From Rhynchopus sp. YZ270_cl-10 (lineage: Eukaryota; Euglenozoa; Diplonemea; Diplonemida; Diplonemidae), in NCBI GenBank assembly GCA_964035575.1, contig OZ037879.1, positions 1 through 64,000 of the forward strand: DNA of 64,000 nt, written 5' to 3'. This document shows, piece by piece, positions 1 through 64,000 of the stretch. Under the pieces are notes generated by a model that saw only the letters and a list, made by a program, of their open reading frames with translations, was not told where the DNA came from and did no database searches. Made by a program: the position numbers and the translations under genes. Within the stretch, counting starts at the first letter, position 1. Each line of letters begins with the position of its first letter.

Positions 1-3000
1 GCGGGTTTGCGGGTTTGCGGGTTTGCGGGTTTGCGGGTTTGCGGTTTGCGGCGTTTTGCGGGTTTGCGTTGCGGGTTTGCGGGTTTGCCGGGTTTGCGGG
101 TTTTGCGGGTTTGCGGGTTTTGCGGGTTTGCGGGTTTGCGTCGGTTTGCGGGTTTGCGGGTTTGCGGGTTTGCGGTTTGCGTTTGCGGCGTTTTGCGGGT
201 TTGCGGTTGCGGTTTGCGGGTGGTTTGCGGGTTTGCGGGTTTGCGGGTTTTGCGGGTTTGCGGGTTTGCGGGTTTGCGGGTTTGCGGGTTTGCGGTTTGC
301 GGGTTTGCGGGTTTGCGGGTTTGCGTGCGTTTGCGGTTTTGCGGGTTTGCGGGTTTGCGGGTTTGCGGGTTTGCGGGTTTGCGGGTTTGCGGTTTGCGGG
401 TTTGCGGGTTTGCGGGTTTGCGGGTTTGCGGGTTTGCGGGTTTGCGGGTTTGCGGGTTTGCGGGTTTGCGGGTTTGCGGTGTTGCGGGTTTGCGGGTTTG
501 CGGGTTTGCGGGTTTGCGGGTTTGCGGGTTTGCGGGTTTGCGGGTTTGCGGGTTTGCGGGTTTGCGGGTTTGCGGGTTTGCGGGTTTGCGGGTTTGCGGG
601 TTTGCGGGTTTGCGGGTTTGCGGGTTTGCGGGTTTGCGGGTTTGCGGGTTTGCGGGTTTGCGGGTTTGCGGTTTGCGGGTTTGCGGGTTGCGGGTTTGCG
701 GGTTTGCGGTTTGCGGGTTTGCGGGTTTGCGGGTTTTGCGGGTTTGCGGGTTTGCGGGTTTGCGGGTTTGCGGGTTTGCGGGTTTGCGGGTTTGCGGGTT
801 TGCGGGTTTGCGGGTTTGCGGGTTTGCGGGTTTGCGGGTTTGCGGGTTTGCGGGTTTGCGGGTTTGCGGGTTTGCGGGTTTGCGGGTTTGCGGGTTTGCG
901 GGTTTGCGGGTTTGCGGGTTTGCGGGTTGCGGGTTTGCGGGTTTGCGGGTTTGCGGGTTTGCGGGTTTGCGGGTTTGCGGGTTTGCGGGTTTGCGGGTTT
1001 GCGGGTTTGCGGGTTTGCGGGTTTGCGGGTTTGCGGGTTTGCGGGTTTGCGGGTTTGCGGGTTTGCGGGTTTGCGGGTTTGCGGGTTTGCGGGTTTGCGG
1101 GTTTGCGGGTTTGCGGGTTTGCGGGTTTGCGGGTTTGGCGGGTTTGCGGGTTTGCGGGTTTGCGGGTTTGCGGGTTTGCGGGTTTGCGGGTTTGCGGGTT
1201 TGCGGGTTTGCGGGTTTGCGGGTTTGCGGGTTTGCGGTTTGCGGGTTTGCGGGTTTGCGGGTTTGCGGGTTTGCGGGTTTGCGGGTTTGCGGGTTTGCGG
1301 GTTTGCGGGTTTGCGGGTTTGCGGGTTTGCGGGTTTGCGGGTTTGCGGGTTTGCGGGTTTGCGGGTTTGCGGGTTTGCGGGTTTGCGGGTTTGCGGGTTT
1401 GCGGGTTTGCGGGTTTGCGGGTTTGCGGGTTTGCGGGTTTGCGGGTTTGCGGGTTTGCGGGTTTGCGGGTTTGCGGGTTTGCGGGTTTGCGGGTTTGCGG
1501 GTTTGCGGGTTTGCGGGTTTGCGGGTTTGCGGGTTTGCGGGTTTGCGGGTTTGCGGGTTTGCGGGTTTGCGGGTTTGCGGGTTTGCGGGTTTGCGGGTTT
1601 GCGGGTTTGCGGGTTTGCGGGTTTGCGGGTTTGCGGGTTTGCGGGTTTGCGGGTTTGCGGGTTTGCGGGTTTGCGGGTTTGCGGGTTTGCGGGTTTGCGG
1701 GTTTGCGGGTTTGCGGGTTTGCGGGTTTGCGGGTTTGCGGGTTTGCGGGTTTGCGGGTTTGCGGGTTTGCGGGTTTGCGGGTTTGCGGGTTTGCGGGTTT
1801 GCGGGTTTGCGGGTTTGCGGGTTTGCGGGTTTGCGGGTTTGCGGGTTTGCGGGTTTGCGGGTTTGCGGGTTTGCGGGTTTGCGGGTTTGCGGGTTTGCGG
1901 GTTTGCGGGTTTGCGGGTTTGCGGGTTTGCGGGTTTGCGGGTTTGCGGGTTTGCGGGTTTGCGGGTTTGCGGGTTTGCGGGTTTGCGGGTTTGCGGGTTT
2001 GCGGGTTTGCGGGTTTGCGGGTTTGCGGGTTTGCGGGTTTGCGGGTTTGCGGGTTTGCGGGTTTGCGGGTTTGCGGGTTTGCGGGTTTGCGGGTTTGCGG
2101 GTTTGCGGGTTTGCGGGTTTGCGGGTTTGCGGGTTTGCGGGTTTGCGGGTTTGCGGGTTTGCGGGTTTGCGGGTTTGCGGGTTTGCGGGTTTGCGGGTTT
2201 GCGGGTTTGCGGGTTTGCGGGTTTGCGGGTTTGCGGGTTTGCGGGTTTGCGGGTTTGCGGGTTTGCGGGTTTGCGGGTTTGCGGGTTTGCGGGTTTGCGG
2301 GTTTGCGGGTTTGCGGGTTTGCGGGTTTGCGGGTTTGCGGGTTTGCGGGTTTGCGGGTTTGCGGGTTTGCGGGTTTGCGGGTTTGCGGGTTTGCGGGTTT
2401 GCGGGTTTGCGGGTTTGCGGGTTTGCGGGTTTGCGGGTTTGCGGGTTTGCGGGTTTGCGGGTTTGCGGGTTTGCGGGTTTGCGGGTTTGCGGGTTTGCGG
2501 GTTTGCGGGTTTGCGGGTTTGCGGGTTTGCGGGTTTGCGGGTTTGCGGGTTTGCGGGTTTGCGGGTTTGCGGGTTTGCGGGTTTGCGGGTTTGCGGGTTT
2601 GCGGGTTTGCGGGTTTGCGGGTTTGCGGGTTTGCGGGTTTGCGGGTTTGCGGGTTTGCGGGTTTGCGGGTTTGCGGGTTTGCGGGTTTGCGGGTTTGCGG
2701 GTTTGCGGGTTTGCGGGTTTGCGGGTTTGCGGGTTTGCGGGTTTGCGGGTTTGCGGGTTTGCGGGTTTGCGGGTTTGCGGGTTTGCGGGTTTGCGGGTTT
2801 GCGGGTTTGCGGGTTTGCGGGTTTGCGGGTTTGCGGGTTTGCGGGTTTGCGGGTTTGCGGGTTTGCGGGTTTGCGGGTTTGCGGGTTTGCGGGTTTGCGG
2901 GTTTGCGGGTTTGCGGGTTTGCGGGTTTGCGGGTTTGCGGGTTTGCGGGTTTGCGGGTTTGCGGGTTTGCGGGTTTGCGGGTTTGCGGGTTTGCGGGTTT

Positions 3001-4824
3001 GCGGGTTTGCGGGTTTGCGGGTTTGCGGGTTTGCGGGTTTGCGGGTTTGCGGGTTTGCGGGTTTGCGGGTTTGCGGGTTTGCGGGTTTGCGGGTTTGCGG
3101 GTTTGCGGGTTTGCGGGTTTGCGGGTTTGCGGGTTTGCGGGTTTGCGGGTTTGCGGGTTTGCGGGTTTGCGGGTTTGCGGGTTTGCGGGTTTGCGGGTTT
3201 GCGGGTTTGCGGGTTTGCGGGTTTGCGGGTTTGCGGGTTTGCGGGTTTGCGGGTTTGCGGGTTTGCGGGTTTGCGGGTTTGCGGGTTTGCGGGTTTGCGG
3301 GTTTGCGGGTTTGCGGGTTTGCGGGTTTGCGGGTTTGCGGGTTTGCGGGTTTGCGGGTTTGCGGGTTTGCGGGTTTGCGGGTTTGCGGGTTTGCGGGTTT
3401 GCGGGTTTGCGGGTTTGCGGGTTTGCGGGTTTGCGGGTTTGCGGGTTTGCGGGTTTGCGGGTTTGCGGGTTTGCGGGTTTGCGGGTTTGCGGGTTTGCGG
3501 GTTTGCGGGTTTGCGGGTTTGCGGGTTTGCGGGTTTGCGGGTTTGCGGGTTTGCGGGTTTGCGGGTTTGCGGGTTTGCGGGTTTGCGGGTTTGCGGGTTT
3601 GCGGGTTTGCGGGTTTGCGGGTTTGCGGGTTTGCGGGTTTGCGGGTTTGCGGGTTTGCGGGTTTGCGGGTTTGCGGGTTTGCGGGTTTGCGGGTTTGCGG
3701 GTTTGCGGGTTTGCGGGTTTGCGGGTTTGCGGGTTTGCGGGTTTGCGGGTTTGCGGGTTTGCGGGTTTGCGGGTTTGCGGGTTTGCGGGTTTGCGGGTTT
3801 GCGGGTTTGCGGGTTTGCGGGTTTGCGGGTTTGCGGGTTTGCGGGTTTGCGGGTTTGCGGGTTTGCGGGTTTGCGGGTTTGCGGGTTTGCGGGTTTGCGG
3901 GTTTGCGGGTTTGCGGGTTTGCGGGTTTGCGGGTTTGCGGGTTTGCGGGTTTGCGGGTTTGCGGGTTTGCGGGTTTGCGGGTTTGCGGGTTTGCGGGTTT
4001 GCGGGTTTGCGGGTTTGCGGGTTTGCGGGTTTGCGGGTTTGCGGGTTTGCGGGTTTGCGGGTTTGCGGGTTTGCGGGTTTGCGGGTTTGCGGGTTTGCGG
4101 GTTTGCGGGTTTGCGGGTTTGCGGGTTTGCGGGTTTGCGGGTTTGCGGGTTTGCGGGTTTGCGGGTTTGCGGGTTTGCGGGTTTGCGGGTTTGCGGGTTT
4201 GCGGGTTTGCGGGTTTGCGGGTTTGCGGGTTTGCGGGTTTGCGGGTTTGCGGGTTTGCGGGTTTGCGGGTTTGCGGGTTTGCGGGTTTGCGGGTTTGCGG
4301 GTTTGCGGGTTTGCGGGTTTGCGGGTTTGCGGGTTTGCGGGTTTGCGGGTTTGCGGGTTTGCGGGTTTGCGGGTTTGCGGGTTTGCGGGTTTGCGGGTTT
4401 GCGGGTTTGCGGGTTTGCGGGTTTGCGGGTTTGCGGGTTTGCGGGTTTGCGGGTTTGCGGGTTTGCGGGTTTGCGGGTTTGCGGGTTTGCGGGTTTGCGG
4501 GTTTGCGGGTTTGCGGGTTTGCGGGTTTGCGGGTTTGCGGGTTTGCGGGTTTGCGGGTTTGCGGGTTTGCGGGTTTGCGGGTTTGCGGGTTTGCGGGTTT
4601 GCGGGTTTGCGGGTTTGCGGGTTTGCGGGTTTGCGGGTTTGCGGGTTTGCGGGTTTGCGGGTTTGCGGGTTTGCGGGTTTGCGGGTTTGCGGGTTTGCGG
4701 GTTTGCGGGTTTGCGGGTTTGCGGGTTTGCGGGTTTGCGGGTTTGCGGGTTTGCGGGTTTGCGGGTTTGCGGGTTTGCGGGTTTGCGGGTTTGCGGGTTT
4801 GCGGGTTTGCGGGTTTGCGGGTTT
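1..4824. repeat. 8-bp satellite array (GCGGGTTT)n
   Basis: About 600 head-to-tail units of GCGGGTTT run from the window edge. The first 1.2 kb is irregular, with 6-, 7- and 9-bp variants clustered in the first 500 bases and single variants near 662, 930, 1136 and 1234. From 1241 to 4824 the array is 448 uninterrupted perfect units. Because 8 is not a multiple of 3 and no frame contains a stop, all three plus frames are open, so the long ORFs here are artefacts. The plus strand is G-rich with GGG runs spaced by 5 nt, which fits a G-quadruplex pattern. The same unit recurs at 24647, 30570, 36131 and 40922. Confidence 0.97.
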
Positions 4825-7800
4825 GCGACTTTGCCTTAGAGAATTTTGACTTTGCCTTAGAGAATTTTGACTTTGCCTTAGAGAATTCTGACTTTGCCTT
4901 AGAGAATTCTGACTTTGCCTTAGAGAATGTTGACTTTGCCTTAGAGCATTCTGACTTTACCTTAGAGAATGTTGACTTTGCCTTAGAGAATTCTGACTTT
5001 GCCTTAGAGAATACTGACTTTGCCTTAGAGAATTCTGACTTTGCCTTAGAGTATTCTGACTTTGCCTTAGAGAATTCTCACTTTGCCTTAGAGAATTCCG
5101 ACTTTGCCTTTGAGAATTTTGACTTTGCCTTAGAGAATACTGACTTTGCCTTAGAGAATTCCGACCTTGCCTTAGAGAATTTTGACTTTGCCTTAGAGAA
5201 TTCTCACTTTGCCTTAGAGAATTCTGACTTTGCCTTAGAGAATGTTGACTTTGCCTTAGAGAATTCTGACTTTGCCTTAGAGAATTCTGACTTTGCCTTA
5301 GAGAATTCTGACTTTGCCTTAGAGAATTCTGACTTTGCCTTAGAGAATTCTCACTTTGCCTTCGAGAATTCTGACTTTGCCTTAGAGAATTCTGACTTTG
5401 CCTTAGAGAATTCTGACTTTGCCTTAGAGAATTCTCACTTTGCCTTCGAGAATTCTGACTTTGCCTTAGAGAATTCTGACTTTGCCTTAGAGAATTCTGA
5501 CTTTGCCTTAGAGAATTCTCACTTTGCCTTCGAGAATTCTGACTTTGCCTTAGAGAATACTGACTTTGCCTTAGAGAATTCTGACTTTGCCTTAGAGTAT
5601 TCTGACTTTGCCTTAGAGTATTCTGACTTTGCCTTAGAGAATTCTCACTTTGCCTTAGAGAATTCCGACTTTGCCTTAGAGAATTTTGACTTTGCCTTAG
5701 AGAATTTTGACTTTGCCTTAGAGAATGTTGACTTTGCCTTAGAGCATTCTGACTTTACCTTAGAGAATACTGACTTTGCCTTAGAGAATTCTCACTTTGC
5801 CTTAGAGAATTCTCACTTTGCCTTCGAGAATTCCGACTTTGCCTTAGAGAATTCTGACTTTGCCTTAGAGAATTCTCACTTTGCCTTAGAGAATGTTGAC
5901 TTTGCCTTAGAGCATTCTGACTTTACCTTAGAGAATACTGACTTTGCCTTAGAGAATTCTCACTTTGCCTTAGAGAATACTGACTTTGCCTTAGAGAATT
6001 TTGACTTTGCCTTAGAGAATGGTGACTTTGCCTTACAGAATACTGACTTTGCCTTAGAGAATTTTGACTTTGCCTTAGAGAATACTGAGAATACTGACTT
6101 TGCCTTAGAGAATTCTCACTTTGCCTTAGAGAATGTTGACTTTGCCTCAGAGCATTCTGACTTTACCTTAGAGACTGTTGACTTTGCCTTAGAGAATACT
6201 GACTTTGCCTTAGAGAATGTTGACTTTGCCTTAGAGCATTCCGACTTTGCCTTAGAGAATTCTGACTTTGCCTTAGAGAATTCTGACTTTGCCTTAGAGA
6301 ATTCTGACTTTGCCTTAGAGAATTCTGACTTTGCCTTATAGAATACTCACTTTGCCTTAGAGAATGTTGACTTTGCCTTAGAGCATTCCGACTTTGCCTT
6401 AGAGAATTCTGACTTTGCCTTAGAGAATTCTGACTTTGCCTTAGAGAATTCTGACTTTGCCTTAGAGAATTCTCACTTTGCCTTAGAGAATGTTGACTTT
6501 GCCTTAGAGCATTCTGACTTTACCTTAGAGAATGTTGACTTTGCCTTAGAGAATTCTGACTTTGCCTTAGAGAATACTGACTTTGCCTTAGAGAATTCTG
6601 ACTTTGCCTTAGAGTATTCTGACTTTGCCTTAGAGAATTCTCACTTTGCCTTCGAGAATTCTGACTTTGCCTTAGAGAATACTGACTTTGCCTTAGAGAA
6701 TTCTGACTTTGCCTTAGAGTATTCTGACTTTGCCTTAGAGTATTCTGACTTTGCCTTAGAGAATTCTCACTTTGCCTTAGAGAATTCCGACTTTGCCTTA
6801 GAGAATTTTGACTTTGCCTTAGAGAATTTTGACTTTGCCTTAGAGAATTCTGACTTTGCCTTAGAGAATTCTCACTTTGCCTTAGAGAATGTTGACTTTG
6901 CCTTAGAGCATTCTGACTTTACCTTAGAGAATGTTGACTTTGCCTTAGAGAATTCTGACTTTGCCTTAGAGAATACTGACTTTGCCTTAGAGTATTCTGA
7001 CTTTGCCTTAGAGAATTCTCACTTTGCCTTAGAGAATTCCGACTTTGCCTTAGAGAATTCTGACTTTGCCTTAGAGAATTTTGACTTTGCCTTAGAGAAT
7101 ACTGACTTTGCCTTAGAGAATTCCGACCTTGCCTTAGAGAATTTTGACTTTGCCTTAGAGAATTCTGACTTTGCCTTAGAGAATGTTGACTTTGCCTTAG
7201 AGAATTCTGACTTTGCCTTAGAGAATTCTGACTTTGCCTTAGAGAATACTCACTTTGCCTTAGATAATGTTGACTTTGCCTTAGAGCATTCCGACTTTGC
7301 CTTAGAGAATTCTGACTTTGCCTTAGAGAATTCTGACTTTGCCTTAGAGAATTCTGACTTTGCCTTAGAGAATTCTCACTTTGCCTTCGAGAATTCTGAC
7401 TTTGCCTTAGAGAATTCTGACTTTGCCTTAGAGTATTCTGACTTTGCCTTAGAGAATTCTCACTTTGCCTTCGAGAATTCTGACTTTGCCTTAGAGAATA
7501 CTGACTTTGCCTTAGAGAATTCTGACTTTGCCTTAGAGTATTCTGACTTTGCCTTAGAGTATTCTGACTTTGCCTTAGAGAATTCTCACTTTGCCTTAGA
7601 GAATTCCGACTTTGCCTTAGAGAATTTTGACTTTGCCTTAGAGAATTTTGACTTTGCCTTAGAGAATTCTGACTTTGCCTTAGAGAATTCTCACTTTGCC
7701 TTAGAGAATGTTGACTTTGCCTTAGAGCATTCTGACTTTACCTTAGAGAATGTTGACTTTGCCTTAGAGCATTCTGACTTTACCTTAGAGAATTCTGATT

Positions 7801-8957
7801 TTGCCTTAGAGAATTCTCACTTTGCCTTAGAGAATGTTGACTTTGCCTTAGAGAATTCTGACTTTGCCTTAGAGAATACTGACTTTGCCTTAGAGAATTC
7901 TGACTTTGCCTTAGAGTATTCTGACTTTGCCTTAGAGAATTCTCACTTTGCCTTAGAGAATTCCGACTTTGCCTTAGAGAATTTTGACTTTGCCTTAGAG
8001 AATTTTGACTTTGCCTTAGAGAATACTGACTTTGCCTTAGAGAATTCCGACCTTGCCTTAGAGAATTTTGACTTTGCCTTAGAGAATTCTCACTTTGCCT
8101 TAGAGAATTCTGACTTTGCCTTAGAGAATGTTGACTTTGCCTTAGAGCATTCCGACTTTGCCTTAGAGAATTCTGACTTTGCCTTAGAGAATTCTGACTT
8201 TGCCTTAGAGAATTCTGACTTTGCCTTAGAGAATTCTCACTTTGCCTTAGAGAATGTTGACTTTGCCTTAGAGAATACTGACTTTGCCTTAGAGAATTCC
8301 GACCTTGCCTTAGAGAATTTTGACTTTGCCTTAGAGAATTCTGACTTTGCCTTAGTGAATTCCGACTTTGCCTTAGAGAATACTAACTTTGCCTTAGAGA
8401 ATTCTGACTTTGCCTTAGAGAATGTTGACTTTGCCTTAGAGAATTCTGACTTTGCCTTAGACAATTATGACATTGCCTTAGAGAATTCATACTTTGCCTT
8501 AGAGAATTCCGACTTTGCCTTAGAGAATTTTGACTTTGCCTTAGAGAATGTTGACTTTGCCTTAGAGATGTCTGACTTTACCTTGGAGAATTCTGACATT
8601 GCCTTAGAGAATTCTGACTTTGCCTTAGAGAATACTCACTGTGCCTTAGAGCATTCTGACTTTGCCTTAGAGAATACTCACTTTGCCTTAGAGCATTCTG
8701 ACTTTGCCTTAGAGAATTCTGACTTTGCCTTAGAGAATTCTCACTTTGCCTTAGAGAATTCTGACTTTGCCTTAGAGAATTCTGACTTTGCCTTAGAGAA
8801 TACTCACTTTGCCTTAGAGCATTCTGACTTTGCCTTAGAGAATTCTGACTTTGCCTTAGAGAATTCTCACTTTGCCTTAGAGAATTCTGACTTTGCCTTA
8901 GAGAATTCTGACTTTGCCTTAGAGAATTTTGACTTTGCCTTAGAGAATTCTGTCTAA
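4825..8957. repeat. 21-bp minisatellite array
   Basis: About 197 units with consensus GACTTTGCCTTAGAGAATTCT. Variation is concentrated in the last three bases of the unit (TCT, TTT, ACT, GTT) and in its first base (GAC or CAC). Recurrent multi-unit blocks, for example units with GAGCAT followed by TTTACC, show higher-order duplication. The unit is a multiple of 3, so one plus frame reads a heptapeptide DFALENS for over 1.4 kb before its first stop near 6340. Later stretches reopen. I see no start context, splice sites or unique flanking coding sequence, so I read this as a non-coding satellite. Confidence 0.95.
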
Positions 8958-11900
8958 GGAAGTTGCCTGTCTCCTACATGTGCAGCTGCAGGGAGGGGGG
9001 GTACAGACCCTGGCCGACTGGGCTGGGCCAGGGGGTCCATGCCCAATATAGGGAGGGGTGAGGAGTGGAGGATTGCTACAGGAAGTAGCTTGTAGCTGGA
9101 GGGGTGAGGATGGGGGGGTCGGGGTGTGCGATGGGGTTCCGATCGTAGACGCGGGACAGAATTCTGGCCGACTGGGCTGGGCCAGGGGGTCCATGCCCAA
9201 TATAGGGAGGGGTGGGGAGTGGAGGATTCCTGCAGGAACTTGCCTGCAGCTGAAGGGGTAGGGGGGTAGGGGGGGGCGTAGAGGACAGAATTCTGGCCGG
9301 CTGGGCTGGGCCAGGGGGTCCATGCCCAATATAGGGAGGGGTGAGGAGTGAAGGATTCCTGCAGGAAGTTGACTGTAGCTGAAGGGAGGGGGGGAGGAGG
9401 GGGGGGAGTTGCCGGACAGAATTCTGGCCGGCTGGGCTGGGTCCATGCCCAATATAGGGAGGGGTGGGGAGTGGAGGATTCCTGCAGGAACTTGCCTGCA
9501 GCTGAAGGGGTAGGGGGGTAGGGGGGGGGGCATAGAGGACAGAATTCTGGCCGACTGGGCTGGGCCTGGGGGTCCATGCCCAATATAGGGAGGGGTGGGG
9601 AGTGAAGGATTCCTGCAGGAAGTTGTCTGTAGCTGGAGGGATGAGGATGGGGGGGGAGGCGTAAGATGCGAGACAGAATTCTGGCCGGCTGGGCTGGGCG
9701 TGGGGGTCCATGCCCAATATAGGGAGGGGTGAGGAGTGGAGGATTCCTGAAGGAAATTGCCTGTTGCTGAAGGGGGGGGGGGTAGGGGGGGGTCATGGGA
9801 CAGAATTCTGGCCGGCTGGGCTGGGCCTGGGGGTCCATGCCCAATATAGGGAGGGGTGAGGTGTGGAGGATTCCTGAAGAAGGTTGCCTACAGCTGAAGG
9901 GAGGGGGGGTAGGGGGGGGGAGAAGGGGGGGGGGGACAGGACAGAATTCTGGCCGACTGGGCTGGGCCAGGGGGTCCATGCCCAATATAGGGAGGGGTGG
10001 GGAGTGGAGGATTCCTGCAGGAACTTGCCTGCAGCTGAAGGGGTAGGGGGGTAGGGGGGGGCGTAGAGGACAGAATTCTGGCCGGCTGGGCTGGGCCAGG
10101 GGGTCCATGCCCAATATAGGGAGGGGTGAGGAGTGAAGGATTCCTGCAGGAAGTTGACTGTAGCTGAAGGGAGGGGGGGAGGAGGGGGGGGAGTTGCCGG
10201 ACAGAATTCTGGCCGGCTGGGCTGGGTCCATGCCCAATATAGGGAGGGGTGGGGAGTGGAGGATTCCTGCAGGAACTTGCCTGCAGCTGAAGGGGTAGGG
10301 GGGTAGGGGGGGGGGCATAGAGGACAGAATTCTGGCCGACTGGGCTGGGCCTGGGGGTCCATGCCCAATATAGGGAGGGGTGGGGAGTGAAGGATTCCTG
10401 CAGGAAGTTGTCTGTAGCTGGAGGGATGAGGATGGGGGGGGAGGCGTAAGATGCGAGACAGAATTCTGGCCGGCTGGGCTGGGCGTGGGGGTCCATGCCC
10501 AATATAGGGAGGGGTGAGGAGTGGAGGATTCCTGAAGGAAATTGCCTGTTGCTGAAGGGGGGGGGGGGTAGGGGGGGGTCATGGGACAGAATTCTGGCCG
10601 GCTGGGCTGGGCCTGGGGGTCCATGCCCAATATAGGGAGGGGTGAGGTGTGGAGGATTCCTGAAGAAGGTTGCCTACAGCTGAAGGGAGGGGGGGTAGGG
10701 GGGGGGAGAAGGGGGGGGGGGACAGGACAGAATTCTGGCCGACTGGGCTGGGCGAGGGGGTCCATGCCCAATATAGGGAGGGGTGGGGAGTGGAGGATTC
10801 CTGCAGGAACTTGCCTGCAGCTGAAGGGGTAGGGGGGTAGGGGGGGGCGTAGAGGACAGAATTCTGGCCGGCTGGGCTGGGCCAGGGGGTCCATGCCCAA
10901 TATAGGGAGGGGTGAGGAGTGAAGGATTCCTGCAGGAAGTTGACTGTAGCTGAAGGGAGGGGGGGAGGAGGGGGGGGAGTTGCCGGACAGAATTCTGGCC
11001 GGCTGGGCTGGGTCCATGCCCAATATAGGGAGGGGTGGGGAGTGGAGGATTCCTGCAGGAACTTGCCTGCAGCTGAAGGGGTAGGGGGGTAGGGGGGGGG
11101 GCATAGAGGACAGAATTCTGGCCGACTGGGCTGGGCCTGGGGGTCCATGCCCAATATAGGGAGGGGTGGGGAGTGAAGGATTCCTGCAGGAAGTTGTCTG
11201 TAGCTGGAGGGATGAGGATGGGGGGGGAGGCGTAAGATGCGAGACAGAATTCTGGCCGGCTGGGCTGGGCGTGGGGGTCCATGCCCAATATAGGGAGGGG
11301 TGAGGAGTGGAGGATTCCTGAAGGAAATTGCCTGTTGCTGAAGGGGGGGGGGGTAGGGGGGGGTCATGGGACAGAATTCTGGCCGGCTGGGCTGGGCCTG
11401 GGGGTCCATGCCCAATATAGGGAGGGGTGAGGTGTGGAGGATTCCTGAAGAAGGTTGCCTACAGCTGAAGGGAGGGGGGGTAGGGGGGGGGAGAAGGGGG
11501 GGGGGGACAGGACAGAATTCTGGCCGACTGGGCTGGGCGAGGGGGTCCATGCCCAATATAGGGAGGGGTGGGGAGTGGAGGATTCCTGCAGGAACTTGCC
11601 TGCAGCTGAAGGGGTAGGGGGGTAGGGGGGGGCGTAGAGGACAGAATTCTGGCCGGCTGGGCTGGGCCAGGGGGTCCATGCCCAATATAGGGAGGGGTGA
11701 GGAGTGAAGGATTCCTGCAGGAAGTTGACTGTAGCTGAAGGGAGGGGGGGAGGAGGGGGGGGAGTTGCCGGACAGAATTCTGGCCGGCTGGGCTGGGTCC
11801 ATGCCCAATATAGGGAGGGGTGGGGAGTGGAGGATTCCTGCAGGAACTTGCCTGCAGCTGAAGGGGTAGGGGGGTAGGGGGGGGGGCATAGAGGACAGAA

Positions 11901-13430
11901 TTCTGGCCGACTGGGCTGGGCCTGGGGGTCCATGCCCAATATAGGGAGGGGTGGGGAGTGAAGGATTCCTGCAGGAAGTTGTCTGTAGCTGGAGGGATGA
12001 GGATGGGGGGGGAGGCGTAAGATGCGAGACAGAATTCTGGCCGGCTGGGCTGGGCGTGGGGGTCCATGCCCAATATAGGGAGGGGTGAGGAGTGGAGGAT
12101 TCCTGAAGGAAATTGCCTGTTGCTGAAGGGGGGGGGGGTAGGGGGGGGTCATGGGACAGAATTCTGGCCGGCTGGGCTGGGCCTGGGGGTCCATGCCCAA
12201 TATAGGGAGGGGTGAGGTGTGGAGGATTCCTGAAGAAGGTTGCCTACAGCTGAAGGGAGGGGGGGTAGGGGGGGGGAGAAGGGGGGGGGGGACAGGACAG
12301 AATTCTGGCCGACTGGGCTGGGCCAGGGGGTCCATGCCCAATATAGGGAGGGGTGGGGAGTGGAGGATTCCTGCAGGAACTTGCCTGCAGCTGAAGGGGT
12401 AGGGGGGTAGGGGGGGGCGTAGAGGACAGAATTCTGGCCGGCTGGGCTGGGCCAGGGGGTCCATGCCCAATATAGGGAGGGGTGAGGAGTGAAGGATTCC
12501 TGCAGGAAGTTGACTGTAGCTGAAGGGAGGGGGGGAGGAGGGGGGGGAGTTGCCGGACAGAATTCTGGCCGGCTGGGCTGGGTCCATGCCCAATATAGGG
12601 AGGGGTGGGGAGTGGAGGATTCCTGCAGGAACTTGCCTGCAGCTGAAGGGGTAGGGGGGTAGGGGGGGGGGCATAGAGGACAGAATTCTGGCCGACTGGG
12701 CTGGGCCTGGGGGTCCATGCCCAATATAGGGAGGGGTGGGGAGTGAAGGATTCCTGCAGGAAGTTGTCTGTAGCTGGAGGGATGAGGATGGGGGGGGAGG
12801 CGTAAGATGCGAGACAGAATTCTGGCCGGCTGGGCTGGGCGTGGGGGTCCATGCCCAATATAGGGAGGGGTGAGGAGTGGAGGATTCCTGAAGGAAATTG
12901 CCTGTTGCTGAAGGGGGGGGGGGGGTAGGGGGGGGTCATGGGACAGAATTCTGGCCGGCTGGGCTGGGCCTGGGGGTCCATGCCCAATATAGGGAGGGGT
13001 GGGGAGTGAAGGATTCCTGCAGGAAGTTGTCTGTAGCTGGAGGGATGAGGATGGGGGGGGAGGCGTAAGATGCGAGACAGAATTCTGGCCGGCTGGGCTG
13101 GGCGTGGGGGTCCATGCCCAATATAGGGAGGGGTGAGGAGTGGAGGATTCCTGAAGGAAATTGCCTGTTGCTGAAGGGGGGGGGGGTAGGGGGGGGTCAT
13201 GGGACAGAATTCTGGCCGGCTGGGCTGGGCCTGGGGGTCCATGCCCAATATAGGGAGGGGTGAGGTGTGGAGGATTCCTGAAGAAGGTTGCCTACAGCTG
13301 AAGGGAGGGGGGGTAGGGGGGGGGAGAAGGGGGGGGGGGGGGACAGGACAGAATTCTGGCCGACTGGGCTGGGCCAGGGGGTCCATGCCCAATATAGGGA
13401 GGGGTGAAGAGTGGAGGATTCCTGAAGTAA
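8958..13430. repeat. G-rich satellite with 785-bp higher-order repeat
   Basis: Monomers of about 100-135 bp share GACAGAATTCTGGCCG, then CTGGGCTGGGC, CCATGCCCAATATAGGG and GGATTCCTG, and end in a variable G-rich tail with runs of 7-13 G. Six distinct monomers form a higher-order unit of 785-786 bp. Equivalent points fall at 9795, 10581, 11366 and 12151. The last copy is disturbed near 12.9-13.2 kb, where two monomers are repeated. Proline-rich minus-strand ORFs across the array follow the period and are shadows of the repeat. The array stops at about 13430, 60 bases before the first Helitron accessory gene. Confidence 0.95.
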
Positions 13431-13493
13431 AGTCGACTTTTCTACCACACACTATTTTTTTCTGTACAGAGATATTTTACATCAAGAACAATC

Positions 13494-14273
13494 ATGTCGA
13501 TCGCGCAGCCGAAGCCGTGTGTAGAGTCGTCACTTGTCAGTGCACTTGTCGAGCAGCAGAAGCAGAACTCGAAACTGTGTGAGGCTCTTCTGGAGCAGCA
13601 GAAGCAGATCGGTAAGCTCAGTGATGAGCTCGCCGAAGCACATGCGAAATTGTCATCCAGGATGGACGCAGAATTAGTATGTAGTATTACATTTTTGTCG
13701 TGAATATGCTTCTTAACACAGGACGAACTGAAGTGCGGGCAACGGTGTTGCCAGCAGAACAAACGCAGAAGGGTTTTGCCTGAGAAGAAGAAGTCTGCAG
13801 AGGCTATCAAGAGACAGGTGAAACGGAAGTGGTCGTGCGTTAAGAGACCATCTGCAACGCAGGCCTCCTTGCCTGTGATCCCCAAGGAGAACACTGCAAC
13901 GCAAACCTGCAAACCTTCGCTGCTGTCCACCTATTCATACGTTCCTTATCTGGGGGCAAACATCATCACCTATGTTCCCTACCCACCGGATGTCATCAAG
14001 TATGAAGAAAACGCAGAAGCAGGGGACCCGGACTTTCCTGGGATGTCGGTGTTGCAGATCAATGAAGCTTTTCACAAGTGCTTTGATAGTGATTCTGAGG
14101 ATGATGGTGACACACTTTGCACACCCCAGGTGACCACCCTCCAGGTCGTCAAGTTGGAAGACTTACTGCTCACCTCAGGTGAAATCCCACTTGAGCTGTA
14201 TGAGGGGTATGAGGGTCCTTTGGAAGCGGCCTTTGGTAGGGGGGCAAAGATTGCTGGGGTGGTAGGGAATTAG
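13494..14273 (+). CDS. Helitron accessory protein A, coiled coil with acidic C-terminus, spliced
   Basis: Two exons, 13494-13676 and 13722-14273, are joined in phase 0 across a 45-nt intron (GTATGT donor, ACACAG acceptor) that contains an in-frame stop. The product is about 244 aa. Residues about 8-60 form a Gln/Leu-rich heptad coiled coil (EQQKQ repeated). A basic stretch follows (NKRRR, EKKK, KRQVKRKW), so nuclear or nucleic-acid binding is plausible. The C-terminal half is acidic (DSDSEDDGD) and carries a TPQVTT motif shared with the next gene. I recognise no enzyme domain. The coiled coil resembles that of gene B, which suggests paralogy. Its place just upstream of Rep-helicase suggests a helper in transposition, which is inference. 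Confidence 0.7.
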
Positions 14274-14412
14274 TGGGGGTTAGGGGGAAGAATCAGAACA
14301 TCAGAAACAAAAAAAGGACCAATTTGTATACACACTTATTCCTGCAGTACTTCTTTCACATTTCCTGACCCTTCACCCTTCCCTCTCAGGAATACTCTAA
14401 GACACAACAACT

Positions 14413-15311
14413 ATGTTCCCAAAGGCCAAGCCGACCCCCTGGGATGTCTCTATGACTTCCACCAGTCTACTTGCTGTTTCCGAGCCGACTTCCGAGCCCG
14501 CTCAAGCAGGTCAAGCAGCTCAAGGGGATGACGAGCCAGCTGAGGATGAGCTACCTGAGCTGGCTGACCTACCTGATGACCCGATCGAAACAAACGTTCT
14601 CAACGAGCCTCATCTTGAGGCTTATACAAACATGCAGCTTGTCGCTGCACTGTTTGAGCAAGTGAAGCAGACAAATAAAGTCTGCGATGCACTTCTGGAT
14701 GCGCACGTGAAGTGCAAGTCGATGGTGAGCATGTATACAGGCCTGGTATGCAAACCCGTAAACCACAAACCCGGAAAACCCCGTAAACCCGGGTTTACCA
14801 TTACTCAGTTAATATTATTTTATGATTATTTACACAGCATGAGCGTGTATGTGAACACATCGTTGAGTTCGAGCAGCAAAAACGGAGGAAGGTTGACAGA
14901 CATACGGCGGTATGAATTATTGAATATTATTCCACATTTATACCTAACATTGTTTCATAACAGGAGATGGGAACGCCCGAGACCCCAAATCTGCGTGACT
15001 CCACAAACCCGCAAACCACACCTGTGAACTCGCAAACCCGTTGGGTTTGTGAAACATGCGCTAAGATATGCCAAACACAGGCAGCGCTGAGCAATCATGC
15101 AAAGACCCATGTGGAGAAACCCAAGAAAAAAAGGTCTTATAAAAGCCCACAGGTCACCACCCCTCAGGTGGTGACCCCACAGGTCACTACCCCTCAGGTG
15201 GTGACCCCACAGGCCACCCCACTCGCAGAAGAAATCATCCCAAGTGACTTGTTGTCTGGGCTTGCTGCATATGACGATGACGATGATGACGACGATGAAG
15301 AGGCTTTTTAG
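14413..15311 (+). CDS. Helitron accessory protein B, coiled coil plus C2H2 finger, three exons
   Basis: Exons 14413-14724, 14838-14909 and 14964-15311 join in phase 0. The introns are 113 nt (GTGAGC...ACACAG) and 54 nt (GTATGA...ATAACAG). The product is about 243 aa, starting MFPKAKPTPW. It has an acidic N-terminal third, then a coiled coil (FEQVKQTNKVCDALLDAH), then a basic patch (QQKRRKVDRH). A C2H2 finger follows (CETCAKIC...ALSNHAKTH). Next come tandem TPQVV/TPQVTT motifs and an Asp/Glu-rich tail. Intron 1 and exon 3 contain CAAACCCGYAAACC scraps of the GCGGGTTT repeat. The coiled coil-basic-C2H2 order matches the accessory gene of the second Helitron family at 35355-35919. Role inferred: DNA- or chromatin-binding helper. 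Confidence 0.72.
15152..15206 (+). repeat. Tandem pair of perfect hairpins inside accessory gene B
   Basis: GGTCACCACC (15152-15161), the loop CCTCA, and GGTGGTGACC (15167-15176) form a perfect 10-bp stem. The same structure, with one base changed in the left arm, recurs 30 bp later (15182-15206). Each encodes TPQV-type peptide repeats, so the palindrome and the peptide repeat are the same sequence. Confidence 0.8.
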
Positions 15312-15565
15312 GAAATTATGCTTATCATTTTATTTATTCCATCAAATATTTTTTGACTTTTTGTTTTATCATTTTTTTTTGTTTTCTTTTTTTACTTCCG
15401 CTTTTTTGTATATTTTGTCAGACACAGAATATCAAAAATACAAGAAAAATAGAAAAGCCTCTTTTTCTGTACAATTGTTTCTGTACATTTCCTTAGATAA
15501 CACTTTATTCAACCGCATTCATAAGAACAGAAGAAAATATATAACACACAGTAAAGTACTAAACT
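15312..15565 (+). other. AT-rich leader, first copy of a duplicated 5' region
   Basis: This is a non-coding AT-rich stretch between accessory gene B and the mini-Rep relic. From about 15411 (GTCAGACACAGAATATC) to the start codon (AACACACAGTAAAG...ATGTTCGAAG) it is an imperfect copy of 15971-16105, the leader of the full Rep-helicase gene. The leader plus first codons have therefore been duplicated in tandem. It probably carries promoter or 5' UTR sequence, but I can point to no defined motif. Confidence 0.6.
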
Positions 15566-15931
15566 ATGTTCGAAGAAATACTTGCCCGCAAACCCGCAAA
15601 CCCGATTATTCCGTCACGTAACCCGCAAACCTGTCGATTGAAGGCACGGTTTGCATGTCTTGGCTTCCCACACTACATAGTGACAGTAAAAAATGCGAAT
15701 CCTTTTGACTGGAGAGAGATCATTAGGGTGCTACGTCAGGGCGAAAGACAGATCCTAGTTGTTCAGTATTTGTTTAAATACTTGTTCAAGGGGAAGAAGG
15801 AGGTAAAGAAGGAAGGAGCCTCTATTGTTTCAATGGATTGTGTGGTGGAGTACCAAAAGCGTGGACTCCCCCACTTACACATTTTTTTGTGGGTAGCAAA
15901 GAAGCAGAAGCATAATTTGCTTTTGGGGTGA
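15566..15931 (+). pseudogene. Scrambled mini-Rep derived from the Helitron replication initiator
   Basis: A 121-codon ORF starts MFEEIL, like the MFEAES start of the full gene. It runs into AAACCCGC-repeat sequence (ARKPANPII) and then holds three blocks recognisable in the full Rep: (1) LKARFACLGFPHYIVTV with IIRVLRQGER; (2) the two-tyrosine motif QYLFKYLFKGKKE; (3) the HUH motif YQKRGLPHLHIFLWV. In the intact protein the order is 1, HUH, tyrosines. Here the tyrosine block precedes HUH, a permuted order, with no stop inside. Both catalytic signatures are present. It is probably a rearranged relic; a truncated Rep product with some activity cannot be excluded from sequence. Confidence 0.75.
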
Positions 15932-16097
15932 TGTATTTGTTTTACGAATTTTTTCCTACTCCTCTGTGAGGTTTTGTCAGACACAAAATCATTAATATCA
16001 GATCCAAAAAAAAAATGAAAAACTCCTTTTTCAATACTTTTTTATTCATCTTCATTCACTCCATAAACAGAAAAAAATATACAACACACAGTAAACT
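15932..16097 (+). promoter_or_regulatory. Leader of the Rep-helicase gene (second copy)
   Basis: AT-rich non-coding DNA that ends AACACACAGTAAACT just before the ATG at 16098. Its similarity to the leader upstream of the mini-Rep, with ACACACAGTAAA kept 5' of both start codons, suggests a conserved 5' UTR or promoter segment. No TATA box can be singled out in such AT-rich sequence. Confidence 0.4.
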
Positions 16098-16835
16098 ATG
16101 TTCGAAGCGGAGTCTCAAGATTTTGATGGGGATTCGGCTGCCTGCGCGAGAGAGCTTCTCTTTACAGGCTCAAATGAATGGTCTAGATACCTGTCAGACA
16201 TGAGTGAATTTTTGCGTAGCTCTGCTGAAACGTCACGAATGCAGTTAGAAGAGATAAATTTTTTCTGCGTCCAGTACGAAAGCTCTGCACCCCATACAAC
16301 ATATGATGTCTGCGAGTGGTGTTTGCAGCGTGTTAAATTGAGAATAAAAACACATAATCTACATTGCCTCTTCAAGCACATGCACATCACACACGTTGCA
16401 AGATGCCGTCTTGCCTATGTTATTGCTTCTATTCAAACGATAACCGAAAAAGCTTCGTTCCGAGATCTCTTTGCTGTCCATCCTGAGTTAGAGTCTCGCT
16501 GGAATTGTTCTCTTGTTTTTCTCACTAATACTGACAAGAATAACATTAGGTTTCTTGAGGCAGAAAAACGCGATGCTATTACAGGACTTTCCCCACACAT
16601 TCTTGAATCAATAGAGAATTGTGCAAAACACATCTGTGAAAGATGGCTTGAGAAGAGGTCCGATACGCTGATAAAAAATGAGTCCATATGTCGATCTTTA
16701 GTTGCAGAATTTGAGAATAGGGTTTCTACTTCAGAAATGTGTGAGAGAAGCCTCGACCCGACCTCCCACTCAGCTGCAATGAAGCTTGAAGATTACCGTG
16801 ATAGAAGCGTATCTTATGCTGACATTGGACCTTGA
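16098..16835 (+). CDS. Helitron 1 Rep-helicase, N-terminal part
   Basis: This 245-codon ORF starts MFEAESQDFDGD and ends YADIGP at a TGA that overlaps the next ORF by four bases. It is rich in Cys/His pairs (CEWCLQRVKL, HMHITHVARC) of the kind found in the poorly conserved Helitron N-terminus. The downstream ORF begins in another frame with TWACKKCGA. In relatives the sequence reads continuously as ...LGPM..xCxxCGA, so the two are one protein separated by a single-base slip near 16830. A sequencing error, a natural inactivating frameshift or programmed frameshifting are all possible. I see no classic slippery heptamer at the junction. Confidence 0.72.
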   Translation: MFEAESQDFDGDSAACARELLFTGSNEWSRYLSDMSEFLRSSAETSRMQLEEINFFCVQYESSAPHTTYDVCEWCLQRVKLRIKTHNLHCLFKHMHITHVARCRLAYVIASIQTITEKASFRDLFAVHPELESRWNCSLVFLTNTDKNNIRFLEAEKRDAITGLSPHILESIENCAKHICERWLEKRSDTLIKNESICRSLVAEFENRVSTSEMCERSLDPTSHSAAMKLEDYRDRSVSYADIGP

Positions 16836-19800
16836 CTTGGGCCTGCAAAAAGTGTGGTGCAAAGCTATTTGCAGGTGAGGTCCGAGGAGAAGGGAAATAT
16901 GGAATTTGCTGCAACAGAATTAAGGCGAGAGACATCCCTGCAGCAATTGACTTTGAGAATGAGGACCACAAAAAATTGTTCTCAGAGAAGAAGTTTCTAG
17001 AGAATTCATACCGCCTGAATTCATATCACCAGATGGCAATGGCATTGCACACCCCGCACCAGCTCTTTTCAAACGCCACTGGAGTACACAACATAGTGCT
17101 GAAAGGAAAAGGGATGAAGCGCATTATGGGTCTGTCTGCTGATGCGGAAACAAGGAACCAAACCTGGTTTGTTGGTGGCTTGAACGAGCAGGACCGCGCC
17201 TTGAAAGGCTTGCATGAGATGGAGATGGTACCAGAACTGCACACATTGTACCTGGACATTAGGACCCTCCTCCAAGACAATTGGTATGTGAGGATGTACA
17301 GGCGAGCCTCAGTTCTGATGAGCACAGCCGAAGACAATGAACGCGTGGCCATAAACTTCGACGATCTGCGAGGACCTGAGAAGACGGGACAGGAGTACGC
17401 GAACGCAGCTGCAGAAGATGAATTGCGGGCTGTGTACACAGTCAGTGCCGGAACAGAGGGCTATGAAGACGCAGCAAATCGGCAGCAGTACAGCGTTTTT
17501 TTGCAGGGAGAAGCTTATGGTGAGGAAGGAAGGGATAGGTACAACAGTGTAATGACTGACTTTGATGCCCGGTTTGAGCCGCTGTGTTTTCCCTTGATCC
17601 ATCTGTACCCACAAAAAAATACAGGTTGGAGACACAATCGGAAAGATGACAAAACATCAAACCCCTACAGTGGTGTGTCAGCACAGCAGTACGGCTGTTT
17701 CCACCTGTTCTCACGGGTTACTGATAAAAACCCATCTGGGGAACCAGGGCCTGCACTTGTAGCGCGAAAGCTGACAGAATACTTTTTCCTACAGCTGGGC
17801 ATCCGTGCCATTACGCAACGCATATCTTACCACAGCCAGCAGATTGTCAAAAAATATGCAACCGAAGAATTCCTTAAAGAGGCCCGTGTTACAAAGGTGG
17901 TGGAAAACCGTCGCGTAACCACACACGATGCAACCAATGACACAGAAACAGCCACCACCACCCTCTATGCCAGCTACCCGCGTGGGAAGAGAGCTCGCAT
18001 TCAGGACCTCAACGATTCACTTGCGTTGAAGGCCCGTCTTGGCTGCCCCGATTATTTCCTGACCATGACAGCCAACCCGCACTGGCCTGAGATTCTTCGG
18101 GAGTTGCGTACAGGAGAAAGACCCTGTGACAGGTCGGATATTGTGCACCGTGTTTTCAACATTAAGATGGCTGAACTGGAGAAAATGTTGAAAGACAATG
18201 CACTCGGGACCTACCAGGCAATGGTTCGCGTGGTGGAGTACCAGAAGCGCGGACTCCCCCACTTGCATCTTCTTCTGTGGGTCGCAAAAGAGCATAAGCC
18301 AAAGTCTGCGTCAATTTTTGACATGGCGGTTTCGTGTCAGTTGCCTGATCCTGAAACGCAAAAAGATCTCTACAACTTGGTGTCTGAACAGATGATGCAC
18401 ACAAAATGTGATACAGTCCCCAGCGCACGGTGCAAGGTGCCCGGCCCAGACGGAAACGCACGGTGCAAGCAACGCTACCCGAAGAACTTTCGGAAGGATA
18501 CCTTGGCAAGCGAGACAGGGATGTACAGCTGCGGCATGCGGCCTGACAATGAGATCACAAGTGCTGTTGCCGAAAAGGACCAAGCTCGGGCGGCAAAGCT
18601 TGCCAAGGAAGGGAAGACGCACCCCAGCTGCAGAGACAACCGCTATGTCGTTCCCTACAACATTGTTTTTCTCATCAAGTTCATGAGTCATTTCAATATT
18701 GAAGCTGTTGGATCTCCAGTCGTCATCAGATACCTCTTCAAGTATCTGTTCAAGGATGAGGAGACTGCAAATGTTAAAGTTTCACTTCCCGATGGAGAAA
18801 AGAACAAAACAGATGAGTGTATGAGCTACCTGACAGGCATGCACATCGGATCGCTTGAGGCCATCGGATACCTCCTGGGAACAAAAATGCGCTACATTGA
18901 CCCAGGTGTTGTAAGGCTTGATGTCCATCTTTCAGGCCAGCAACGGCTCTACTATTTTCCTGGCAAGGAGGCAGATGCGCTTGACAAAGCCAAAGACACA
19001 ACTCTTACCGCCTGGTTTGCAAATGGTAACGCAAAACGTGACCCATCTTCCGAGTTCCAGGGAATACAATACCTCAACTACATCACTGTTCCCGAGTACT
19101 TTTCCTTCTCCAGAGAAGAGGCAGCGTGGAAACTGAGGAAAAGTTATATGTTTTGCCAACTAACTCAGTCCCTTGTCCCAACAATCAGATCAAGAGCTGC
19201 AAAGTCTCATCTTCTGGCTATTGGGCGACTCTATAGAACCCCTGTTCTTAATAAGGAACTGCAGGCTCTGCGTACAATCCTTATGGTGAGAAAAGGAGCA
19301 ACTGGCTTTGACGATCTGATGACAGTAGAAGGGGAAAAGTGCAAATCTTTTACAGCTGCCGCAAATGCAATGGGGCTTCTCCAGGATGGTGAACTTGTGA
19401 AGCTAACGCTCGAGGATGCAGTAAAGACCACTGTGTCAGGAAGATGCCTGAGGTTTACCCTTGCTGTTCTACTCAGCTCCTTTGACATTCCTTCTGAGAA
19501 AATGAGAGACCTCTGGAAGACATACAAGGTGGAGCTGTGTAAGCGTCCTCTGAAGAAGGGAGAAATTGAACCGTCTGACCCGTCTAACCCGGATACGGTA
19601 TCCTTCCAGGAGGAAAATGAAGCACTCCTGGACATTCAGAACGTTATGAGAAACATTTGCGGTTCGGATGTGGAACTCAAAGTCTTTGGCCTCCCAACAC
19701 CAACTGCTGCTGTGAGGAGTGCGAACGATGGAGTGTCTTGGGTTATGAAGGATGAAATTTACAACATGGAAGAGCAGTGGCAGGAGTGGGAGAAGATTGA

Positions 19801-22399
19801 ACCTAAGCTCAATAAAAGACAGAGAGAAGCAGTTGAGAGTGTTCAACTCTCTGTGACTCAGGGCAAAGGCGAGATGTTTCTGCTTCAGGGTGCTGCAGGG
19901 ACTGGAAAAACGTTTACCTACCAGGCCATGCTCAGTTGGTGCAGAAGCCACAGAGGGGTTCCGGCGCAAAGCGACACGCATCGTCCAAACATTGCCCTTG
20001 CAGTCGCAAGCTCTGGTATTGCAGCTATGCTCCTGCCTGGAGGGAGAACTTCTCACAACAGGTTCAAGTTTCCTCTTGATCTGTACCCAGACGACCACCA
20101 CTCTGTCTGCAAACTCACAAAGGAGATTGAGGATCTCATCCGCGCAACAGACCTTATTGTATTTGACGAGGTGGTCATGGCAAACAGGGGCCACATTGAA
20201 CTTCTGGACAGAACCTGCAGAAAGGTGACCGGAAAGACCATGTGGTTTGGTGGAATCACTGTGGTTCTTGGTGGTGACTTCAAGCAGATTCTTCCTGTCA
20301 CTGAGGGAGACAAGAGTGCCACGCTGAAGAACTGTCTGCATACTTCTCCTCTATTCAAAAAAATGAAAATGCTGTCGCTGACCGAGATTATGAGGCAGAG
20401 AGATGACAAGGACTGGGCCAACTACCTTGGAACCATTGGCGATGGGTCACGCAACGCTGATGACGGTTCCATTACGCTCTGGAGAACCCTCTACCGAAAG
20501 GACAATGGGAATTATGTTGTTCCCGAAGATCTAATCACCCACGTCTTCCCTGGGATCGGGAAAGGGGTGGTTGGAAATGGCATGATCCTTGCACCGACGA
20601 ACAAAGCGCAGAAAGCAATGAACAACATTTGTCTCAAGAGGCTGCGTGGGGAACAACAAGAAGAACTTCGTGAGTTCCATCTGACGGGGAAGGACACTTG
20701 CCTGGAGGAGTCTGTTGATGAAGAATCTGCCATTGACTCAGACGTGATGAATGCGTACCAGCAGACAGGCATACCCGACCACTGCATCACGGTTAAAGTT
20801 GGTGCTCCCTTGATGTTGCTCAAAAACCTTAACCCACCAAAAGGTCTCTGCAATGGAACGCGGTTTATTGTGACTGGCGTGACACAACTCAACATTCAGG
20901 GAAGAATTGTGGGCGATCCTAAAAGAGCTGGAAGGGAAGTGAATATTCCAAGGGTAAAGAACACGCCTGATGAGAAGAAGGCTGGCTTTAGCATGCAGCG
21001 CGTCCAGTTTCCTGTTGCACTTTCCTTTGCCTCCACGATAAACAAGTCTCAGGGACAGACCCTCGATAGGGTTGGACTCGACCTCACAGAGTCACAGTGC
21101 TTTGCACATGGGCAGCTGTACGTTGCTTTGAGCAGATGCCCAAAAGCAGAGTATGTCAGGGTCGCAGTGCCTCTGAAGACATGGACCGCAGCAAACAGAA
21201 GGATCGTTGTTGAGCCATACAGAGTGTCGAACCCGGTCTACAAGGACATGCTCAAATCTGTTTCCGACCAGGGACTGGAGGGAATCTTCATGCAACTCAC
21301 TGAGGCTGAAGAGGCCACGCTACAGAGTTACCACATCCTATCTGACAAAGAGTACTCCGAACAGGCCCACATAAAAGCAAATATGCTTCCTCCGCCAGCT
21401 AAAGACCTGAAGTTCTTCGCCCCAATGCCTATGCAGTGTGAGAGCCTGCAATTTGAAGAGACTGTAGATCTTGTTCCACAAGAACTGGTGGATTTTGAGC
21501 CAACTAAGAAGAGGAAGAGAGAATGTGCAATAAAGTCTTTTTCCAAGAAGAAGCAGAAGAAGAACCTTCCAGCACCTGAACACAGTTATACCACATCCTC
21601 TGTTGGAAGCACCTCTACCCTTATGAACCCGCGCCAGTGTGAGGAGGGCCAGTTGATGGCGGATAGCAAGAGTCTTCTCAGGGGTGGGGTGTACCATGTT
21701 GGGCTGTTGAATGACGATATGGCGTGGCAGATGGGGGTCGCACTGAGCAACCTGGAGAACCATAATGCACAGAACCGTCCGAGCTCTTCCGAACTCTTCC
21801 CTGACAGCCTCCACAAGTCTTCAGGAGAGACACGGCTGAAGAAATACAGAGATGGCACTCCTTTCTACACGATGGAGTGTGGTTGGGCCGCGCTTAACTG
21901 GGTGCTGGTGTATCTGAAGTATGATAGGCTCACCTTCTCACAGATGCAGAGCTGTCAAAAGTGCACTGCACAAATTCTGAAGGACGCTGTAAAGAATTTC
22001 ACGCCCCATGATATACCTGCAATGCAAGATGTAGAGGTTAAAAGAGAAGGATGGTTTTCGTTTGACGCCTTGGTGAACGGGATGAGGGCCAGAACCGGAG
22101 ACGAGTGGAAGGCGTCGTATCCGTCACCAGAAGTTGAGGCGATGACCAATGTTTGTGCAGTATTGTTCTGCAACGGGAGTGCGAAAACTGATGGGCACTA
22201 CCTTACTGGACTCCTCAATACAGACGATGGCACGTGGGTTCTGAAGGACACTGACTGCGAAGAGAAGACCTTCCCTAATGAGGAAACCTTGTTCAGACAC
22301 TGTCTAAAGAATGGTTTCATCGCGTACAGGTGTCATCGTCTGCGGAATGAAGGTGGACCACTGGAGGATTACAACTGGTTTGGAAGTCATGATGCGTGA
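16832..22399 (+). CDS. Helitron 1 Rep (HUH-Y2) / PIF1 helicase / Josephin-like protease
   Basis: About 1855 codons, open after the frameshift; the first codon is TTG, so this is a continuation rather than a true start. Order of domains: zinc motif CKKCG...GICC (residues 5-27); Helitron-like N domain (PLCFPLIHLYPQKNTGW, about 250); HUH histidines 477 and 479 (PHLHLLLW); catalytic tyrosines 634 and 638 (RYLFKYLFK); SF1 PIF1-type helicase with Walker A GAAGTGKT (1020-1027), Walker B DE (1112-1113), GGDFKQILPV, and TINKSQGQTLDRVGLD with LYVALSR near 1400-1440. A lysine-rich, NLS-like stretch follows near 1560-1580. The C-terminal domain (about 1660-1855) has CGWAALNWVL (C1683), GWFSFDALV (W1741), H1789 and WVLKD (D1806), the spacing of Josephin (MJD) deubiquitinases. 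Rep nicks and joins DNA and the helicase unwinds it during rolling-circle transposition. The protease role is inferred. Confidence 0.9.
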   Translation: MTWACKKCGAKLFAGEVRGEGKYGICCNRIKARDIPAAIDFENEDHKKLFSEKKFLENSYRLNSYHQMAMALHTPHQLFSNATGVHNIVLKGKGMKRIMGLSADAETRNQTWFVGGLNEQDRALKGLHEMEMVPELHTLYLDIRTLLQDNWYVRMYRRASVLMSTAEDNERVAINFDDLRGPEKTGQEYANAAAEDELRAVYTVSAGTEGYEDAANRQQYSVFLQGEAYGEEGRDRYNSVMTDFDARFEPLCFPLIHLYPQKNTGWRHNRKDDKTSNPYSGVSAQQYGCFHLFSRVTDKNPSGEPGPALVARKLTEYFFLQLGIRAITQRISYHSQQIVKKYATEEFLKEARVTKVVENRRVTTHDATNDTETATTTLYASYPRGKRARIQDLNDSLALKARLGCPDYFLTMTANPHWPEILRELRTGERPCDRSDIVHRVFNIKMAELEKMLKDNALGTYQAMVRVVEYQKRGLPHLHLLLWVAKEHKPKSASIFDMAVSCQLPDPETQKDLYNLVSEQMMHTKCDTVPSARCKVPGPDGNARCKQRYPKNFRKDTLASETGMYSCGMRPDNEITSAVAEKDQARAAKLAKEGKTHPSCRDNRYVVPYNIVFLIKFMSHFNIEAVGSPVVIRYLFKYLFKDEETANVKVSLPDGEKNKTDECMSYLTGMHIGSLEAIGYLLGTKMRYIDPGVVRLDVHLSGQQRLYYFPGKEADALDKAKDTTLTAWFANGNAKRDPSSEFQGIQYLNYITVPEYFSFSREEAAWKLRKSYMFCQLTQSLVPTIRSRAAKSHLLAIGRLYRTPVLNKELQALRTILMVRKGATGFDDLMTVEGEKCKSFTAAANAMGLLQDGELVKLTLEDAVKTTVSGRCLRFTLAVLLSSFDIPSEKMRDLWKTYKVELCKRPLKKGEIEPSDPSNPDTVSFQEENEALLDIQNVMRNICGSDVELKVFGLPTPTAAVRSANDGVSWVMKDEIYNMEEQWQEWEKIEPKLNKRQREAVESVQLSVTQGKGEMFLLQGAAGTGKTFTYQAMLSWCRSHRGVPAQSDTHRPNIALAVASSGIAAMLLPGGRTSHNRFKFPLDLYPDDHHSVCKLTKEIEDLIRATDLIVFDEVVMANRGHIELLDRTCRKVTGKTMWFGGITVVLGGDFKQILPVTEGDKSATLKNCLHTSPLFKKMKMLSLTEIMRQRDDKDWANYLGTIGDGSRNADDGSITLWRTLYRKDNGNYVVPEDLITHVFPGIGKGVVGNGMILAPTNKAQKAMNNICLKRLRGEQQEELREFHLTGKDTCLEESVDEESAIDSDVMNAYQQTGIPDHCITVKVGAPLMLLKNLNPPKGLCNGTRFIVTGVTQLNIQGRIVGDPKRAGREVNIPRVKNTPDEKKAGFSMQRVQFPVALSFASTINKSQGQTLDRVGLDLTESQCFAHGQLYVALSRCPKAEYVRVAVPLKTWTAANRRIVVEPYRVSNPVYKDMLKSVSDQGLEGIFMQLTEAEEATLQSYHILSDKEYSEQAHIKANMLPPPAKDLKFFAPMPMQCESLQFEETVDLVPQELVDFEPTKKRKRECAIKSFSKKKQKKNLPAPEHSYTTSSVGSTSTLMNPRQCEEGQLMADSKSLLRGGVYHVGLLNDDMAWQMGVALSNLENHNAQNRPSSSELFPDSLHKSSGETRLKKYRDGTPFYTMECGWAALNWVLVYLKYDRLTFSQMQSCQKCTAQILKDAVKNFTPHDIPAMQDVEVKREGWFSFDALVNGMRARTGDEWKASYPSPEVEAMTNVCAVLFCNGSAKTDGHYLTGLLNTDDGTWVLKDTDCEEKTFPNEETLFRHCLKNGFIAYRCHRLRNEGGPLEDYNWFGSHDA

Positions 22400-22539
22400 T
22401 GAGGGTGGGTTGATGATAATTTTATTGGGGGGAATTGGTGGGTTGAGGGTTGGATTGGGTTGTTTTTTGTCATGTTCATTCTTCTTTGTTTTGTTCATTT
22501 TTCTGTTTTGTTAATTTGGTCTGTTATTTTGAAAAAAAA

Positions 22540-22569
22540 GACAGTGGCCCCATCAAAAAAATCACTGTC
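22540..22569 (+). other. Hairpin downstream of the Helitron 1 gene
   Basis: GACAGTG and CACTGTC form a 7-bp perfect stem around a 16-nt loop, flanked on both sides by A-runs, 140 bases past the stop codon. Helitrons carry a hairpin just before their 3' end, so this is the best candidate for the terminal structure. No CTRR follows within the expected dozen bases, so it could instead be a transcription terminator-like fold. Confidence 0.4.
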
Positions 22570-22593
22570 AAAAAAAAAAACAATCATTGTATA

Positions 22594-23092
22594 AAAAATC
22601 CACGTCCTGGGCTGGACGTTAAATTGCATCCGGGGGCCCTTTTGTGGCACTCCTCCTGAAACTCTATGAAGGTCTGACCTGAGGGTAAAAGGTGCTGGGT
22701 ATGCTACCCTGGGTGCTGAAGGCAGGCACACAACATGTGTGGAGGGACCTGCAGAGCCCTAGCCAAGTGAAGCCAAGGAGGCCCCCCTAGGAAACTAGGG
22801 AACGGATTGGAAGAGACCTCGCCGGTAGCCGGGAACCCTCCCTGGGCTAGTACAATGATGAAACTTCAATCTAAAGTCCACACCCATGTGGCGGCCGCTT
22901 TGGCATGCGTCTGTAAGGACAGCCTTGACTGATACTTTCTGTATTAGCACACGATTGCCTCCCTGAAGGCTACGTAGCTACCTGAGTACAAAAAAAATAA
23001 TAAATGGGGTAAAACGCCACCTGGGGTCACAAGGCCCAGGCTCCTACCTTTCTTGGTAGGGGAGCTGTTGAGTGACCTATTGTAAGTCAATT
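22594..23092. other. Unassigned non-coding stretch dense in short perfect hairpins
   Basis: No ORF. The base composition is more balanced than the flanks. Several clean stem-loops are visible: CCCTAG-GAAA-CTAGGG with a GNRA tetraloop (about 22786-22801), CACACA-ACA-TGTGTG (about 22727-22741), CCACA-CCCA-TGTGG (about 22880-22893) and CCTACC-TTTCTT-GGTAGG (about 23043-23060). This suggests a structured RNA or the structured 3' end of a retroposon. It does not match the snRNAs, 5S rRNA or tRNAs I know. Identity unknown. Confidence 0.45.
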
Positions 23093-23097
23093 CAGGT

Positions 23098-23548
23098 GAA
23101 ATGGCTAATAACAATATCTCAGGATGTCTACAATGCACGAAAATGCAAAAATCTTGGGTATATGGGGTTTTTGGGCACATTTGAACTCATTGCGGGGTCG
23201 CACGATTTGATTGGAGTATCAGACAATTCATAGAATTGAACCTATGCAACAAACACAACATTTTGCGGGAAATGGCTAATAACCATGTCCAAATGTAGTA
23301 AACATGCACAATAATGCAAAAATCTTGGGTATACGGGATTTTTGGGCACATTTGAGCTCATTGCGGGGTCGCACGATTTGATTGGAGTATCAGACAATTC
23401 ATAGAATTGAACCTATGCAACAAACACAACATTTTGCGGGAAATGGCTAATAACCATGTCCAAATGTCGTAAACATGCACAATAATGCAAAAATCTTGGG
23501 TATATGGGATTTTTGGGCACATTTGAACTCATTGCGGGGTCGCACGAT
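23098..23548. repeat. 171-bp tandem repeat, about 2.6 copies
   Basis: Units start at 23098, 23269 and 23440 with GAAATGGCTAATAAC. They contain AAAAATCTTGGGTATA, TTTGGGCACATTTGA and CATTGCGGGGTCGCACGAT. Copies two and three are nearly identical and the first is more diverged. The third runs into the 5' flank of the recombinase-like ORF, so that ORF may have been inserted into, or carried with, the repeat. Confidence 0.9.
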
Positions 23549-23669
23549 CTGATCCTATCAATCGAAACTAAAACGAAAAGCTTCCATTTCTTTTCCACAA
23601 ACCTGCATCATTTCACCCATCCAAAATACACACACCACTTCAGTCATACACATCCTCATACACAAAATA

Positions 23670-24140
23670 ATGCCCAAAACACACAAGCAACAGCTGGAGG
23701 ATGACATAGTTCAATACTTGCAACTTCCTGTAACATCTGGCCCTGTAGAGCTTACTCTGCACAAGGCAGTGGTGGCTGTGATATGCTACGGAGGACTAAC
23801 TGAATCCGAATGTGCGAGTCTCCTAACCAAGGACATGACGAGTGACGATTCTGGTGCGATCTTCGAATATAAGGATGGCGAGAAGCGCAAAACATTTTTA
23901 ATTCCAACGGACACTCCAGGGTACGAAGCAATTCACAACTATGTGAGCGTGCGTACGGGTTTCACAAACCCCCACTTCTTCCTGCATTGTGACGTGTCCA
24001 GGTTTTTTCTTAGAAACAGAAAGATCGCAGTAACCGCAGTGTACAAGATCCCACGCAGCATGGCTGTGGCCCTAGGCACGAACCCTGCAAGGTACAGTGG
24101 AGGCACCCTCCGCAGGATGCGTGCATGTCTGAGCCAGTAA
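23670..24140 (+). CDS. Tyrosine-recombinase-like fragment
   Basis: A 156-codon ORF starts MPKTHKQQLEDD after an AT/CA-rich leader. The patterns LHKAVVAVICYGGLTESECASLL, then a beta-hairpin-like segment (EYKDGEKRKTFLIPTD), then ARYSGGTLRRMRACLSQ follow the order of the catalytic domain of tyrosine recombinases (GLR-xSE helix, then the H-S-L-R-R-type helix). The ORF is much shorter than a full enzyme and looks like a relic. Cryptons, DIRS-type elements and cellular recombinases are possible sources. I cannot tell which, and no reverse transcriptase lies beside it. Confidence 0.5.
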   Translation: MPKTHKQQLEDDIVQYLQLPVTSGPVELTLHKAVVAVICYGGLTESECASLLTKDMTSDDSGAIFEYKDGEKRKTFLIPTDTPGYEAIHNYVSVRTGFTNPHFFLHCDVSRFFLRNRKIAVTAVYKIPRSMAVALGTNPARYSGGTLRRMRACLSQ

Positions 24141-24646
24141 ATTTGTTTTCTTTGTATCTCTTTCTTTTCTTTACTATGTTTTGTTTTCACATATACCGCT
24201 TTCATTAAGGTACAGGTTATACTGTGTCACGTTTGTGGGGTGTATGGGTTTATGGGTTTTCTGGGTTTGTAGTTTTCTGGGTTTTGTGGGTTTTTAGGGC
24301 TTCGGATTATTTTGTAGTAGTAGTATTTTAAATCGTCTTGAATTTTTTGGTAGTGGTAGTATGCGGGTATATTAAAGTATCTTCAATCAAAAAAAAACAA
24401 ATAAATTGTCACAGCAAAAACAAAGAAAGGAAGCTATATAATATACTTTTTCCTTTTTCCAGGAAATTTTACCCCCCCCCCCAATTCACACACCACAACA
24501 GAGTAGTAACACTATGTTAGAGTAAAACCAAATGGAAAAGCTCATACATCGTATTGGATAGTTGTAATCTAGCATAATTACGCTTCACATACACCAGCCT
24601 GCTATCAGCCACACCAGCTAGATAACGATGGTTGCTCACTTCTCGT
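24141..24646. other. Non-coding gap ending in a Helitron 2-type edge motif
   Basis: T-rich DNA with GGGTTTATGGGTTTTCTGGG-type short repeats (about 24236-24296), then A-rich sequence with a C-run at 24472-24482. From about 24590 the sequence (CACATACACCAGCCTGCTATCAG...) resembles the CAACCACACCAGCCT edge found before each GCGGGTTT tract further right. It leads straight into a single GCGGGTTT unit at 24647. No gene seen. Confidence 0.55.
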
Positions 24647-24654
24647 GCGGGTTT
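24647..24654. repeat. Single GCGGGTTT unit at an element junction
   Basis: One unit lies between a Helitron 2-type 5'-edge motif on the left and CTAATTATTACGGGTTTGAG on the right. This is the shortest of the junction tracts (1, 4 and 36 units, plus a one-sided tract of 21). Confidence 0.75.
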
Positions 24655-25388
24655 CTAATTATTACGGGTTTGAGGGGTACAAAATGGCGACGCTGCGGGA
24701 TTGCTGGATCGCGTGGTCCCAGTATTTCTGATATGACACTCCGGTAGACTGGGGCCCAAAAACGACGTAATGTACTGGGTTTGGATGTTAGCATTTTCTG
24801 GCAATATTTTAAAATTAAAAATGAGTACGAATACCCTGTACTACCATGTATTCTGTATAAAATAGCCGTAAAATTACGCCACATTTAACCACAACTACTC
24901 AAAATGTGAAATCTGTTGCTTTAATGGACTCATAGAGCATTTTTATAACCTGGACATGGGGGTCAGATTCCACTTTAGAGCACCTAAAATTTGGTCAAAA
25001 TAATTTTTTTTCACTATTTCTGCCTCTGGGTATCTAATTATTACGGGTTTGAGGGGTACAAAATGGCGACGCTGCGGGATTGCTGGATCGCGTGGTCCCA
25101 GTATTTCTGATATGACACTCCGGTAGACTGGGGCCCAAAAACGACGTAATGTACTGGGTTTGGATGTTAGCATTTTCTGGCAATATTTTAAAATTAAAAA
25201 TGAGTACGAATACCCTGTACTACCATGTATTCTGTATAAAATAGCCGTAAAATTACGCCACATTTAACCACAACTACTCAAAATGTGAAATCTGTTGCTT
25301 TAATGGACTCATAGAGCATTTTTATAACCTGGACATGGGGGTCAGATTCCACTTTAGAGCACCTAAAATTTGGTCAAAATAATTTTTT
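24655..25388. repeat. 379-bp tandem repeat, left block
   Basis: One full unit (24655-25033) is followed by a second that is cut at 25388 by the Mutator-like insertion. Units begin CTAATTATTACGGGTTTGAG, contain CTGGACATGGGGGTCAGA and end with TTTTCACTATTTCTGCC. The copies look identical by eye, which implies very recent duplication. The unit start is the same sequence that ends the second Helitron family (CTAGTTATTACGGG), so these units are probably copies of its 3' region. Confidence 0.92.
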
Positions 25389-25458
25389 GGGGAATAGTCA
25401 GTTATACCCTACCCTTTTTTTGAAATGGTCAGAGATACCCGAAAATAAGTTCAGATAT
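25389..25458 (+). repeat. Left terminal inverted repeat of the Mutator-like element
   Basis: A 70-bp arm pairs with 27463-27532 with one mismatch, at position 18 (A versus G). Fold-back blocks of ATACCCGAAAATAAG continue inside the arm to about 25530. Confidence 0.88.
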
Positions 25459-27462
25459 ACCCGAAAACCAGAAATAGGGCATAACTGACTATATCTGAAC
25501 TTATTTTCGGGTATCTCTGAACTTATTTGGGGTACCCACTTATTTGGGGGTACCCCCTTTGATTTTTTGCCCAGTGGGTGAGTGACCCACCATGAGGGAA
25601 TGCGACAGCAGAGACAGTATTGAAGCAGCATGGTATGATTTTCACCCCTCTACCCCACACACAGCCACTTTTAGTGGGGGTAAATACCCGCAAACCCGCA
25701 AACCCTTATACATGGTCCCTCGCTTCGCTTGGGAACCATTAGTGCAGCAGGAAACTCTCTGTAGCGTGAAAAAAGGCTACCTTATTTCGCGGAAATACAT
25801 AGTTATTACCACTTTTTTCATTAACCTCACCCTTCCCGACTACTGCGTTTGTATACCATAACTTAATCACACCCCACATTTACACTCATCACAGGATCGT
25901 GAAATCTGAACTGCATCCGTGATTGCGATGAGCGCCGCTCTCCGACATTCAACAACTCAAAATCCAAGGCTTCACCCAAATCAATCTATTCTAGATTTGT
26001 TTGTGGACGAAGACCTGGGGGTGGGAACACTTTGTCAGTCACTGCTATAGCCATTAACCCAGGGAGCATAGCTAGTGCAAGAAATTCGACTTTGGAAACC
26101 TTCCGGAAAGTCTGTCCTCTGCTTACGGAGGACGAGGCACAAGAAAATATTGCGTTCCCCCAGAAAACCAGTGCACATTTCACACTCCTTGTGGGTGGTC
26201 TTGTTGCCTTTTTTGTCACAGTAATTTTGGCCCAGGCATGCTCTTGAAGCATGACAATTTAGTGTGTATGGGGCAGGGTGTTGTTTTGTTCTGAATTCTC
26301 TTTGTTATAACATCTAAGTCAATCGCGGGTGGTGGTTTGTGTAGCGTGAGGCACTCTTTTTAGCAAACTTCCTGCGGCTGCTAAAGTGTTATTTCTTCGG
26401 ATTTAACAACGTACAGCGTAACATAGTGGTTTAGCCTGGTCGACACAACCTTTGATAGATATGGGATAACCAACCCCCTTCGACCCCTCGTGGGTTCACT
26501 GAACAAGCCCTCGTGGTAGTTAAACGCGATTGACATTTACATTTCTTAGAGATGAAAGAACAAGATAACACTTCTGTACCCGCGCATCAAAATTGTGGAA
26601 AACTTTGCACCCCAAACACCCTCAACAACGCCCGCCAAAAGGCGCCCCTTGTTGCTGGGAGTTGGTTCTCATGATACCTGCACAGCGGGCATTCCTCTGA
26701 GTCCAACGCATGTTTGGCCTGTCTGCGGCGTTGTACTTCAGGTGCACGAAGACAGGGTCTGGTGGTAAATTTTGCGTAGTACTGCGACGTAGTGCTGCGT
26801 GGGTCTGGAAACCTGGGTACCTGGGTACAGGAAATTTGTTGTGGAAGACATCAACCACCATGCATTGAGGAGGGTAAGACAGTGTTCGCAGTTTCTACCT
26901 GATAGCATTACAACATTTAACTTCTCCACGGGGGTCTTGGGCCGTTCACTCGGTTCTACCTTGACTACCGGAAGATATTCTTGAGGCCTTTTTGGTCTCT
27001 AGAATATCCGGTCTTCCCGAACGGAGGCACACTTTGTGTGTTACTACGACCTGGCAATTTCCAGCAGTAGGTTAAGTAATCTTTCTTGTAAATTGTTGGA
27101 TCATTATCTCCTCAGTGCATGAATGCCCCACGTGACTGGACACTTTTGTGTTTGTCATGTGGAGCTGTGGTTGCTCTTTCACGACTTTTTTCCTGTTCCT
27201 GGGTACCTGGACCTGGACCTGGTATCTGGGTATCTGGGTATCTGGGTATCTGGGTATCTGGGTATACCCGAAAACCAACTTTTTTGGGGTACCCGAAAAA
27301 AGTTGGCGATATGGTCAGACATGCCCGAAAATAAGTTGAGAAATAGTCAGAGATACCCGAAATACCCGAAAATAAGTTCAGATATTGGTCAGTTATGCCC
27401 TATTTTTGAAAATGGGGCATCTCTGACCAATATCTGAACTTATTTTCGGGTATCTCTGACCA

Positions 27463-27532
27463 ATATCTGAACTTATTTTCGGGTATCTCTGACCATTTCA
27501 AAAAAAGGGTAGGGCATAACTGACTATTCCCC
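27463..27532 (-). repeat. Right terminal inverted repeat of the Mutator-like element
   Basis: The inverted partner of 25389-25458. Just inside it, ATCTGAACTTATTTTCGGGT-type blocks are tandemly repeated (27430-27490). Further in, GGGTATCT repeats about five times (27229-27265), so the right subterminal region has expanded relative to the left. Confidence 0.88.
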
Positions 27533-28354
27533 TAATTTTTTTTCACTATTTCTGCCTCTGGGTATCTAATTATTACGGGTTTGAGGGGTACAAAATGGCG
27601 ACGCTGCGGGATTGCTGGATCGCGTGGTCCCAGTATTTCTGATATGACACTCCGGTAGACTGGGGCCCAAAAACGACGTAATGTACTGGGTTTGGATGTT
27701 AGCATTTTCTGGCAATATTTTAAAATTAAAAATGAGTACGAATACCCTGTACTACCATGTATTCTGTATAAAATAGCCGTAAAATTACGCCACATTTAAC
27801 CACAACTACTCAAAATGTGAAATCTGTTGCTTTAATGGACTCATAGAGCATTTTTATAACCTGGACATGGGGGTCAGATTCCACTTTAGAGCACCTAAAA
27901 TTTGGTCAAAATAATTTTTTTTCACTATTTCTGCCTCTGGGTATCTAATTATTACGGGTTTGAGGGGTACAAAATGGCGACGCTGCGGGATTGCTGGATC
28001 GCGTGGTCCCAGTATTTCTGATATGACACTCCGGTAGACTGGGGCCCAAAAACGACGTAATGTACTGGGTTTGGATGTTAGCATTTTCTGGCAATATTTT
28101 AAAATTAAAAATGAGTACGAATACCCTGTACTACCATGTATTCTGTATAAAATAGCCGTAAAATTACGCCACATTTAACCACAACTACTCAAAATGTGAA
28201 ATCTGTTGCTTTAATGGACTCATAGAGCATTTTTATAACCTGGACATGGGGGTCAGATTCCACTTTAGAGCACCTAAAATTTGGTCAAAATAATTTTTTT
28301 TCACTATTTCTGCCTCTGGGTATCTAATTATTACGGGTTTGAGGGGTACAAAAT
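27533..28354. repeat. 379-bp tandem repeat, right block
   Basis: This continues the left block after the Mutator-like insertion: the remainder of the interrupted unit, two full units (27566-27944 and 27945-28323) and a 31-bp start of another that breaks off at 28354. With the left part this is an array of at least four units into which the transposon jumped. Confidence 0.92.
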
Positions 28355-28530
28355 TTCGACCGAGCGCACCCACCACGCGCAGCGTGGTGGGGGCGCGAGG
28401 GAGAGCGGAGCGAGCCTTTACGCGCAGCGTGAAGGCGAGTGGAGCACGGGGGGTCTGGGGGGGCAGTGCCCCCCCTGAAAAATTTTTGAAGTTAGGCAGT
28501 CCTGATTTGGGAGTTTTTTTGTAGATTTGT
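28355..28530. other. GC-rich hairpin cluster interrupting the 379-bp array
   Basis: This segment replaces the expected repeat after ACAAAAT. It contains CACCACGC-GCA-GCGTGGTG, a similar CTTTACGC-GCA-GCGTGAAG fold, GAGCGGAGCGAG, and GGGGGGGCA-G-TGCCCCCCC with a 9-bp stem. It is followed by TGAAAAATTTTTGAAG, itself an AT hairpin. It looks like the structured end of a mobile element, but I cannot assign the family. Confidence 0.5.
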
Positions 28531-30569
28531 ATGTATTTTTGGGTGAGGGAATGCTCGAGAGAGAGAACATATCAGTGAAGCGAGGAGGGTGCTCACCAGG
28601 ATGTCAGGTACTTTAGGTAAGGTTACTGTGTTCGCGTTAGTAGTATCAGAGCTATTTATACTCACAAGCGCCCTCTATTAACATATGTAAGAGTCCTTCT
28701 ACGTGTACATGCATGAGTAAGTGCAGGTAAATCTATGAGTAATTGCCTTTATAGATACATGGCTTTAAGACTACACCAAATTGAAATATGTGAAAGTCAG
28801 CATTTGCGGTGCTGAACCACACAAACCTGCCACAAAAAAGCGAGATAATTTGTAGACATTAGACTCAGAAATGATATGGGGCCAAATGAGGTTCAAAACC
28901 AGCTCTAACCAATAGCTATCTGGTAGTACTCATTATTGGTAGTGGCCAAATAGTCTGTCTCTCAACCACACCTGAGATGTCATGTTTCAGCGAGCTTTAT
29001 TATAATGGAATATTATGGAAGAGTTTTTCTGGACTAAACCGGTCGGTACAACTCTCTGCCAATTTTTACCAAGACTTCTTACATACACATGTACCATTAT
29101 CTACCATTACCTGAAGAGCAAATTATCTTCACACCCACACCGTGAAATAATCTACCGACTTTCTTCACTCCTGAATATTATGAGCAAAAGTTCTGTCAAA
29201 AACCTGGCACTAAAAGCGAACTGCAGACGTATTTTTATGTTATTATTAGCGGAGGAGCCTTTGAACCACACCATCCTGCGACACATAATTTTTCTGAGAA
29301 TCAGTCATTATTAGCGGCGGATCTAAATAGCCTAATAACAATCAGCCTGTTCTACATTAGCAGTGAATATAAGCGGTGGAGCAAAGTGCCTCTCAACCAC
29401 ACCCTCCTGCTCCTACATTTTAGCAACCTTTCTTCCATGCACAAATGAAATAAATCCGCCAACACTTTAGCAAACTATCTTCTCTATTCGAATATGTCAG
29501 TATTAATATCATAGAAATAAAATAGTCTCTCATTGAGACTCAACCACATTATTCATTGAAAGATTTTGATTTTTGATTCTCCGTAGTCTGTGCGTGCTGT
29601 GATGGGGTCAATTTACGCTGCGAAAAGGGTATATTCTTAACCTAAAAATGCATGTATCAGTTTTTATCCACCATATTATTTACATGGTGAAACGTTGCGA
29701 GCTTTTTTCTCACATATTAGTGATATTGAGCCAAATAGGTTCACAACCACACCAGTCTGTTATGTGGCAGCATATTTGCTGCGTGAGCAAAATATCCAAA
29801 TATTCAATAACACGAACCTGCTGTTTTTAGCATAATATTAGAAGCTACATCCTGTCGTAGATTTTATATCCTATACCCAAATTGTGAACCCAATATCTCC
29901 ACAGTTAAGTGGTACGTGGGGAAACTCAAATGTCTTCTCACCCAGAGCCTCCTGCCAAATGTTAGTGTTAGAGCTTTCAATTTTCATAGAAATCTAAAAA
30001 ATTCGTAGAGGAACAAATATTAGTATAAATTGCGTCAGATCCCAACGTTGCGCGCAGACCATGCCTCCGTTTGTGAGCTTTTCTGTACTACTACCACCAA
30101 TGCCTCAACCACACCATTTTAGCAAGCTCTTTTCGCGTTTGTGGCCACACCAGCTTATTGCAGTCAATATTCTCTGCGGAGCCAAATAGCCTCTCAACTA
30201 CACAAACCTGCTGTTTTTAGCAGTATTTAGTGCAATCAGTTGTTATTAGAGCCCAAATCCTGCCATAAATAAGCTGCAGAGCGAAATACCTCTAAACTAT
30301 ACCATCTTGCTACAGTTTATAACACGTTACTATAATCAATTACTCTGTACATATTAATCACTCATGTCAGCTGTATTCATAATAATTCACGGCGGAGCAA
30401 AATGCCTCATACCCACCCCATCATGCCTCATGCATGCTTTTCCGTGCCATTCAGGTTCTCCAGTGAATTTTAGGTTACATTGCGTGTTTACATATCATTA
30501 CTCATACCTTAATCGCATCAACACAAAGTAGGTATAACCAAACCACATATTAGCGAGCTTTCTTCTTGT
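28531..30569. other. Two-kb non-coding region of degenerate edge-motif repeats
   Basis: No credible gene. A motif of the form CTCAACCACACCAxCCTGCT, followed by TTTTAGCGAGC, recurs about a dozen times at irregular spacing, for example near 28813, 28965, 29267, 29392, 29738, 30100, 30195 and 30290. GCGGAGC-AAATAGCCTC often precedes it. The last copy (30536-30569) adjoins the 36-unit GCGGGTTT tract. The region looks like an old, diverged tandem array built from the 5' edge of the second Helitron family. Confidence 0.5.
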
Positions 30570-30857
30570 GCGGGTTTGCGGGTTTGCGGGTTTGCGGGTT
30601 TGCGGGTTTGCGGGTTTGCGGGTTTGCGGGTTTGCGGGTTTGCGGGTTTGCGGGTTTGCGGGTTTGCGGGTTTGCGGGTTTGCGGGTTTGCGGGTTTGCG
30701 GGTTTGCGGGTTTGCAGGTTTGCGGGTTTGCGGGTTTGCGGGTTTGCGGGTTTGCGGGTTTGCGGGTTTGCGGGTTTGCGGGTTTGCGGGTTTGCGGGTT
30801 TGCGGGTTTGCGGGTTTGCGGGTTTGCGGGTTTGCGGGTTTGCGGGTTTGCGGGTTT
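30570..30857. repeat. GCGGGTTT tract, 36 units
   Basis: Exactly 288 bp, 36 units, with one variant unit (GCAGGTTT near 30713). On the left is AGCGAGCTTTCTTCTTGT, on the right CTAGTTATTACGG. Both are edges of the second Helitron family. Confidence 0.96.
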
Positions 30858-32260
30858 CTAGTTATTACGGAATAGAGGGCTTGCTTTTGGCATCTCATCT
30901 TTCATGGCGGTTTGCTACTTCCGAGTGATTCTGATATGACACTCCAGTAGTATGGGGCCCAGAAACGACAGCCCCGACCGGGGGCCTCAGTCCCCAGGAT
31001 CTGGGAATATCTAAAATGTGTGCGGCATTTCACGGCTATTTTTGTGAGTAAAATTGCGATATTTTGTGTTTCTGAGGTACTGGGTGTATATGTTATAAAA
31101 ATTTCAAAAAACGAGATAACCATGAAATATGGCCAGTATCCCCATAAAATGAGGCTATTGCGACCCTGGAGGCCCACTTTTGACACTTAGGGCCAAATTT
31201 AGGTGTGTAAGAGTATCGGCTTGAAAATATTTTTTTTCGTGATTTTTGGGGTCATTTTCTGGCTGGGAAAATTGGGCCACATATAACTACAACTGCTCAA
31301 AAGGTCAAATCAGTGGCTTTAAATGACTCATTGGGCATTTTTATGACCTGGACATGGGGGTCAGATTCCATTTTTAACATGATTAAAATTGGTCACAAGA
31401 CCCTGAGAGAAAACCCAAGGTCAAATTGACCTTGAGTACCAGGTCAAATTTGTGTGGAAAAATTTTTCAGTACCTAATTTCTGATGCTCAAAAGTACAAA
31501 ATTCCTTCGGGAATGGCTTCATAGGACATTTCCATAACCTGGACATGGGGGTCAGACTCCACTTTTGACCACCTAAAATTTGGTCATACACATGTATGAG
31601 ACCCAAAAACCAGGATTTTTGACCAAAAAAAAATTTCCCAGCAATTTTTGCCTACAAAAAATCGAAAAAAAAAATTTTTGATTTTGGCTCTCCGGAGTCT
31701 GTGCGTGCTGTGGTGGGGTCAATTTGCGCTGAGAAATGGGTATTTTTGACCTAAAATGCATGTATCAGTTTTTACATGATTTTTGGTGTTTTTGGGTTTT
31801 GTGTGGGTTTTTTGGTCAGTACCTAATTTCTGATGCTCAAAAGTACAAAATTCCTTCGGCAATGGCTTCATAGGACATTTCCATAACCTGGACATGGGGG
31901 TCAGACTCCACTTTTGACCACCTGAAATTTGGTCATACACATGTATGAGACCCAAAAACCAGGATTTTTGACCAAAAAAAATTTTCCCACCAATTTTTGC
32001 CTACAAAAAATCGAAAAAAAAAAATTTTGATTTTGGCTCTCCGGAGTCTGTGCGTGCAGTGATGGGGTCAATTTGCGCTGAGAAATGGGTATTTTTGACC
32101 TAAAATGCATGTATCAGTTTTTACATGTTTTTTGGTTTTTGTGTAAGTTCCTGTAGGACAGTTGGGTTGATTGGTAAGTAATTTACAACTGGAAAACTAG
32201 GTGGATCGATTCTTTTGTGCGTTTTTACTACAGAAATATTCTGTTTTCCCTTTTTTTCTT
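30858..32260 (-). repeat. Helitron 2 3'-terminal region (copy 1), with internal 349-bp repeat
   Basis: Non-coding and matched by 36163-37500. Read on the minus strand it ends ...CCGTAATAACTAG, and CTAG suits the CTRR 3' end of Helitrons. Inside, a unit of about 349 bp recurs (TCAGTACCTAATTTCTGATG at 31467 and 31816). CTGGACATGGGGGTCAGA recurs at about 31350, 31540 and 31890. The strings GTCTGTGCGTGC and GCATGTATCAGTTTTTAC also repeat. No ORF of interest. Confidence 0.75.
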
Positions 32261-32684
32261 TTTTTGATCTTTATTTTTGTGGCATGACAATACTCTCACC
32301 GGCCAAAGTGAGCGCCTTCTTCAAGGTGTAGTCTTTCTTTTGTTTAAGCTATGTTTTAACCTATTTCCTTATTTTTTTCAATCCAAGACAAAAATACTTC
32401 TTCATCACAAGAGATTACCTCCGGCTGGGAAGAAAAAAACAACAAAACTGCTGATGAAACCGGTAACCTGAAACCGGTCAAAAAGTATCTGACAATTTCC
32501 AAACTAATTGATTTTTTTTAAACTAAACAAACTCCACAAAAACAGTTTGATTTATCCATCACAAGATATAGTCAAAACTCCAATTAATAACTTATGATAA
32601 CCTTTTTTTCTTTTTTTATGCAATCAACAAAATCCCAAAAATACAACAATATAAAAAAAGCAACACACAAAATATTCACAATTT
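32261..32684. other. 3' UTR-like AT-rich region of Helitron 2 copy 1
   Basis: No gene. ACAATACTCTCACC, CAAAGTGAGCGCCTTCTTCAA and CCTCCGGCTGGGAAG are shared with 37480-37700 of copy 2, so it belongs to the element. Copy 2 carries an extra AAACCCGC-type insertion that is absent here (site near 32363). Confidence 0.6.
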
Positions 32685-35028
32685 TTAAATAATTTGAAAG
32701 TCAGAAAAAATCTTTGATGGAAATGTTGGAGACAATAGGGCTTTTTTGTGTGCTTTCAATATATTTCCATCAGTTCCCGTACCAATGTTAAAATGGTCAG
32801 GATAAAAAGTTTGCACTAACAGCAGTCTATTTTGTGGTGGTATTTTTTCGAGAATCTCTTCAGGAGAAAGATCCTTTGGCAAAAAATGAAAACAAGAGTA
32901 GCCATCATTTTCAAATGTTCTAGAAGTTACAACAGTGATGAGAACATGATGCATAACTGACATTAATGCTATCTCAGTGTCCTGTGCATATTTGTCAGCT
33001 GCCCTAAGCTGAACACGGCTGAGTATGATATCAAAGCTTCTGTTGTTTTATGATAGTGGTTAGTATGAAGTCAAGCAGTTACAAGAAGTACATACGTATT
33101 TTTGTCTCCACTTATGAGGGGATGCTCCCTGAACAGAATCTCATTTTCTTCTAAGAATGCTCCAAAGGTTCTACGAAGACTGAACCCATCATCTACTTTC
33201 CCAGTGAGAAGCTGCTGCACTGCATGATAGAAACAAGTTCCATCACCTCGAACATTTATTAGTTGCAGATCACATATCGACAGAACATCCTGCAGATTGT
33301 AATATCCATCTGGTATGGAATTTGATCTTCCCCTGTTGTTTAATTATGATTAAATCATAGACAAATGATCACATACATATATTTTTCAGAAACTGTTGTT
33401 GACATTTGCAAAGCTTTTGAAAGTTTCTTGCTGTTGTCGATTGTCTTCTCCCTGTACATTATTTTTATGTAAATTATGCACCAATATTTTCCAACATACC
33501 TGTCATCCTCTGGATACTTAAACGGATGGTAATCTTCTCTGAAGTTTTCATTTTCATATGTTACTTCTGCAAGAAGCCTCCCACAAGCAGGATTGCAGGC
33601 TTCATATTCATCATCATCAATAGGGCTCTCTCCATCAGCAGATGTTTGCAGGTTTTTGGGTTTGCGTATCACAGACGGGTCTTCTGTTGGGTTTGCTGCA
33701 ATATCATGTAGGCTTTTTGCATAGTCTGCTTCTGTGAGCCTCAGGTCACGCTTAAGCTGCTTCCTCCTTTCCGCACTGAGATTCATTTTGATTCCCCCAA
33801 CAGACTCCTCAACTGCAGATATGACCTCCTGGTGGACGCAGTTGTAGAGATATGTGTCACCTCTAGGTGGAAGACAAATCTTGATGTCGGTCCTGCTGCA
33901 CACCCTTGACATTGCAACGTACAGATGGCCATGAGAAAAGCAGGGCGACTGTGACACATCAAGGCCCACCCTACGGAGCGTTTGCCCCTGCGATTTATTA
34001 ATAGTCATTGCAAAGGAGAGTCTTACAGGAAACTGCTGACGCGTAAAATCAATCGTTAAATCCTTCGCGTCACCGTCGCAGGGAAGCCTAGGGATGGCAA
34101 CTGGATGTGGTCTATCTGACCCGTTATTCTTTTTCCACTCGCATTCTTCTGTCAGGTTGGTGCAGACAAGGATGTTCTTCTTCACCTCCTTCACAACAAG
34201 GCGCGTCCCATTGCAGAGTCCTCCTGCTGGGTCTAGGTTCTTTAGAAGCATCACTATGCAGTTCACCTTCAAGTTTAGAGCGTGTGGAGGAAGACGCGGA
34301 TGGTCCATTTTATTTAGGGCCTCTGTGGAGAAGAACTCGGCTGCGGTGGGATCCTTGCACGTGTCCTCTGACAGGCTGGTGATTGTATTCCCGGGGAATC
34401 TGCTGAGAATTTTTTCGTTCATAAACACCTGGCGTTCGTTTGTTGGGCACAACAGCGCACAATTCTCATAATGTCCCTCACTGATGCCTGGAAAGGTAAA
34501 AGAAATCAGACTAAGGTTTTTCACATCATCAAACTCTTCACCACAGTGCTGACAGCAGATCTTCCCTAAGCACATATGGTTTTCTTCACACTCCCGTCTA
34601 CACAATATGCACACCTTCACACATTTTTCAAGGTGCTCATTTAGTTTCCATACATTTTTGTACGAAGCATCACATTGCGAACATGTAAAACGGTTATTTT
34701 TTTTATCAGCTTCCATCTTGGGTTTCTTCTGGGGTGGGGCTGTCTGACATTCTCCTGCACAGGTCTTTTGGTGTTTGTATCTAGCATTCTTAGACGGAAA
34801 CCTCACTCGGCACTTTGGGCAAGTTTCTTTGCACTTCTTTGTCTGTTTGTGATTCTTGCTCTGCTTTTCATGTGTAAAGTATGAGCCACAATGGTCGCAC
34901 ATAAATCCCTCATCATCTCTCTTTCGTTTTGGGGAAGTGTTTCCCTCTTCAGCTTCTGTTGTCTTTGTATTAGCCTTCTTCTTAGTGTGCCCATCATCAG
35001 ATCTTTCCTCGCTTCGTTGTCTTTTCAT
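32685..35028 (-). CDS. Helitron 2 zinc-finger / PIF1 C-terminal / OTU protease protein, deletion form
   Basis: Four exons read on the minus strand: 35028-33500, 33451-33377, 33332-33096 and 33039-32685. Introns are 48, 44 and 56 nt, all with GTATGT donors. The last intron has a TACTAAC branch-like site. The product is about 731 aa. The N-terminus MKRQRSEERSDD leads into a run of C2H2-like fingers (CDHCGSYF, CPKCRVRF, CSQCDASY, CCQHCGEEF) to about residue 170. A helicase tail follows abruptly (CPTNERQVF, MLLKNLDPAGGLCNGTRL, TINKSQGQTLRRVGLD, LYVAMSR). The C-terminal OTU domain has NVRGDGTCFYHAV (catalytic Cys) and YPDHFNIG (candidate catalytic His). Rep and the Walker motifs are deleted between fingers and helicase tail. 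The ORF stays open across that joint, using the end of a former intron as coding sequence. Confidence 0.8.
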
Positions 35029-35354
35029 TTTTTTTGCAAAAAGTAAAGTACCCAGACCACTGTTATGTGAGTTTTGAATAGTTGTGATAAATTGCTAGAA
35101 ATTGTATTGTAGAAAATATAAAATGGTGGGTGGGAGAAAGTTTTGCGTTTTCAAGAAGGAAAATAAAAAAGTCTCACAACTAAGTTTTCAAAAAAAAATA
35201 ATTAAAAAATGATCTTGAAAATTTTGACAAAATTAAAACCAATCTGCATGTGCATATAAAAAAGGGGAACCCATATTTTTGCGCAGGAAGAAGTAATTTG
35301 CACATTCTCTGCGATAAGAAATACCCCCAAACGAAAAAAAAAATAAATTATTCT
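35029..35354. other. AT-rich spacer between the two Helitron 2 genes
   Basis: Non-coding sequence nearly identical to 39818-40145 in copy 2. It holds the 3' end of the accessory gene transcript and the leader of the zinc-finger gene. No motif can be singled out. Confidence 0.55.
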
Positions 35355-35919
35355 CTAATGATGTGCTTTATTGTGCTGGAAAAGAGCACCTTTGTGTTGA
35401 AATTCCCTTCCCCTCCAAGTACTAGAGCATTCGTGAGCATAACACGTCTTTTCCATTTTTTCGTCTTCTGCTGCTTCGCGCTTTCTCTTTCTGTCTAGCT
35501 CCTGTTGAGTTTCAGTTGTTGAAAGTGATACTTGAAAAGTTGATACATACCTTTTTCATGTCCTGACACAGAAGGAACACTTCGTTCAGCTGTTTCTTGA
35601 GATCTGAGACAGTCTGTTTCACCTCTTTCAGCTCTTCAGTCACTGAGGAAAAGCTTTCTGCAGAAACAGGAATTTCCAATGCTGCGGCCTGTTCTGACGG
35701 AAGCACAGATTCCTTCTGAGTTTGCTCCTCTGTTTTAACGCCTTGCTCCTGTACCTTCGTTAGTACTGTCTCCTTCTTCTGGGAGCACACTGGAATTGGT
35801 GGCAATTCCTCACTCTCATGAGGAGCTTGATCCTGCACATTGAACACCGGCAACATGCTTGGTGCATCTTTCTTCTGCACAAAGGGCACTGGCTTCCGCT
35901 TAATCTTCATGGTGTTCAT
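35355..35919 (-). CDS. Helitron 2 accessory protein, coiled coil plus C2H2, two exons
   Basis: Exons 35919-35551 and 35501-35355 (minus strand) join in phase 0 across a 49-nt intron with a GTATGT donor and AACAG acceptor. The product is 171 aa. It has a basic N-terminus (MNTMKIKRKPVPF) and a Gln/Glu-rich middle. A leucine heptad coiled coil (VTEELKEVKQTVSDLKKQL) spans about residues 88-118. Exon 2 adds a basic stretch (LDRKRKREAAEDEKMEK) and a C2H2-like finger (CYAHEC...LFQHNKAHH). This is the same coiled coil-basic-C2H2 plan as accessory protein B of Helitron 1, although the sequences are very diverged. Its position 5' of the main gene is also the same. Function inferred: helper for element DNA binding or chromatin targeting. 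Confidence 0.75.
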
Positions 35920-36130
35920 AGTTTTTTGAGAAATAGTTCACCTGTTTTTGGTGTGTGAGTACACAAATGCTATGAAAAGAGAAATGAGGGGTGAGCCAAG
36001 TTCAATTCATTTTTCTATTCAATTTTTTCGGCTTTCACATTTGTAAAAATGCAAAACCTTCATACAATAAAAATAAAATTCTGTTCACAACCACACCAGC
36101 CTCCTACATTTTAGCGAGCTTTCTTCTAGT
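35920..36130 (-). promoter_or_regulatory. Helitron 2 5' edge and leader (copy 1)
   Basis: Non-coding and near-identical to 40711-40921. Read on the minus strand it starts after the tract with ACTAGAAGAAAGCTCGCTAA, then AGGAGGCTGGTGTGG, and leads to the accessory gene start. It probably contains the 5' terminus recognised by Rep and the promoter. Confidence 0.5.
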
Positions 36131-36162
36131 GCGGGTTTGCGGGTTTGCGGGTTTGCGGGTTT
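36131..36162. repeat. GCGGGTTT tract, 4 units
   Basis: Exactly 32 bp between the 5' edge of Helitron 2 copy 1 (left) and the CTAG end of copy 2 (right). Confidence 0.95.
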
Positions 36163-37500
36163 CTAGTTATTACGGGTTTGAGGGGTACAAAATGGCGACG
36201 CTGCAGGATTGCTGGATCGCGTGGTCCCAGTATTTCTGATAATACACTCCGGTAGATTGGGGCCCAAAAACGACGTAATGTACTGGGTTTGGATGTTAGC
36301 ATTTTCTGAAGATACCTAAAATGGGTGCGGCATTTCACGGCTATTTTTGTGAAGGAATTGACGATATTTTGTGGTTCTAAGGTGTGTGTATTGTATGTGA
36401 CGAAAATTTCAAAATGTGACATAAGTATGAAATATGGCCAGTATGCCCATAAAATGAGGCCATTGCAACCCTGGAGGACCACATTGGACATATTGGGCCA
36501 AATTTAGGTGTGTAAGTGTATCGGCTTTAAAATATTTTTTTTCGTGATTTTTGGGGTCATTTTTTGGCTGGGAAAATTGGGCCACATTTAACCACAACTA
36601 CTCAAAACATCAAATCTGTGGCTTTAATGGACTGATTGGGCGTTTTTATGACCTGGACATGGGGGTCAGATACCATTTTAGACATGTTAAAAATTGGTCA
36701 GAAGACCCTGAGAGAAGAACCAAGGTCAAATTGACCTTGAGTACTGGGTCAAATTTGTGTGGGAAAAATGCCCAGTACATAATTGTTGATGCGCAAAAGT
36801 GCAAAATTCCTTCAGCAATGGCTTCATATGACATTTCCATAACCTGGACATGGGGGTCAGACTCCACTTTTGACCACCTAAAATTTGGTCATACACATGT
36901 ATGAGACCCCAAAAACCAGGATTTTGACCAAAAAATTTTTCCCAGCAATTTTTGCCTACAAAAAATCGAAAAAAAAATTTTTTGATTTTGGCTCTCCGGA
37001 GTCTGTGCGTGCTGTGGTGGGGTCAATTTGCGCTGAGAAATGGGTATTTTTGACCTAAAATGCATGGATCAGTTTTTTCATGATTTTTGGTGTTTTTGGT
37101 GTTTTGTGTGGGTTTTTTGGTCAGTACATAGTGTGCAGTGATCAAAAGTGCAAAGTTCCTTCGTCAATGGCTTCACAGGAAATTTTTATGACCGGGACAT
37201 GGGGGTCAGACTCCACTTTTGACCACCTAAAATTTGGTCATACACACGTGTGAGACCGCAAAAACCAGGATTTTGACCAAAAAAATTTTCCCAGGTACAT
37301 AATCTGTGCACTGATCAAGATTACAAAATTCATTTGTATGGATGAATTGAATATCAGGTATGTGTAGGTTTCTGTGTGGGAAGTGGTGGTGATGAGGATA
37401 GGAAAAAAGAAACAGTAAAAGTGCGTGAGCTATTCAGTCATTTTGTGTGTTTTTTCTTTTTCTTTTTCTTTTTCCTTTTCTCATTTTTGATCTTTTTATT
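36163..37500 (-). repeat. Helitron 2 3'-terminal region (copy 2)
   Basis: Collinear with 30858-32260 but diverged. The left 140 bases are closer to the 379-bp repeat (ACAAAATGGCGACGCTGC). CTGGACATGGGGGTCAGA-type motifs lie at about 36653, 36845 and 37195. Non-coding. Confidence 0.75.
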
Positions 37501-37589
37501 TTTATGGCATGACAATACTCTCACCCGCCAAAGTGAGCGCCTTCTTCAAGGTGTAGTCTTTTTTTAAAGCTATGTTTTAACCTCTTCCG

Positions 37590-37614
37590 CAAACCCGAAA
37601 ACCCGCAAACCCTA
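37590..37614. repeat. Micro-insertion of AAACCCGC-type repeat in Helitron 2 copy 2
   Basis: About three units (CGCAAACCCGAAAACC...) interrupt a stretch that is otherwise collinear with copy 1, where TTTTAACCTATTTCCTTA is continuous near 32355-32372. The short repeat was therefore inserted after the copies diverged, or lost cleanly from copy 1. Confidence 0.75.
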
Positions 37615-38042
37615 TATTTCCTTATTTTTTTTAATCCAAGACAAAAATATTTTCTTCATCACAAGAGAGTATCTCCGGCTGGGAAGAAAAAAACAACAAA
37701 AACTGCTGATCAAACCGGTCAAAAAGTCTCTGTAAAAATAAAAACTGCTACAATTTCCAAACTAATTGATTTTTTTTAAAACTAAACGAACTCCACAAAA
37801 ACAGTTTAAAAAAACAGTGAAACAGAAACAAAAATAAAATCCTTTTTTTTAGATGGGCTAAGCTTACCCAGTTTTTTTTTTCTCATATTTTTTTTCAATC
37901 CAATGAACATGTTCAAACAAATATTTCTTCATCACAAGAGATTTAATCTGATTCTCTCCGGCTGGGAAGAAAAAAAAAATAAAAATAAAAATAAAAGTCT
38001 TTTACAGTAATTTACTGTAAAGAAAAAAAGGAAAAAATTTTT
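37615..38042. other. AT-rich non-coding region of Helitron 2 copy 2
   Basis: ATCACAAGAGAxTxxxTCCGGCTGGGAAG occurs twice here (about 37658 and 37938), so part of the 3' region has been duplicated relative to copy 1. No gene. Confidence 0.55.
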
Positions 38043-38321
38043 TTAGTCAAGATCACCCGGTTGAAAGTCAGAAAGGTGATTGTCTGGAAATGTGGGGTAA
38101 ATTAGGGCTTTTTTATGTGCTTTCAGTACATTTTCTGGAGTTCCTGTACCAATGTTGAAGTGGGGAGGTTGATAAGTTTGCACTATCAGCAGTCTCTTTT
38201 CTGATGGTATTTGCATAAGAACATCTTCAGGAGATTGCCCCTTTGGCAAAAAATGAAAGCAAGAATATCCTTCTGTCTCATAGGTCCTAGAAGTGACTAC
38301 TGTGATAAGAGACCTAAGCAT
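38043..38321 (-). pseudogene. C-terminal half of a Helitron 2 OTU domain
   Basis: 92 codons matching the last exon of the copy 1 gene: LITVVTSRTYETEGYSCF, QTYQPPHFNIGTGT (candidate catalytic His) and LKAHKKALIYPTFP. The cysteine-bearing half is missing, so no protease activity is expected. The reading frame overlaps the end of the upstream zinc-finger ORF by 25 bases in another frame, which marks a deletion joint. Confidence 0.75.
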
Positions 38322-39613
38322 GAGATCCTAGCTTTAACCTCCTCAAGCTCATCAAGTTTGGTATACGTCTGCTGCCTTTTTGTTTCAAGTGACTTTAGCT
38401 TTCTGAGATCCCATTTTTTTTGCATGATGTCGACCACACAGTCGTTGAAGGTGTGAGATTTTGGTTTGTTGTCCTTAATCAAGGGAACATTTATGTGTGA
38501 CCACAGCAGCACTTTTTGGAACCTTAGCAGATTATCCTGTGTGGCATAGTATGGCCTTGAAGAAGTCCTTAACGCCGAAATGCGAAATACTTCAGCTGAA
38601 TGGAACAGCCAGGAAAATAACGGCGGTGTGTAATCGTTGAAGTCAAAGTACTGGGGAAGTTCTATGGCTGCCAAACACAAAACTGCTGCAACACTAGCAG
38701 ACAGTGCAGGTGTTATAGCACTCACATTCTCCTTTTGTAACTCTCTCTCATCCTGTCCAAGCAAAATGTATGAAAGATAGTCCATTTTGCAATTGAGAGT
38801 TTTGAACCTCAGGCAGTATTGTGTGATGTGTTTCAGTAGAATATTTACCTCTGCAAACTGTGCATAGCAGTACGGACATGTTTTTTCGCAGGTTGCTGCA
38901 TGTGATTTCATGTTTTTAACCTCGGTGAATTCTTCCCCACAGTGCTCACAGCAAAGTTTTCCTAAGCACGCATGATTTTCCTTCTGTGCCTGCAGAGGTG
39001 ATGAAAAACTGCGCCTACAAAGAGTACAGGCAGGTTGACATTTTTTCAGATGCTCCGTCAATTTGTGAATACGTTTGTATGTAGCATCGCAATTAGGACA
39101 TTTGAAACGGCCGTCTGAAGTCTTATCCAGTTTTTGCTTCTTGGGGGGTGGCACATCAGGAGTAGAAGGTGCTTCCTGAGGAGAAGGAGTAGAAGGTGCT
39201 TCCTGAAACCCACCTGTGCAGCCCTTCTGATGATTGTGCCTCTCAAGGAAATTAGAAAACGTAATTCTGCACTTTGGACACGTTTTTTTGCATTTTTTTG
39301 AGCCTTTTTTGTGTGCTTTGAGCTGTTTATCTACTGCAAAGCTGGCACCACAGTTTTCACAAATGAAAGGTTTCTGCTCCTGCGCACTTCTTGGTTCATC
39401 ATCTCCCCTCTTCCGTTTTGTACTGCATTCTACTGTTGTAGGTTCATTGCGCTCATCTTCTGTTTTTTCCTTTTCTTCATCATCCTCTCCAGTCTGTTTT
39501 TGAAAAGCTTCTGTATCATCTTCTTCTGCCTCCTGTGTTGCTTCTTTTGTTGTCTTAGGCTTTTTGTCAGCACGCCCATCCGCAGACCCGCTCTCACTAC
39601 GTTGCCTTTTCAT
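38297..39613 (-). CDS. Helitron 2 zinc-finger protein, N-terminal part only
   Basis: I place the start at the ATG at 39613 (MKRQRSESGSADGRADKK), which matches the start of the copy 1 gene; the ORF is open to 39700. The product is about 438 aa. It has an acidic-basic N-terminal region, then C2H2/C2HC-type fingers (CENCGASF, CPKCRITF, CPNCDATY, CTLCRRSF, CCEHCGEEF, CPYCYAQF) to about residue 260. An alpha-helical region of unknown function follows (LSASVAAVLCLAAIELPQYF) and a charged coiled coil (KKWDLRKLKSLETKRQQTY). Helitron Rep and helicase should come next but are deleted. It is a truncated, possibly translated relic. Confidence 0.65.
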   Translation of the reverse strand: MKRQRSESGSADGRADKKPKTTKEATQEAEEDDTEAFQKQTGEDDEEKEKTEDERNEPTTVECSTKRKRGDDEPRSAQEQKPFICENCGASFAVDKQLKAHKKGSKKCKKTCPKCRITFSNFLERHNHQKGCTGGFQEAPSTPSPQEAPSTPDVPPPKKQKLDKTSDGRFKCPNCDATYKRIHKLTEHLKKCQPACTLCRRSFSSPLQAQKENHACLGKLCCEHCGEEFTEVKNMKSHAATCEKTCPYCYAQFAEVNILLKHITQYCLRFKTLNCKMDYLSYILLGQDERELQKENVSAITPALSASVAAVLCLAAIELPQYFDFNDYTPPLFSWLFHSAEVFRISALRTSSRPYYATQDNLLRFQKVLLWSHINVPLIKDNKPKSHTFNDCVVDIMQKKWDLRKLKSLETKRQQTYTKLDELEEVKARISCLGLLSQ

Positions 39614-39704
39614 ATTATTTATGCCATGTGTTCCTATGCTAATGTATGTGAAGAAAGAAGGAATCTGGGAAACAATGTGAATAGAAATATTAATTCTCAT
39701 TAAA

Positions 39705-39817
39705 CTCTCTTTCGTTTTGGGGAAGTGTTTCCCTCTTCAGCTTATGTTGTCTTTGTATTAGCCTTCTTATTAGTGTGCCCATCATCAGATCTTTCCTCGC
39801 TTTCGTTGTCTTTTCAT
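39705..39817 (-). pseudogene. Orphan 5' end of a second Helitron 2 zinc-finger gene
   Basis: This matches the first 37 or so codons of the copy 1 gene (compare 34915-35028) with a small frame-disturbing difference. It stops where the diverged gene region of copy 2 begins, and so marks the recombination joint. Confidence 0.7.
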
Positions 39818-40145
39818 TTTTTTTTTTGCAAAAAGTAAAGTACCCAGACCACTGTTATGTTAGTTTTGAATAGTTGTGATAAATTGCTAGAAATTGTATT
39901 GTAGAAAATATAAAATGGTGGGTGGGAGAAAGTTTTGAGTTTTCAAGAAGGAAAATAAAAAAGTCTCACAACTAAGTTTTCAAAAAAAAATAATTAAAAA
40001 ATGATCTTGAAAATTTTGACAAAAATTAAAACCAATCTGCATGTGCATTAAAAAAAGGGGAACCCATATTTTTGCGCAGGAAGAAGTAATTTGCACATTC
40101 TCTGCGATAAGAAATACCCCCAAACGAAAAAAAAAAAATTATTCT
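39818..40145. other. Spacer shared with Helitron 2 copy 1
   Basis: Nearly identical to 35029-35354. AT-rich, non-coding. Confidence 0.55.
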
Positions 40146-40710
40146 CTAATGATGTGCTTTATTGTGCTGGAAAAGAGCACCTTTGTGTTGAAATTCCCTT
40201 CCCCTCCAAGTACTAGAGCATTCGTGAGCATAACACGTCTTTGCTATTTTTTCGTCTTCTGCTGCTTCGCGCTTTCTCTTTCTGTCTAGCTCCTGTTGAG
40301 TTTGAGTTGTTGAAAGTGATACTTGAAAAGTTGATACATACCTTTTTCATGTCCTGACACAGAAGGAACACTTCGTTCAGCTGTTTCTTGAGATCTGAGA
40401 CAGTCTGTTTCACCTCTTTCAGCTCTTCAGTCACTGAGGAAAAGCTTTCTGCAGAAACAGGAATTTCCAATGCTGCGGCCTGTTCTGACGGAAGCACAGA
40501 GTCCTTCTGAGTTTGCTCCTCTGTTTTAACGCCTTGCTCCTGTACCTTCGTTAGTACTGTCTCCTTCTTCTGGGAGCACACTGGAATTGGTGGCAATTCC
40601 TCATTCTCATGAGGAGCTTGATCCTGCACATTGAACACCGCCAACATGCTTGGTGCATCTTTCTTCTGCACAAAGGGCACTGGCTTCCGCTTAATCTTCA
40701 TGGTGTTCAT
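40146..40710 (-). CDS. Helitron 2 accessory protein, second copy
   Basis: Exons 40710-40342 and 40292-40146, with a 49-nt intron as in copy 1. Differences from copy 1 are few and mostly conservative (for example P to A in the SMLPVF segment, S to N in HESEE). The intron acceptor and the C2H2-like finger are kept. Near identity contrasts with the strongly diverged zinc-finger genes next door. This shows that the 5' halves of the two elements were exchanged recently, or that this gene is under constraint. Confidence 0.75.
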
Positions 40711-40921
40711 AGTTTTTTGAGAAATAGTTCACCTGTTTTTGGTGTGTGAGTACAAAAGTGCTATGAAAAGAGAAATGAGGGGTGAGCCAAGTTTAATTCA
40801 TTTTTCTATTCAATTTTTTCGGCATTCACATTTGTAAAAATGCAAAACCTTCAGACAATAAAAAATAAGTTCTGTTCACAACCACACCAGCCTCCTACAT
40901 TTTAGCGAGCTTTCTTCTTGT
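40711..40921 (-). promoter_or_regulatory. Helitron 2 5' edge and leader (copy 2)
   Basis: Near-identical to 35920-36130. It ends at the right in AGCGAGCTTTCTTCTTGT before the GCGGGTTT tract. Confidence 0.5.
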
Positions 40922-41092
40922 GCGGGTTTGCGGGTTTGCGGGTTTGCGGGTTTGCGGGTTTGCGGGTTTGCGGGTTTGCGGGTTTGCGGGTTTGCGGGTT
41001 TGCGGGTTTGCGGGTTTGCGGGTTTGCGGGTTTGCGGGTTTGCGGGTTTGCGGGTTTGCGGGTTTGCGGGTTTGCGGGTTTGCGGGTTTGCG
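40922..41092. repeat. GCGGGTTT tract, 21 units
   Basis: 21 perfect units (168 bp) plus GCG. Left is the Helitron 2 5' edge. To the right there is no CTAG end; the sequence goes directly into a 13-bp repeat and the poly(T) of the LINE. Confidence 0.96.
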
Positions 41093-41128
41093 TCAGGATG
41101 CTGTGCAAGGATGCTGTGCAAGGATGCT

Positions 41129-41130
<2 letters not shown>
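41093..41130. repeat. 13-bp satellite (GGATGCTGTGCAA), 3 partial units
   Basis: Three units lie between the GCGGGTTT tract and the LINE poly(A) end, the same repeat as the 49-unit array at 43746-44383. Confidence 0.9.
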
Positions 41131-41163
<33 letters not shown>

Positions 41164-41164
<1 letters not shown>

Positions 41165-41948
41165 TTCCACATCAAACTGGACAGGGCAAGGGGGGTACGT
41201 TTATAATGCACATGAAAGGCGCTTGGTCCGAGCGAAGCGAGGGCCAAAAGTCTTACAATCAGTACATGTGCCGGTTTAGTTAGAACGAGGCACAAAAGTG
41301 AATTAAACGAGGGAGATATTTGTCATCAGCATGTCGCCCTATTATGTATCGTTGTTTGCCGAGCGAAGCGAGGCATACAACTATATTTAGCTCTATGACA
41401 ATTTGGGATAAAGGAGGGGTGAACATTAACACGGGAGAGGCAGGGGTGAATATAGACTGTCCAGTCTGTGTGGTTTTGCTGTATTTCCAGTATTGGTGCC
41501 CAGCTGGTTCTGGAGGGGAGGAAGGGGCGGGATGGGGCTTTCTTTTTACAATACGAAGTTCCTTTCTTGTTACTTTTGTTTTGTCTCTTGTAGTCTTTTT
41601 TGTTTGGATGATTAACGCCAGTAGCGACCCCCCATGGAACTCGTAGGGGATGGGGTGGGGGAAAAAATCTCCGTCGCTTACTCCTAGGCCGACGCCCACA
41701 GACAAACCGCCTCCTTGGCTTACTCCTGACGTTTTCTGTGAGGGGGAAGATTTGGAATTTACATACAAGGGGCTTGACACCAGGGGGATTACACACATGT
41801 ATCTAATGGGAGGGGTTGGGGGTAAAAAGGAAACAGGGAACTAAACAGGTGTTGCTACACACAAAAGTTGGGGTGGGGGAAAATAACAGAGAAGGGAAGG
41901 GCAACAGTGCCCACATAAACCACAATCACAACCAATCGCGAGGCCCTT
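41164..41948 (-). other. LINE 3' UTR
   Basis: Non-coding DNA between the last LINE stop codon and poly(A). It contains two GAGCGAAGCGAGG motifs (about 41229 and 41358). Short plus-strand ORFs here have no recognisable content. Confidence 0.55.
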
Positions 41949-42117
41949 CTATTTGAAGGTCGCCTCCATCATCAGCACCAGGACCGCCCTAAGCGCCCCG
42001 TACTGACTCGTCTGCCGTCCTCCGACGCGCCCCAGCTCCTCCCGCTGATCCCACCACGCGTCCAGCGCCTCGTACGCCACCTCCGGTGCCAAGGGAGTCA
42101 TTCCCTCTCGCCTGGTC
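41949..42117 (-). pseudogene. C-terminal end of the LINE polyprotein
   Basis: Minus-strand frame with REGMTPLAPEVAYEALDAWW and QYGALRAVLVLMMEATFK before TAG. It is GC-rich like the upstream LINE ORFs and unlike the surrounding AT-rich DNA. It is cut at its 5' side by the poly(A) tail of the first retroposon. I cannot name the domain; the position suits the region after RT/RNase H. Confidence 0.55.
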
Positions 42118-43745
42118 CCTTTTTTTTTTTTTTTTTTCTCTTTTTTGTACTTGGACTAGTTTTTTATGAGAATAGAAAGGAAAAAGGAAGAAATGGAGAA
42201 GACAATAAAGACAATAAAATGAACAGGAAATGGAAAAGGAAAAAGGAAATGGAAAAATGAAAAGGAAAAAATGATGACCAAAAATGGTCGGTGTTTCAAG
42301 TTTTGTATAAAAGGCGGGCGAAGAGTACGGTAGAGCCAACAGAGTTTTATACAAAACAAGAAACTGCATTATGTGTTTGTTTTTTATTCTTTTTGATCAA
42401 TTTGAATACACAGGCGTCACACTTCTGGGGCAAAAAAAGGAAAAAAAGAAGACCTAATCCTCCTTACTTAAAAGAAGGGAAGGGAGAATAAAAAACACAT
42501 TGCCTTTGCTTTGTTGTCTGCAGAATGGTTTGTTTTAGTGCCTCCCCTGGAAAAAGAAAAATGGATTCCACTTGGTAAAAATAGCACACCTGTTGAACAC
42601 ACGTCAGGCCAGGAACAGAAGAAAAGCAAACGCTTCCACGAATGGAAGCAAAAGAAAAGTGTGGTGAAAAAACCCTTTTGGCCAAGGTGGTCTTGACTCT
42701 GTCTACAAACTTTGGGGATGAATGAAAAAATGACACTGAATAAATAACAGAGAGTGGGCGGGTAAGCCACTTCTCCGAGCTAAACACAAAGTAAACACCC
42801 TCCACCCATCTGATCCCGCCCACAAACACAAACAATCACGACAGAAACCAAGACAGGCAGAGGATGACCAGGGTAGGTTTTACTTGAACAGCGAACCTCT
42901 GCCTTGATACTTCACACGCTCAGCAGACGAGTTGCCACAACTCTCCAGACCTGCTGCAAAACAGGCCTGCACCTTTCACCGCATTTCGCTTCGTGCCCCT
43001 CATCTGGCGCACTACTGACGGGGGACGCCCCATGTAGGCACATCGGTAGGATTTCGTCTTAACATAGTTTTTTGTGTAAAAAAAAATGAACCCCTGTAAA
43101 AAAAAATGAACCCCTTTGTAAAAAAAAATGAACCCCTTTGTAAAAAAAAATGAACCCCTTTGTAAAAAAAAATGAACCCCTTTGTAAAAAAAAATGAACC
43201 CCTTTGTAAAAAAAAATGAACCCCTTGTAAAAAAAAATGAACCCCTTGTAAAAAAAAATGAACCCCTTGTAAAAAAAAATGAACCCCTGTAAAAAAAAAT
43301 GAACCCCTTTTTTAAAAAAAAATGAACCCCTTTTTTAAAAAAAAATGAACCCCTTTTTTAAAAAAAAATGAACCCCTTTTTAAAAAAAAATGAACCCCTT
43401 TTTTAAAAAAAAATGAACCCCTTTTTTAAAAAAAAATGAACCCCTTTTTTAAAAAAAAATGAACCCCTTTTTTTAAAAAAAAATGAACCCCTTTTTTTTT
43501 TTTAAAAAAAAATGAACCCCTTTTTAAAAAAAAATGAACCCCTTTTTTAAAAAAAAATGAACCCCTTTTAAAAAAAAATGAACCCCTTTTTAAAAAAAAA
43601 TGAACCCCTTTTTAAAAAAAAATGAACCCCTTTTAAAAAAAAATGAACCCCTTTTTAAAAAAAAATGAACCCCTTTTTTTAAAAAAAAATGAACCCCTTT
43701 TTTTAAAAAAAAATGAACCCCTTTTTTTTAAAAAAAAATGAACCC
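42118..43745 (-). mobile_element. Poly(A) retroposon copy 1 with expanded 5' repeat
   Basis: The minus-strand element has its poly(A) at 42120-42137 (T-run on plus), a body of about 940 bp, and a long 5' tandem repeat. The body is collinear with 44682-45650. Shared landmarks include TGTACTTGG, CAGGCGTCACACTT, CACGTCAGGCCAGGAACAGA and GGGGACGCCCCATGTAGGCA. No RT. Probably a SINE-like or LINE-tail element moved by another LINE. Small ORFs are not credible. Confidence 0.75.
43076..43745. repeat. 18-26-bp repeat (AAAAAAAAATGAACCCC)n, about 30 units
   Basis: Units of T-run, A-run and ATGAACCCC vary in T and A length from unit to unit, with two blocks (TTTGTAAAA-type, then TTTTTTAAAA-type). Retroposon copy 2 has only two such units at the same place (45640-45680), so this is a variable-number repeat at the 5' end of the retroposon. 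Confidence 0.93.
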
Positions 43746-44383
43746 CGGAAGGATGCTGTGCAAGGATGCTGTGCAAGGATGCTGTGCAAGGATGCTGTGC
43801 AAGGATGCTGTGCAAGGATGCTGTGCAAGGATGCTGTGCAAGGATGCTGTGCAAGGATGCTGTGCAAGGATGCTGTGCAAGGATGCTGTGCAAGGATGCT
43901 GTGCAAGGATGCTGTGCAAGGATGCTGTGCAAGGATGCTGTGCAAGGATGCTGTGCAAGGATGCTGTGCAAGGATGCTGTGCAAGGATGCTGTGCAAGGA
44001 TGCTGTGCAAGGATGCTGTGCAAGGATGCTGTGCAAGGATGCTGTGCAAGGATGCTGTGCAAGGATGCTGTGCAAGGATGCTGTGCAAGGATGCTGTGCA
44101 AGGATGCTGTGCAAGGATGCTGTGCAAGGATGCTGTGCAAGGATGCTGTGCAAGGATGCTGTGCAAGGATGCTGTGCAAGGATGCTGTGCAAGGATGCTG
44201 TGCAAGGATGCTGTGCAAGGATGCTGTGCAAGGATGCTGTGCAAGGATGCTGTGCAAGGATGCTGTGCAAGGATGCTGTGCAAGGATGCTGTGCAAGGAT
44301 GCTGTGCAAGGATGCTGTGCAAGGATGCTGTGCAAGGATGCTGTGCAAGGATGCTGTGCAAGGATGCTGTGCAAGGATGCTGT
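43746..44383. repeat. 13-bp satellite array (GGATGCTGTGCAA), 49 units
   Basis: Perfect tandem units, open in all six frames (ARMLCKDAVQGCC on plus, TASLHSILAQHPC on minus), which are artefacts. The left flank is the 5' repeat of retroposon 1. The right flank is the poly(A) end of a truncated retroposon. Confidence 0.96.
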
Positions 44384-44457
44384 TTTTTTTTTTCTCTTTT
44401 ATGTACTTGGTCTTTTTTTGTATGTGAGAATAGAAGAAAGGAAAAAGGAAGAATGGA
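44384..44457 (-). mobile_element. 5'-truncated retroposon, 3' tail only
   Basis: Poly(T) on the plus strand followed by CTCTTTTATGTACTTGG and about 55 more bases identical to the 3' end of copy 2 (44689-44757). It then stops inside LINE RT sequence. Typical of 5' truncation of a reverse-transcribed insertion. Confidence 0.75.
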
Positions 44458-44681
44458 TGGTCAGGGAGAAGAGAAGCGGGCCCAAGGGATCTCCTTGTTG
44501 AGCTCCGCGCTGAGACTTTATGGTATCCCCACCATAGAACAGGCTAGAGTGCTCCAGGTAACACCATCGCACCCATGGGGCCAGCTCGGGGAGGTTGGCG
44601 TCGACCGCTCTTAGCATCGACAGGCGGTCTACGCAGTTGAACACGTTACGGTAGTCAATTTTCAAAATGACTTTACCTTTT
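44458..44681 (-). pseudogene. LINE reverse transcriptase palm fragment
   Basis: Minus strand: VILKIDYRNVFNCVDRLSML (motif A, catalytic Asp), LPELAPWVRWCYLEHS and QRGAQQGDPLGPLLFSL (motif B region). It continues, after removal of the 1-kb retroposon and one copy of its target duplication, from the RT in 47084-45682. The YADD-containing part and everything downstream are missing here. Confidence 0.8.
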
Positions 44682-45681
44682 TGATTTTTTTTCTCTTTTA
44701 TGTACTTGGTCTTTTTTTGTATGTGAGAATAGAAGAAAGGAAAAAGGAAGAATGGAGTAAACAATAAAGACAATAAAATGAACAGGAAAATGGAAAAGGA
44801 AAAAGGAAATGAAAAAATGATGACCAAAAAAGGTCGGTGTTTCAAGTTTTAGTATAAAAGGTGGGCGGTAAAGTAAAGTAAGTGGCCACTTCCTCCTAAA
44901 CAAAACAAGAAACTGCATCGTGTGTTTGTTTTTTATTCTTTTTAATCAATTTGAATACACAGGCGTCACACTTATGGGGCAAAAAAAGGAAAAAAAGAAG
45001 ACCTAATCCTCCTTACTTAAAAGAAGGGAAGGGAGAATAAAAAACACACGTGCCCATTGTTTCGTTGTCTGCAGGATGTCTTGTTTTAGTGCCTCACCTG
45101 GAAAAAGAAAAATGGATTCCACTCAGTAAAAATAGCACACCTGTTGAACACACGTCAGGCCAGGAACAGAAGAAAAGCAAACGCTTCCACGAATGGAAGC
45201 AAAAGAAAAGTGTGGTGAAAAAACCCTTTTGGCCAAGGTGGTCTTGACTCTCTGTCTACATACTTTGGGGATGCATGAAAAAATGAAACTAGATGATAGA
45301 TAACAAGGAGTGTGCGAGAGTGGCCCTTCTCCAAGCTAAACAAAAAGCAAACACCCTCCACCCATCTGATCCCGCCCACAAACACAAACAATCACGACAG
45401 AAAACAAAACAGGCAGAGGATGACCAGGGTAGGTTTTACTTGGACAGCGAACCTCTGCCTTGATTCCTCTCACGCTCAGCAGGCGAGTTGCCTCAACTCT
45501 CCAGACCTGTGCTGCAACACAGGCCTGCACCTTTAGCCGCTTTTCGCTTCATGCCCCTCATCTGGCGCACTACTAACGGGGGACGCCCCATGTAGGCACA
45601 TCGGTAGGATTTCGTCTTAACATAGTTTTTTGTGTAAAAAAAAATGAACCCCTGTGTAAAAAAAAATGAACCCCTTGTAAA
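44682..45681 (-). mobile_element. Poly(A) retroposon copy 2, 1000 bp, with 12-bp target duplication
   Basis: Flanked by ACTTTACCTTTT at 44670-44681 and 45682-45693. Its poly(A) end is A/T-rich (GATTTTTTTTCTC on plus) and its 5' end carries two GAACCCC units. It splits the LINE RT between GKGK and VILKID. It is collinear with copy 1, with scattered differences and small indels (for example near 44875). Confidence 0.85.
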
Positions 45682-47084
45682 ACTTTACCTTTTCCGCGGT
45701 TGCGCACGGCGTACTGCGAGATAACATCAGTCGCCACTGCCGCCCCCCTTGCCGTTGCCACCCCCACCTGGTTCCCTCGAAGAAGAAGCGTCCTAGCAGG
45801 CACCCGCACTCGCGCCGACAGAATCTTTCCCACCAGTCTGCGGAGAGTGTCCCCAACCGCAATCGGACGCACGTCCTCCTCCAGGCCCGGCCCCTTTGCA
45901 GGCTTCCGGAGAGCCACCAAGTTAGCGCCGGCGAAGAACTCAGCCACCTCCACTGGAGCATTTCCTCGTGCCAAAGACGTCAACACTGCGGCCAGCGCTG
46001 CCAAAGTTCCCTTAGCCCGCCTCTGTAGGCAAAGTGTACGAAGGTGCGCGCCCGTCACGTTCGAGGGACCCGCCGCCGATGACTTCGGCATGCTCCGCAG
46101 GGCCTTCATCACCTCCACCACTGTCACCGGTGGGACCTCCTGAGGCTGTGGCCAATCCGCCTGCTCCAGGGCCTTGGCATCAGCTGCGGCTGGGTGCTTC
46201 GTCTGAAGCTTTTCCAGCGTCGCCGGTGTCTGTGGGGCGAGGCCGTCGCTGGTAGCGCATGACATGGCCTGGCTCGGGAGTCCTGCTCTCGCTTTGGCGA
46301 TGGTGCGCTTCCGTCTCCCTTCGTCAGTGTCCTCATCCGACCACCCAGAGGGCCTTGGCTTCCGCTCCTCTACCGTTTGCTCCCACAGGGCGACATACTG
46401 GCCAGCCTTCCAAGCCTCCAAGTCCTTCCCCCAGGTGCTCGTCAAACGTCGCTCCTGGTCCTTGCCCCCTCGCTCCGTCCGTGTCCGGTGCAACACTGTG
46501 AAGAACAGTGCAAGGCGCTTCCAGGCCACCTCGTCCTGGTACTCCAGGATGTCCATGAGGACCCTCAGGAAGAGCTCGCTGTACAGCTGCAGGTGTTTGT
46601 CTGGGCACCCGCCCTTCAGCTGGATCCTGGTGGTCCCCATGACTTCAAAGGAGGGGAGGTCATCCTGATCTGTCAGCATTCCTCGACTGGAGGGAGACGG
46701 AGCGGTGAAGCCTTCTTCGCCAAAGTGCACCGTACAGGTGTTGCAGACCTCCTTGCTCTGCGGCAATAGCATGTCGCACTGATCGTTCGCACAGCGCGAC
46801 ATGCCCAAGTGGCCCAACAGCTCGTCGGGGATGTACGCCCCATCCGCCTGGTGGCGACGCATGTGCTGCAGCAAGCCCTTCCGAGACAGGCCCCCGACCG
46901 CATCACTCGAAGACAAAATTCCCGCTCTGCATCCATCAAAGGGGCAGAACACCCGATCCGCATTGATGTGTCCCAGCTTGGTAGCCAGGGGGGCGGTGGT
47001 GGTGGTGTTGGTGGGGATGATGCCATCCAAATGCGCTGTGTCCAGCACTGCCTGCCGAGCCTCCTTCCTCATCTTCTCTGCCAT
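45682..47084 (-). CDS. LINE ORF: zinc fingers plus N-terminal reverse transcriptase
   Basis: About 467 LINE codons (MAEKMRKEARQAV...) precede the retroposon; the frame then runs on into it. Residues 46-78 form a C2H2-like finger (FCPFDGC...LLQHMRRH) and 97-116 a Cys-rich motif (CANDQCDML...CNTC). From about residue 335 typical non-LTR RT blocks appear: SMPKSSAAGPSNVTGAHLRT, DVRPIAVGDTLRRLVGKIL and GNQVGVATARGAAVATDVIS. It starts inside the end of the OTU-like ORF (16-nt overlap, other frame), so either a frameshift links the two or reinitiation occurs. GC-rich codon use resembles the large gene at the right end. Confidence 0.8.
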
Positions 47085-47878
47085 CCCCTCTTGGTCTTCC
47101 CCACCTCCGGGACAAGCTCCACTGCCTCAAAGTGAGAGTCACAGAGAGCGATGACGACCGTGGGAAGTTTCGCTTGGAAGCTCTCCGCGTACGACTTGGC
47201 GACTCTTTTGCTACCAGGGGTGATGCGCACGAGGGGGTTCTCTTCCGATGCCTGCACCACCACGATGTTGATGCGGGATGCTGTCGCGGTGAGCTGAAGC
47301 CCCAAGTGGTTGAGGTGGGCCTCGCCGGTCACACCATTGGCAAACTCCGTCATGGCCTCCTGCGACCCCAGCACCTGCACCAGGCGGTTCGACACCTCCA
47401 CTGCTGTGTCATACAGCTGCTTGCGCATTGCCCTCACGTCCGGCTGCGTGTCGTGGTCCCAGAGGTGTAGTGCCACATAACCACAATCATTTGTGGACAC
47501 GTTGGGGATGCGTTTAGCTCCAAACTTCGCCAGAGTCGCGTCCACAGACACCGCTTGCTCTGTATACGCAGGAGCGTTCACGTTTGCGCACCCACCGGTC
47601 AACGCAAACGGGGACAAGCTGATCGGGTGCTCCGGATCAGCAGGGGCAGGGCGCAGGTCCCAGGGCGTCACCGCTCGCCACAACAGCGACAGCGACCAGT
47701 AGGGACACCACCAGCATGCCAAATGCCATCCCGATCCTACGAGTCCACCTGCGTGCTGCCACACGGCGCACCTCCAAGAGAAGAACCCAGCCAAGTGGGC
47801 GCGCGACGCCGACCAGTGCCACAAAACCCGCCAAACAACCACCTGCGGACCATGCAACCCACACCCACTCGGCTGCAC
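47069..47878 (-). CDS. LINE-encoded OTU-like cysteine protease
   Basis: 269 codons. The first 85 or so are hydrophobic and Trp-rich and may be untranslated. The conserved part starts near CANVNAPAYTEQAVSVD. It shows NDCGYVALHLW (Cys132), then an arginine-containing helix (VRAMRKQLYDTA), HLNHLGLQLTATASRINIVV, and finally LCDSHFEAVEL (His249). This is the Cys...I-V strand...His-aromatic order of OTU proteases. Such enzymes cleave ubiquitin or viral/element polyproteins. In a LINE it may process the polyprotein or counter ubiquitin-dependent degradation, which is inference. The end overlaps the RT ORF. Confidence 0.65.
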   Translation of the reverse strand: MQPSGCGLHGPQVVVWRVLWHWSASRAHLAGFFSWRCAVWQHAGGLVGSGWHLACWWCPYWSLSLLWRAVTPWDLRPAPADPEHPISLSPFALTGGCANVNAPAYTEQAVSVDATLAKFGAKRIPNVSTNDCGYVALHLWDHDTQPDVRAMRKQLYDTAVEVSNRLVQVLGSQEAMTEFANGVTGEAHLNHLGLQLTATASRINIVVVQASEENPLVRITPGSKRVAKSYAESFQAKLPTVVIALCDSHFEAVELVPEVGKTKRGWQRR

Positions 47879-48531
47879 GCACCGACAACTGACCCACCCC
47901 CATCACACTGGCCCTCACCAAGCTGGCAGCCACTCGGATCCCTCCGGTCCATCGGCGCACTCGCTCGCTCGCCCCTTCCAGCCACCGCCATCCTCTCCGA
48001 ACGCGGCACAGTCCCCGCAGCACACCCACCCCCAGCACCTCCGCGTCCCGAAAAAGCGCGCAACCCAAAACATGTGGCGCTGACCTCCCAAGCTCAGACC
48101 CCACAAAAACCAGAACCCAGATGGCCACACACTGCAAAGCACCTCTCAACGCATCGGCGACCCTGATCCTGCGGAAAACTGGGTGCGCTGCCGGAGAGGG
48201 CGGACGATTGCAGGGCGCCTTGCGCCGACGGAGCCTGCCCGCCTGTGACTTGGTCCAGTTCAAGGACCGGTGTCCTCGTCGCGTCCTCCTGGTCCTCCTG
48301 CCCACTAGCCACAAAATGAGATGACTGAGGGTAGGGGCGCGTCTGTCCTTCCACGCGAACGACACAAACACTCCCCACTCAGGTGCCTCGACTACCCAGC
48401 AGGGGTCAGGTTGACGCAAGGAGGTGAAGACCTCCCAGAGGTTGCACCACCAGTCGAACCAAAACTCTATCTGTACACACCCCTTTTGCCACACCCGCAT
48501 CATCACACAGCCACTCTGTCCTTCTCGCCCC
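47879..48531 (-). other. Probable LINE 5' region
   Basis: GC-rich DNA. ORFs are open on both strands (for example minus 47637-48572, Trp/Arg-rich), but none has recognisable content and most look like GC-driven shadows. It probably holds the LINE 5' UTR or an N-terminal ORF. I cannot place the element's 5' end. Confidence 0.35.
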
Positions 48532-50003
48532 TCAAGGCCTGACCCCGAACACCAGCATACCTCGCTCACCACCCCCTAAGTTGTTGTTGCTGCGTCTGCT
48601 GTTGATGTTGGTGCTGCTGTTGGACCTGCTGTTGGAACTGCTGCTGCAGAAGTCTATGGAACTGCAGTTGAAACTGCTGTTGTGCCTGCTGTTGGAACTG
48701 CTGCTGGAACTGCTTTTGGAGACGCTGTTGGACCTGCTGTTGGAACCGCTGCTGCAGAAGTCTTTGGAACTGCTGTTAAAACTGCTGTTAAGCCTGCTGT
48801 TGGAACTGCTGTTGGACCTGCCGTTAGAGCTGCTGCCGCAGAAGTCCTTGGAACTGCTGATGAAACTGCTGTTGTGCCTGCTGTTGTGCCTGTTGCTTGA
48901 ACTGCTTTTGGAAACGCTGTTGGAACTGCTGCTGCAGAAGTCTATGGAACTGCTGTTTAAACTGCTGTTGTGCCTGCTGTTGGAGACGCTGCTGGACCCG
49001 CCGTTGGAGCTGCTGCCGCAGAAGCCATTGGAACTGCTGTTGAAACCGCTGTTGTGCCTGCTGTTGGACCTGCTGTTGGAGCTGCTGCTGCAGAAGTCTT
49101 TGGAACTGCAGTTGAAACTGCTGTTGTGCCTGCTGTTGGAACTGCTGCTGGAACTGCTGCTGGAACTGCTTTTGGAAACGCTCTTGCTGCTGCAGAAGCC
49201 TTTGGAACTGCTGGTGAAAAAGCTGTAGAGCCTGCTGTTGGAACTGCTGCTGTAAAGGCCTTTGGAACTGCTGCTGCTGCACACCAGGGGTGATACTGGG
49301 ACCCCACCCAGGACTCCGAAGATTTCGTTTTTGCTGCTATCACAGTTGCAGCCACTGATGTGGTTGGGCATACATTGCCTCTTTTTGGGGATATCATGGG
49401 GGGAAGGGGGGTGTGGGTTGTTATGACAACAGTTCTTTACTTTGTTGCCTCCACACACGTTTTTGTTGCTGCTATCAAAGCTGCAGCTGCTTGGGTTGTT
49501 GGGCTCAAGAGGCCTCTTTTTGGGGTAAAAAAGGGGGGGAAGGGGGCTCCTGCCACTGATGAGGAAGCTGTTGTAGCATAGGAAGCTGCCGCTCCTGCTG
49601 TTGGTGCTCCTGCTACTGCTGTTGATGCAGCTTATGTTGTTGCTGCTGTTGCTGCTGTTGCTGCTGTTGCTGCTGTTGCTGCTGTTGCTGCTGTTGCTGC
49701 TGTTGCTGCTGTTGCTGCTGTTGCTGCTGTTGCTGCTGTTGCTGCTGTTGCTGCTGTTGCTGCTGTTGCTGCTGTTGCTGCTGTTGCTGCTGTTGCTGCT
49801 GTTGCTGCTGTTGCTGCTGTTGCTGCTCTTGTTGCTGCCGTTGTTGCTTCTGCTGCAGTTGCAGCTGGTGTAGCATATGCTGCTGTTGCTGCTGTTGCTG
49901 CTGTTGCTGCTGTTGCTGCTGTTGCTGCTGTTGCTGCTGTTGCTGCTGTTGCTGCTGTTGCTGCTGTTGCTGCTGTTGCTGCTGTTGCTGCTGTTGCTGC
50001 TGT

Positions 50004-50036
<33 letters not shown>

Positions 50037-50167
50037 AGCTGGTGTGGCATATGTTGTTGCTGCTGCTGTTGGTGTAGCACCTGTTGCTGCTGATGTTGCT
50101 GCTGTTGTTGCTGTTGCTGCTGTTGTTGCTGTTGCTGCTGCTGCTGCTGCTGTTGCTGCTGCTCTTG

Positions 50168-50198
<31 letters not shown>

Positions 50199-50454
50199 TG
50201 CTGATGCTGCTGTTGCTGCTGTTGCTGCTGTTGCTGCTGTTGCTGCTGTTGCTGCTGTTGCTGCTGTTGCTGCTGTTGCTGCTGTTGCTGCTGCTGTTGG
50301 TGTAGCACCTGCTGCTGCTGCTGATGCAGACATGCAGCACCACCCACAACGCCCCCAAAAGGGCCTTCCTCCTCATTTTTAAAAAAGCAAAAACCAAAAA
50401 ACGAAAACAAAGAAGGACAAGACACACTACGCCTTGCGCTTCGCCGGCCTGCAC
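48532..50454 (-). CDS. Ser/Asn low-complexity ORF over a CAG/CAA-type repeat, uncertain
   Basis: One minus frame stays open for 640 codons. After an internal Met it reads MRRKALLGALWVVLHVCISS, a fair signal peptide, then long SSN repeats. Towards the C-terminus are irregular SSNSRHNSSF..SSKDFCSS units with a cysteine every 30 or so residues. Other frames read poly-Gln or poly-Ala/Thr but are broken. The DNA is a pure 9-bp repeat (GTTGCTGCT) at about 49635-50320 and a degenerate one with CTGCAGAAGTCTTTGGAACTG landmarks at 48585-49290. It could be a secreted low-complexity protein or simply a microsatellite. I lean towards the latter. Confidence 0.3.
48585..49290. repeat. Degenerate minisatellite of CTGTTGGAACTGCTG units
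   Basis: 15-18-bp subunits are arranged in blocks of about 75-105 bp marked by CTGCAGAAGTCTxTGGAACTG. All spacings are multiples of 3, so frames are maintained. It appears to be the older, diverged end of the 9-bp array on its right. Confidence 0.8.
49600..50330. repeat. 9-bp microsatellite (GTTGCTGCT)n
   Basis: Two long, nearly perfect blocks (about 49635-49835 and 49880-50030) and a less regular third block (50060-50320) are separated by short variants with GCATATG. CAG-type triplet repeats of this length usually vary between individuals. Confidence 0.95.
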
Positions 50455-50562
50455 CCTCTACCGTTGCCCAGGGACCGCCCCGTGGAGGCGTACAAGGCTC
50501 ACAATAAAACAAAGGAAAGGGGGAGGGAGGAAGGGTAAAAAGAAAGGACAAGTGTGTTGTAA

Positions 50563-50665
50563 TGTGTAAAAAATGGTCCCCTGTAATGTGTAAAAAATGG
50601 TCCCCTGTAATGTGTAAAAAATGGTCCCCTGTAAAAAATGGTCCCCTGTAAAAAATGGTCCCCTG
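50563..50665. repeat. Minisatellite (TGTAAAAAATGGTCCCC), 5-6 units
   Basis: Three 24-bp units with TGTAATG followed by two or three 17-bp units. The pattern TGTA-A-run-TG-xx-CCCCT is close to the 5' repeat of the retroposons (TGTA-A-run-TGAACCCCT), suggesting the end of a related retroposon here. Confidence 0.85.
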
Positions 50666-50679
50666 TGTCCCACTCCCCC

Positions 50680-51350
50680 TGTACCGTGCGTAAGCCACGC
50701 GGCTTTAATCGTCCGTGTGGTTTCAAAATACCCTCCAGCTGTGAACACGATATTCTCACGGATTTCATCCCGATCGTGCAAAGTGTCCCAGTCCTGCCGT
50801 TGGCTTTGAAGGACTTACCAGCAGAAACCTCCAGTGTGTCCTTCGCATGATGAGGAGGTTCCATGCTGAAGGTCATATCCCCTTGGGAGGGTCTTGGTGC
50901 TCCCAAAAGTAAATGACCCCCCTGCAATTGTCACCTCCTCCTCGTTGCGTCTGTCAGTCGGGGTAAACACTTTGTTGATTGCATCCTCATATCCCCCACA
51001 CACCATCGATCTTCAGCAACTCTGCGTTTTCCTCGGCACAGCCTCCCCGTATGGAATCAGGTGAAATGCACGAACGGACAGAGGTTTTAGCCTTTGGTTC
51101 GTAGCAGTGGGTTTTCGGAAGACGTGCGATCTTATCATTCGCAATTCCTGACTCTTTTTTGTACAACTCTGCGCACACAGACTTGCACGATTCCCGTTCC
51201 ACTCACAGCTCGCAAGGTGTCGAACGTGGCATGCGCCTTCAAACACACCCCTTCGTCCTTTAAATCCTTGCAAGCGCTGTTCGTCAGATCACCACTACGA
51301 ACATGACAATTGATTGCCAGCGAAAGGCACGCAAGCAGCGGTAACATCAC
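50680..51350 (-). pseudogene. Broken gene for a secreted Cys-rich protein
   Basis: Read on the minus strand it opens with a clear signal peptide (MMLPLLACLSLAINC). Protein-like segments follow in changing frames: KDEGVCLKAHATFDTL, SCKSVCAELYKKESGIANDK, AKTSVRSCISPDSIRGGCAE, VTIAGGSFTFGSTKTLPRG and LKPHGRLKPRG. Several frame changes indicate a decayed gene, unless very short introns explain some. I do not recognise the family. Confidence 0.45.
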
Positions 51351-52050
51351 TGCCGAACACCCCCTTCGTGTGTGTTATCTTTTTTCAAAACAAAATAAAA
51401 GTGGTTATTTTTTTCTCGGGGGGGCAATTTGTGGTGGTGTTTGAAAGCAAATGTGGGTAGTTCGTAAGAGCGAAGCATTGCCCATCCATATTGTTTCCCG
51501 TGCAATATTCGGTGTGCTGCAAACAATGATTTGCTTTTTGATAAAAATTAGCGGACACAAAAACCAGCGTATGGAAGAAAAAAGGGAGAGGGAACTATTT
51601 TTTTCTGAATGAAAGTTTTGGGGTGCGGGACAGAGAATAAAATCTGTTCGAGAAAAAGAAACGCAAATTGTTGGCTTAGTGCAGTTGCCTCAGTTGTGTT
51701 GTGCAATCTCCACTTTCCAAAAAGTTTGCTCACGAAACGGCCTCTGATCTCGCCATTTTTGAAAAATATCAAAAAAAAAAAAAACTCCTCTCGAATTGTT
51801 CAAGGTTGAACTGAGAGAAAGAAACCACAAACCTGCCAGACCAGACGGTCTAACCTGTTGTATTGATGTAGTGTGGGGGAGAAATGAGAAGTACGAGAAT
51901 CGTCTTCGCGAATACTTTAAAACATTGAAGGATATGTCACAAGTGTCACGTCCACGAAAAAAAAAAACTCGCTAAAACTAACAAACACAAGGTGCAGCGC
52001 ACACAAAACACTTCTGCTTATCTGGTGAAGGTGGGTGTTCCATCCACCGG
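51351..52050. other. Non-coding stretch
   Basis: AT-rich with A-runs near 51770 and 51960. Short ORFs only. Nothing recognisable. Confidence 0.5.
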
Positions 52051-52260
52051 GTAAACACATAAACATCCACGCAAACCATTTTCCGCAAGGGAAACCAGAA
52101 TGCGCAGTGTTGACGCCACGTCCCCCGTCGCCAGCGTCGCCACAGCAGTGTGCGCCTTGAAGGCAAAGCACTGCCGAAAGGCCAGCTGACGGGTGAACTT
52201 TACGCGTATTTGCTGTGTATCAATGATGGCAACAAAAAATAAGGGGAAAACGATGAAGCA
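52051..52260 (-). pseudogene. Scrap of a relative of the large gene (N-terminal region)
   Basis: Minus-strand reading FKAHTAVATLATGDVASTLR parallels YTGAAVATLATGDVALTMHA in the large ORF (about residues 240-262). On the DNA, CGCCACGTCCCCCGTCGCCA is shared exactly with about 63228-63247. Flanks are unrelated. Confidence 0.7.
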
Positions 52261-52494
52261 GCGATCGTGGCTGGTCGTGTCCCTCAAAATGAGGGATCGA
52301 CAACCAAGACATCGGGAATTTTTTGGGAAATTTTCAAAAAACGGATCATGAATTTTTTTCAGAGGAAAAAAAACCCATTCTGGGACAGGGGTTAAAACAG
52401 GATGGTCGCTTTTGAAAAAATCTCAACGGTTAAACTCGGTTACTGCAACACACCAAAAAATCACACAAAGTGGAAAAACAACAACAAAAAAAAA

Positions 52495-53785
52495 ATGATA
52501 GGATCGATTCGCGAAGGGTACCTCTGGGCTCTTCTTTCTCACTAGAGAAATCTGAGGCATTAGTAATACTCCGAGAACTGATAACCAAGCACCACTGTTA
52601 GTGGCGCATGTAATGGATACAGAGAGGGGACAGTACGCAAGGAAGGGGTATCACTTGCGTGAGAAAATAGGTAAAGAAGGGTTGAGAAAACATGCAAAGA
52701 TGGGGCGGTTGCAGTGGTGGAGGTGCCCAGGTGTCGTGCATCCATCTGTGGTGGTAGCAGTCCTCGACTGAGAACACTGTGAACCCAGACGCATGCCGCA
52801 CTCTCTTCTCGTCGGCATCACCACCGCAAGCCTTTCCGTGCAGCCCGCATTGGAGACATGTCTTGACACTGCTGTGGAAGAGTGAAAGAATTGACATCTA
52901 AAAATTGAAACAATATTGTCAATGTTTTCAATTTTAGAGGAAATGTTCACACATGTCAACACTGCTGAAACACGAAATACAAAAAAGTGAAGCTGAAAGT
53001 GCACACGCCGTTCATCGGCAGACACACACCACAAAATGATAGGATCGATTCGCGAAGGGTACCTCTGGGCTCTTCTTTCTCACTAGAGAAATCTGAGGCA
53101 TTAGTAATACTCCGAGAACTGATAACCAAGCACCACTGTGAATGGCGCATGTAATGGATACAGAGAGGGGACAGTACGCAAGCAAGGGGTATCACTTGCG
53201 TGAGAAAATAGGTAACGAAGGGTTGAGAAAACATGCAAAGATGGGGCGGTTGCAGTGGTGGAGGTGCCCAAGGTGTCGTGCATGCCATCTGTGGTGGTAG
53301 CAGTCCTCGACTGAGAACACTGTGAACCCAGACGCATGCCGCACTCTTCTCGTCGGCATCACCACCGCAAGCCTTTCCGTGCAGCCCGCATTGGAGACAT
53401 GTCTTGACACTGCTGTGGAAGAGTGAAAGAATTGACATCTAAAAATTGAAACAATATTGTCAATGTTTTCAATTTTTGAGGAAATGTTCACACATGTCAA
53501 CACTGCTGAAATACGAAATACAAAAAAGTGAAGCTGAAAGTGCACACGCCGTTCATCGGCAGACACACACCACAAAATGATAGGATCGATTCGCGAAGGG
53601 TACCTCTGGGCTCTTCTTTCTCACTAGAGAAATCTGAGGCAGTAGTAATACTCCGAGAACTGATAACCAAGCACCACTGTGAGTGGCGCATGTAATGGAT
53701 ACAGAGAGGGGACAGTACGCAAGGAAGGGGTATCACTTGCGTGAGCTAAATAAGTAAAGGGTTGAGAAAACATGCGAGAGTAAAC

Positions 53786-53787
<2 letters not shown>
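52495..53787. repeat. 541-bp tandem repeat, 2.4 copies, built from scraps of the large gene
   Basis: Units start at 52495, 53036 and 53577 (ATGATAGGATCGATTCGCGA). The copies are about 98 percent alike by eye. Part of each unit (for example 53261-53400) is a mosaic related to three separated places of the large ORF: CCATCTGTGGTGGTxGCAGT (about 55491), GAGAACACxxTGAACCCAGAC (about 56173) and CACCGCAAGCCxxTCCGTGCAGCCCGCA (about 56322). The third copy is cut by a poly(T) run. Confidence 0.85.
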
Positions 53788-53821
<34 letters not shown>

Positions 53822-54290
53822 GGTATTTACTCTCGTCTCTTTAGCGCTGCCGAAGCAGTGTGGCTGCTCTTTTTTTGTTCTATCCAGAGTAAACCCGGGA
53901 CCGTGTCCCGGCTGGTGCCGTTTTTCACATCTAGGACGTGCGGGTTGCCGATATACGGAGGTCACCTCCCCGTTGTTGCCACACAGAGTTTACAGACAGC
54001 ACACCTCCCCCTCAGGGTGTGGCAGCATCGTTTTTTTTATTTTATCTTCCTCCACCAAAATATTCGCTACTCCTTTAATCTAGGACTAGGCATTGAGGCC
54101 AGTACAAAATTTGGCACTTTCGAGCTTCTGTGTGGGTCTAAAACACTGTTTCGCATACCCGATTTGCGGTTTTTACCAACGAAGACAAATCGATGTTTGA
54201 CCAATAGTTTGATTTTTCTTTCCTTCAAAAATTCACACGCTTTTTGGTTTTTTTTGAGAGCCAACAGAAGGTGCCAGGTTCTATGATATC
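53788..54290 (-). mobile_element. Poly(A)-ended retroposon-like segment
   Basis: 29 or so T at 53789-53817, followed by ACTTGGTATTTAC, resemble the 3' ends of the retroposons further left (T-run ... TACTTGG). The next 250 bp is GC-richer with CCCGGGACCGTGTCCCGG, a perfect inverted repeat. No RT, no clear other end and no target duplication found. Confidence 0.45.
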
Positions 54291-55207
54291 TGTTTGTGTA
54301 GCTCGTTTTGTGTTTTGTGTTCTCGTTATCATGAGGGTACCTTGGACACTCATTCTTACTCTATTATGCGACTGGAGAATCTTTTCGACACTGTCGGAGT
54401 AACGCAAATTGTGGTATTGGAAGATAAAATCAACGAACTGCACATCACAAGTAGACTTTTGTTTACTCTCTTATTGCTTTTTGCACTCGTCTCGTGCAAA
54501 AAAAAATCCCATGCTCGAGCAAAAAAAATGACTACTTTTAGTGTCGTGCAGTTAATAACTAATATTCTACAGAACTATTATATTCTGAAGAAAAGTAAGG
54601 CGCATCACGGTATGTGTCAAAATGGGTGGGGGAAAGGGAGGAGAGGGGGTAAGGTACCGAGTGGCCACCGTTGCACACACGCTTGTTGTGTTGTTGGCAC
54701 AGAAAAAGGGAGACAAAGAAAAGGTATTGAAGATCGAATACAACATCTAGCAATAACCCTGTAGGGGGGAGAGGGGAAGTACACGAAAATAATACACGAG
54801 GGGGAATTGCGACTGCAATATTCATTCTTAGATTGCAAACACAACACAATAGGTTTGTGACGCAATCTAGAAAAGTGTGTAACACACAAAAAGGTGGGAG
54901 AGAGCAGAAGCTGGTTTGAAAAAAAAGAGCGTCCTTTGAGGACCCCATATGAATGGAAAGGTTGTAAAATCAAGGAAAAGAAGCTTTTTGGGTGATGGTC
55001 TTAAAAACTAAGATGTCTTTTACCTTGGGTACACCCAATCAATCCATTGGCGACGGACTACAGATTACACGTTGGTAGTTTTCAGGATATAAGAAACGTA
55101 GTTTTGTCAAAAGGCAATTGCTGTCCCAACGCCACACGTAGTGGCTAAAAAGCTTTCAAAATAATGATCAGGAAATACACACAGCACTGTTTTGCACACC
55201 AACAATA
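54291..55207. other. Non-coding flank 3' of the large gene
   Basis: AT-rich DNA with only short ORFs on either strand. It should include the 3' UTR of the large minus-strand gene. No convincing poly(A) signal cluster or RNA gene seen. Confidence 0.45.
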
Positions 55208-58200
55208 CTACGCATCTGTGGAACAAGTACTGTTGCACACAGCATTGGCCACAAACAGGTTGCAGTGGAAATGTGTGGTGGCAAGCGCAAGCCTCTTCCC
55301 TGCAGACACAACCTGCCCAAACACCTCAGAGTCAACAATGCTCACAGACACATAGCTGTCCTGTGTCAGGAGTGTGCCGGGCAGCGACACGTTCACAAGG
55401 TTGAGGTGGTTGCTGTGGTGGCCGTACCGCAGGCTTGCGAAGGTGTAGTGGAGGTGTGCCCAGGTAAGGTGGTGCCACCAGTACCCATGCCATCTGTGGT
55501 GGTGGCAGTGTGCGTGGATGCTGCTGCTGCACAGCTGCTTCATGTTGAAGAGCACAAAGTCGGGTCCCAGGCTCTCCTCCTCAAACAGCGTGTCGCGCAG
55601 CGTGTTCTCGTAGCCATGCACATCTTCGTACACAACGTTCACAAACACAAACCCGCCTGCACGCACACGCATGAAGGGCTTCTGGATGGGTATGTCCTCG
55701 TAGTAGATGTGTCCCCACCACGTTCCGTCCCACCACGACCGCCGCTCCACCTTCTGCTTCACCAGCCACGTGTCGACATCAATTGTGAAGAAGTTGTACA
55801 CCTGTCCCTCCCCCACCAGCGTCAGGTTGTCAGCGTCATCCACAACTGCCTCTGCAAGCGGTGCAGTCGTGTTCTCCACAACACTGCACGACGTCGTCAG
55901 CTCAGGCCGCACACACTCCACAAGCTTCGGCCCCGTGCACAGGTTCGCAGGCAGCATCAGCAGCGAGTCTGAGAACTCAGCAATCTCGTCCACCACGTCT
56001 GTGAGGTTCGCCACCGCCCTGCACTGTTCCGTAGCATTCTCAGGTAGTGCCGCGTGCTTTGGACGCTCAGCTGTCGCAGGTCCGAACACAGACCGCCGCA
56101 GCACAACGTCGCCCAGTGTCCCCACAGCACCGTTCCCGGCAGCCACATCCACAGTCGACACATCACCGACAGAGAACACCTTGAACCCAGACACGTGCCC
56201 CATCACACCCATGCTCTCCTCATCGACATCACCACCACGACGCGGGTGCTCAATGCGGATCGTCTGCCTCCAGCTGTCCGCAGACCCACACCTGTCCTCT
56301 GTCGTCCACGTGCGCTCCACCACCGCAAGCCCGTCCGTGCAGCCCGCAGCACCCGCAGCGCTGAAGGCCACCGTGTCGGCAAAGGTCAGGTTGATGCGGT
56401 ACGACGTCAGGTTCAGTGCCGCCATGTCTGCGTGCGTCGCCACGTCCACAACCGTCGGCACACCGGCCACAGACGGCCCGTAGTCGTTCAGGAACGCTAC
56501 TGACACCTCCGCTGCCGGCGTCGAGGCAAACTGCGGTGCAAACACATCGTGCACGGTGATCACCTGCACACGCTCACGTGTCAGGCTTGCAGGGTAGTCG
56601 TCCCCGGTCCCGCAGTCCTGGTAGTGTGGCTGCACCTTCCAGACTCTGTTGATCGTCCACACACCGCACGCCACCAGCACCGGTGCCTCATCACGATGCC
56701 AGATGTGGAACGGTGTTGCGCAGTACGCCTCCCCTGTCGGGTACCCAAGGCCACCCGCCACGTCGTACGCGTCAAGCGTGCTGTTCGTGTACGTCGTTGC
56801 ATTCGGCGGGAAGGTCGCAAACTCAGGGCGCACCTGGTGCACAGCCACAACGTCCGCACCCATGTGTGCCGAGAGAAGCCTGCACCCGTGCGCATCCCAC
56901 ACGTCGCACGCAGGCTCCTCCGCCTGCTGCAGGCCGTCCAGCGCGTCGTACGCACCTGCCGTCGACACAAGCTTCCCTGCATGACACACAGAGGGTGCCT
57001 GGTCCACACCTGCCGCGTAGGCGAGCAGCCCTGCCCCAGCGTCCCACACCTGTGTCGAGGTCAGCGCTGCCGGCGGGTGCTGCAGCATCACCTTTTGTGT
57101 GAAGGTCGCCTCGTTCCCGCAGCGGTCGCCCGCCGTCCACGTGCGGTGCAGTGTCGCCAGCCCACGCTCCCGGCACGTCCCCTCCACAGCATAGTGCATC
57201 CACGGCCGCACCACAGTGTCCTCCGAGGTCAGGTACGTCGGGTGCGACACCCCGATCCCAAGCGCCACCATGTCTGCGTGCGGTGTCTCTGCTGCACGTG
57301 GCACAGGGTGTGCCGCACGCCAGTTCTCAAAGAACGGCACCACCACAGCTGCGTCAGGTGTGTGCGTCCACACGGGTGCCTCCAGATCCTCCACGTGGAT
57401 GTGCTGCAGGTGCGTCAGCGGCACACACCCGGGTGGCGTCGGCACGCCTGTCGGTGCGAGCGTCCACACACGCCGCACCGTCCAGTGCCCGCAGGTCCCG
57501 TCTGCGCTTGCTGTGTCCGCGTAGCTCGCTGCAAGCGGTGTTGCGCACGCACCACTCTGCACAGCTGCGCCTCCAGTGCTTGCAGGGGCCAGCGCACTCG
57601 TCGTCTGCACAGTGACATCCGCCGGTGTGTGCGCGAACTGCGGCACCACCGTCACCAACTGCGACACAACGCTGCTCCCCACACCCCCGCACGCAGCACG
57701 GTGGAAGGCCTGCCACGAGACTGTCTCGTAACGCGACCCGCAGAGGCTTGGCACCAGCGGGTCTGGGTTCGACCTTGCTGCTGTTCCCACAATGCGCACC
57801 GTCACAGGCCCGCACACATCCACCATCGAGGTCACATGCGGCTTCGTGTGCACCTGCGTCTCCCCACACCCAAACGTCTGCGGCACGGCAGGGCCCAGCT
57901 CAGGCTCAGGGAACATAATCGTGACACGCTGCGTCAACACCACTGCAGGGAGGCTGGGTGTGCACTGCGGCGCTGCCGCCGTCCACGTGCGCGTCAGTGG
58001 GCCCACGACGGGGTCGTCCAGCACGTCCGTGTGCGACAGGTCGTATGTGTACCGCATCCCCTTTGCTGCCTGCGCAGCAGTGTACACAGGCTGCACAGCC
58101 GCAAGCAGGTCGGGTGCTGCGAACTGCACAGTCGGCAGCACCCTGTGGTCGTAGAGCAGCGTCACGCTCGGCACCACCACCGCAGGGCTGAACCACGCCA

Positions 58201-61200
58201 CGTCGTTTGCCACAACCACCTCCTGCGTGAAGCGCAGCACTGCCGGTGCACGGCAGTGGCCACCCTCCGATGTCGTCAGCACTGCAGACCACGTCCGTGT
58301 GTAGCGCCACTCGCACGTCCCCGGCACCAGTGTTGCGACCGACTCCTCCATCGCCACCCTGTACGCCAGTGTCCTGCGGTACGCACCCACCGCCACGTGT
58401 GTGTGTGTTGCCGGTGCTCCCGCCGCCACATCCACAAACGACGCCATTGTGAAGTCGACCCTCTGTGCCGGTGTCGACGCCCACCCTGTTGCGTCCGTGT
58501 ACGCAGGACCCACAACTACAAACTGCTCCACAGACGCCGTCTGCCCACATGTGTCCGAGACAGCCCACTCCACACGCAGGTACACAGACCCACACGTCGG
58601 CTGCCCTGCCACCGCAAACGCAGGCACCTCGCCCACTGTGTGTGTCTTGGTGACAGACCCACACCTTGCAACGTCGTGCGACACCACAAGCTTCGCCTCC
58701 GTCGCCGCCACAAAGGACGCAATCGACGCATCCCCACTCAGCTCGTCGGGTGTGCCCGCCGTCACAATGGTGACTGTGTTGGTGGCGGACACCGTCAGCG
58801 GCAGTGGTGGCAATTCAGTAACAGCAATCTCCTCCACCTCCGCCGTCGTCTCTGTGAGGATCGTGTCGATGGTGTCCACGAGTGTTGGGTTACCCGGGGG
58901 GATGCTGTCCTTCAGGTCCTGCAGCACTGCCTTCCCCTTGTGCACAACCTCCCACATCTTGTCCGCAATGAGCGACTCTGCCTCCGTTATGGTGCGCTCC
59001 ATGTCTGCCCAGTTGTGCAGGTCGAACACGCCACCCACGTGCACCAGCTGGTCTGCGAGGCGCCCCTGGTCCGTCAGCACGCGCACTGTCGCCTGGATTC
59101 CAAGGTTCTCCGCTGGGCCAAACGTGTTGACTGCAGCCGCCACCTCTGCGTCGCGGGAGCTGGACGAAGTAGACGTATGGTGCATCCCTGTTGTGGCGTA
59201 CGTCGTCGGCATGCCCTTCGGCGTGAACTGCTCCAGGTCTGGGTTCATGCTGTTGGCGAGGTCCATCAGGCCCCCCGCCTGTTCACGCGCCTTGTTCGTA
59301 GAACCCTGCATCTGCGTCTTGTGCTCCGCCATCAGCACTGCTCTGTCGTACATCAGCTTGTAGCGCGTCGCATGGCCCTGCATGCACGTGATCCAGCTCT
59401 TTGGCCCCGACCCATCGTCGTTCAGCGGATGGCCATCCTCAGTGTGTGTGGTAATTAAGTCAAGCCAGTCATCTTCATTTTTCCCATTGTACTGGAACAC
59501 CTCGCACCCGTACACTGTGTCCCATGTCACGCCGTTGCAGTAGAATGCAGGGAAGAGCGGAACGACGTCCCCTGGCGGGGAAAACCAGTGCACGGGCCCT
59601 GTCAAGTACAAGTCCCGCACTTTGCCATTGGAGGTTGGCAACAGCATCTTTTGGAACTCGGGTGTGTGCATCACACGCTCCAGCTCGATGTATTTGTCGT
59701 GGTGTGGGTGGTCCCTCATCCTCTGGAGGAACGCATGCGGCTCAGTGTCGATGTCTGCCTCCTCTCTGAAGTCGTAGAGAATCGAGTGCAAGTTATTCGA
59801 CCCTCTGCGGTTCTCAGTGCATGCCGACCGCTGTGCGGGTGTGTCGAACACCTCCTTCTTCCCAAACAGCCCGCCAATGAAGTTCACAACCGCCTTCGCC
59901 GCTTTCGCAATACCCTTCCCAATGGCTACAACAGCTTTGCCCACAGCCTTCGCCGCCTTGACCAGGTTCTCCAGCAGCACAAATTCAAACGAGAAGCTCA
60001 GACTGAACCCACCCCCTCGAGAGCCAGTGGCAGTGCACCCCACGTTAAACACAGGTGTCTTCACTTTCGCAGTGAACGCAATCTTCTCATCACTCACCGC
60101 CACCGACACCGACAAACGCGCGAAGTACATAAACGACACGTCCGCCTTCAGGAACACCTCCCTCTTGTCCAGGTCGCTCGCCACCACCACATCGTTAATG
60201 GACACCACCCCCACAGAGAAGTCGCTGATCGCAAGTCTGGCGGATCCTACCCCAAACGGGATGGACACATCGACACGTGGCTTCACAACGCCAAAGAAGT
60301 TCAGCTCGGCAACAATGTCTATCCCGTGCGAGTCAATCGTCCCATCGACAGAAGCACTGAGCGACAGCACCGGCACAGACAGGCTGCCCTTCAGCTTGAA
60401 GCTGGGCGCGTCCGTCACCTCGAACATCGCATCCTTGATCTTGAAGATCCCAAGCAGCGTCACATCCTGCAGCACCGTCTTCAGGTAGAACCTTGACGCA
60501 CCCACCTCAATGTCGAGACCAAGCTTCAGGCCAAAGAAGAAGTTGATCTGCCCCCTCAGCCGCAAGCCCTCTGACGCTTGGTAGCGCACCAGTGCAAAGC
60601 ACTCCTCGTTGTTCTGGTCCGGACACACCAGCCCAGGCTTCTCGAGGTACTGGATCCCAAGGTCACGCAGGAGAGACGGCATCGGAATCGACCGCAGTAC
60701 TGTGATCCAGTCCCCAGCCACGTCCCACATGTTCCCCAGCGTCAGCGAGTTGATCTTCAGCTCCACAAGGTTGTTCTGCGGTGCAGACGTGTAGATCTCC
60801 AGCCGTCCCTCAGCACGGATGCACCGTGTGCTTGTCGCCACCGCACAGTTGTCCATGGTCCCAAGTTCCAGCTTCCCCGCCAGCTTCACCTCGTCCACAC
60901 GCCGCGTCCGCAGCTCCACCTTGATGGCCACCAGCACGTCCGCAACATGCAGAATCGGCACCCCAAACAGCTTCGTCAGCTTCCCCTGCATCTCCAGAGA
61001 CCCACCAAGCAGCACATCCTGCCCACTCATCTCAATCCCAAGCTCCCCGATGATGTACACAATCTGCTTCTGTGCCTGCGGCTTGCTGCAGTCGTGGATG
61101 CAGATCATCAGCGGCAGGCGTGCCTTCACCCCCACAGCACCGTCCCTCCAGCCAGCACTGATCTCAAGCCCCGTCCCCTCCTTGCTGCGCATCGCAAAGT

Positions 61201-63991
61201 TGCTGTCCTCGCTGTCCGCCTCCCACCGCAGCACCCCCAGCACCGACACCTTCTTGTTGTTGTCCAGCGACCCCTCAAGCGCCAGCGTCGCGTCCCCACC
61301 AAACAGCGGCACACTCATCGGTGTCGTCGTCGCCACAGACACCGCCACCCCGCCGTTCTCGACCTGCACAGACACCACCGCACCCGACAAACCAAGGTCA
61401 CCCAATCCGGGGAACACATCAGGGAAGGTGTCCCCTGTGATTGCGGCGTACATCCCTGCCAGCGTCATGTGTGCCACGTGTCCAGACACGCCCATGGAGA
61501 ACGTGGCAGGTGGCGGTGTCGTCGTCTTCGCCAGGGTTGCCTGCAGGTTGCTCAGTGTCGGTGTGTCGGCACCACTGCCACCACGTGCAGGTGTGTACAC
61601 TGCACCCACAAGGTCGCGCACCTTGATAGCACCGTCGACGCTGCCTGCCAGCGAGTACCCCTCCTTCGCGTACTCCCCGGAGATCGTCAGCGTCACTGTG
61701 TCCGTCACCTTCAGTTCCCCTGCCGCAGTCAGCAACACGCCACCCCCGCCACGTCGCAGCGTCACCGACAGCGCCAGCGTGTCCACAGTCAGCTCCCCAA
61801 TCCCCACGTCCGCTGTCGTCCCAACAAAGCTGATCTCCTCAGGTGTGATGGTGATGACCAGGTCCACCGCAACCCCCTCCAGCGTCGCAGCACCGTGCAC
61901 AGTCACCCCCTTCGTGCAGCGTGCGTCCGCCTCGAACGTGCACACAGACAGCTCCAGCGTCGTCAGCTTCAGGTCCGGCATGTCGCTCGGCACTGTGAAC
62001 ACGCTCCCGCCAGTCAGCTCCGCACCAAGCGCCACAATGTCCTCAAGCGTCACGTCGCTGATCCCTGCCTGCAGGAACACACTCCCGGCCTCGTACTCAC
62101 CCTCAACCCACAGCGACACAGAGGACAGGGCCAACGATGCCGACAGCCGCACCACAGCAGGCACACCGCCCCCAAGCGAGAACTCCAGGTGCGCCTTCTT
62201 CAGCACAATCGTGTCCGTCACCGCAAAGTCTGCCACTGTCGTCGACACACTCAGGCGGCTCTTCTCCATCTGCACGCGCACTGCAACTGTCGCACCGTCC
62301 GGTGTGGCTGCCGTACCCCACAGCTGCACACCCGACGAGCAGGACTGGCCGCTTGCAAAGATGTGTCCGTTGGGTGGGCACACCGACATCCCAAGCGACG
62401 TGATTGTCATGTCCGGAATCTCAGCAGGGATGCTCAGCCCTGTCGTGCCTGTCTGCGCCTCGAACCAGGCAGCAACGTCCGCCAGTTGCAAGTCGCACGT
62501 TGCCTCACCACGCAGCGCGACGCCGTCTGTGGTGGAGTACGCCCCTGCCAGCTCGATGTTGCACAGATCCAGCGACACCTGCATCTGCGCCGCTGTGAAC
62601 GGCAGGTCGAACTGCAGCGACGCCTTCGTCACCGTCACGTCGATCCCGAAGGGGTGCACCCAGTTCTGCACCTCTACCCAAAAGCTTCCGGCACCTCCAT
62701 GCACCATGCCGTGCACAGCCACCCACACCGCGTCCTCCTGTGCTGTGCCCCAGCGCAACCACCCACGTGCGCCGAAGGTGGGGGTCAGGTCTTTGCTCCC
62801 ATCCGCCGAGGTGAAGACATTGACACCCACCCACATGCCGTCCATGAACAGGGCCACGTCACCCACAGAGAAGAGCGCCAGCGGGCTTGGCAGCTGCAGT
62901 GGTGCACGGAGACGCAGGTAGGCGTCGAAGTTGAGCCCTGCGAGGCTGTACCACCCCGCCACAGGCGTGGTCACGTCCACTGCGCTCAGGAACTGCGACC
63001 CCACATGCGCTGCCAGCCCAGGCACAAAAGCAAACGAGTCCGCAAGCCCGACAACAGTGAACGACAGGAACACCTCGGTCGTGCCCTCAGCATCACGCAT
63101 CACCAGCAGACGCTGATCCGAGAACGTCAGCCCAGGCAGCACAGGCAGGAGCGACTCTGTCCCCTGTGCACGGAACACCGCAAAGTAGTGCTCGTCCCCA
63201 GGCACCACCAGCGCGTGCATTGTCAGCGCCACGTCCCCCGTCGCCAGCGTCGCCACAGCAGCGCCAGTGTACGCCTCCACCGCAGGCACTGCGAACGTTG
63301 CGTCCATCTCAGGGAACAGCAGCGCCATCGTTGCGTACTCTGCAGCAAAGTGGGCCCTGGCCACAGCGGACAGCGGCGTCAGCGACTTCAGCCCCAGTGC
63401 AGCCTGCAGCAACGTGTCTGTTGACAGCACAGCCGCAGCACGGGAGACGTCCCGCCTTTTGCCCTTAGGTGTCAAATTAGGTGGCGAAACTCCGGGAATA
63501 GGCGATGAAGAACCGCGTTTTCCGATTCGGGAGGGGGCTGGAGTGGCTGGAGCGTATTTTACGGGAGCTTCGTGTACGTGCCTGAAATAGTTGAACACAT
63601 ACACATTCAGCATGACAGCGGGGCGCAGCGTTCCCATCAACCCAAATACATGCTGCGCAAGTACTTCGGGCCCAGCCAAAACTTCGTAACGAAGCTCCTG
63701 TGGGGCAAAGAGAAACGGACCTTCCACCACCACCTTCGTGAAGAGCGTGCGCGTTGGCACCTCTGGATGGTATTTGAATCCCAGGGCGAGGAGAGTTTCG
63801 AAGGTGATCATGTGCGAATTCGTGTGTGCCGTCCCGAGCATAAGGTTCCTCGGGTTGTCAGTGTTCCTGCCAGCAAGGCTGTGTCCCACTCTGTGCAGCC
63901 ATTCGTATTTCTGATTCAATATGATCACTGCTCCTCCCTTCGGTGGAGGACTGCAAGCTACTGCCACGTCGCTGGCCGACTTCTTGTCCAT
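55208..63991 (-). CDS. Giant beta-rich protein with HYR-like repeats, 2927 codons
   Basis: Single uninterrupted ORF. The ATG at 63991 lies 9 bases from the window edge and the frame is open beyond it, so the 5' end may be missing. Residues 25-60 (LNQKYEWLHRVGHSLAGRN, then NLMLGTAHTNSHM) are His/Asn-rich and unassigned. Residues about 200-1335 are many long beta-strand repeats (VTLTISGEYAKEGY style, with phrases like IPAEIPDMTITSLGMSVC and VPSDMPDLKLTTLELSVC repeated). Residues about 1340-1375 form an Ala/Gly/Lys amphipathic stretch (KAVGKAVVAIGKGIAKAAK, VVNFIGGLFGKK). Residues 1375-1740 are mixed. Residues about 1745-2585 hold about eight HYR-like repeats (RTWTAGDRCGNEATFTQKV). The tail has WWDGTWWGHIYYED and a His/Trp cluster (HCHHHRWHGYWWHHL). 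No signal peptide or clear membrane span is visible in what is present. Probably a surface or matrix protein; function unknown. Confidence 0.8.
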   Translation of the reverse strand: MDKKSASDVAVACSPPPKGGAVIILNQKYEWLHRVGHSLAGRNTDNPRNLMLGTAHTNSHMITFETLLALGFKYHPEVPTRTLFTKVVVEGPFLFAPQELRYEVLAGPEVLAQHVFGLMGTLRPAVMLNVYVFNYFRHVHEAPVKYAPATPAPSRIGKRGSSSPIPGVSPPNLTPKGKRRDVSRAAAVLSTDTLLQAALGLKSLTPLSAVARAHFAAEYATMALLFPEMDATFAVPAVEAYTGAAVATLATGDVALTMHALVVPGDEHYFAVFRAQGTESLLPVLPGLTFSDQRLLVMRDAEGTTEVFLSFTVVGLADSFAFVPGLAAHVGSQFLSAVDVTTPVAGWYSLAGLNFDAYLRLRAPLQLPSPLALFSVGDVALFMDGMWVGVNVFTSADGSKDLTPTFGARGWLRWGTAQEDAVWVAVHGMVHGGAGSFWVEVQNWVHPFGIDVTVTKASLQFDLPFTAAQMQVSLDLCNIELAGAYSTTDGVALRGEATCDLQLADVAAWFEAQTGTTGLSIPAEIPDMTITSLGMSVCPPNGHIFASGQSCSSGVQLWGTAATPDGATVAVRVQMEKSRLSVSTTVADFAVTDTIVLKKAHLEFSLGGGVPAVVRLSASLALSSVSLWVEGEYEAGSVFLQAGISDVTLEDIVALGAELTGGSVFTVPSDMPDLKLTTLELSVCTFEADARCTKGVTVHGAATLEGVAVDLVITITPEEISFVGTTADVGIGELTVDTLALSVTLRRGGGGVLLTAAGELKVTDTVTLTISGEYAKEGYSLAGSVDGAIKVRDLVGAVYTPARGGSGADTPTLSNLQATLAKTTTPPPATFSMGVSGHVAHMTLAGMYAAITGDTFPDVFPGLGDLGLSGAVVSVQVENGGVAVSVATTTPMSVPLFGGDATLALEGSLDNNKKVSVLGVLRWEADSEDSNFAMRSKEGTGLEISAGWRDGAVGVKARLPLMICIHDCSKPQAQKQIVYIIGELGIEMSGQDVLLGGSLEMQGKLTKLFGVPILHVADVLVAIKVELRTRRVDEVKLAGKLELGTMDNCAVATSTRCIRAEGRLEIYTSAPQNNLVELKINSLTLGNMWDVAGDWITVLRSIPMPSLLRDLGIQYLEKPGLVCPDQNNEECFALVRYQASEGLRLRGQINFFFGLKLGLDIEVGASRFYLKTVLQDVTLLGIFKIKDAMFEVTDAPSFKLKGSLSVPVLSLSASVDGTIDSHGIDIVAELNFFGVVKPRVDVSIPFGVGSARLAISDFSVGVVSINDVVVASDLDKREVFLKADVSFMYFARLSVSVAVSDEKIAFTAKVKTPVFNVGCTATGSRGGGFSLSFSFEFVLLENLVKAAKAVGKAVVAIGKGIAKAAKAVVNFIGGLFGKKEVFDTPAQRSACTENRRGSNNLHSILYDFREEADIDTEPHAFLQRMRDHPHHDKYIELERVMHTPEFQKMLLPTSNGKVRDLYLTGPVHWFSPPGDVVPLFPAFYCNGVTWDTVYGCEVFQYNGKNEDDWLDLITTHTEDGHPLNDDGSGPKSWITCMQGHATRYKLMYDRAVLMAEHKTQMQGSTNKAREQAGGLMDLANSMNPDLEQFTPKGMPTTYATTGMHHTSTSSSSRDAEVAAAVNTFGPAENLGIQATVRVLTDQGRLADQLVHVGGVFDLHNWADMERTITEAESLIADKMWEVVHKGKAVLQDLKDSIPPGNPTLVDTIDTILTETTAEVEEIAVTELPPLPLTVSATNTVTIVTAGTPDELSGDASIASFVAATEAKLVVSHDVARCGSVTKTHTVGEVPAFAVAGQPTCGSVYLRVEWAVSDTCGQTASVEQFVVVGPAYTDATGWASTPAQRVDFTMASFVDVAAGAPATHTHVAVGAYRRTLAYRVAMEESVATLVPGTCEWRYTRTWSAVLTTSEGGHCRAPAVLRFTQEVVVANDVAWFSPAVVVPSVTLLYDHRVLPTVQFAAPDLLAAVQPVYTAAQAAKGMRYTYDLSHTDVLDDPVVGPLTRTWTAAAPQCTPSLPAVVLTQRVTIMFPEPELGPAVPQTFGCGETQVHTKPHVTSMVDVCGPVTVRIVGTAARSNPDPLVPSLCGSRYETVSWQAFHRAACGGVGSSVVSQLVTVVPQFAHTPADVTVQTTSALAPASTGGAAVQSGACATPLAASYADTASADGTCGHWTVRRVWTLAPTGVPTPPGCVPLTHLQHIHVEDLEAPVWTHTPDAAVVVPFFENWRAAHPVPRAAETPHADMVALGIGVSHPTYLTSEDTVVRPWMHYAVEGTCRERGLATLHRTWTAGDRCGNEATFTQKVMLQHPPAALTSTQVWDAGAGLLAYAAGVDQAPSVCHAGKLVSTAGAYDALDGLQQAEEPACDVWDAHGCRLLSAHMGADVVAVHQVRPEFATFPPNATTYTNSTLDAYDVAGGLGYPTGEAYCATPFHIWHRDEAPVLVACGVWTINRVWKVQPHYQDCGTGDDYPASLTRERVQVITVHDVFAPQFASTPAAEVSVAFLNDYGPSVAGVPTVVDVATHADMAALNLTSYRINLTFADTVAFSAAGAAGCTDGLAVVERTWTTEDRCGSADSWRQTIRIEHPRRGGDVDEESMGVMGHVSGFKVFSVGDVSTVDVAAGNGAVGTLGDVVLRRSVFGPATAERPKHAALPENATEQCRAVANLTDVVDEIAEFSDSLLMLPANLCTGPKLVECVRPELTTSCSVVENTTAPLAEAVVDDADNLTLVGEGQVYNFFTIDVDTWLVKQKVERRSWWDGTWWGHIYYEDIPIQKPFMRVRAGGFVFVNVVYEDVHGYENTLRDTLFEEESLGPDFVLFNMKQLCSSSIHAHCHHHRWHGYWWHHLTWAHLHYTFASLRYGHHSNHLNLVNVSLPGTLLTQDSYVSVSIVDSEVFGQVVSAGKRLALATTHFHCNLFVANAVCNSTCSTDA

Positions 63992-64000
63992 TATTGCAGA

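Follow-up and report, generated by a model that had tools for sequence, protein, structure and literature searches.

The Rep-helicase of a Helitron in Rhynchopus sp. YZ270_cl-10 ends in a domain that we read, with a probability of roughly 0.6, as a papain-like cysteine protease related to Josephin, with a C1683-H1789-D1806 triad, belonging to a family shared with Mutator-like (MULE) transposases and replacing the OTU-like domain of sister Helitrons. The element lies in the window, the stretch of 64,000 nucleotides analysed here (contig OZ037879.1, positions 1 to 64,000); a tRNA search of this window returned none. Helitrons bearing OTU and VTD proteases are already known from passages of PMC9741609 and PMC4067079, which bear out what the sequence-only reading said of OTU domains; what the present element adds is a Josephin-like class in OTU's place. 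Our literature search found no paper joining Josephin with a Helitron, and among the matches listed for Josephin with transposons or transposable elements none was on the subject by its title.

The Helitron protein and the joint behind its helicase

The features of the element are the following.

16098..16835, + strand: N-terminal part of the Rep-helicase, 245 aa, in a frame separate from the main ORF (comparison with sister L068)
16832..22399, + strand: Helitron Rep-helicase main ORF, 1855 aa, mechanically assigned TTG start, frame open
21474..21475, + strand: swap point, end of DNA identity with OTU-bearing sisters (blastn)
21500..21565, + strand: Lys/Arg-rich linker KKRKRE...KKKQKKN (translation)
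21749..22366, + strand: residues 1640-1845, cysteine-protease domain resembling Josephin and probably papain-like (HMM built from five further tails, HHalign to Josephin, low-confidence AF2 model)
21878..21880, + strand: predicted nucleophile Cys1683 in E-C-G-W-A-A-x-N-W (on ataxin-3 C14 in global HHalign)
22196..22198, + strand: predicted catalytic His1789 (on ataxin-3 H119 in global HHalign)
22247..22249, + strand: predicted catalytic Asp1806, first D of a DTD motif (on ataxin-3 N134 in global HHalign)

The ORF at 16832-22399 is a Helitron Rep-helicase that combines an HUH-type Rep and a PIF1-type helicase within one protein: Pfam places Helitron_like_N (PF14214) at residues 308-482 (E 4.8e-32) and PIF1 (PF05970) at residues 992-1208 (E 2.1e-50), and also reports Pif1_2B (PF21530; E 6.5e-15). 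The C-terminal domain is fused to this protein in the same open frame, as the sequence-only reading had it, and every string which that reading quoted (CGWAALNWVL, EGWFSFDALVNGM, H1789, WVLKD and LKNGFIAYRC) is present there. At its other end the window copy is split between the main ORF and the ORF at 16098-16835; in the sister L068, which is unsplit there, a single frame runs from the last 70 aa of the shorter ORF (79% identical) into the beginning of the main one (74%). Helitron ends are marked by a 5'-TC and by a 3' hairpin and CTRR.

Seven sister Helitrons share 84.5-86.4% DNA identity with the window up to 21474 (628-1356 bp compared), where the blastn alignment stops in six of them; in the seventh it stops at 21472. 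All seven finish in an OTU-like domain in place of the Josephin-like tail. The OTU call is based on a DGTCFYHA motif and on Pfam matches at E 0.0069-0.025, below the Pfam cut-off, in the three sisters that were scanned, and a PDB sequence search with the sisters' tails gave no match at E up to 1. Behind the joint, the window copy has the Lys/Arg-rich linker, which we take to be a possible nuclear localisation signal; a comparable KKRKRDPEDKSPKKRKKNN stands ahead of the OTU-like domain in the sisters. Judged from these alignments, this is a protease-domain swap inside one Helitron lineage, at one joint behind the helicase.

A tail family in Helitron and MULE proteins

Profile comparison shows that Helitrons are not alone in bearing the domain. 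MULE transposases of the same genome end in it too, at 22-30% identity to the window, and Pfam finds PF10551 and/or PF00872 in the hosts L007, L056 and L058; the database protein P0004, with a precomputed PF10551, agrees with L057 at 99% across the region that was searched. An HMM of five tails from the genome, no Helitron included, scored the window tail at 57.8 bits and the best of 5000 shuffles at 14.1, so the family likeness exceeds chance. HHalign against the other tails gave scores of 94-101 (three masters). None of 234 decoy pieces exceeded 25.2; each decoy was a single sequence, half of the set was in reverse, and three of the five MULE-type masters were used. By these measures the tail is a real family, common to Helitron and MULE proteins of this genome, and homologous to the MULE tails. 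Searched against the protein database, the window tail matched itself alone (1 of 658 candidates) and a MULE tail matched P0004 alone (1 of 648), while a longer MULE profile matched P0004 and P0005, a MULE without the tail (2 of 8000 scored); one peptide pattern each found no relatives in viral and prokaryotic contigs.

Proteases at the end of transposases have precedents, since in passages of PMC2836005 Ginger transposases carry OTU or Ulp1 at the C-terminus and Mutator elements carry Ulp1. The MULE tails resemble these systems in that a cut-and-paste transposase ends in a cysteine protease; in Ginger1 one position is taken by either of two such classes. The scanned MULE tails had no Ulp1 or OTU match in Pfam.

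Josephin and other papain-like families

Josephin constitutes peptidase family C86. In ataxin-3, Gln9, five residues before the Cys, is the oxyanion Gln. The tail family has no counterpart of this Gln: the five MULE-type tails have Arg at its place, with a Gln two positions ahead of it in L060, and in the window tail the stretch from the conserved His to the Cys lacks Gln. The order of C1683, H1789 and D1806 matches that of ataxin-3, as had been claimed, and the spacing is near, with 106 residues from C to H and 17 from H to D against 105 and 15 in the ataxin-3 catalytic triad, C14/H119/N134 (given in the part of PMC11088879 used here); the five MULE-type tails have 91-97 and 15-17. The likeness to Josephin (ataxin-3, JOSD2) takes in residue order, Cys, His, Asp/Asn, with spacing within ~15 residues, and it extends to a G-[FYW] helix and then a strand ahead of the His, an HW or HY pair that includes this His, and a terminal helix and strand. 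The tail differs in being too distant for Pfam, in the Gln, in ending a transposition protein, and in having Asp as third residue against N134 of ataxin-3; JOSD2 also has D there.

Searches by sequence and by single profile did not name a Josephin. Pfam Josephin (PF02099), the profile that the sequence-only reading had proposed as a check, was reported neither for the window tail or the complete ORF nor for any family member scanned, with E allowed up to 10, and these scans gave no informative match to the tail. The family profile, run against the PDB with hmmsearch, had no Josephin among the best 60 of 85 matches, calmodulins coming first as chance matches; a PDB sequence search with the window tail gave one match, at E 1.5, judged to be chance. 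The search of the genome itself for Josephin found no match and is uninformative because its control also matched nowhere.

In profile-profile alignment, though, Josephin comes out ahead of C39 and OTU in most comparisons. In global HHalign the Cys and His stood in register with those of Josephin in all 11 profiles and the Asp in 10; the 11 were derived from one set of 5 or 6 sequences by changing the master and are therefore not independent. For six profiles, Cys and His fell on those of Josephin in 6/6 and Asp in 5/6, whereas the same control against C39, with one of the three C39 masters, had the Cys in register in 1/6 and the His and Asp in 0/6. Local HHalign with five masters scored 30.2-35.0 against a Josephin profile led by ataxin-3 (pairwise P 6.5e-5 to 4.5e-4) and 27.4-33.0 against one led by JOSD2 (P up to 1.4e-3); 300 column shuffles with L057 as master had a mean of 12.4 and a maximum of 22.2 (2 masters run, L057 leading in both). 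Against C39 the scores were 21.4-22.9, leaving Josephin 7-13 units higher for the five MULE-type masters, and the Josephin-against-C39 control scored 10.6; against the OTU-like tails the scores were 15.9-19.8. Josephin (24.7) and C39 (25.2-25.4) tied when the window sequence was the master, and single Josephin sequences scored no higher than the best decoys. All of these scores are rough, since few sequences went into each profile (5 or 6 for the family and 3 each for Josephin, C39 and the OTU-like tails).

The structural comparison with ataxin-3 that had been proposed yielded an AlphaFold model too poor to decide on a papain-like fold with a helical hairpin (pLDDT 45.4). Its best Foldseek matches were USP deubiquitinases, with probabilities of 0.97-0.99 for the best, yet E of at least 0.08. 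In VIA, the USP matches to this low-confidence model lie mostly on residues ~130-200, in the second half, where the His and Asp stand; the matches that VIA lists include no Josephin, which does not exclude one.

These results bear on an unlikely but serious alternative, that the tail, though a papain-like cysteine protease, belongs to a different or new family (C39-like, USP-like or unnamed) and owes its Josephin likeness to the fold in general. The USP-like second half of the model, the lack of an ataxin-3-type Gln, the tie with C39 and a Peptidase_C39 Pfam match around the Cys in one of six members (E 0.05-0.058, 37 residues) are consistent with it; the triad register and the local scores of the five MULE-type masters argue for Josephin. 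The evidence supports, short of proof, that the tail has a papain-like fold and that it sits close to Josephin within this protease group. What stands of the original Josephin claim is the fall of C, H and D on the triad and the advantage over C39 and OTU for those five masters, with Pfam, the Gln and the window-master tie on the other side; "Josephin-like" is a fair label for the tail, and "Josephin" is not yet one.

Two classes already known from Helitrons were considered and dropped. OTU identity was set aside on finding no D-G-x-C, no Pfam OTU match and low HHalign scores: the tail shares with the OTU of Helitrons and Helentrons (passages of PMC4067079 and PMC9741609) a cysteine protease on rolling-circle transposons, at the position of the sisters' OTU-like domain, but is a separate sequence family, its scores against the sister tails (13.7-19.8) lying inside the decoy range. 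VTDs, as the relevant passages of PMC9741609 describe them, are papain-like deubiquitinase domains of Helitrons and herpesvirus tegument proteins, with OTU possible besides or instead, and have an invariant Asp-x-His motif as hallmark. The tail shares their host and probably their kind, but its Asp stands 15-17 residues after the His, and VTD identity was dropped because D-x-H occurs in the window as well as in L057 and L006 but is absent from L005, L007, L056 and L060.

Conservation and possible function

The fusion occurs in two Helitron copies of the genome: a second copy, on C37, carries the same fusion at 94% over the tail, and with it the idea of a single-copy accident falls. Helitrons capture genes, and the fusion could still be a functionless accident, a gene piece captured by one lineage, which would be compatible with the other readings; only these two copies with the tail were found, neither of them whole, and they offer few changes with which to measure selection. 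We consider this improbable, since both copies, ~4% apart in DNA, keep the fusion and an open tail, the tail substitutes a similar kind of domain at the same joint, and degraded pieces of window-type tails are present at other loci (L003, L004). Very improbable is a non-catalytic protein- or ubiquitin-binding module retaining the protease fold: the Cys is Gly in one relative (L006, on C32), and transposon protease domains are known to have inactive relatives (a passage of PMC9741609), but among nine near-full-length copies the Cys is kept in 8, the His and the DTD in all 9, and all three residues together in 8, although the family is no more than 22-30% identical to the window.

VTDs from two zebrafish Helitrons are active, and their role in transposition is put forward as a proposal in the passages of PMC9741609 and PMC4067079. 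On the reading that we favour, the Josephin-like tail would act as a deubiquitinase, stripping ubiquitin or a similar modifier off the transposition protein or off proteins that work with it, and so perhaps protecting the transposition protein from the proteasome or from host silencing; OTU and the Josephin-like domain would then be interchangeable answers to one need. With somewhat less than even odds, the tails represent an undescribed transposon-specific deubiquitinase family, a distant relative of Josephin, that is traded between rolling-circle and cut-and-paste transposons within one genome and has replaced OTU in a Helitron lineage, the need being ubiquitin removal itself and not a particular enzyme.

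That Helitrons and MULEs have this domain in common suggests that unrelated classes of transposon have exchanged it, and two closely related Helitron types that carry different cysteine-protease classes amount to a swap experiment done by nature. Should the two tails share a target modifier, the function under selection would be deubiquitination. Collectively, our results suggest that transposons can exchange such domains to handle the host ubiquitin system.

Exchange of the tail on a Helitron helicase

We searched the organism's own genome (152 Mb, 126 contigs), whose transposons point to a eukaryote; the window covers bases 1 to 64,000 of its contig C47. The translated main ORF of the window Helitron contains every peptide string quoted in the sequence-only reading.

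Features of the window Helitron
16832-22399, +: main Rep-helicase ORF, 1855 residues
Residues 308-482 of the main ORF, +: Helitron_like_N (Pfam, E 4.8e-32)
Residues 992-1208 of the main ORF, +: PIF1 helicase (Pfam, E 2.1e-50)
Main ORF, +: Pif1 2B (Pfam, E 6.5e-15)
Codon starts 21878, 22196 and 22247, +: predicted triad C1683, H1789 and D1806
16098-16835, +: N-terminal part of the Rep-helicase in another frame, 245 aa, just upstream of the main ORF

At least 128 Helitron_like_N matches occur in this genome, and 11 Helitron tail regions were fetched for comparison. Seven (L044, L045, L046, L048, L049, L050 and L052) have a terminal domain in which the OTU motif GDGTCFYHA is followed late by HTxNPxHFN; in the other four, L043 is another Helitron family without this domain, an eight-base repeat makes up L047 and also the first part of L051, and L053 has a long frame that looks like reverse transcriptase, a label taken from its motifs. 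PF02338 was found in the three OTU-like sisters scanned (E 0.0069-0.025, below the Pfam cut-off). By blastn, the window shares 84.5-86.4% DNA identity with the seven sisters over 628-1356 bp, ending at base 21474 in six and at 21472 in one, while the 96% identity of a second copy on C37 continues across base 21474. The two kinds of tail thus share one helicase and one point of attachment. OTU matches number at least 88 in the genome, many of them in long frames that recur (955, 1747, 2035 aa and others), and OTU domains seem common in several of its repeated element families.

The tail (residues 1640-1855) is open and its triad intact in the window and C37 copies. Between them the tail has 4 synonymous and 5 non-synonymous differences (dN 0.0098, dS 0.030). 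The corresponding counts are 18 and 5 for the compared stretch of the helicase (dN 0.0044, dS 0.056) and 2 and 7 for the linker (dN 0.036, dS 0.038); two copies cannot show strong constraint on the tail.

A sister Helitron, L068, covers the N-terminal region in a single frame, matching the two window pieces at 79% (70 aa) and 74% (328 aa) identity; by this comparison the window copy is broken near 16832. The break may reflect an intron, an assembly error or a frameshift, and the frame is given as read. The C37 copy has a 1514-aa frame with the Rep domain represented by its last part alone. DNA resembling the window element lies on C37 as a 5' part (27903-31566, 77-91%) and a 3' part (76754-82690, 95-96%) about 45 kb apart, possibly a single element that later insertions have pulled apart. 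A short second ORF at 15566-15931 has a partial Helitron_like_N match (E 5.6e-8) and precedes the main Rep match by about 2.1 kb; many sister Helitrons likewise have, about 2.5 kb upstream, a frame (mostly 162-194 aa) that shows this partial match.

Contig ends and neighboring repeats

The first 4.8 kb of contig C47 (window 1-4827) are a + strand array of (GCGGGTTT)n. The same array starts C1, and its complement ends C87 (L047), so that at these three contig ends the 5' end of the G-rich strand lies outermost, the opposite of usual telomeres. The eight-base repeat gives 83,848 overlapping exact 35-base matches genome-wide, and short interior arrays of (GCGGGTTT)n lie between elements at 30569-30857, 36130-36162 and 40921-41092.

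An ORF at 23670-24140 weakly matches Phage_integrase (tyrosine recombinase; E 0.017). DNA at 23560-24660 recurs at 41 places among the matches listed, the window included; of the 22 copies listed at contig positions below 100 kb, 20 lie on the + strand, and of the 16 above 1 Mb, 15 lie on the - strand, as do three on C9 at about 0.2 Mb, and the copies thus lie mostly in one orientation towards the contig end. A nested insert of about 410 bp (about 22593-23004), not in the C37 copy, is 97-100% identical to 39 other places among the matches listed (1409 candidates, 40 scored) and, judged from these copies, is a young, abundant short repeat. Another Helitron family, with 2275-aa frames, occurs near contig ends (C8, C24, C26, C27, C28 and others), mostly on the - strand at low and the + strand at high coordinates, opposite to most OTU-bearing sisters.

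A domain family with MULE hosts

A protein search with the tail found seven places, the window included: the second Helitron copy on C37 (94%), where we recovered the fusion that the sequence-only reading had proposed seeking in other Helitrons, fragments on C5 and C80, as well as distant relatives on C4, C32 and C7. Two distant relatives used as queries found 14 and 16 places. Nine copies are near full length: the window and those on C37 (L002), C4 (L005 = L059), C7 (L007), C14 (L056), C4 (L057), C14 (L058), C36 (L060) and C32 (L006). Eight retain the predicted Cys (L006 has Gly), and all nine the predicted His and the DTD motif. An HMM of five tails without any Helitron copy gave the window tail 57.8 bits, versus 14.1 for the best of 5000 shuffles. 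By these comparisons the tail domain is a genuine family.

Its other hosts are, to judge from their domain content, MULE transposases. Of two MULE or Mutator transposase domains, PF10551 lies ahead of the tail domain in L007 (E 9.6e-8), L056 (E 1.4e-5) and L058 (E 3.1e-9), as does PF00872 in L056 (E 3.7e-5) and L058 (E 1.3e-3), and PF10551 is present in P0004, a database protein matching L057. PF10551 in L056 and PF00872 in L058 are below the Pfam cut-offs, as are SWIM in L005, L007, L056 and L058 and SAP in L005 and L007. The Pfam scan of the L005 frame found SWIM and no transposase match; that of L060 covered the domain only. L057 and L058 lie on separate contigs yet are almost the same in sequence, which fits recent transposition. 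The 1770-residue frame of L006 gave no noteworthy Pfam match. This C32 frame (L038:3141-8450, -), with Cys replaced by Gly in its Josephin-like domain, continues beyond the domain with HMHWTSF...CKDSFGK...QKDGSSCGLF, which has no Pfam match and by its motif presumably resembles a Ulp1/C48 protease.

Protease assignment and possible role

Pfam and PDB sequence searches, including the profile search for Josephin, gave the domain no name. HHalign comparisons, made with thin profiles (five or six family sequences; three each of Josephins, C39s and OTU-like tails), mostly favor Josephin: with five MULE-type masters, scores were 30.2-35.0 against Josephin led by ataxin-3 and 27.4-33.0 led by JOSD2, versus 21.4-22.9 for C39 and 15.9-19.8 for the sister OTU-like tails. 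The L057 master scored 33.3 against Josephin, versus a mean of 12.4 and a maximum of 22.2 for 300 column-shuffled Josephin profiles, and a six-sequence profile led by L057 scored 30.6 (shuffle maximum 25.3). In global mode, with the same sequences re-mastered as 11 profiles, Cys fell on ataxin-3 C14 and His on H119 in all 11, and Asp on N134 in 10 and on 135 in the remaining one.

When the window sequence is the master, Josephin (24.7) and C39 (25.2-25.4) score alike, which counts against Josephin. Global alignment to C39, run with one C39 master, put Cys in register in one of six profiles and neither His nor Asp in any. In the OTU alignments, all three residues were out of register. Single ataxin-3 (21.0-23.4) and JOSD2 (17.3-18.2) sequences did not outscore the strongest of 234 decoy pieces (25.0-25.2), and a counterpart of ataxin-3 Gln9 was sought in the tail alignment and not found. 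A papain-like cysteine protease is supported, and a Josephin-like one is favored. The observation made from the window alone was real; its Josephin interpretation holds for the fusion and the register, and is weakened by the lack of a library match and of Gln9 and by the window-master tie with C39.

Transposon-borne cysteine proteases are a known kind, of which this tail is a variant. Excerpts of one study (PMC9741609) describe Helitrons with VTD and OTU domains, zebrafish Helitron VTDs that are active, OTU replacing VTD in alloherpesviruses and some Helitrons, and a proposed protection from the proteasome; excerpts of another (PMC2836005) describe Ginger1 transposases that have OTU or Ulp1 as their C-terminal domain, and Mutator elements that carry Ulp1. 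From the company the domain keeps, we infer that the tail acts on ubiquitin; most likely, a deubiquitinase-like tail would trim ubiquitin or a relative off the element's transposition protein or off proteins that work with it. The fusion of the domain to a Helitron and the swap of tails are shown, and the clean swap is the most telling feature of this element.
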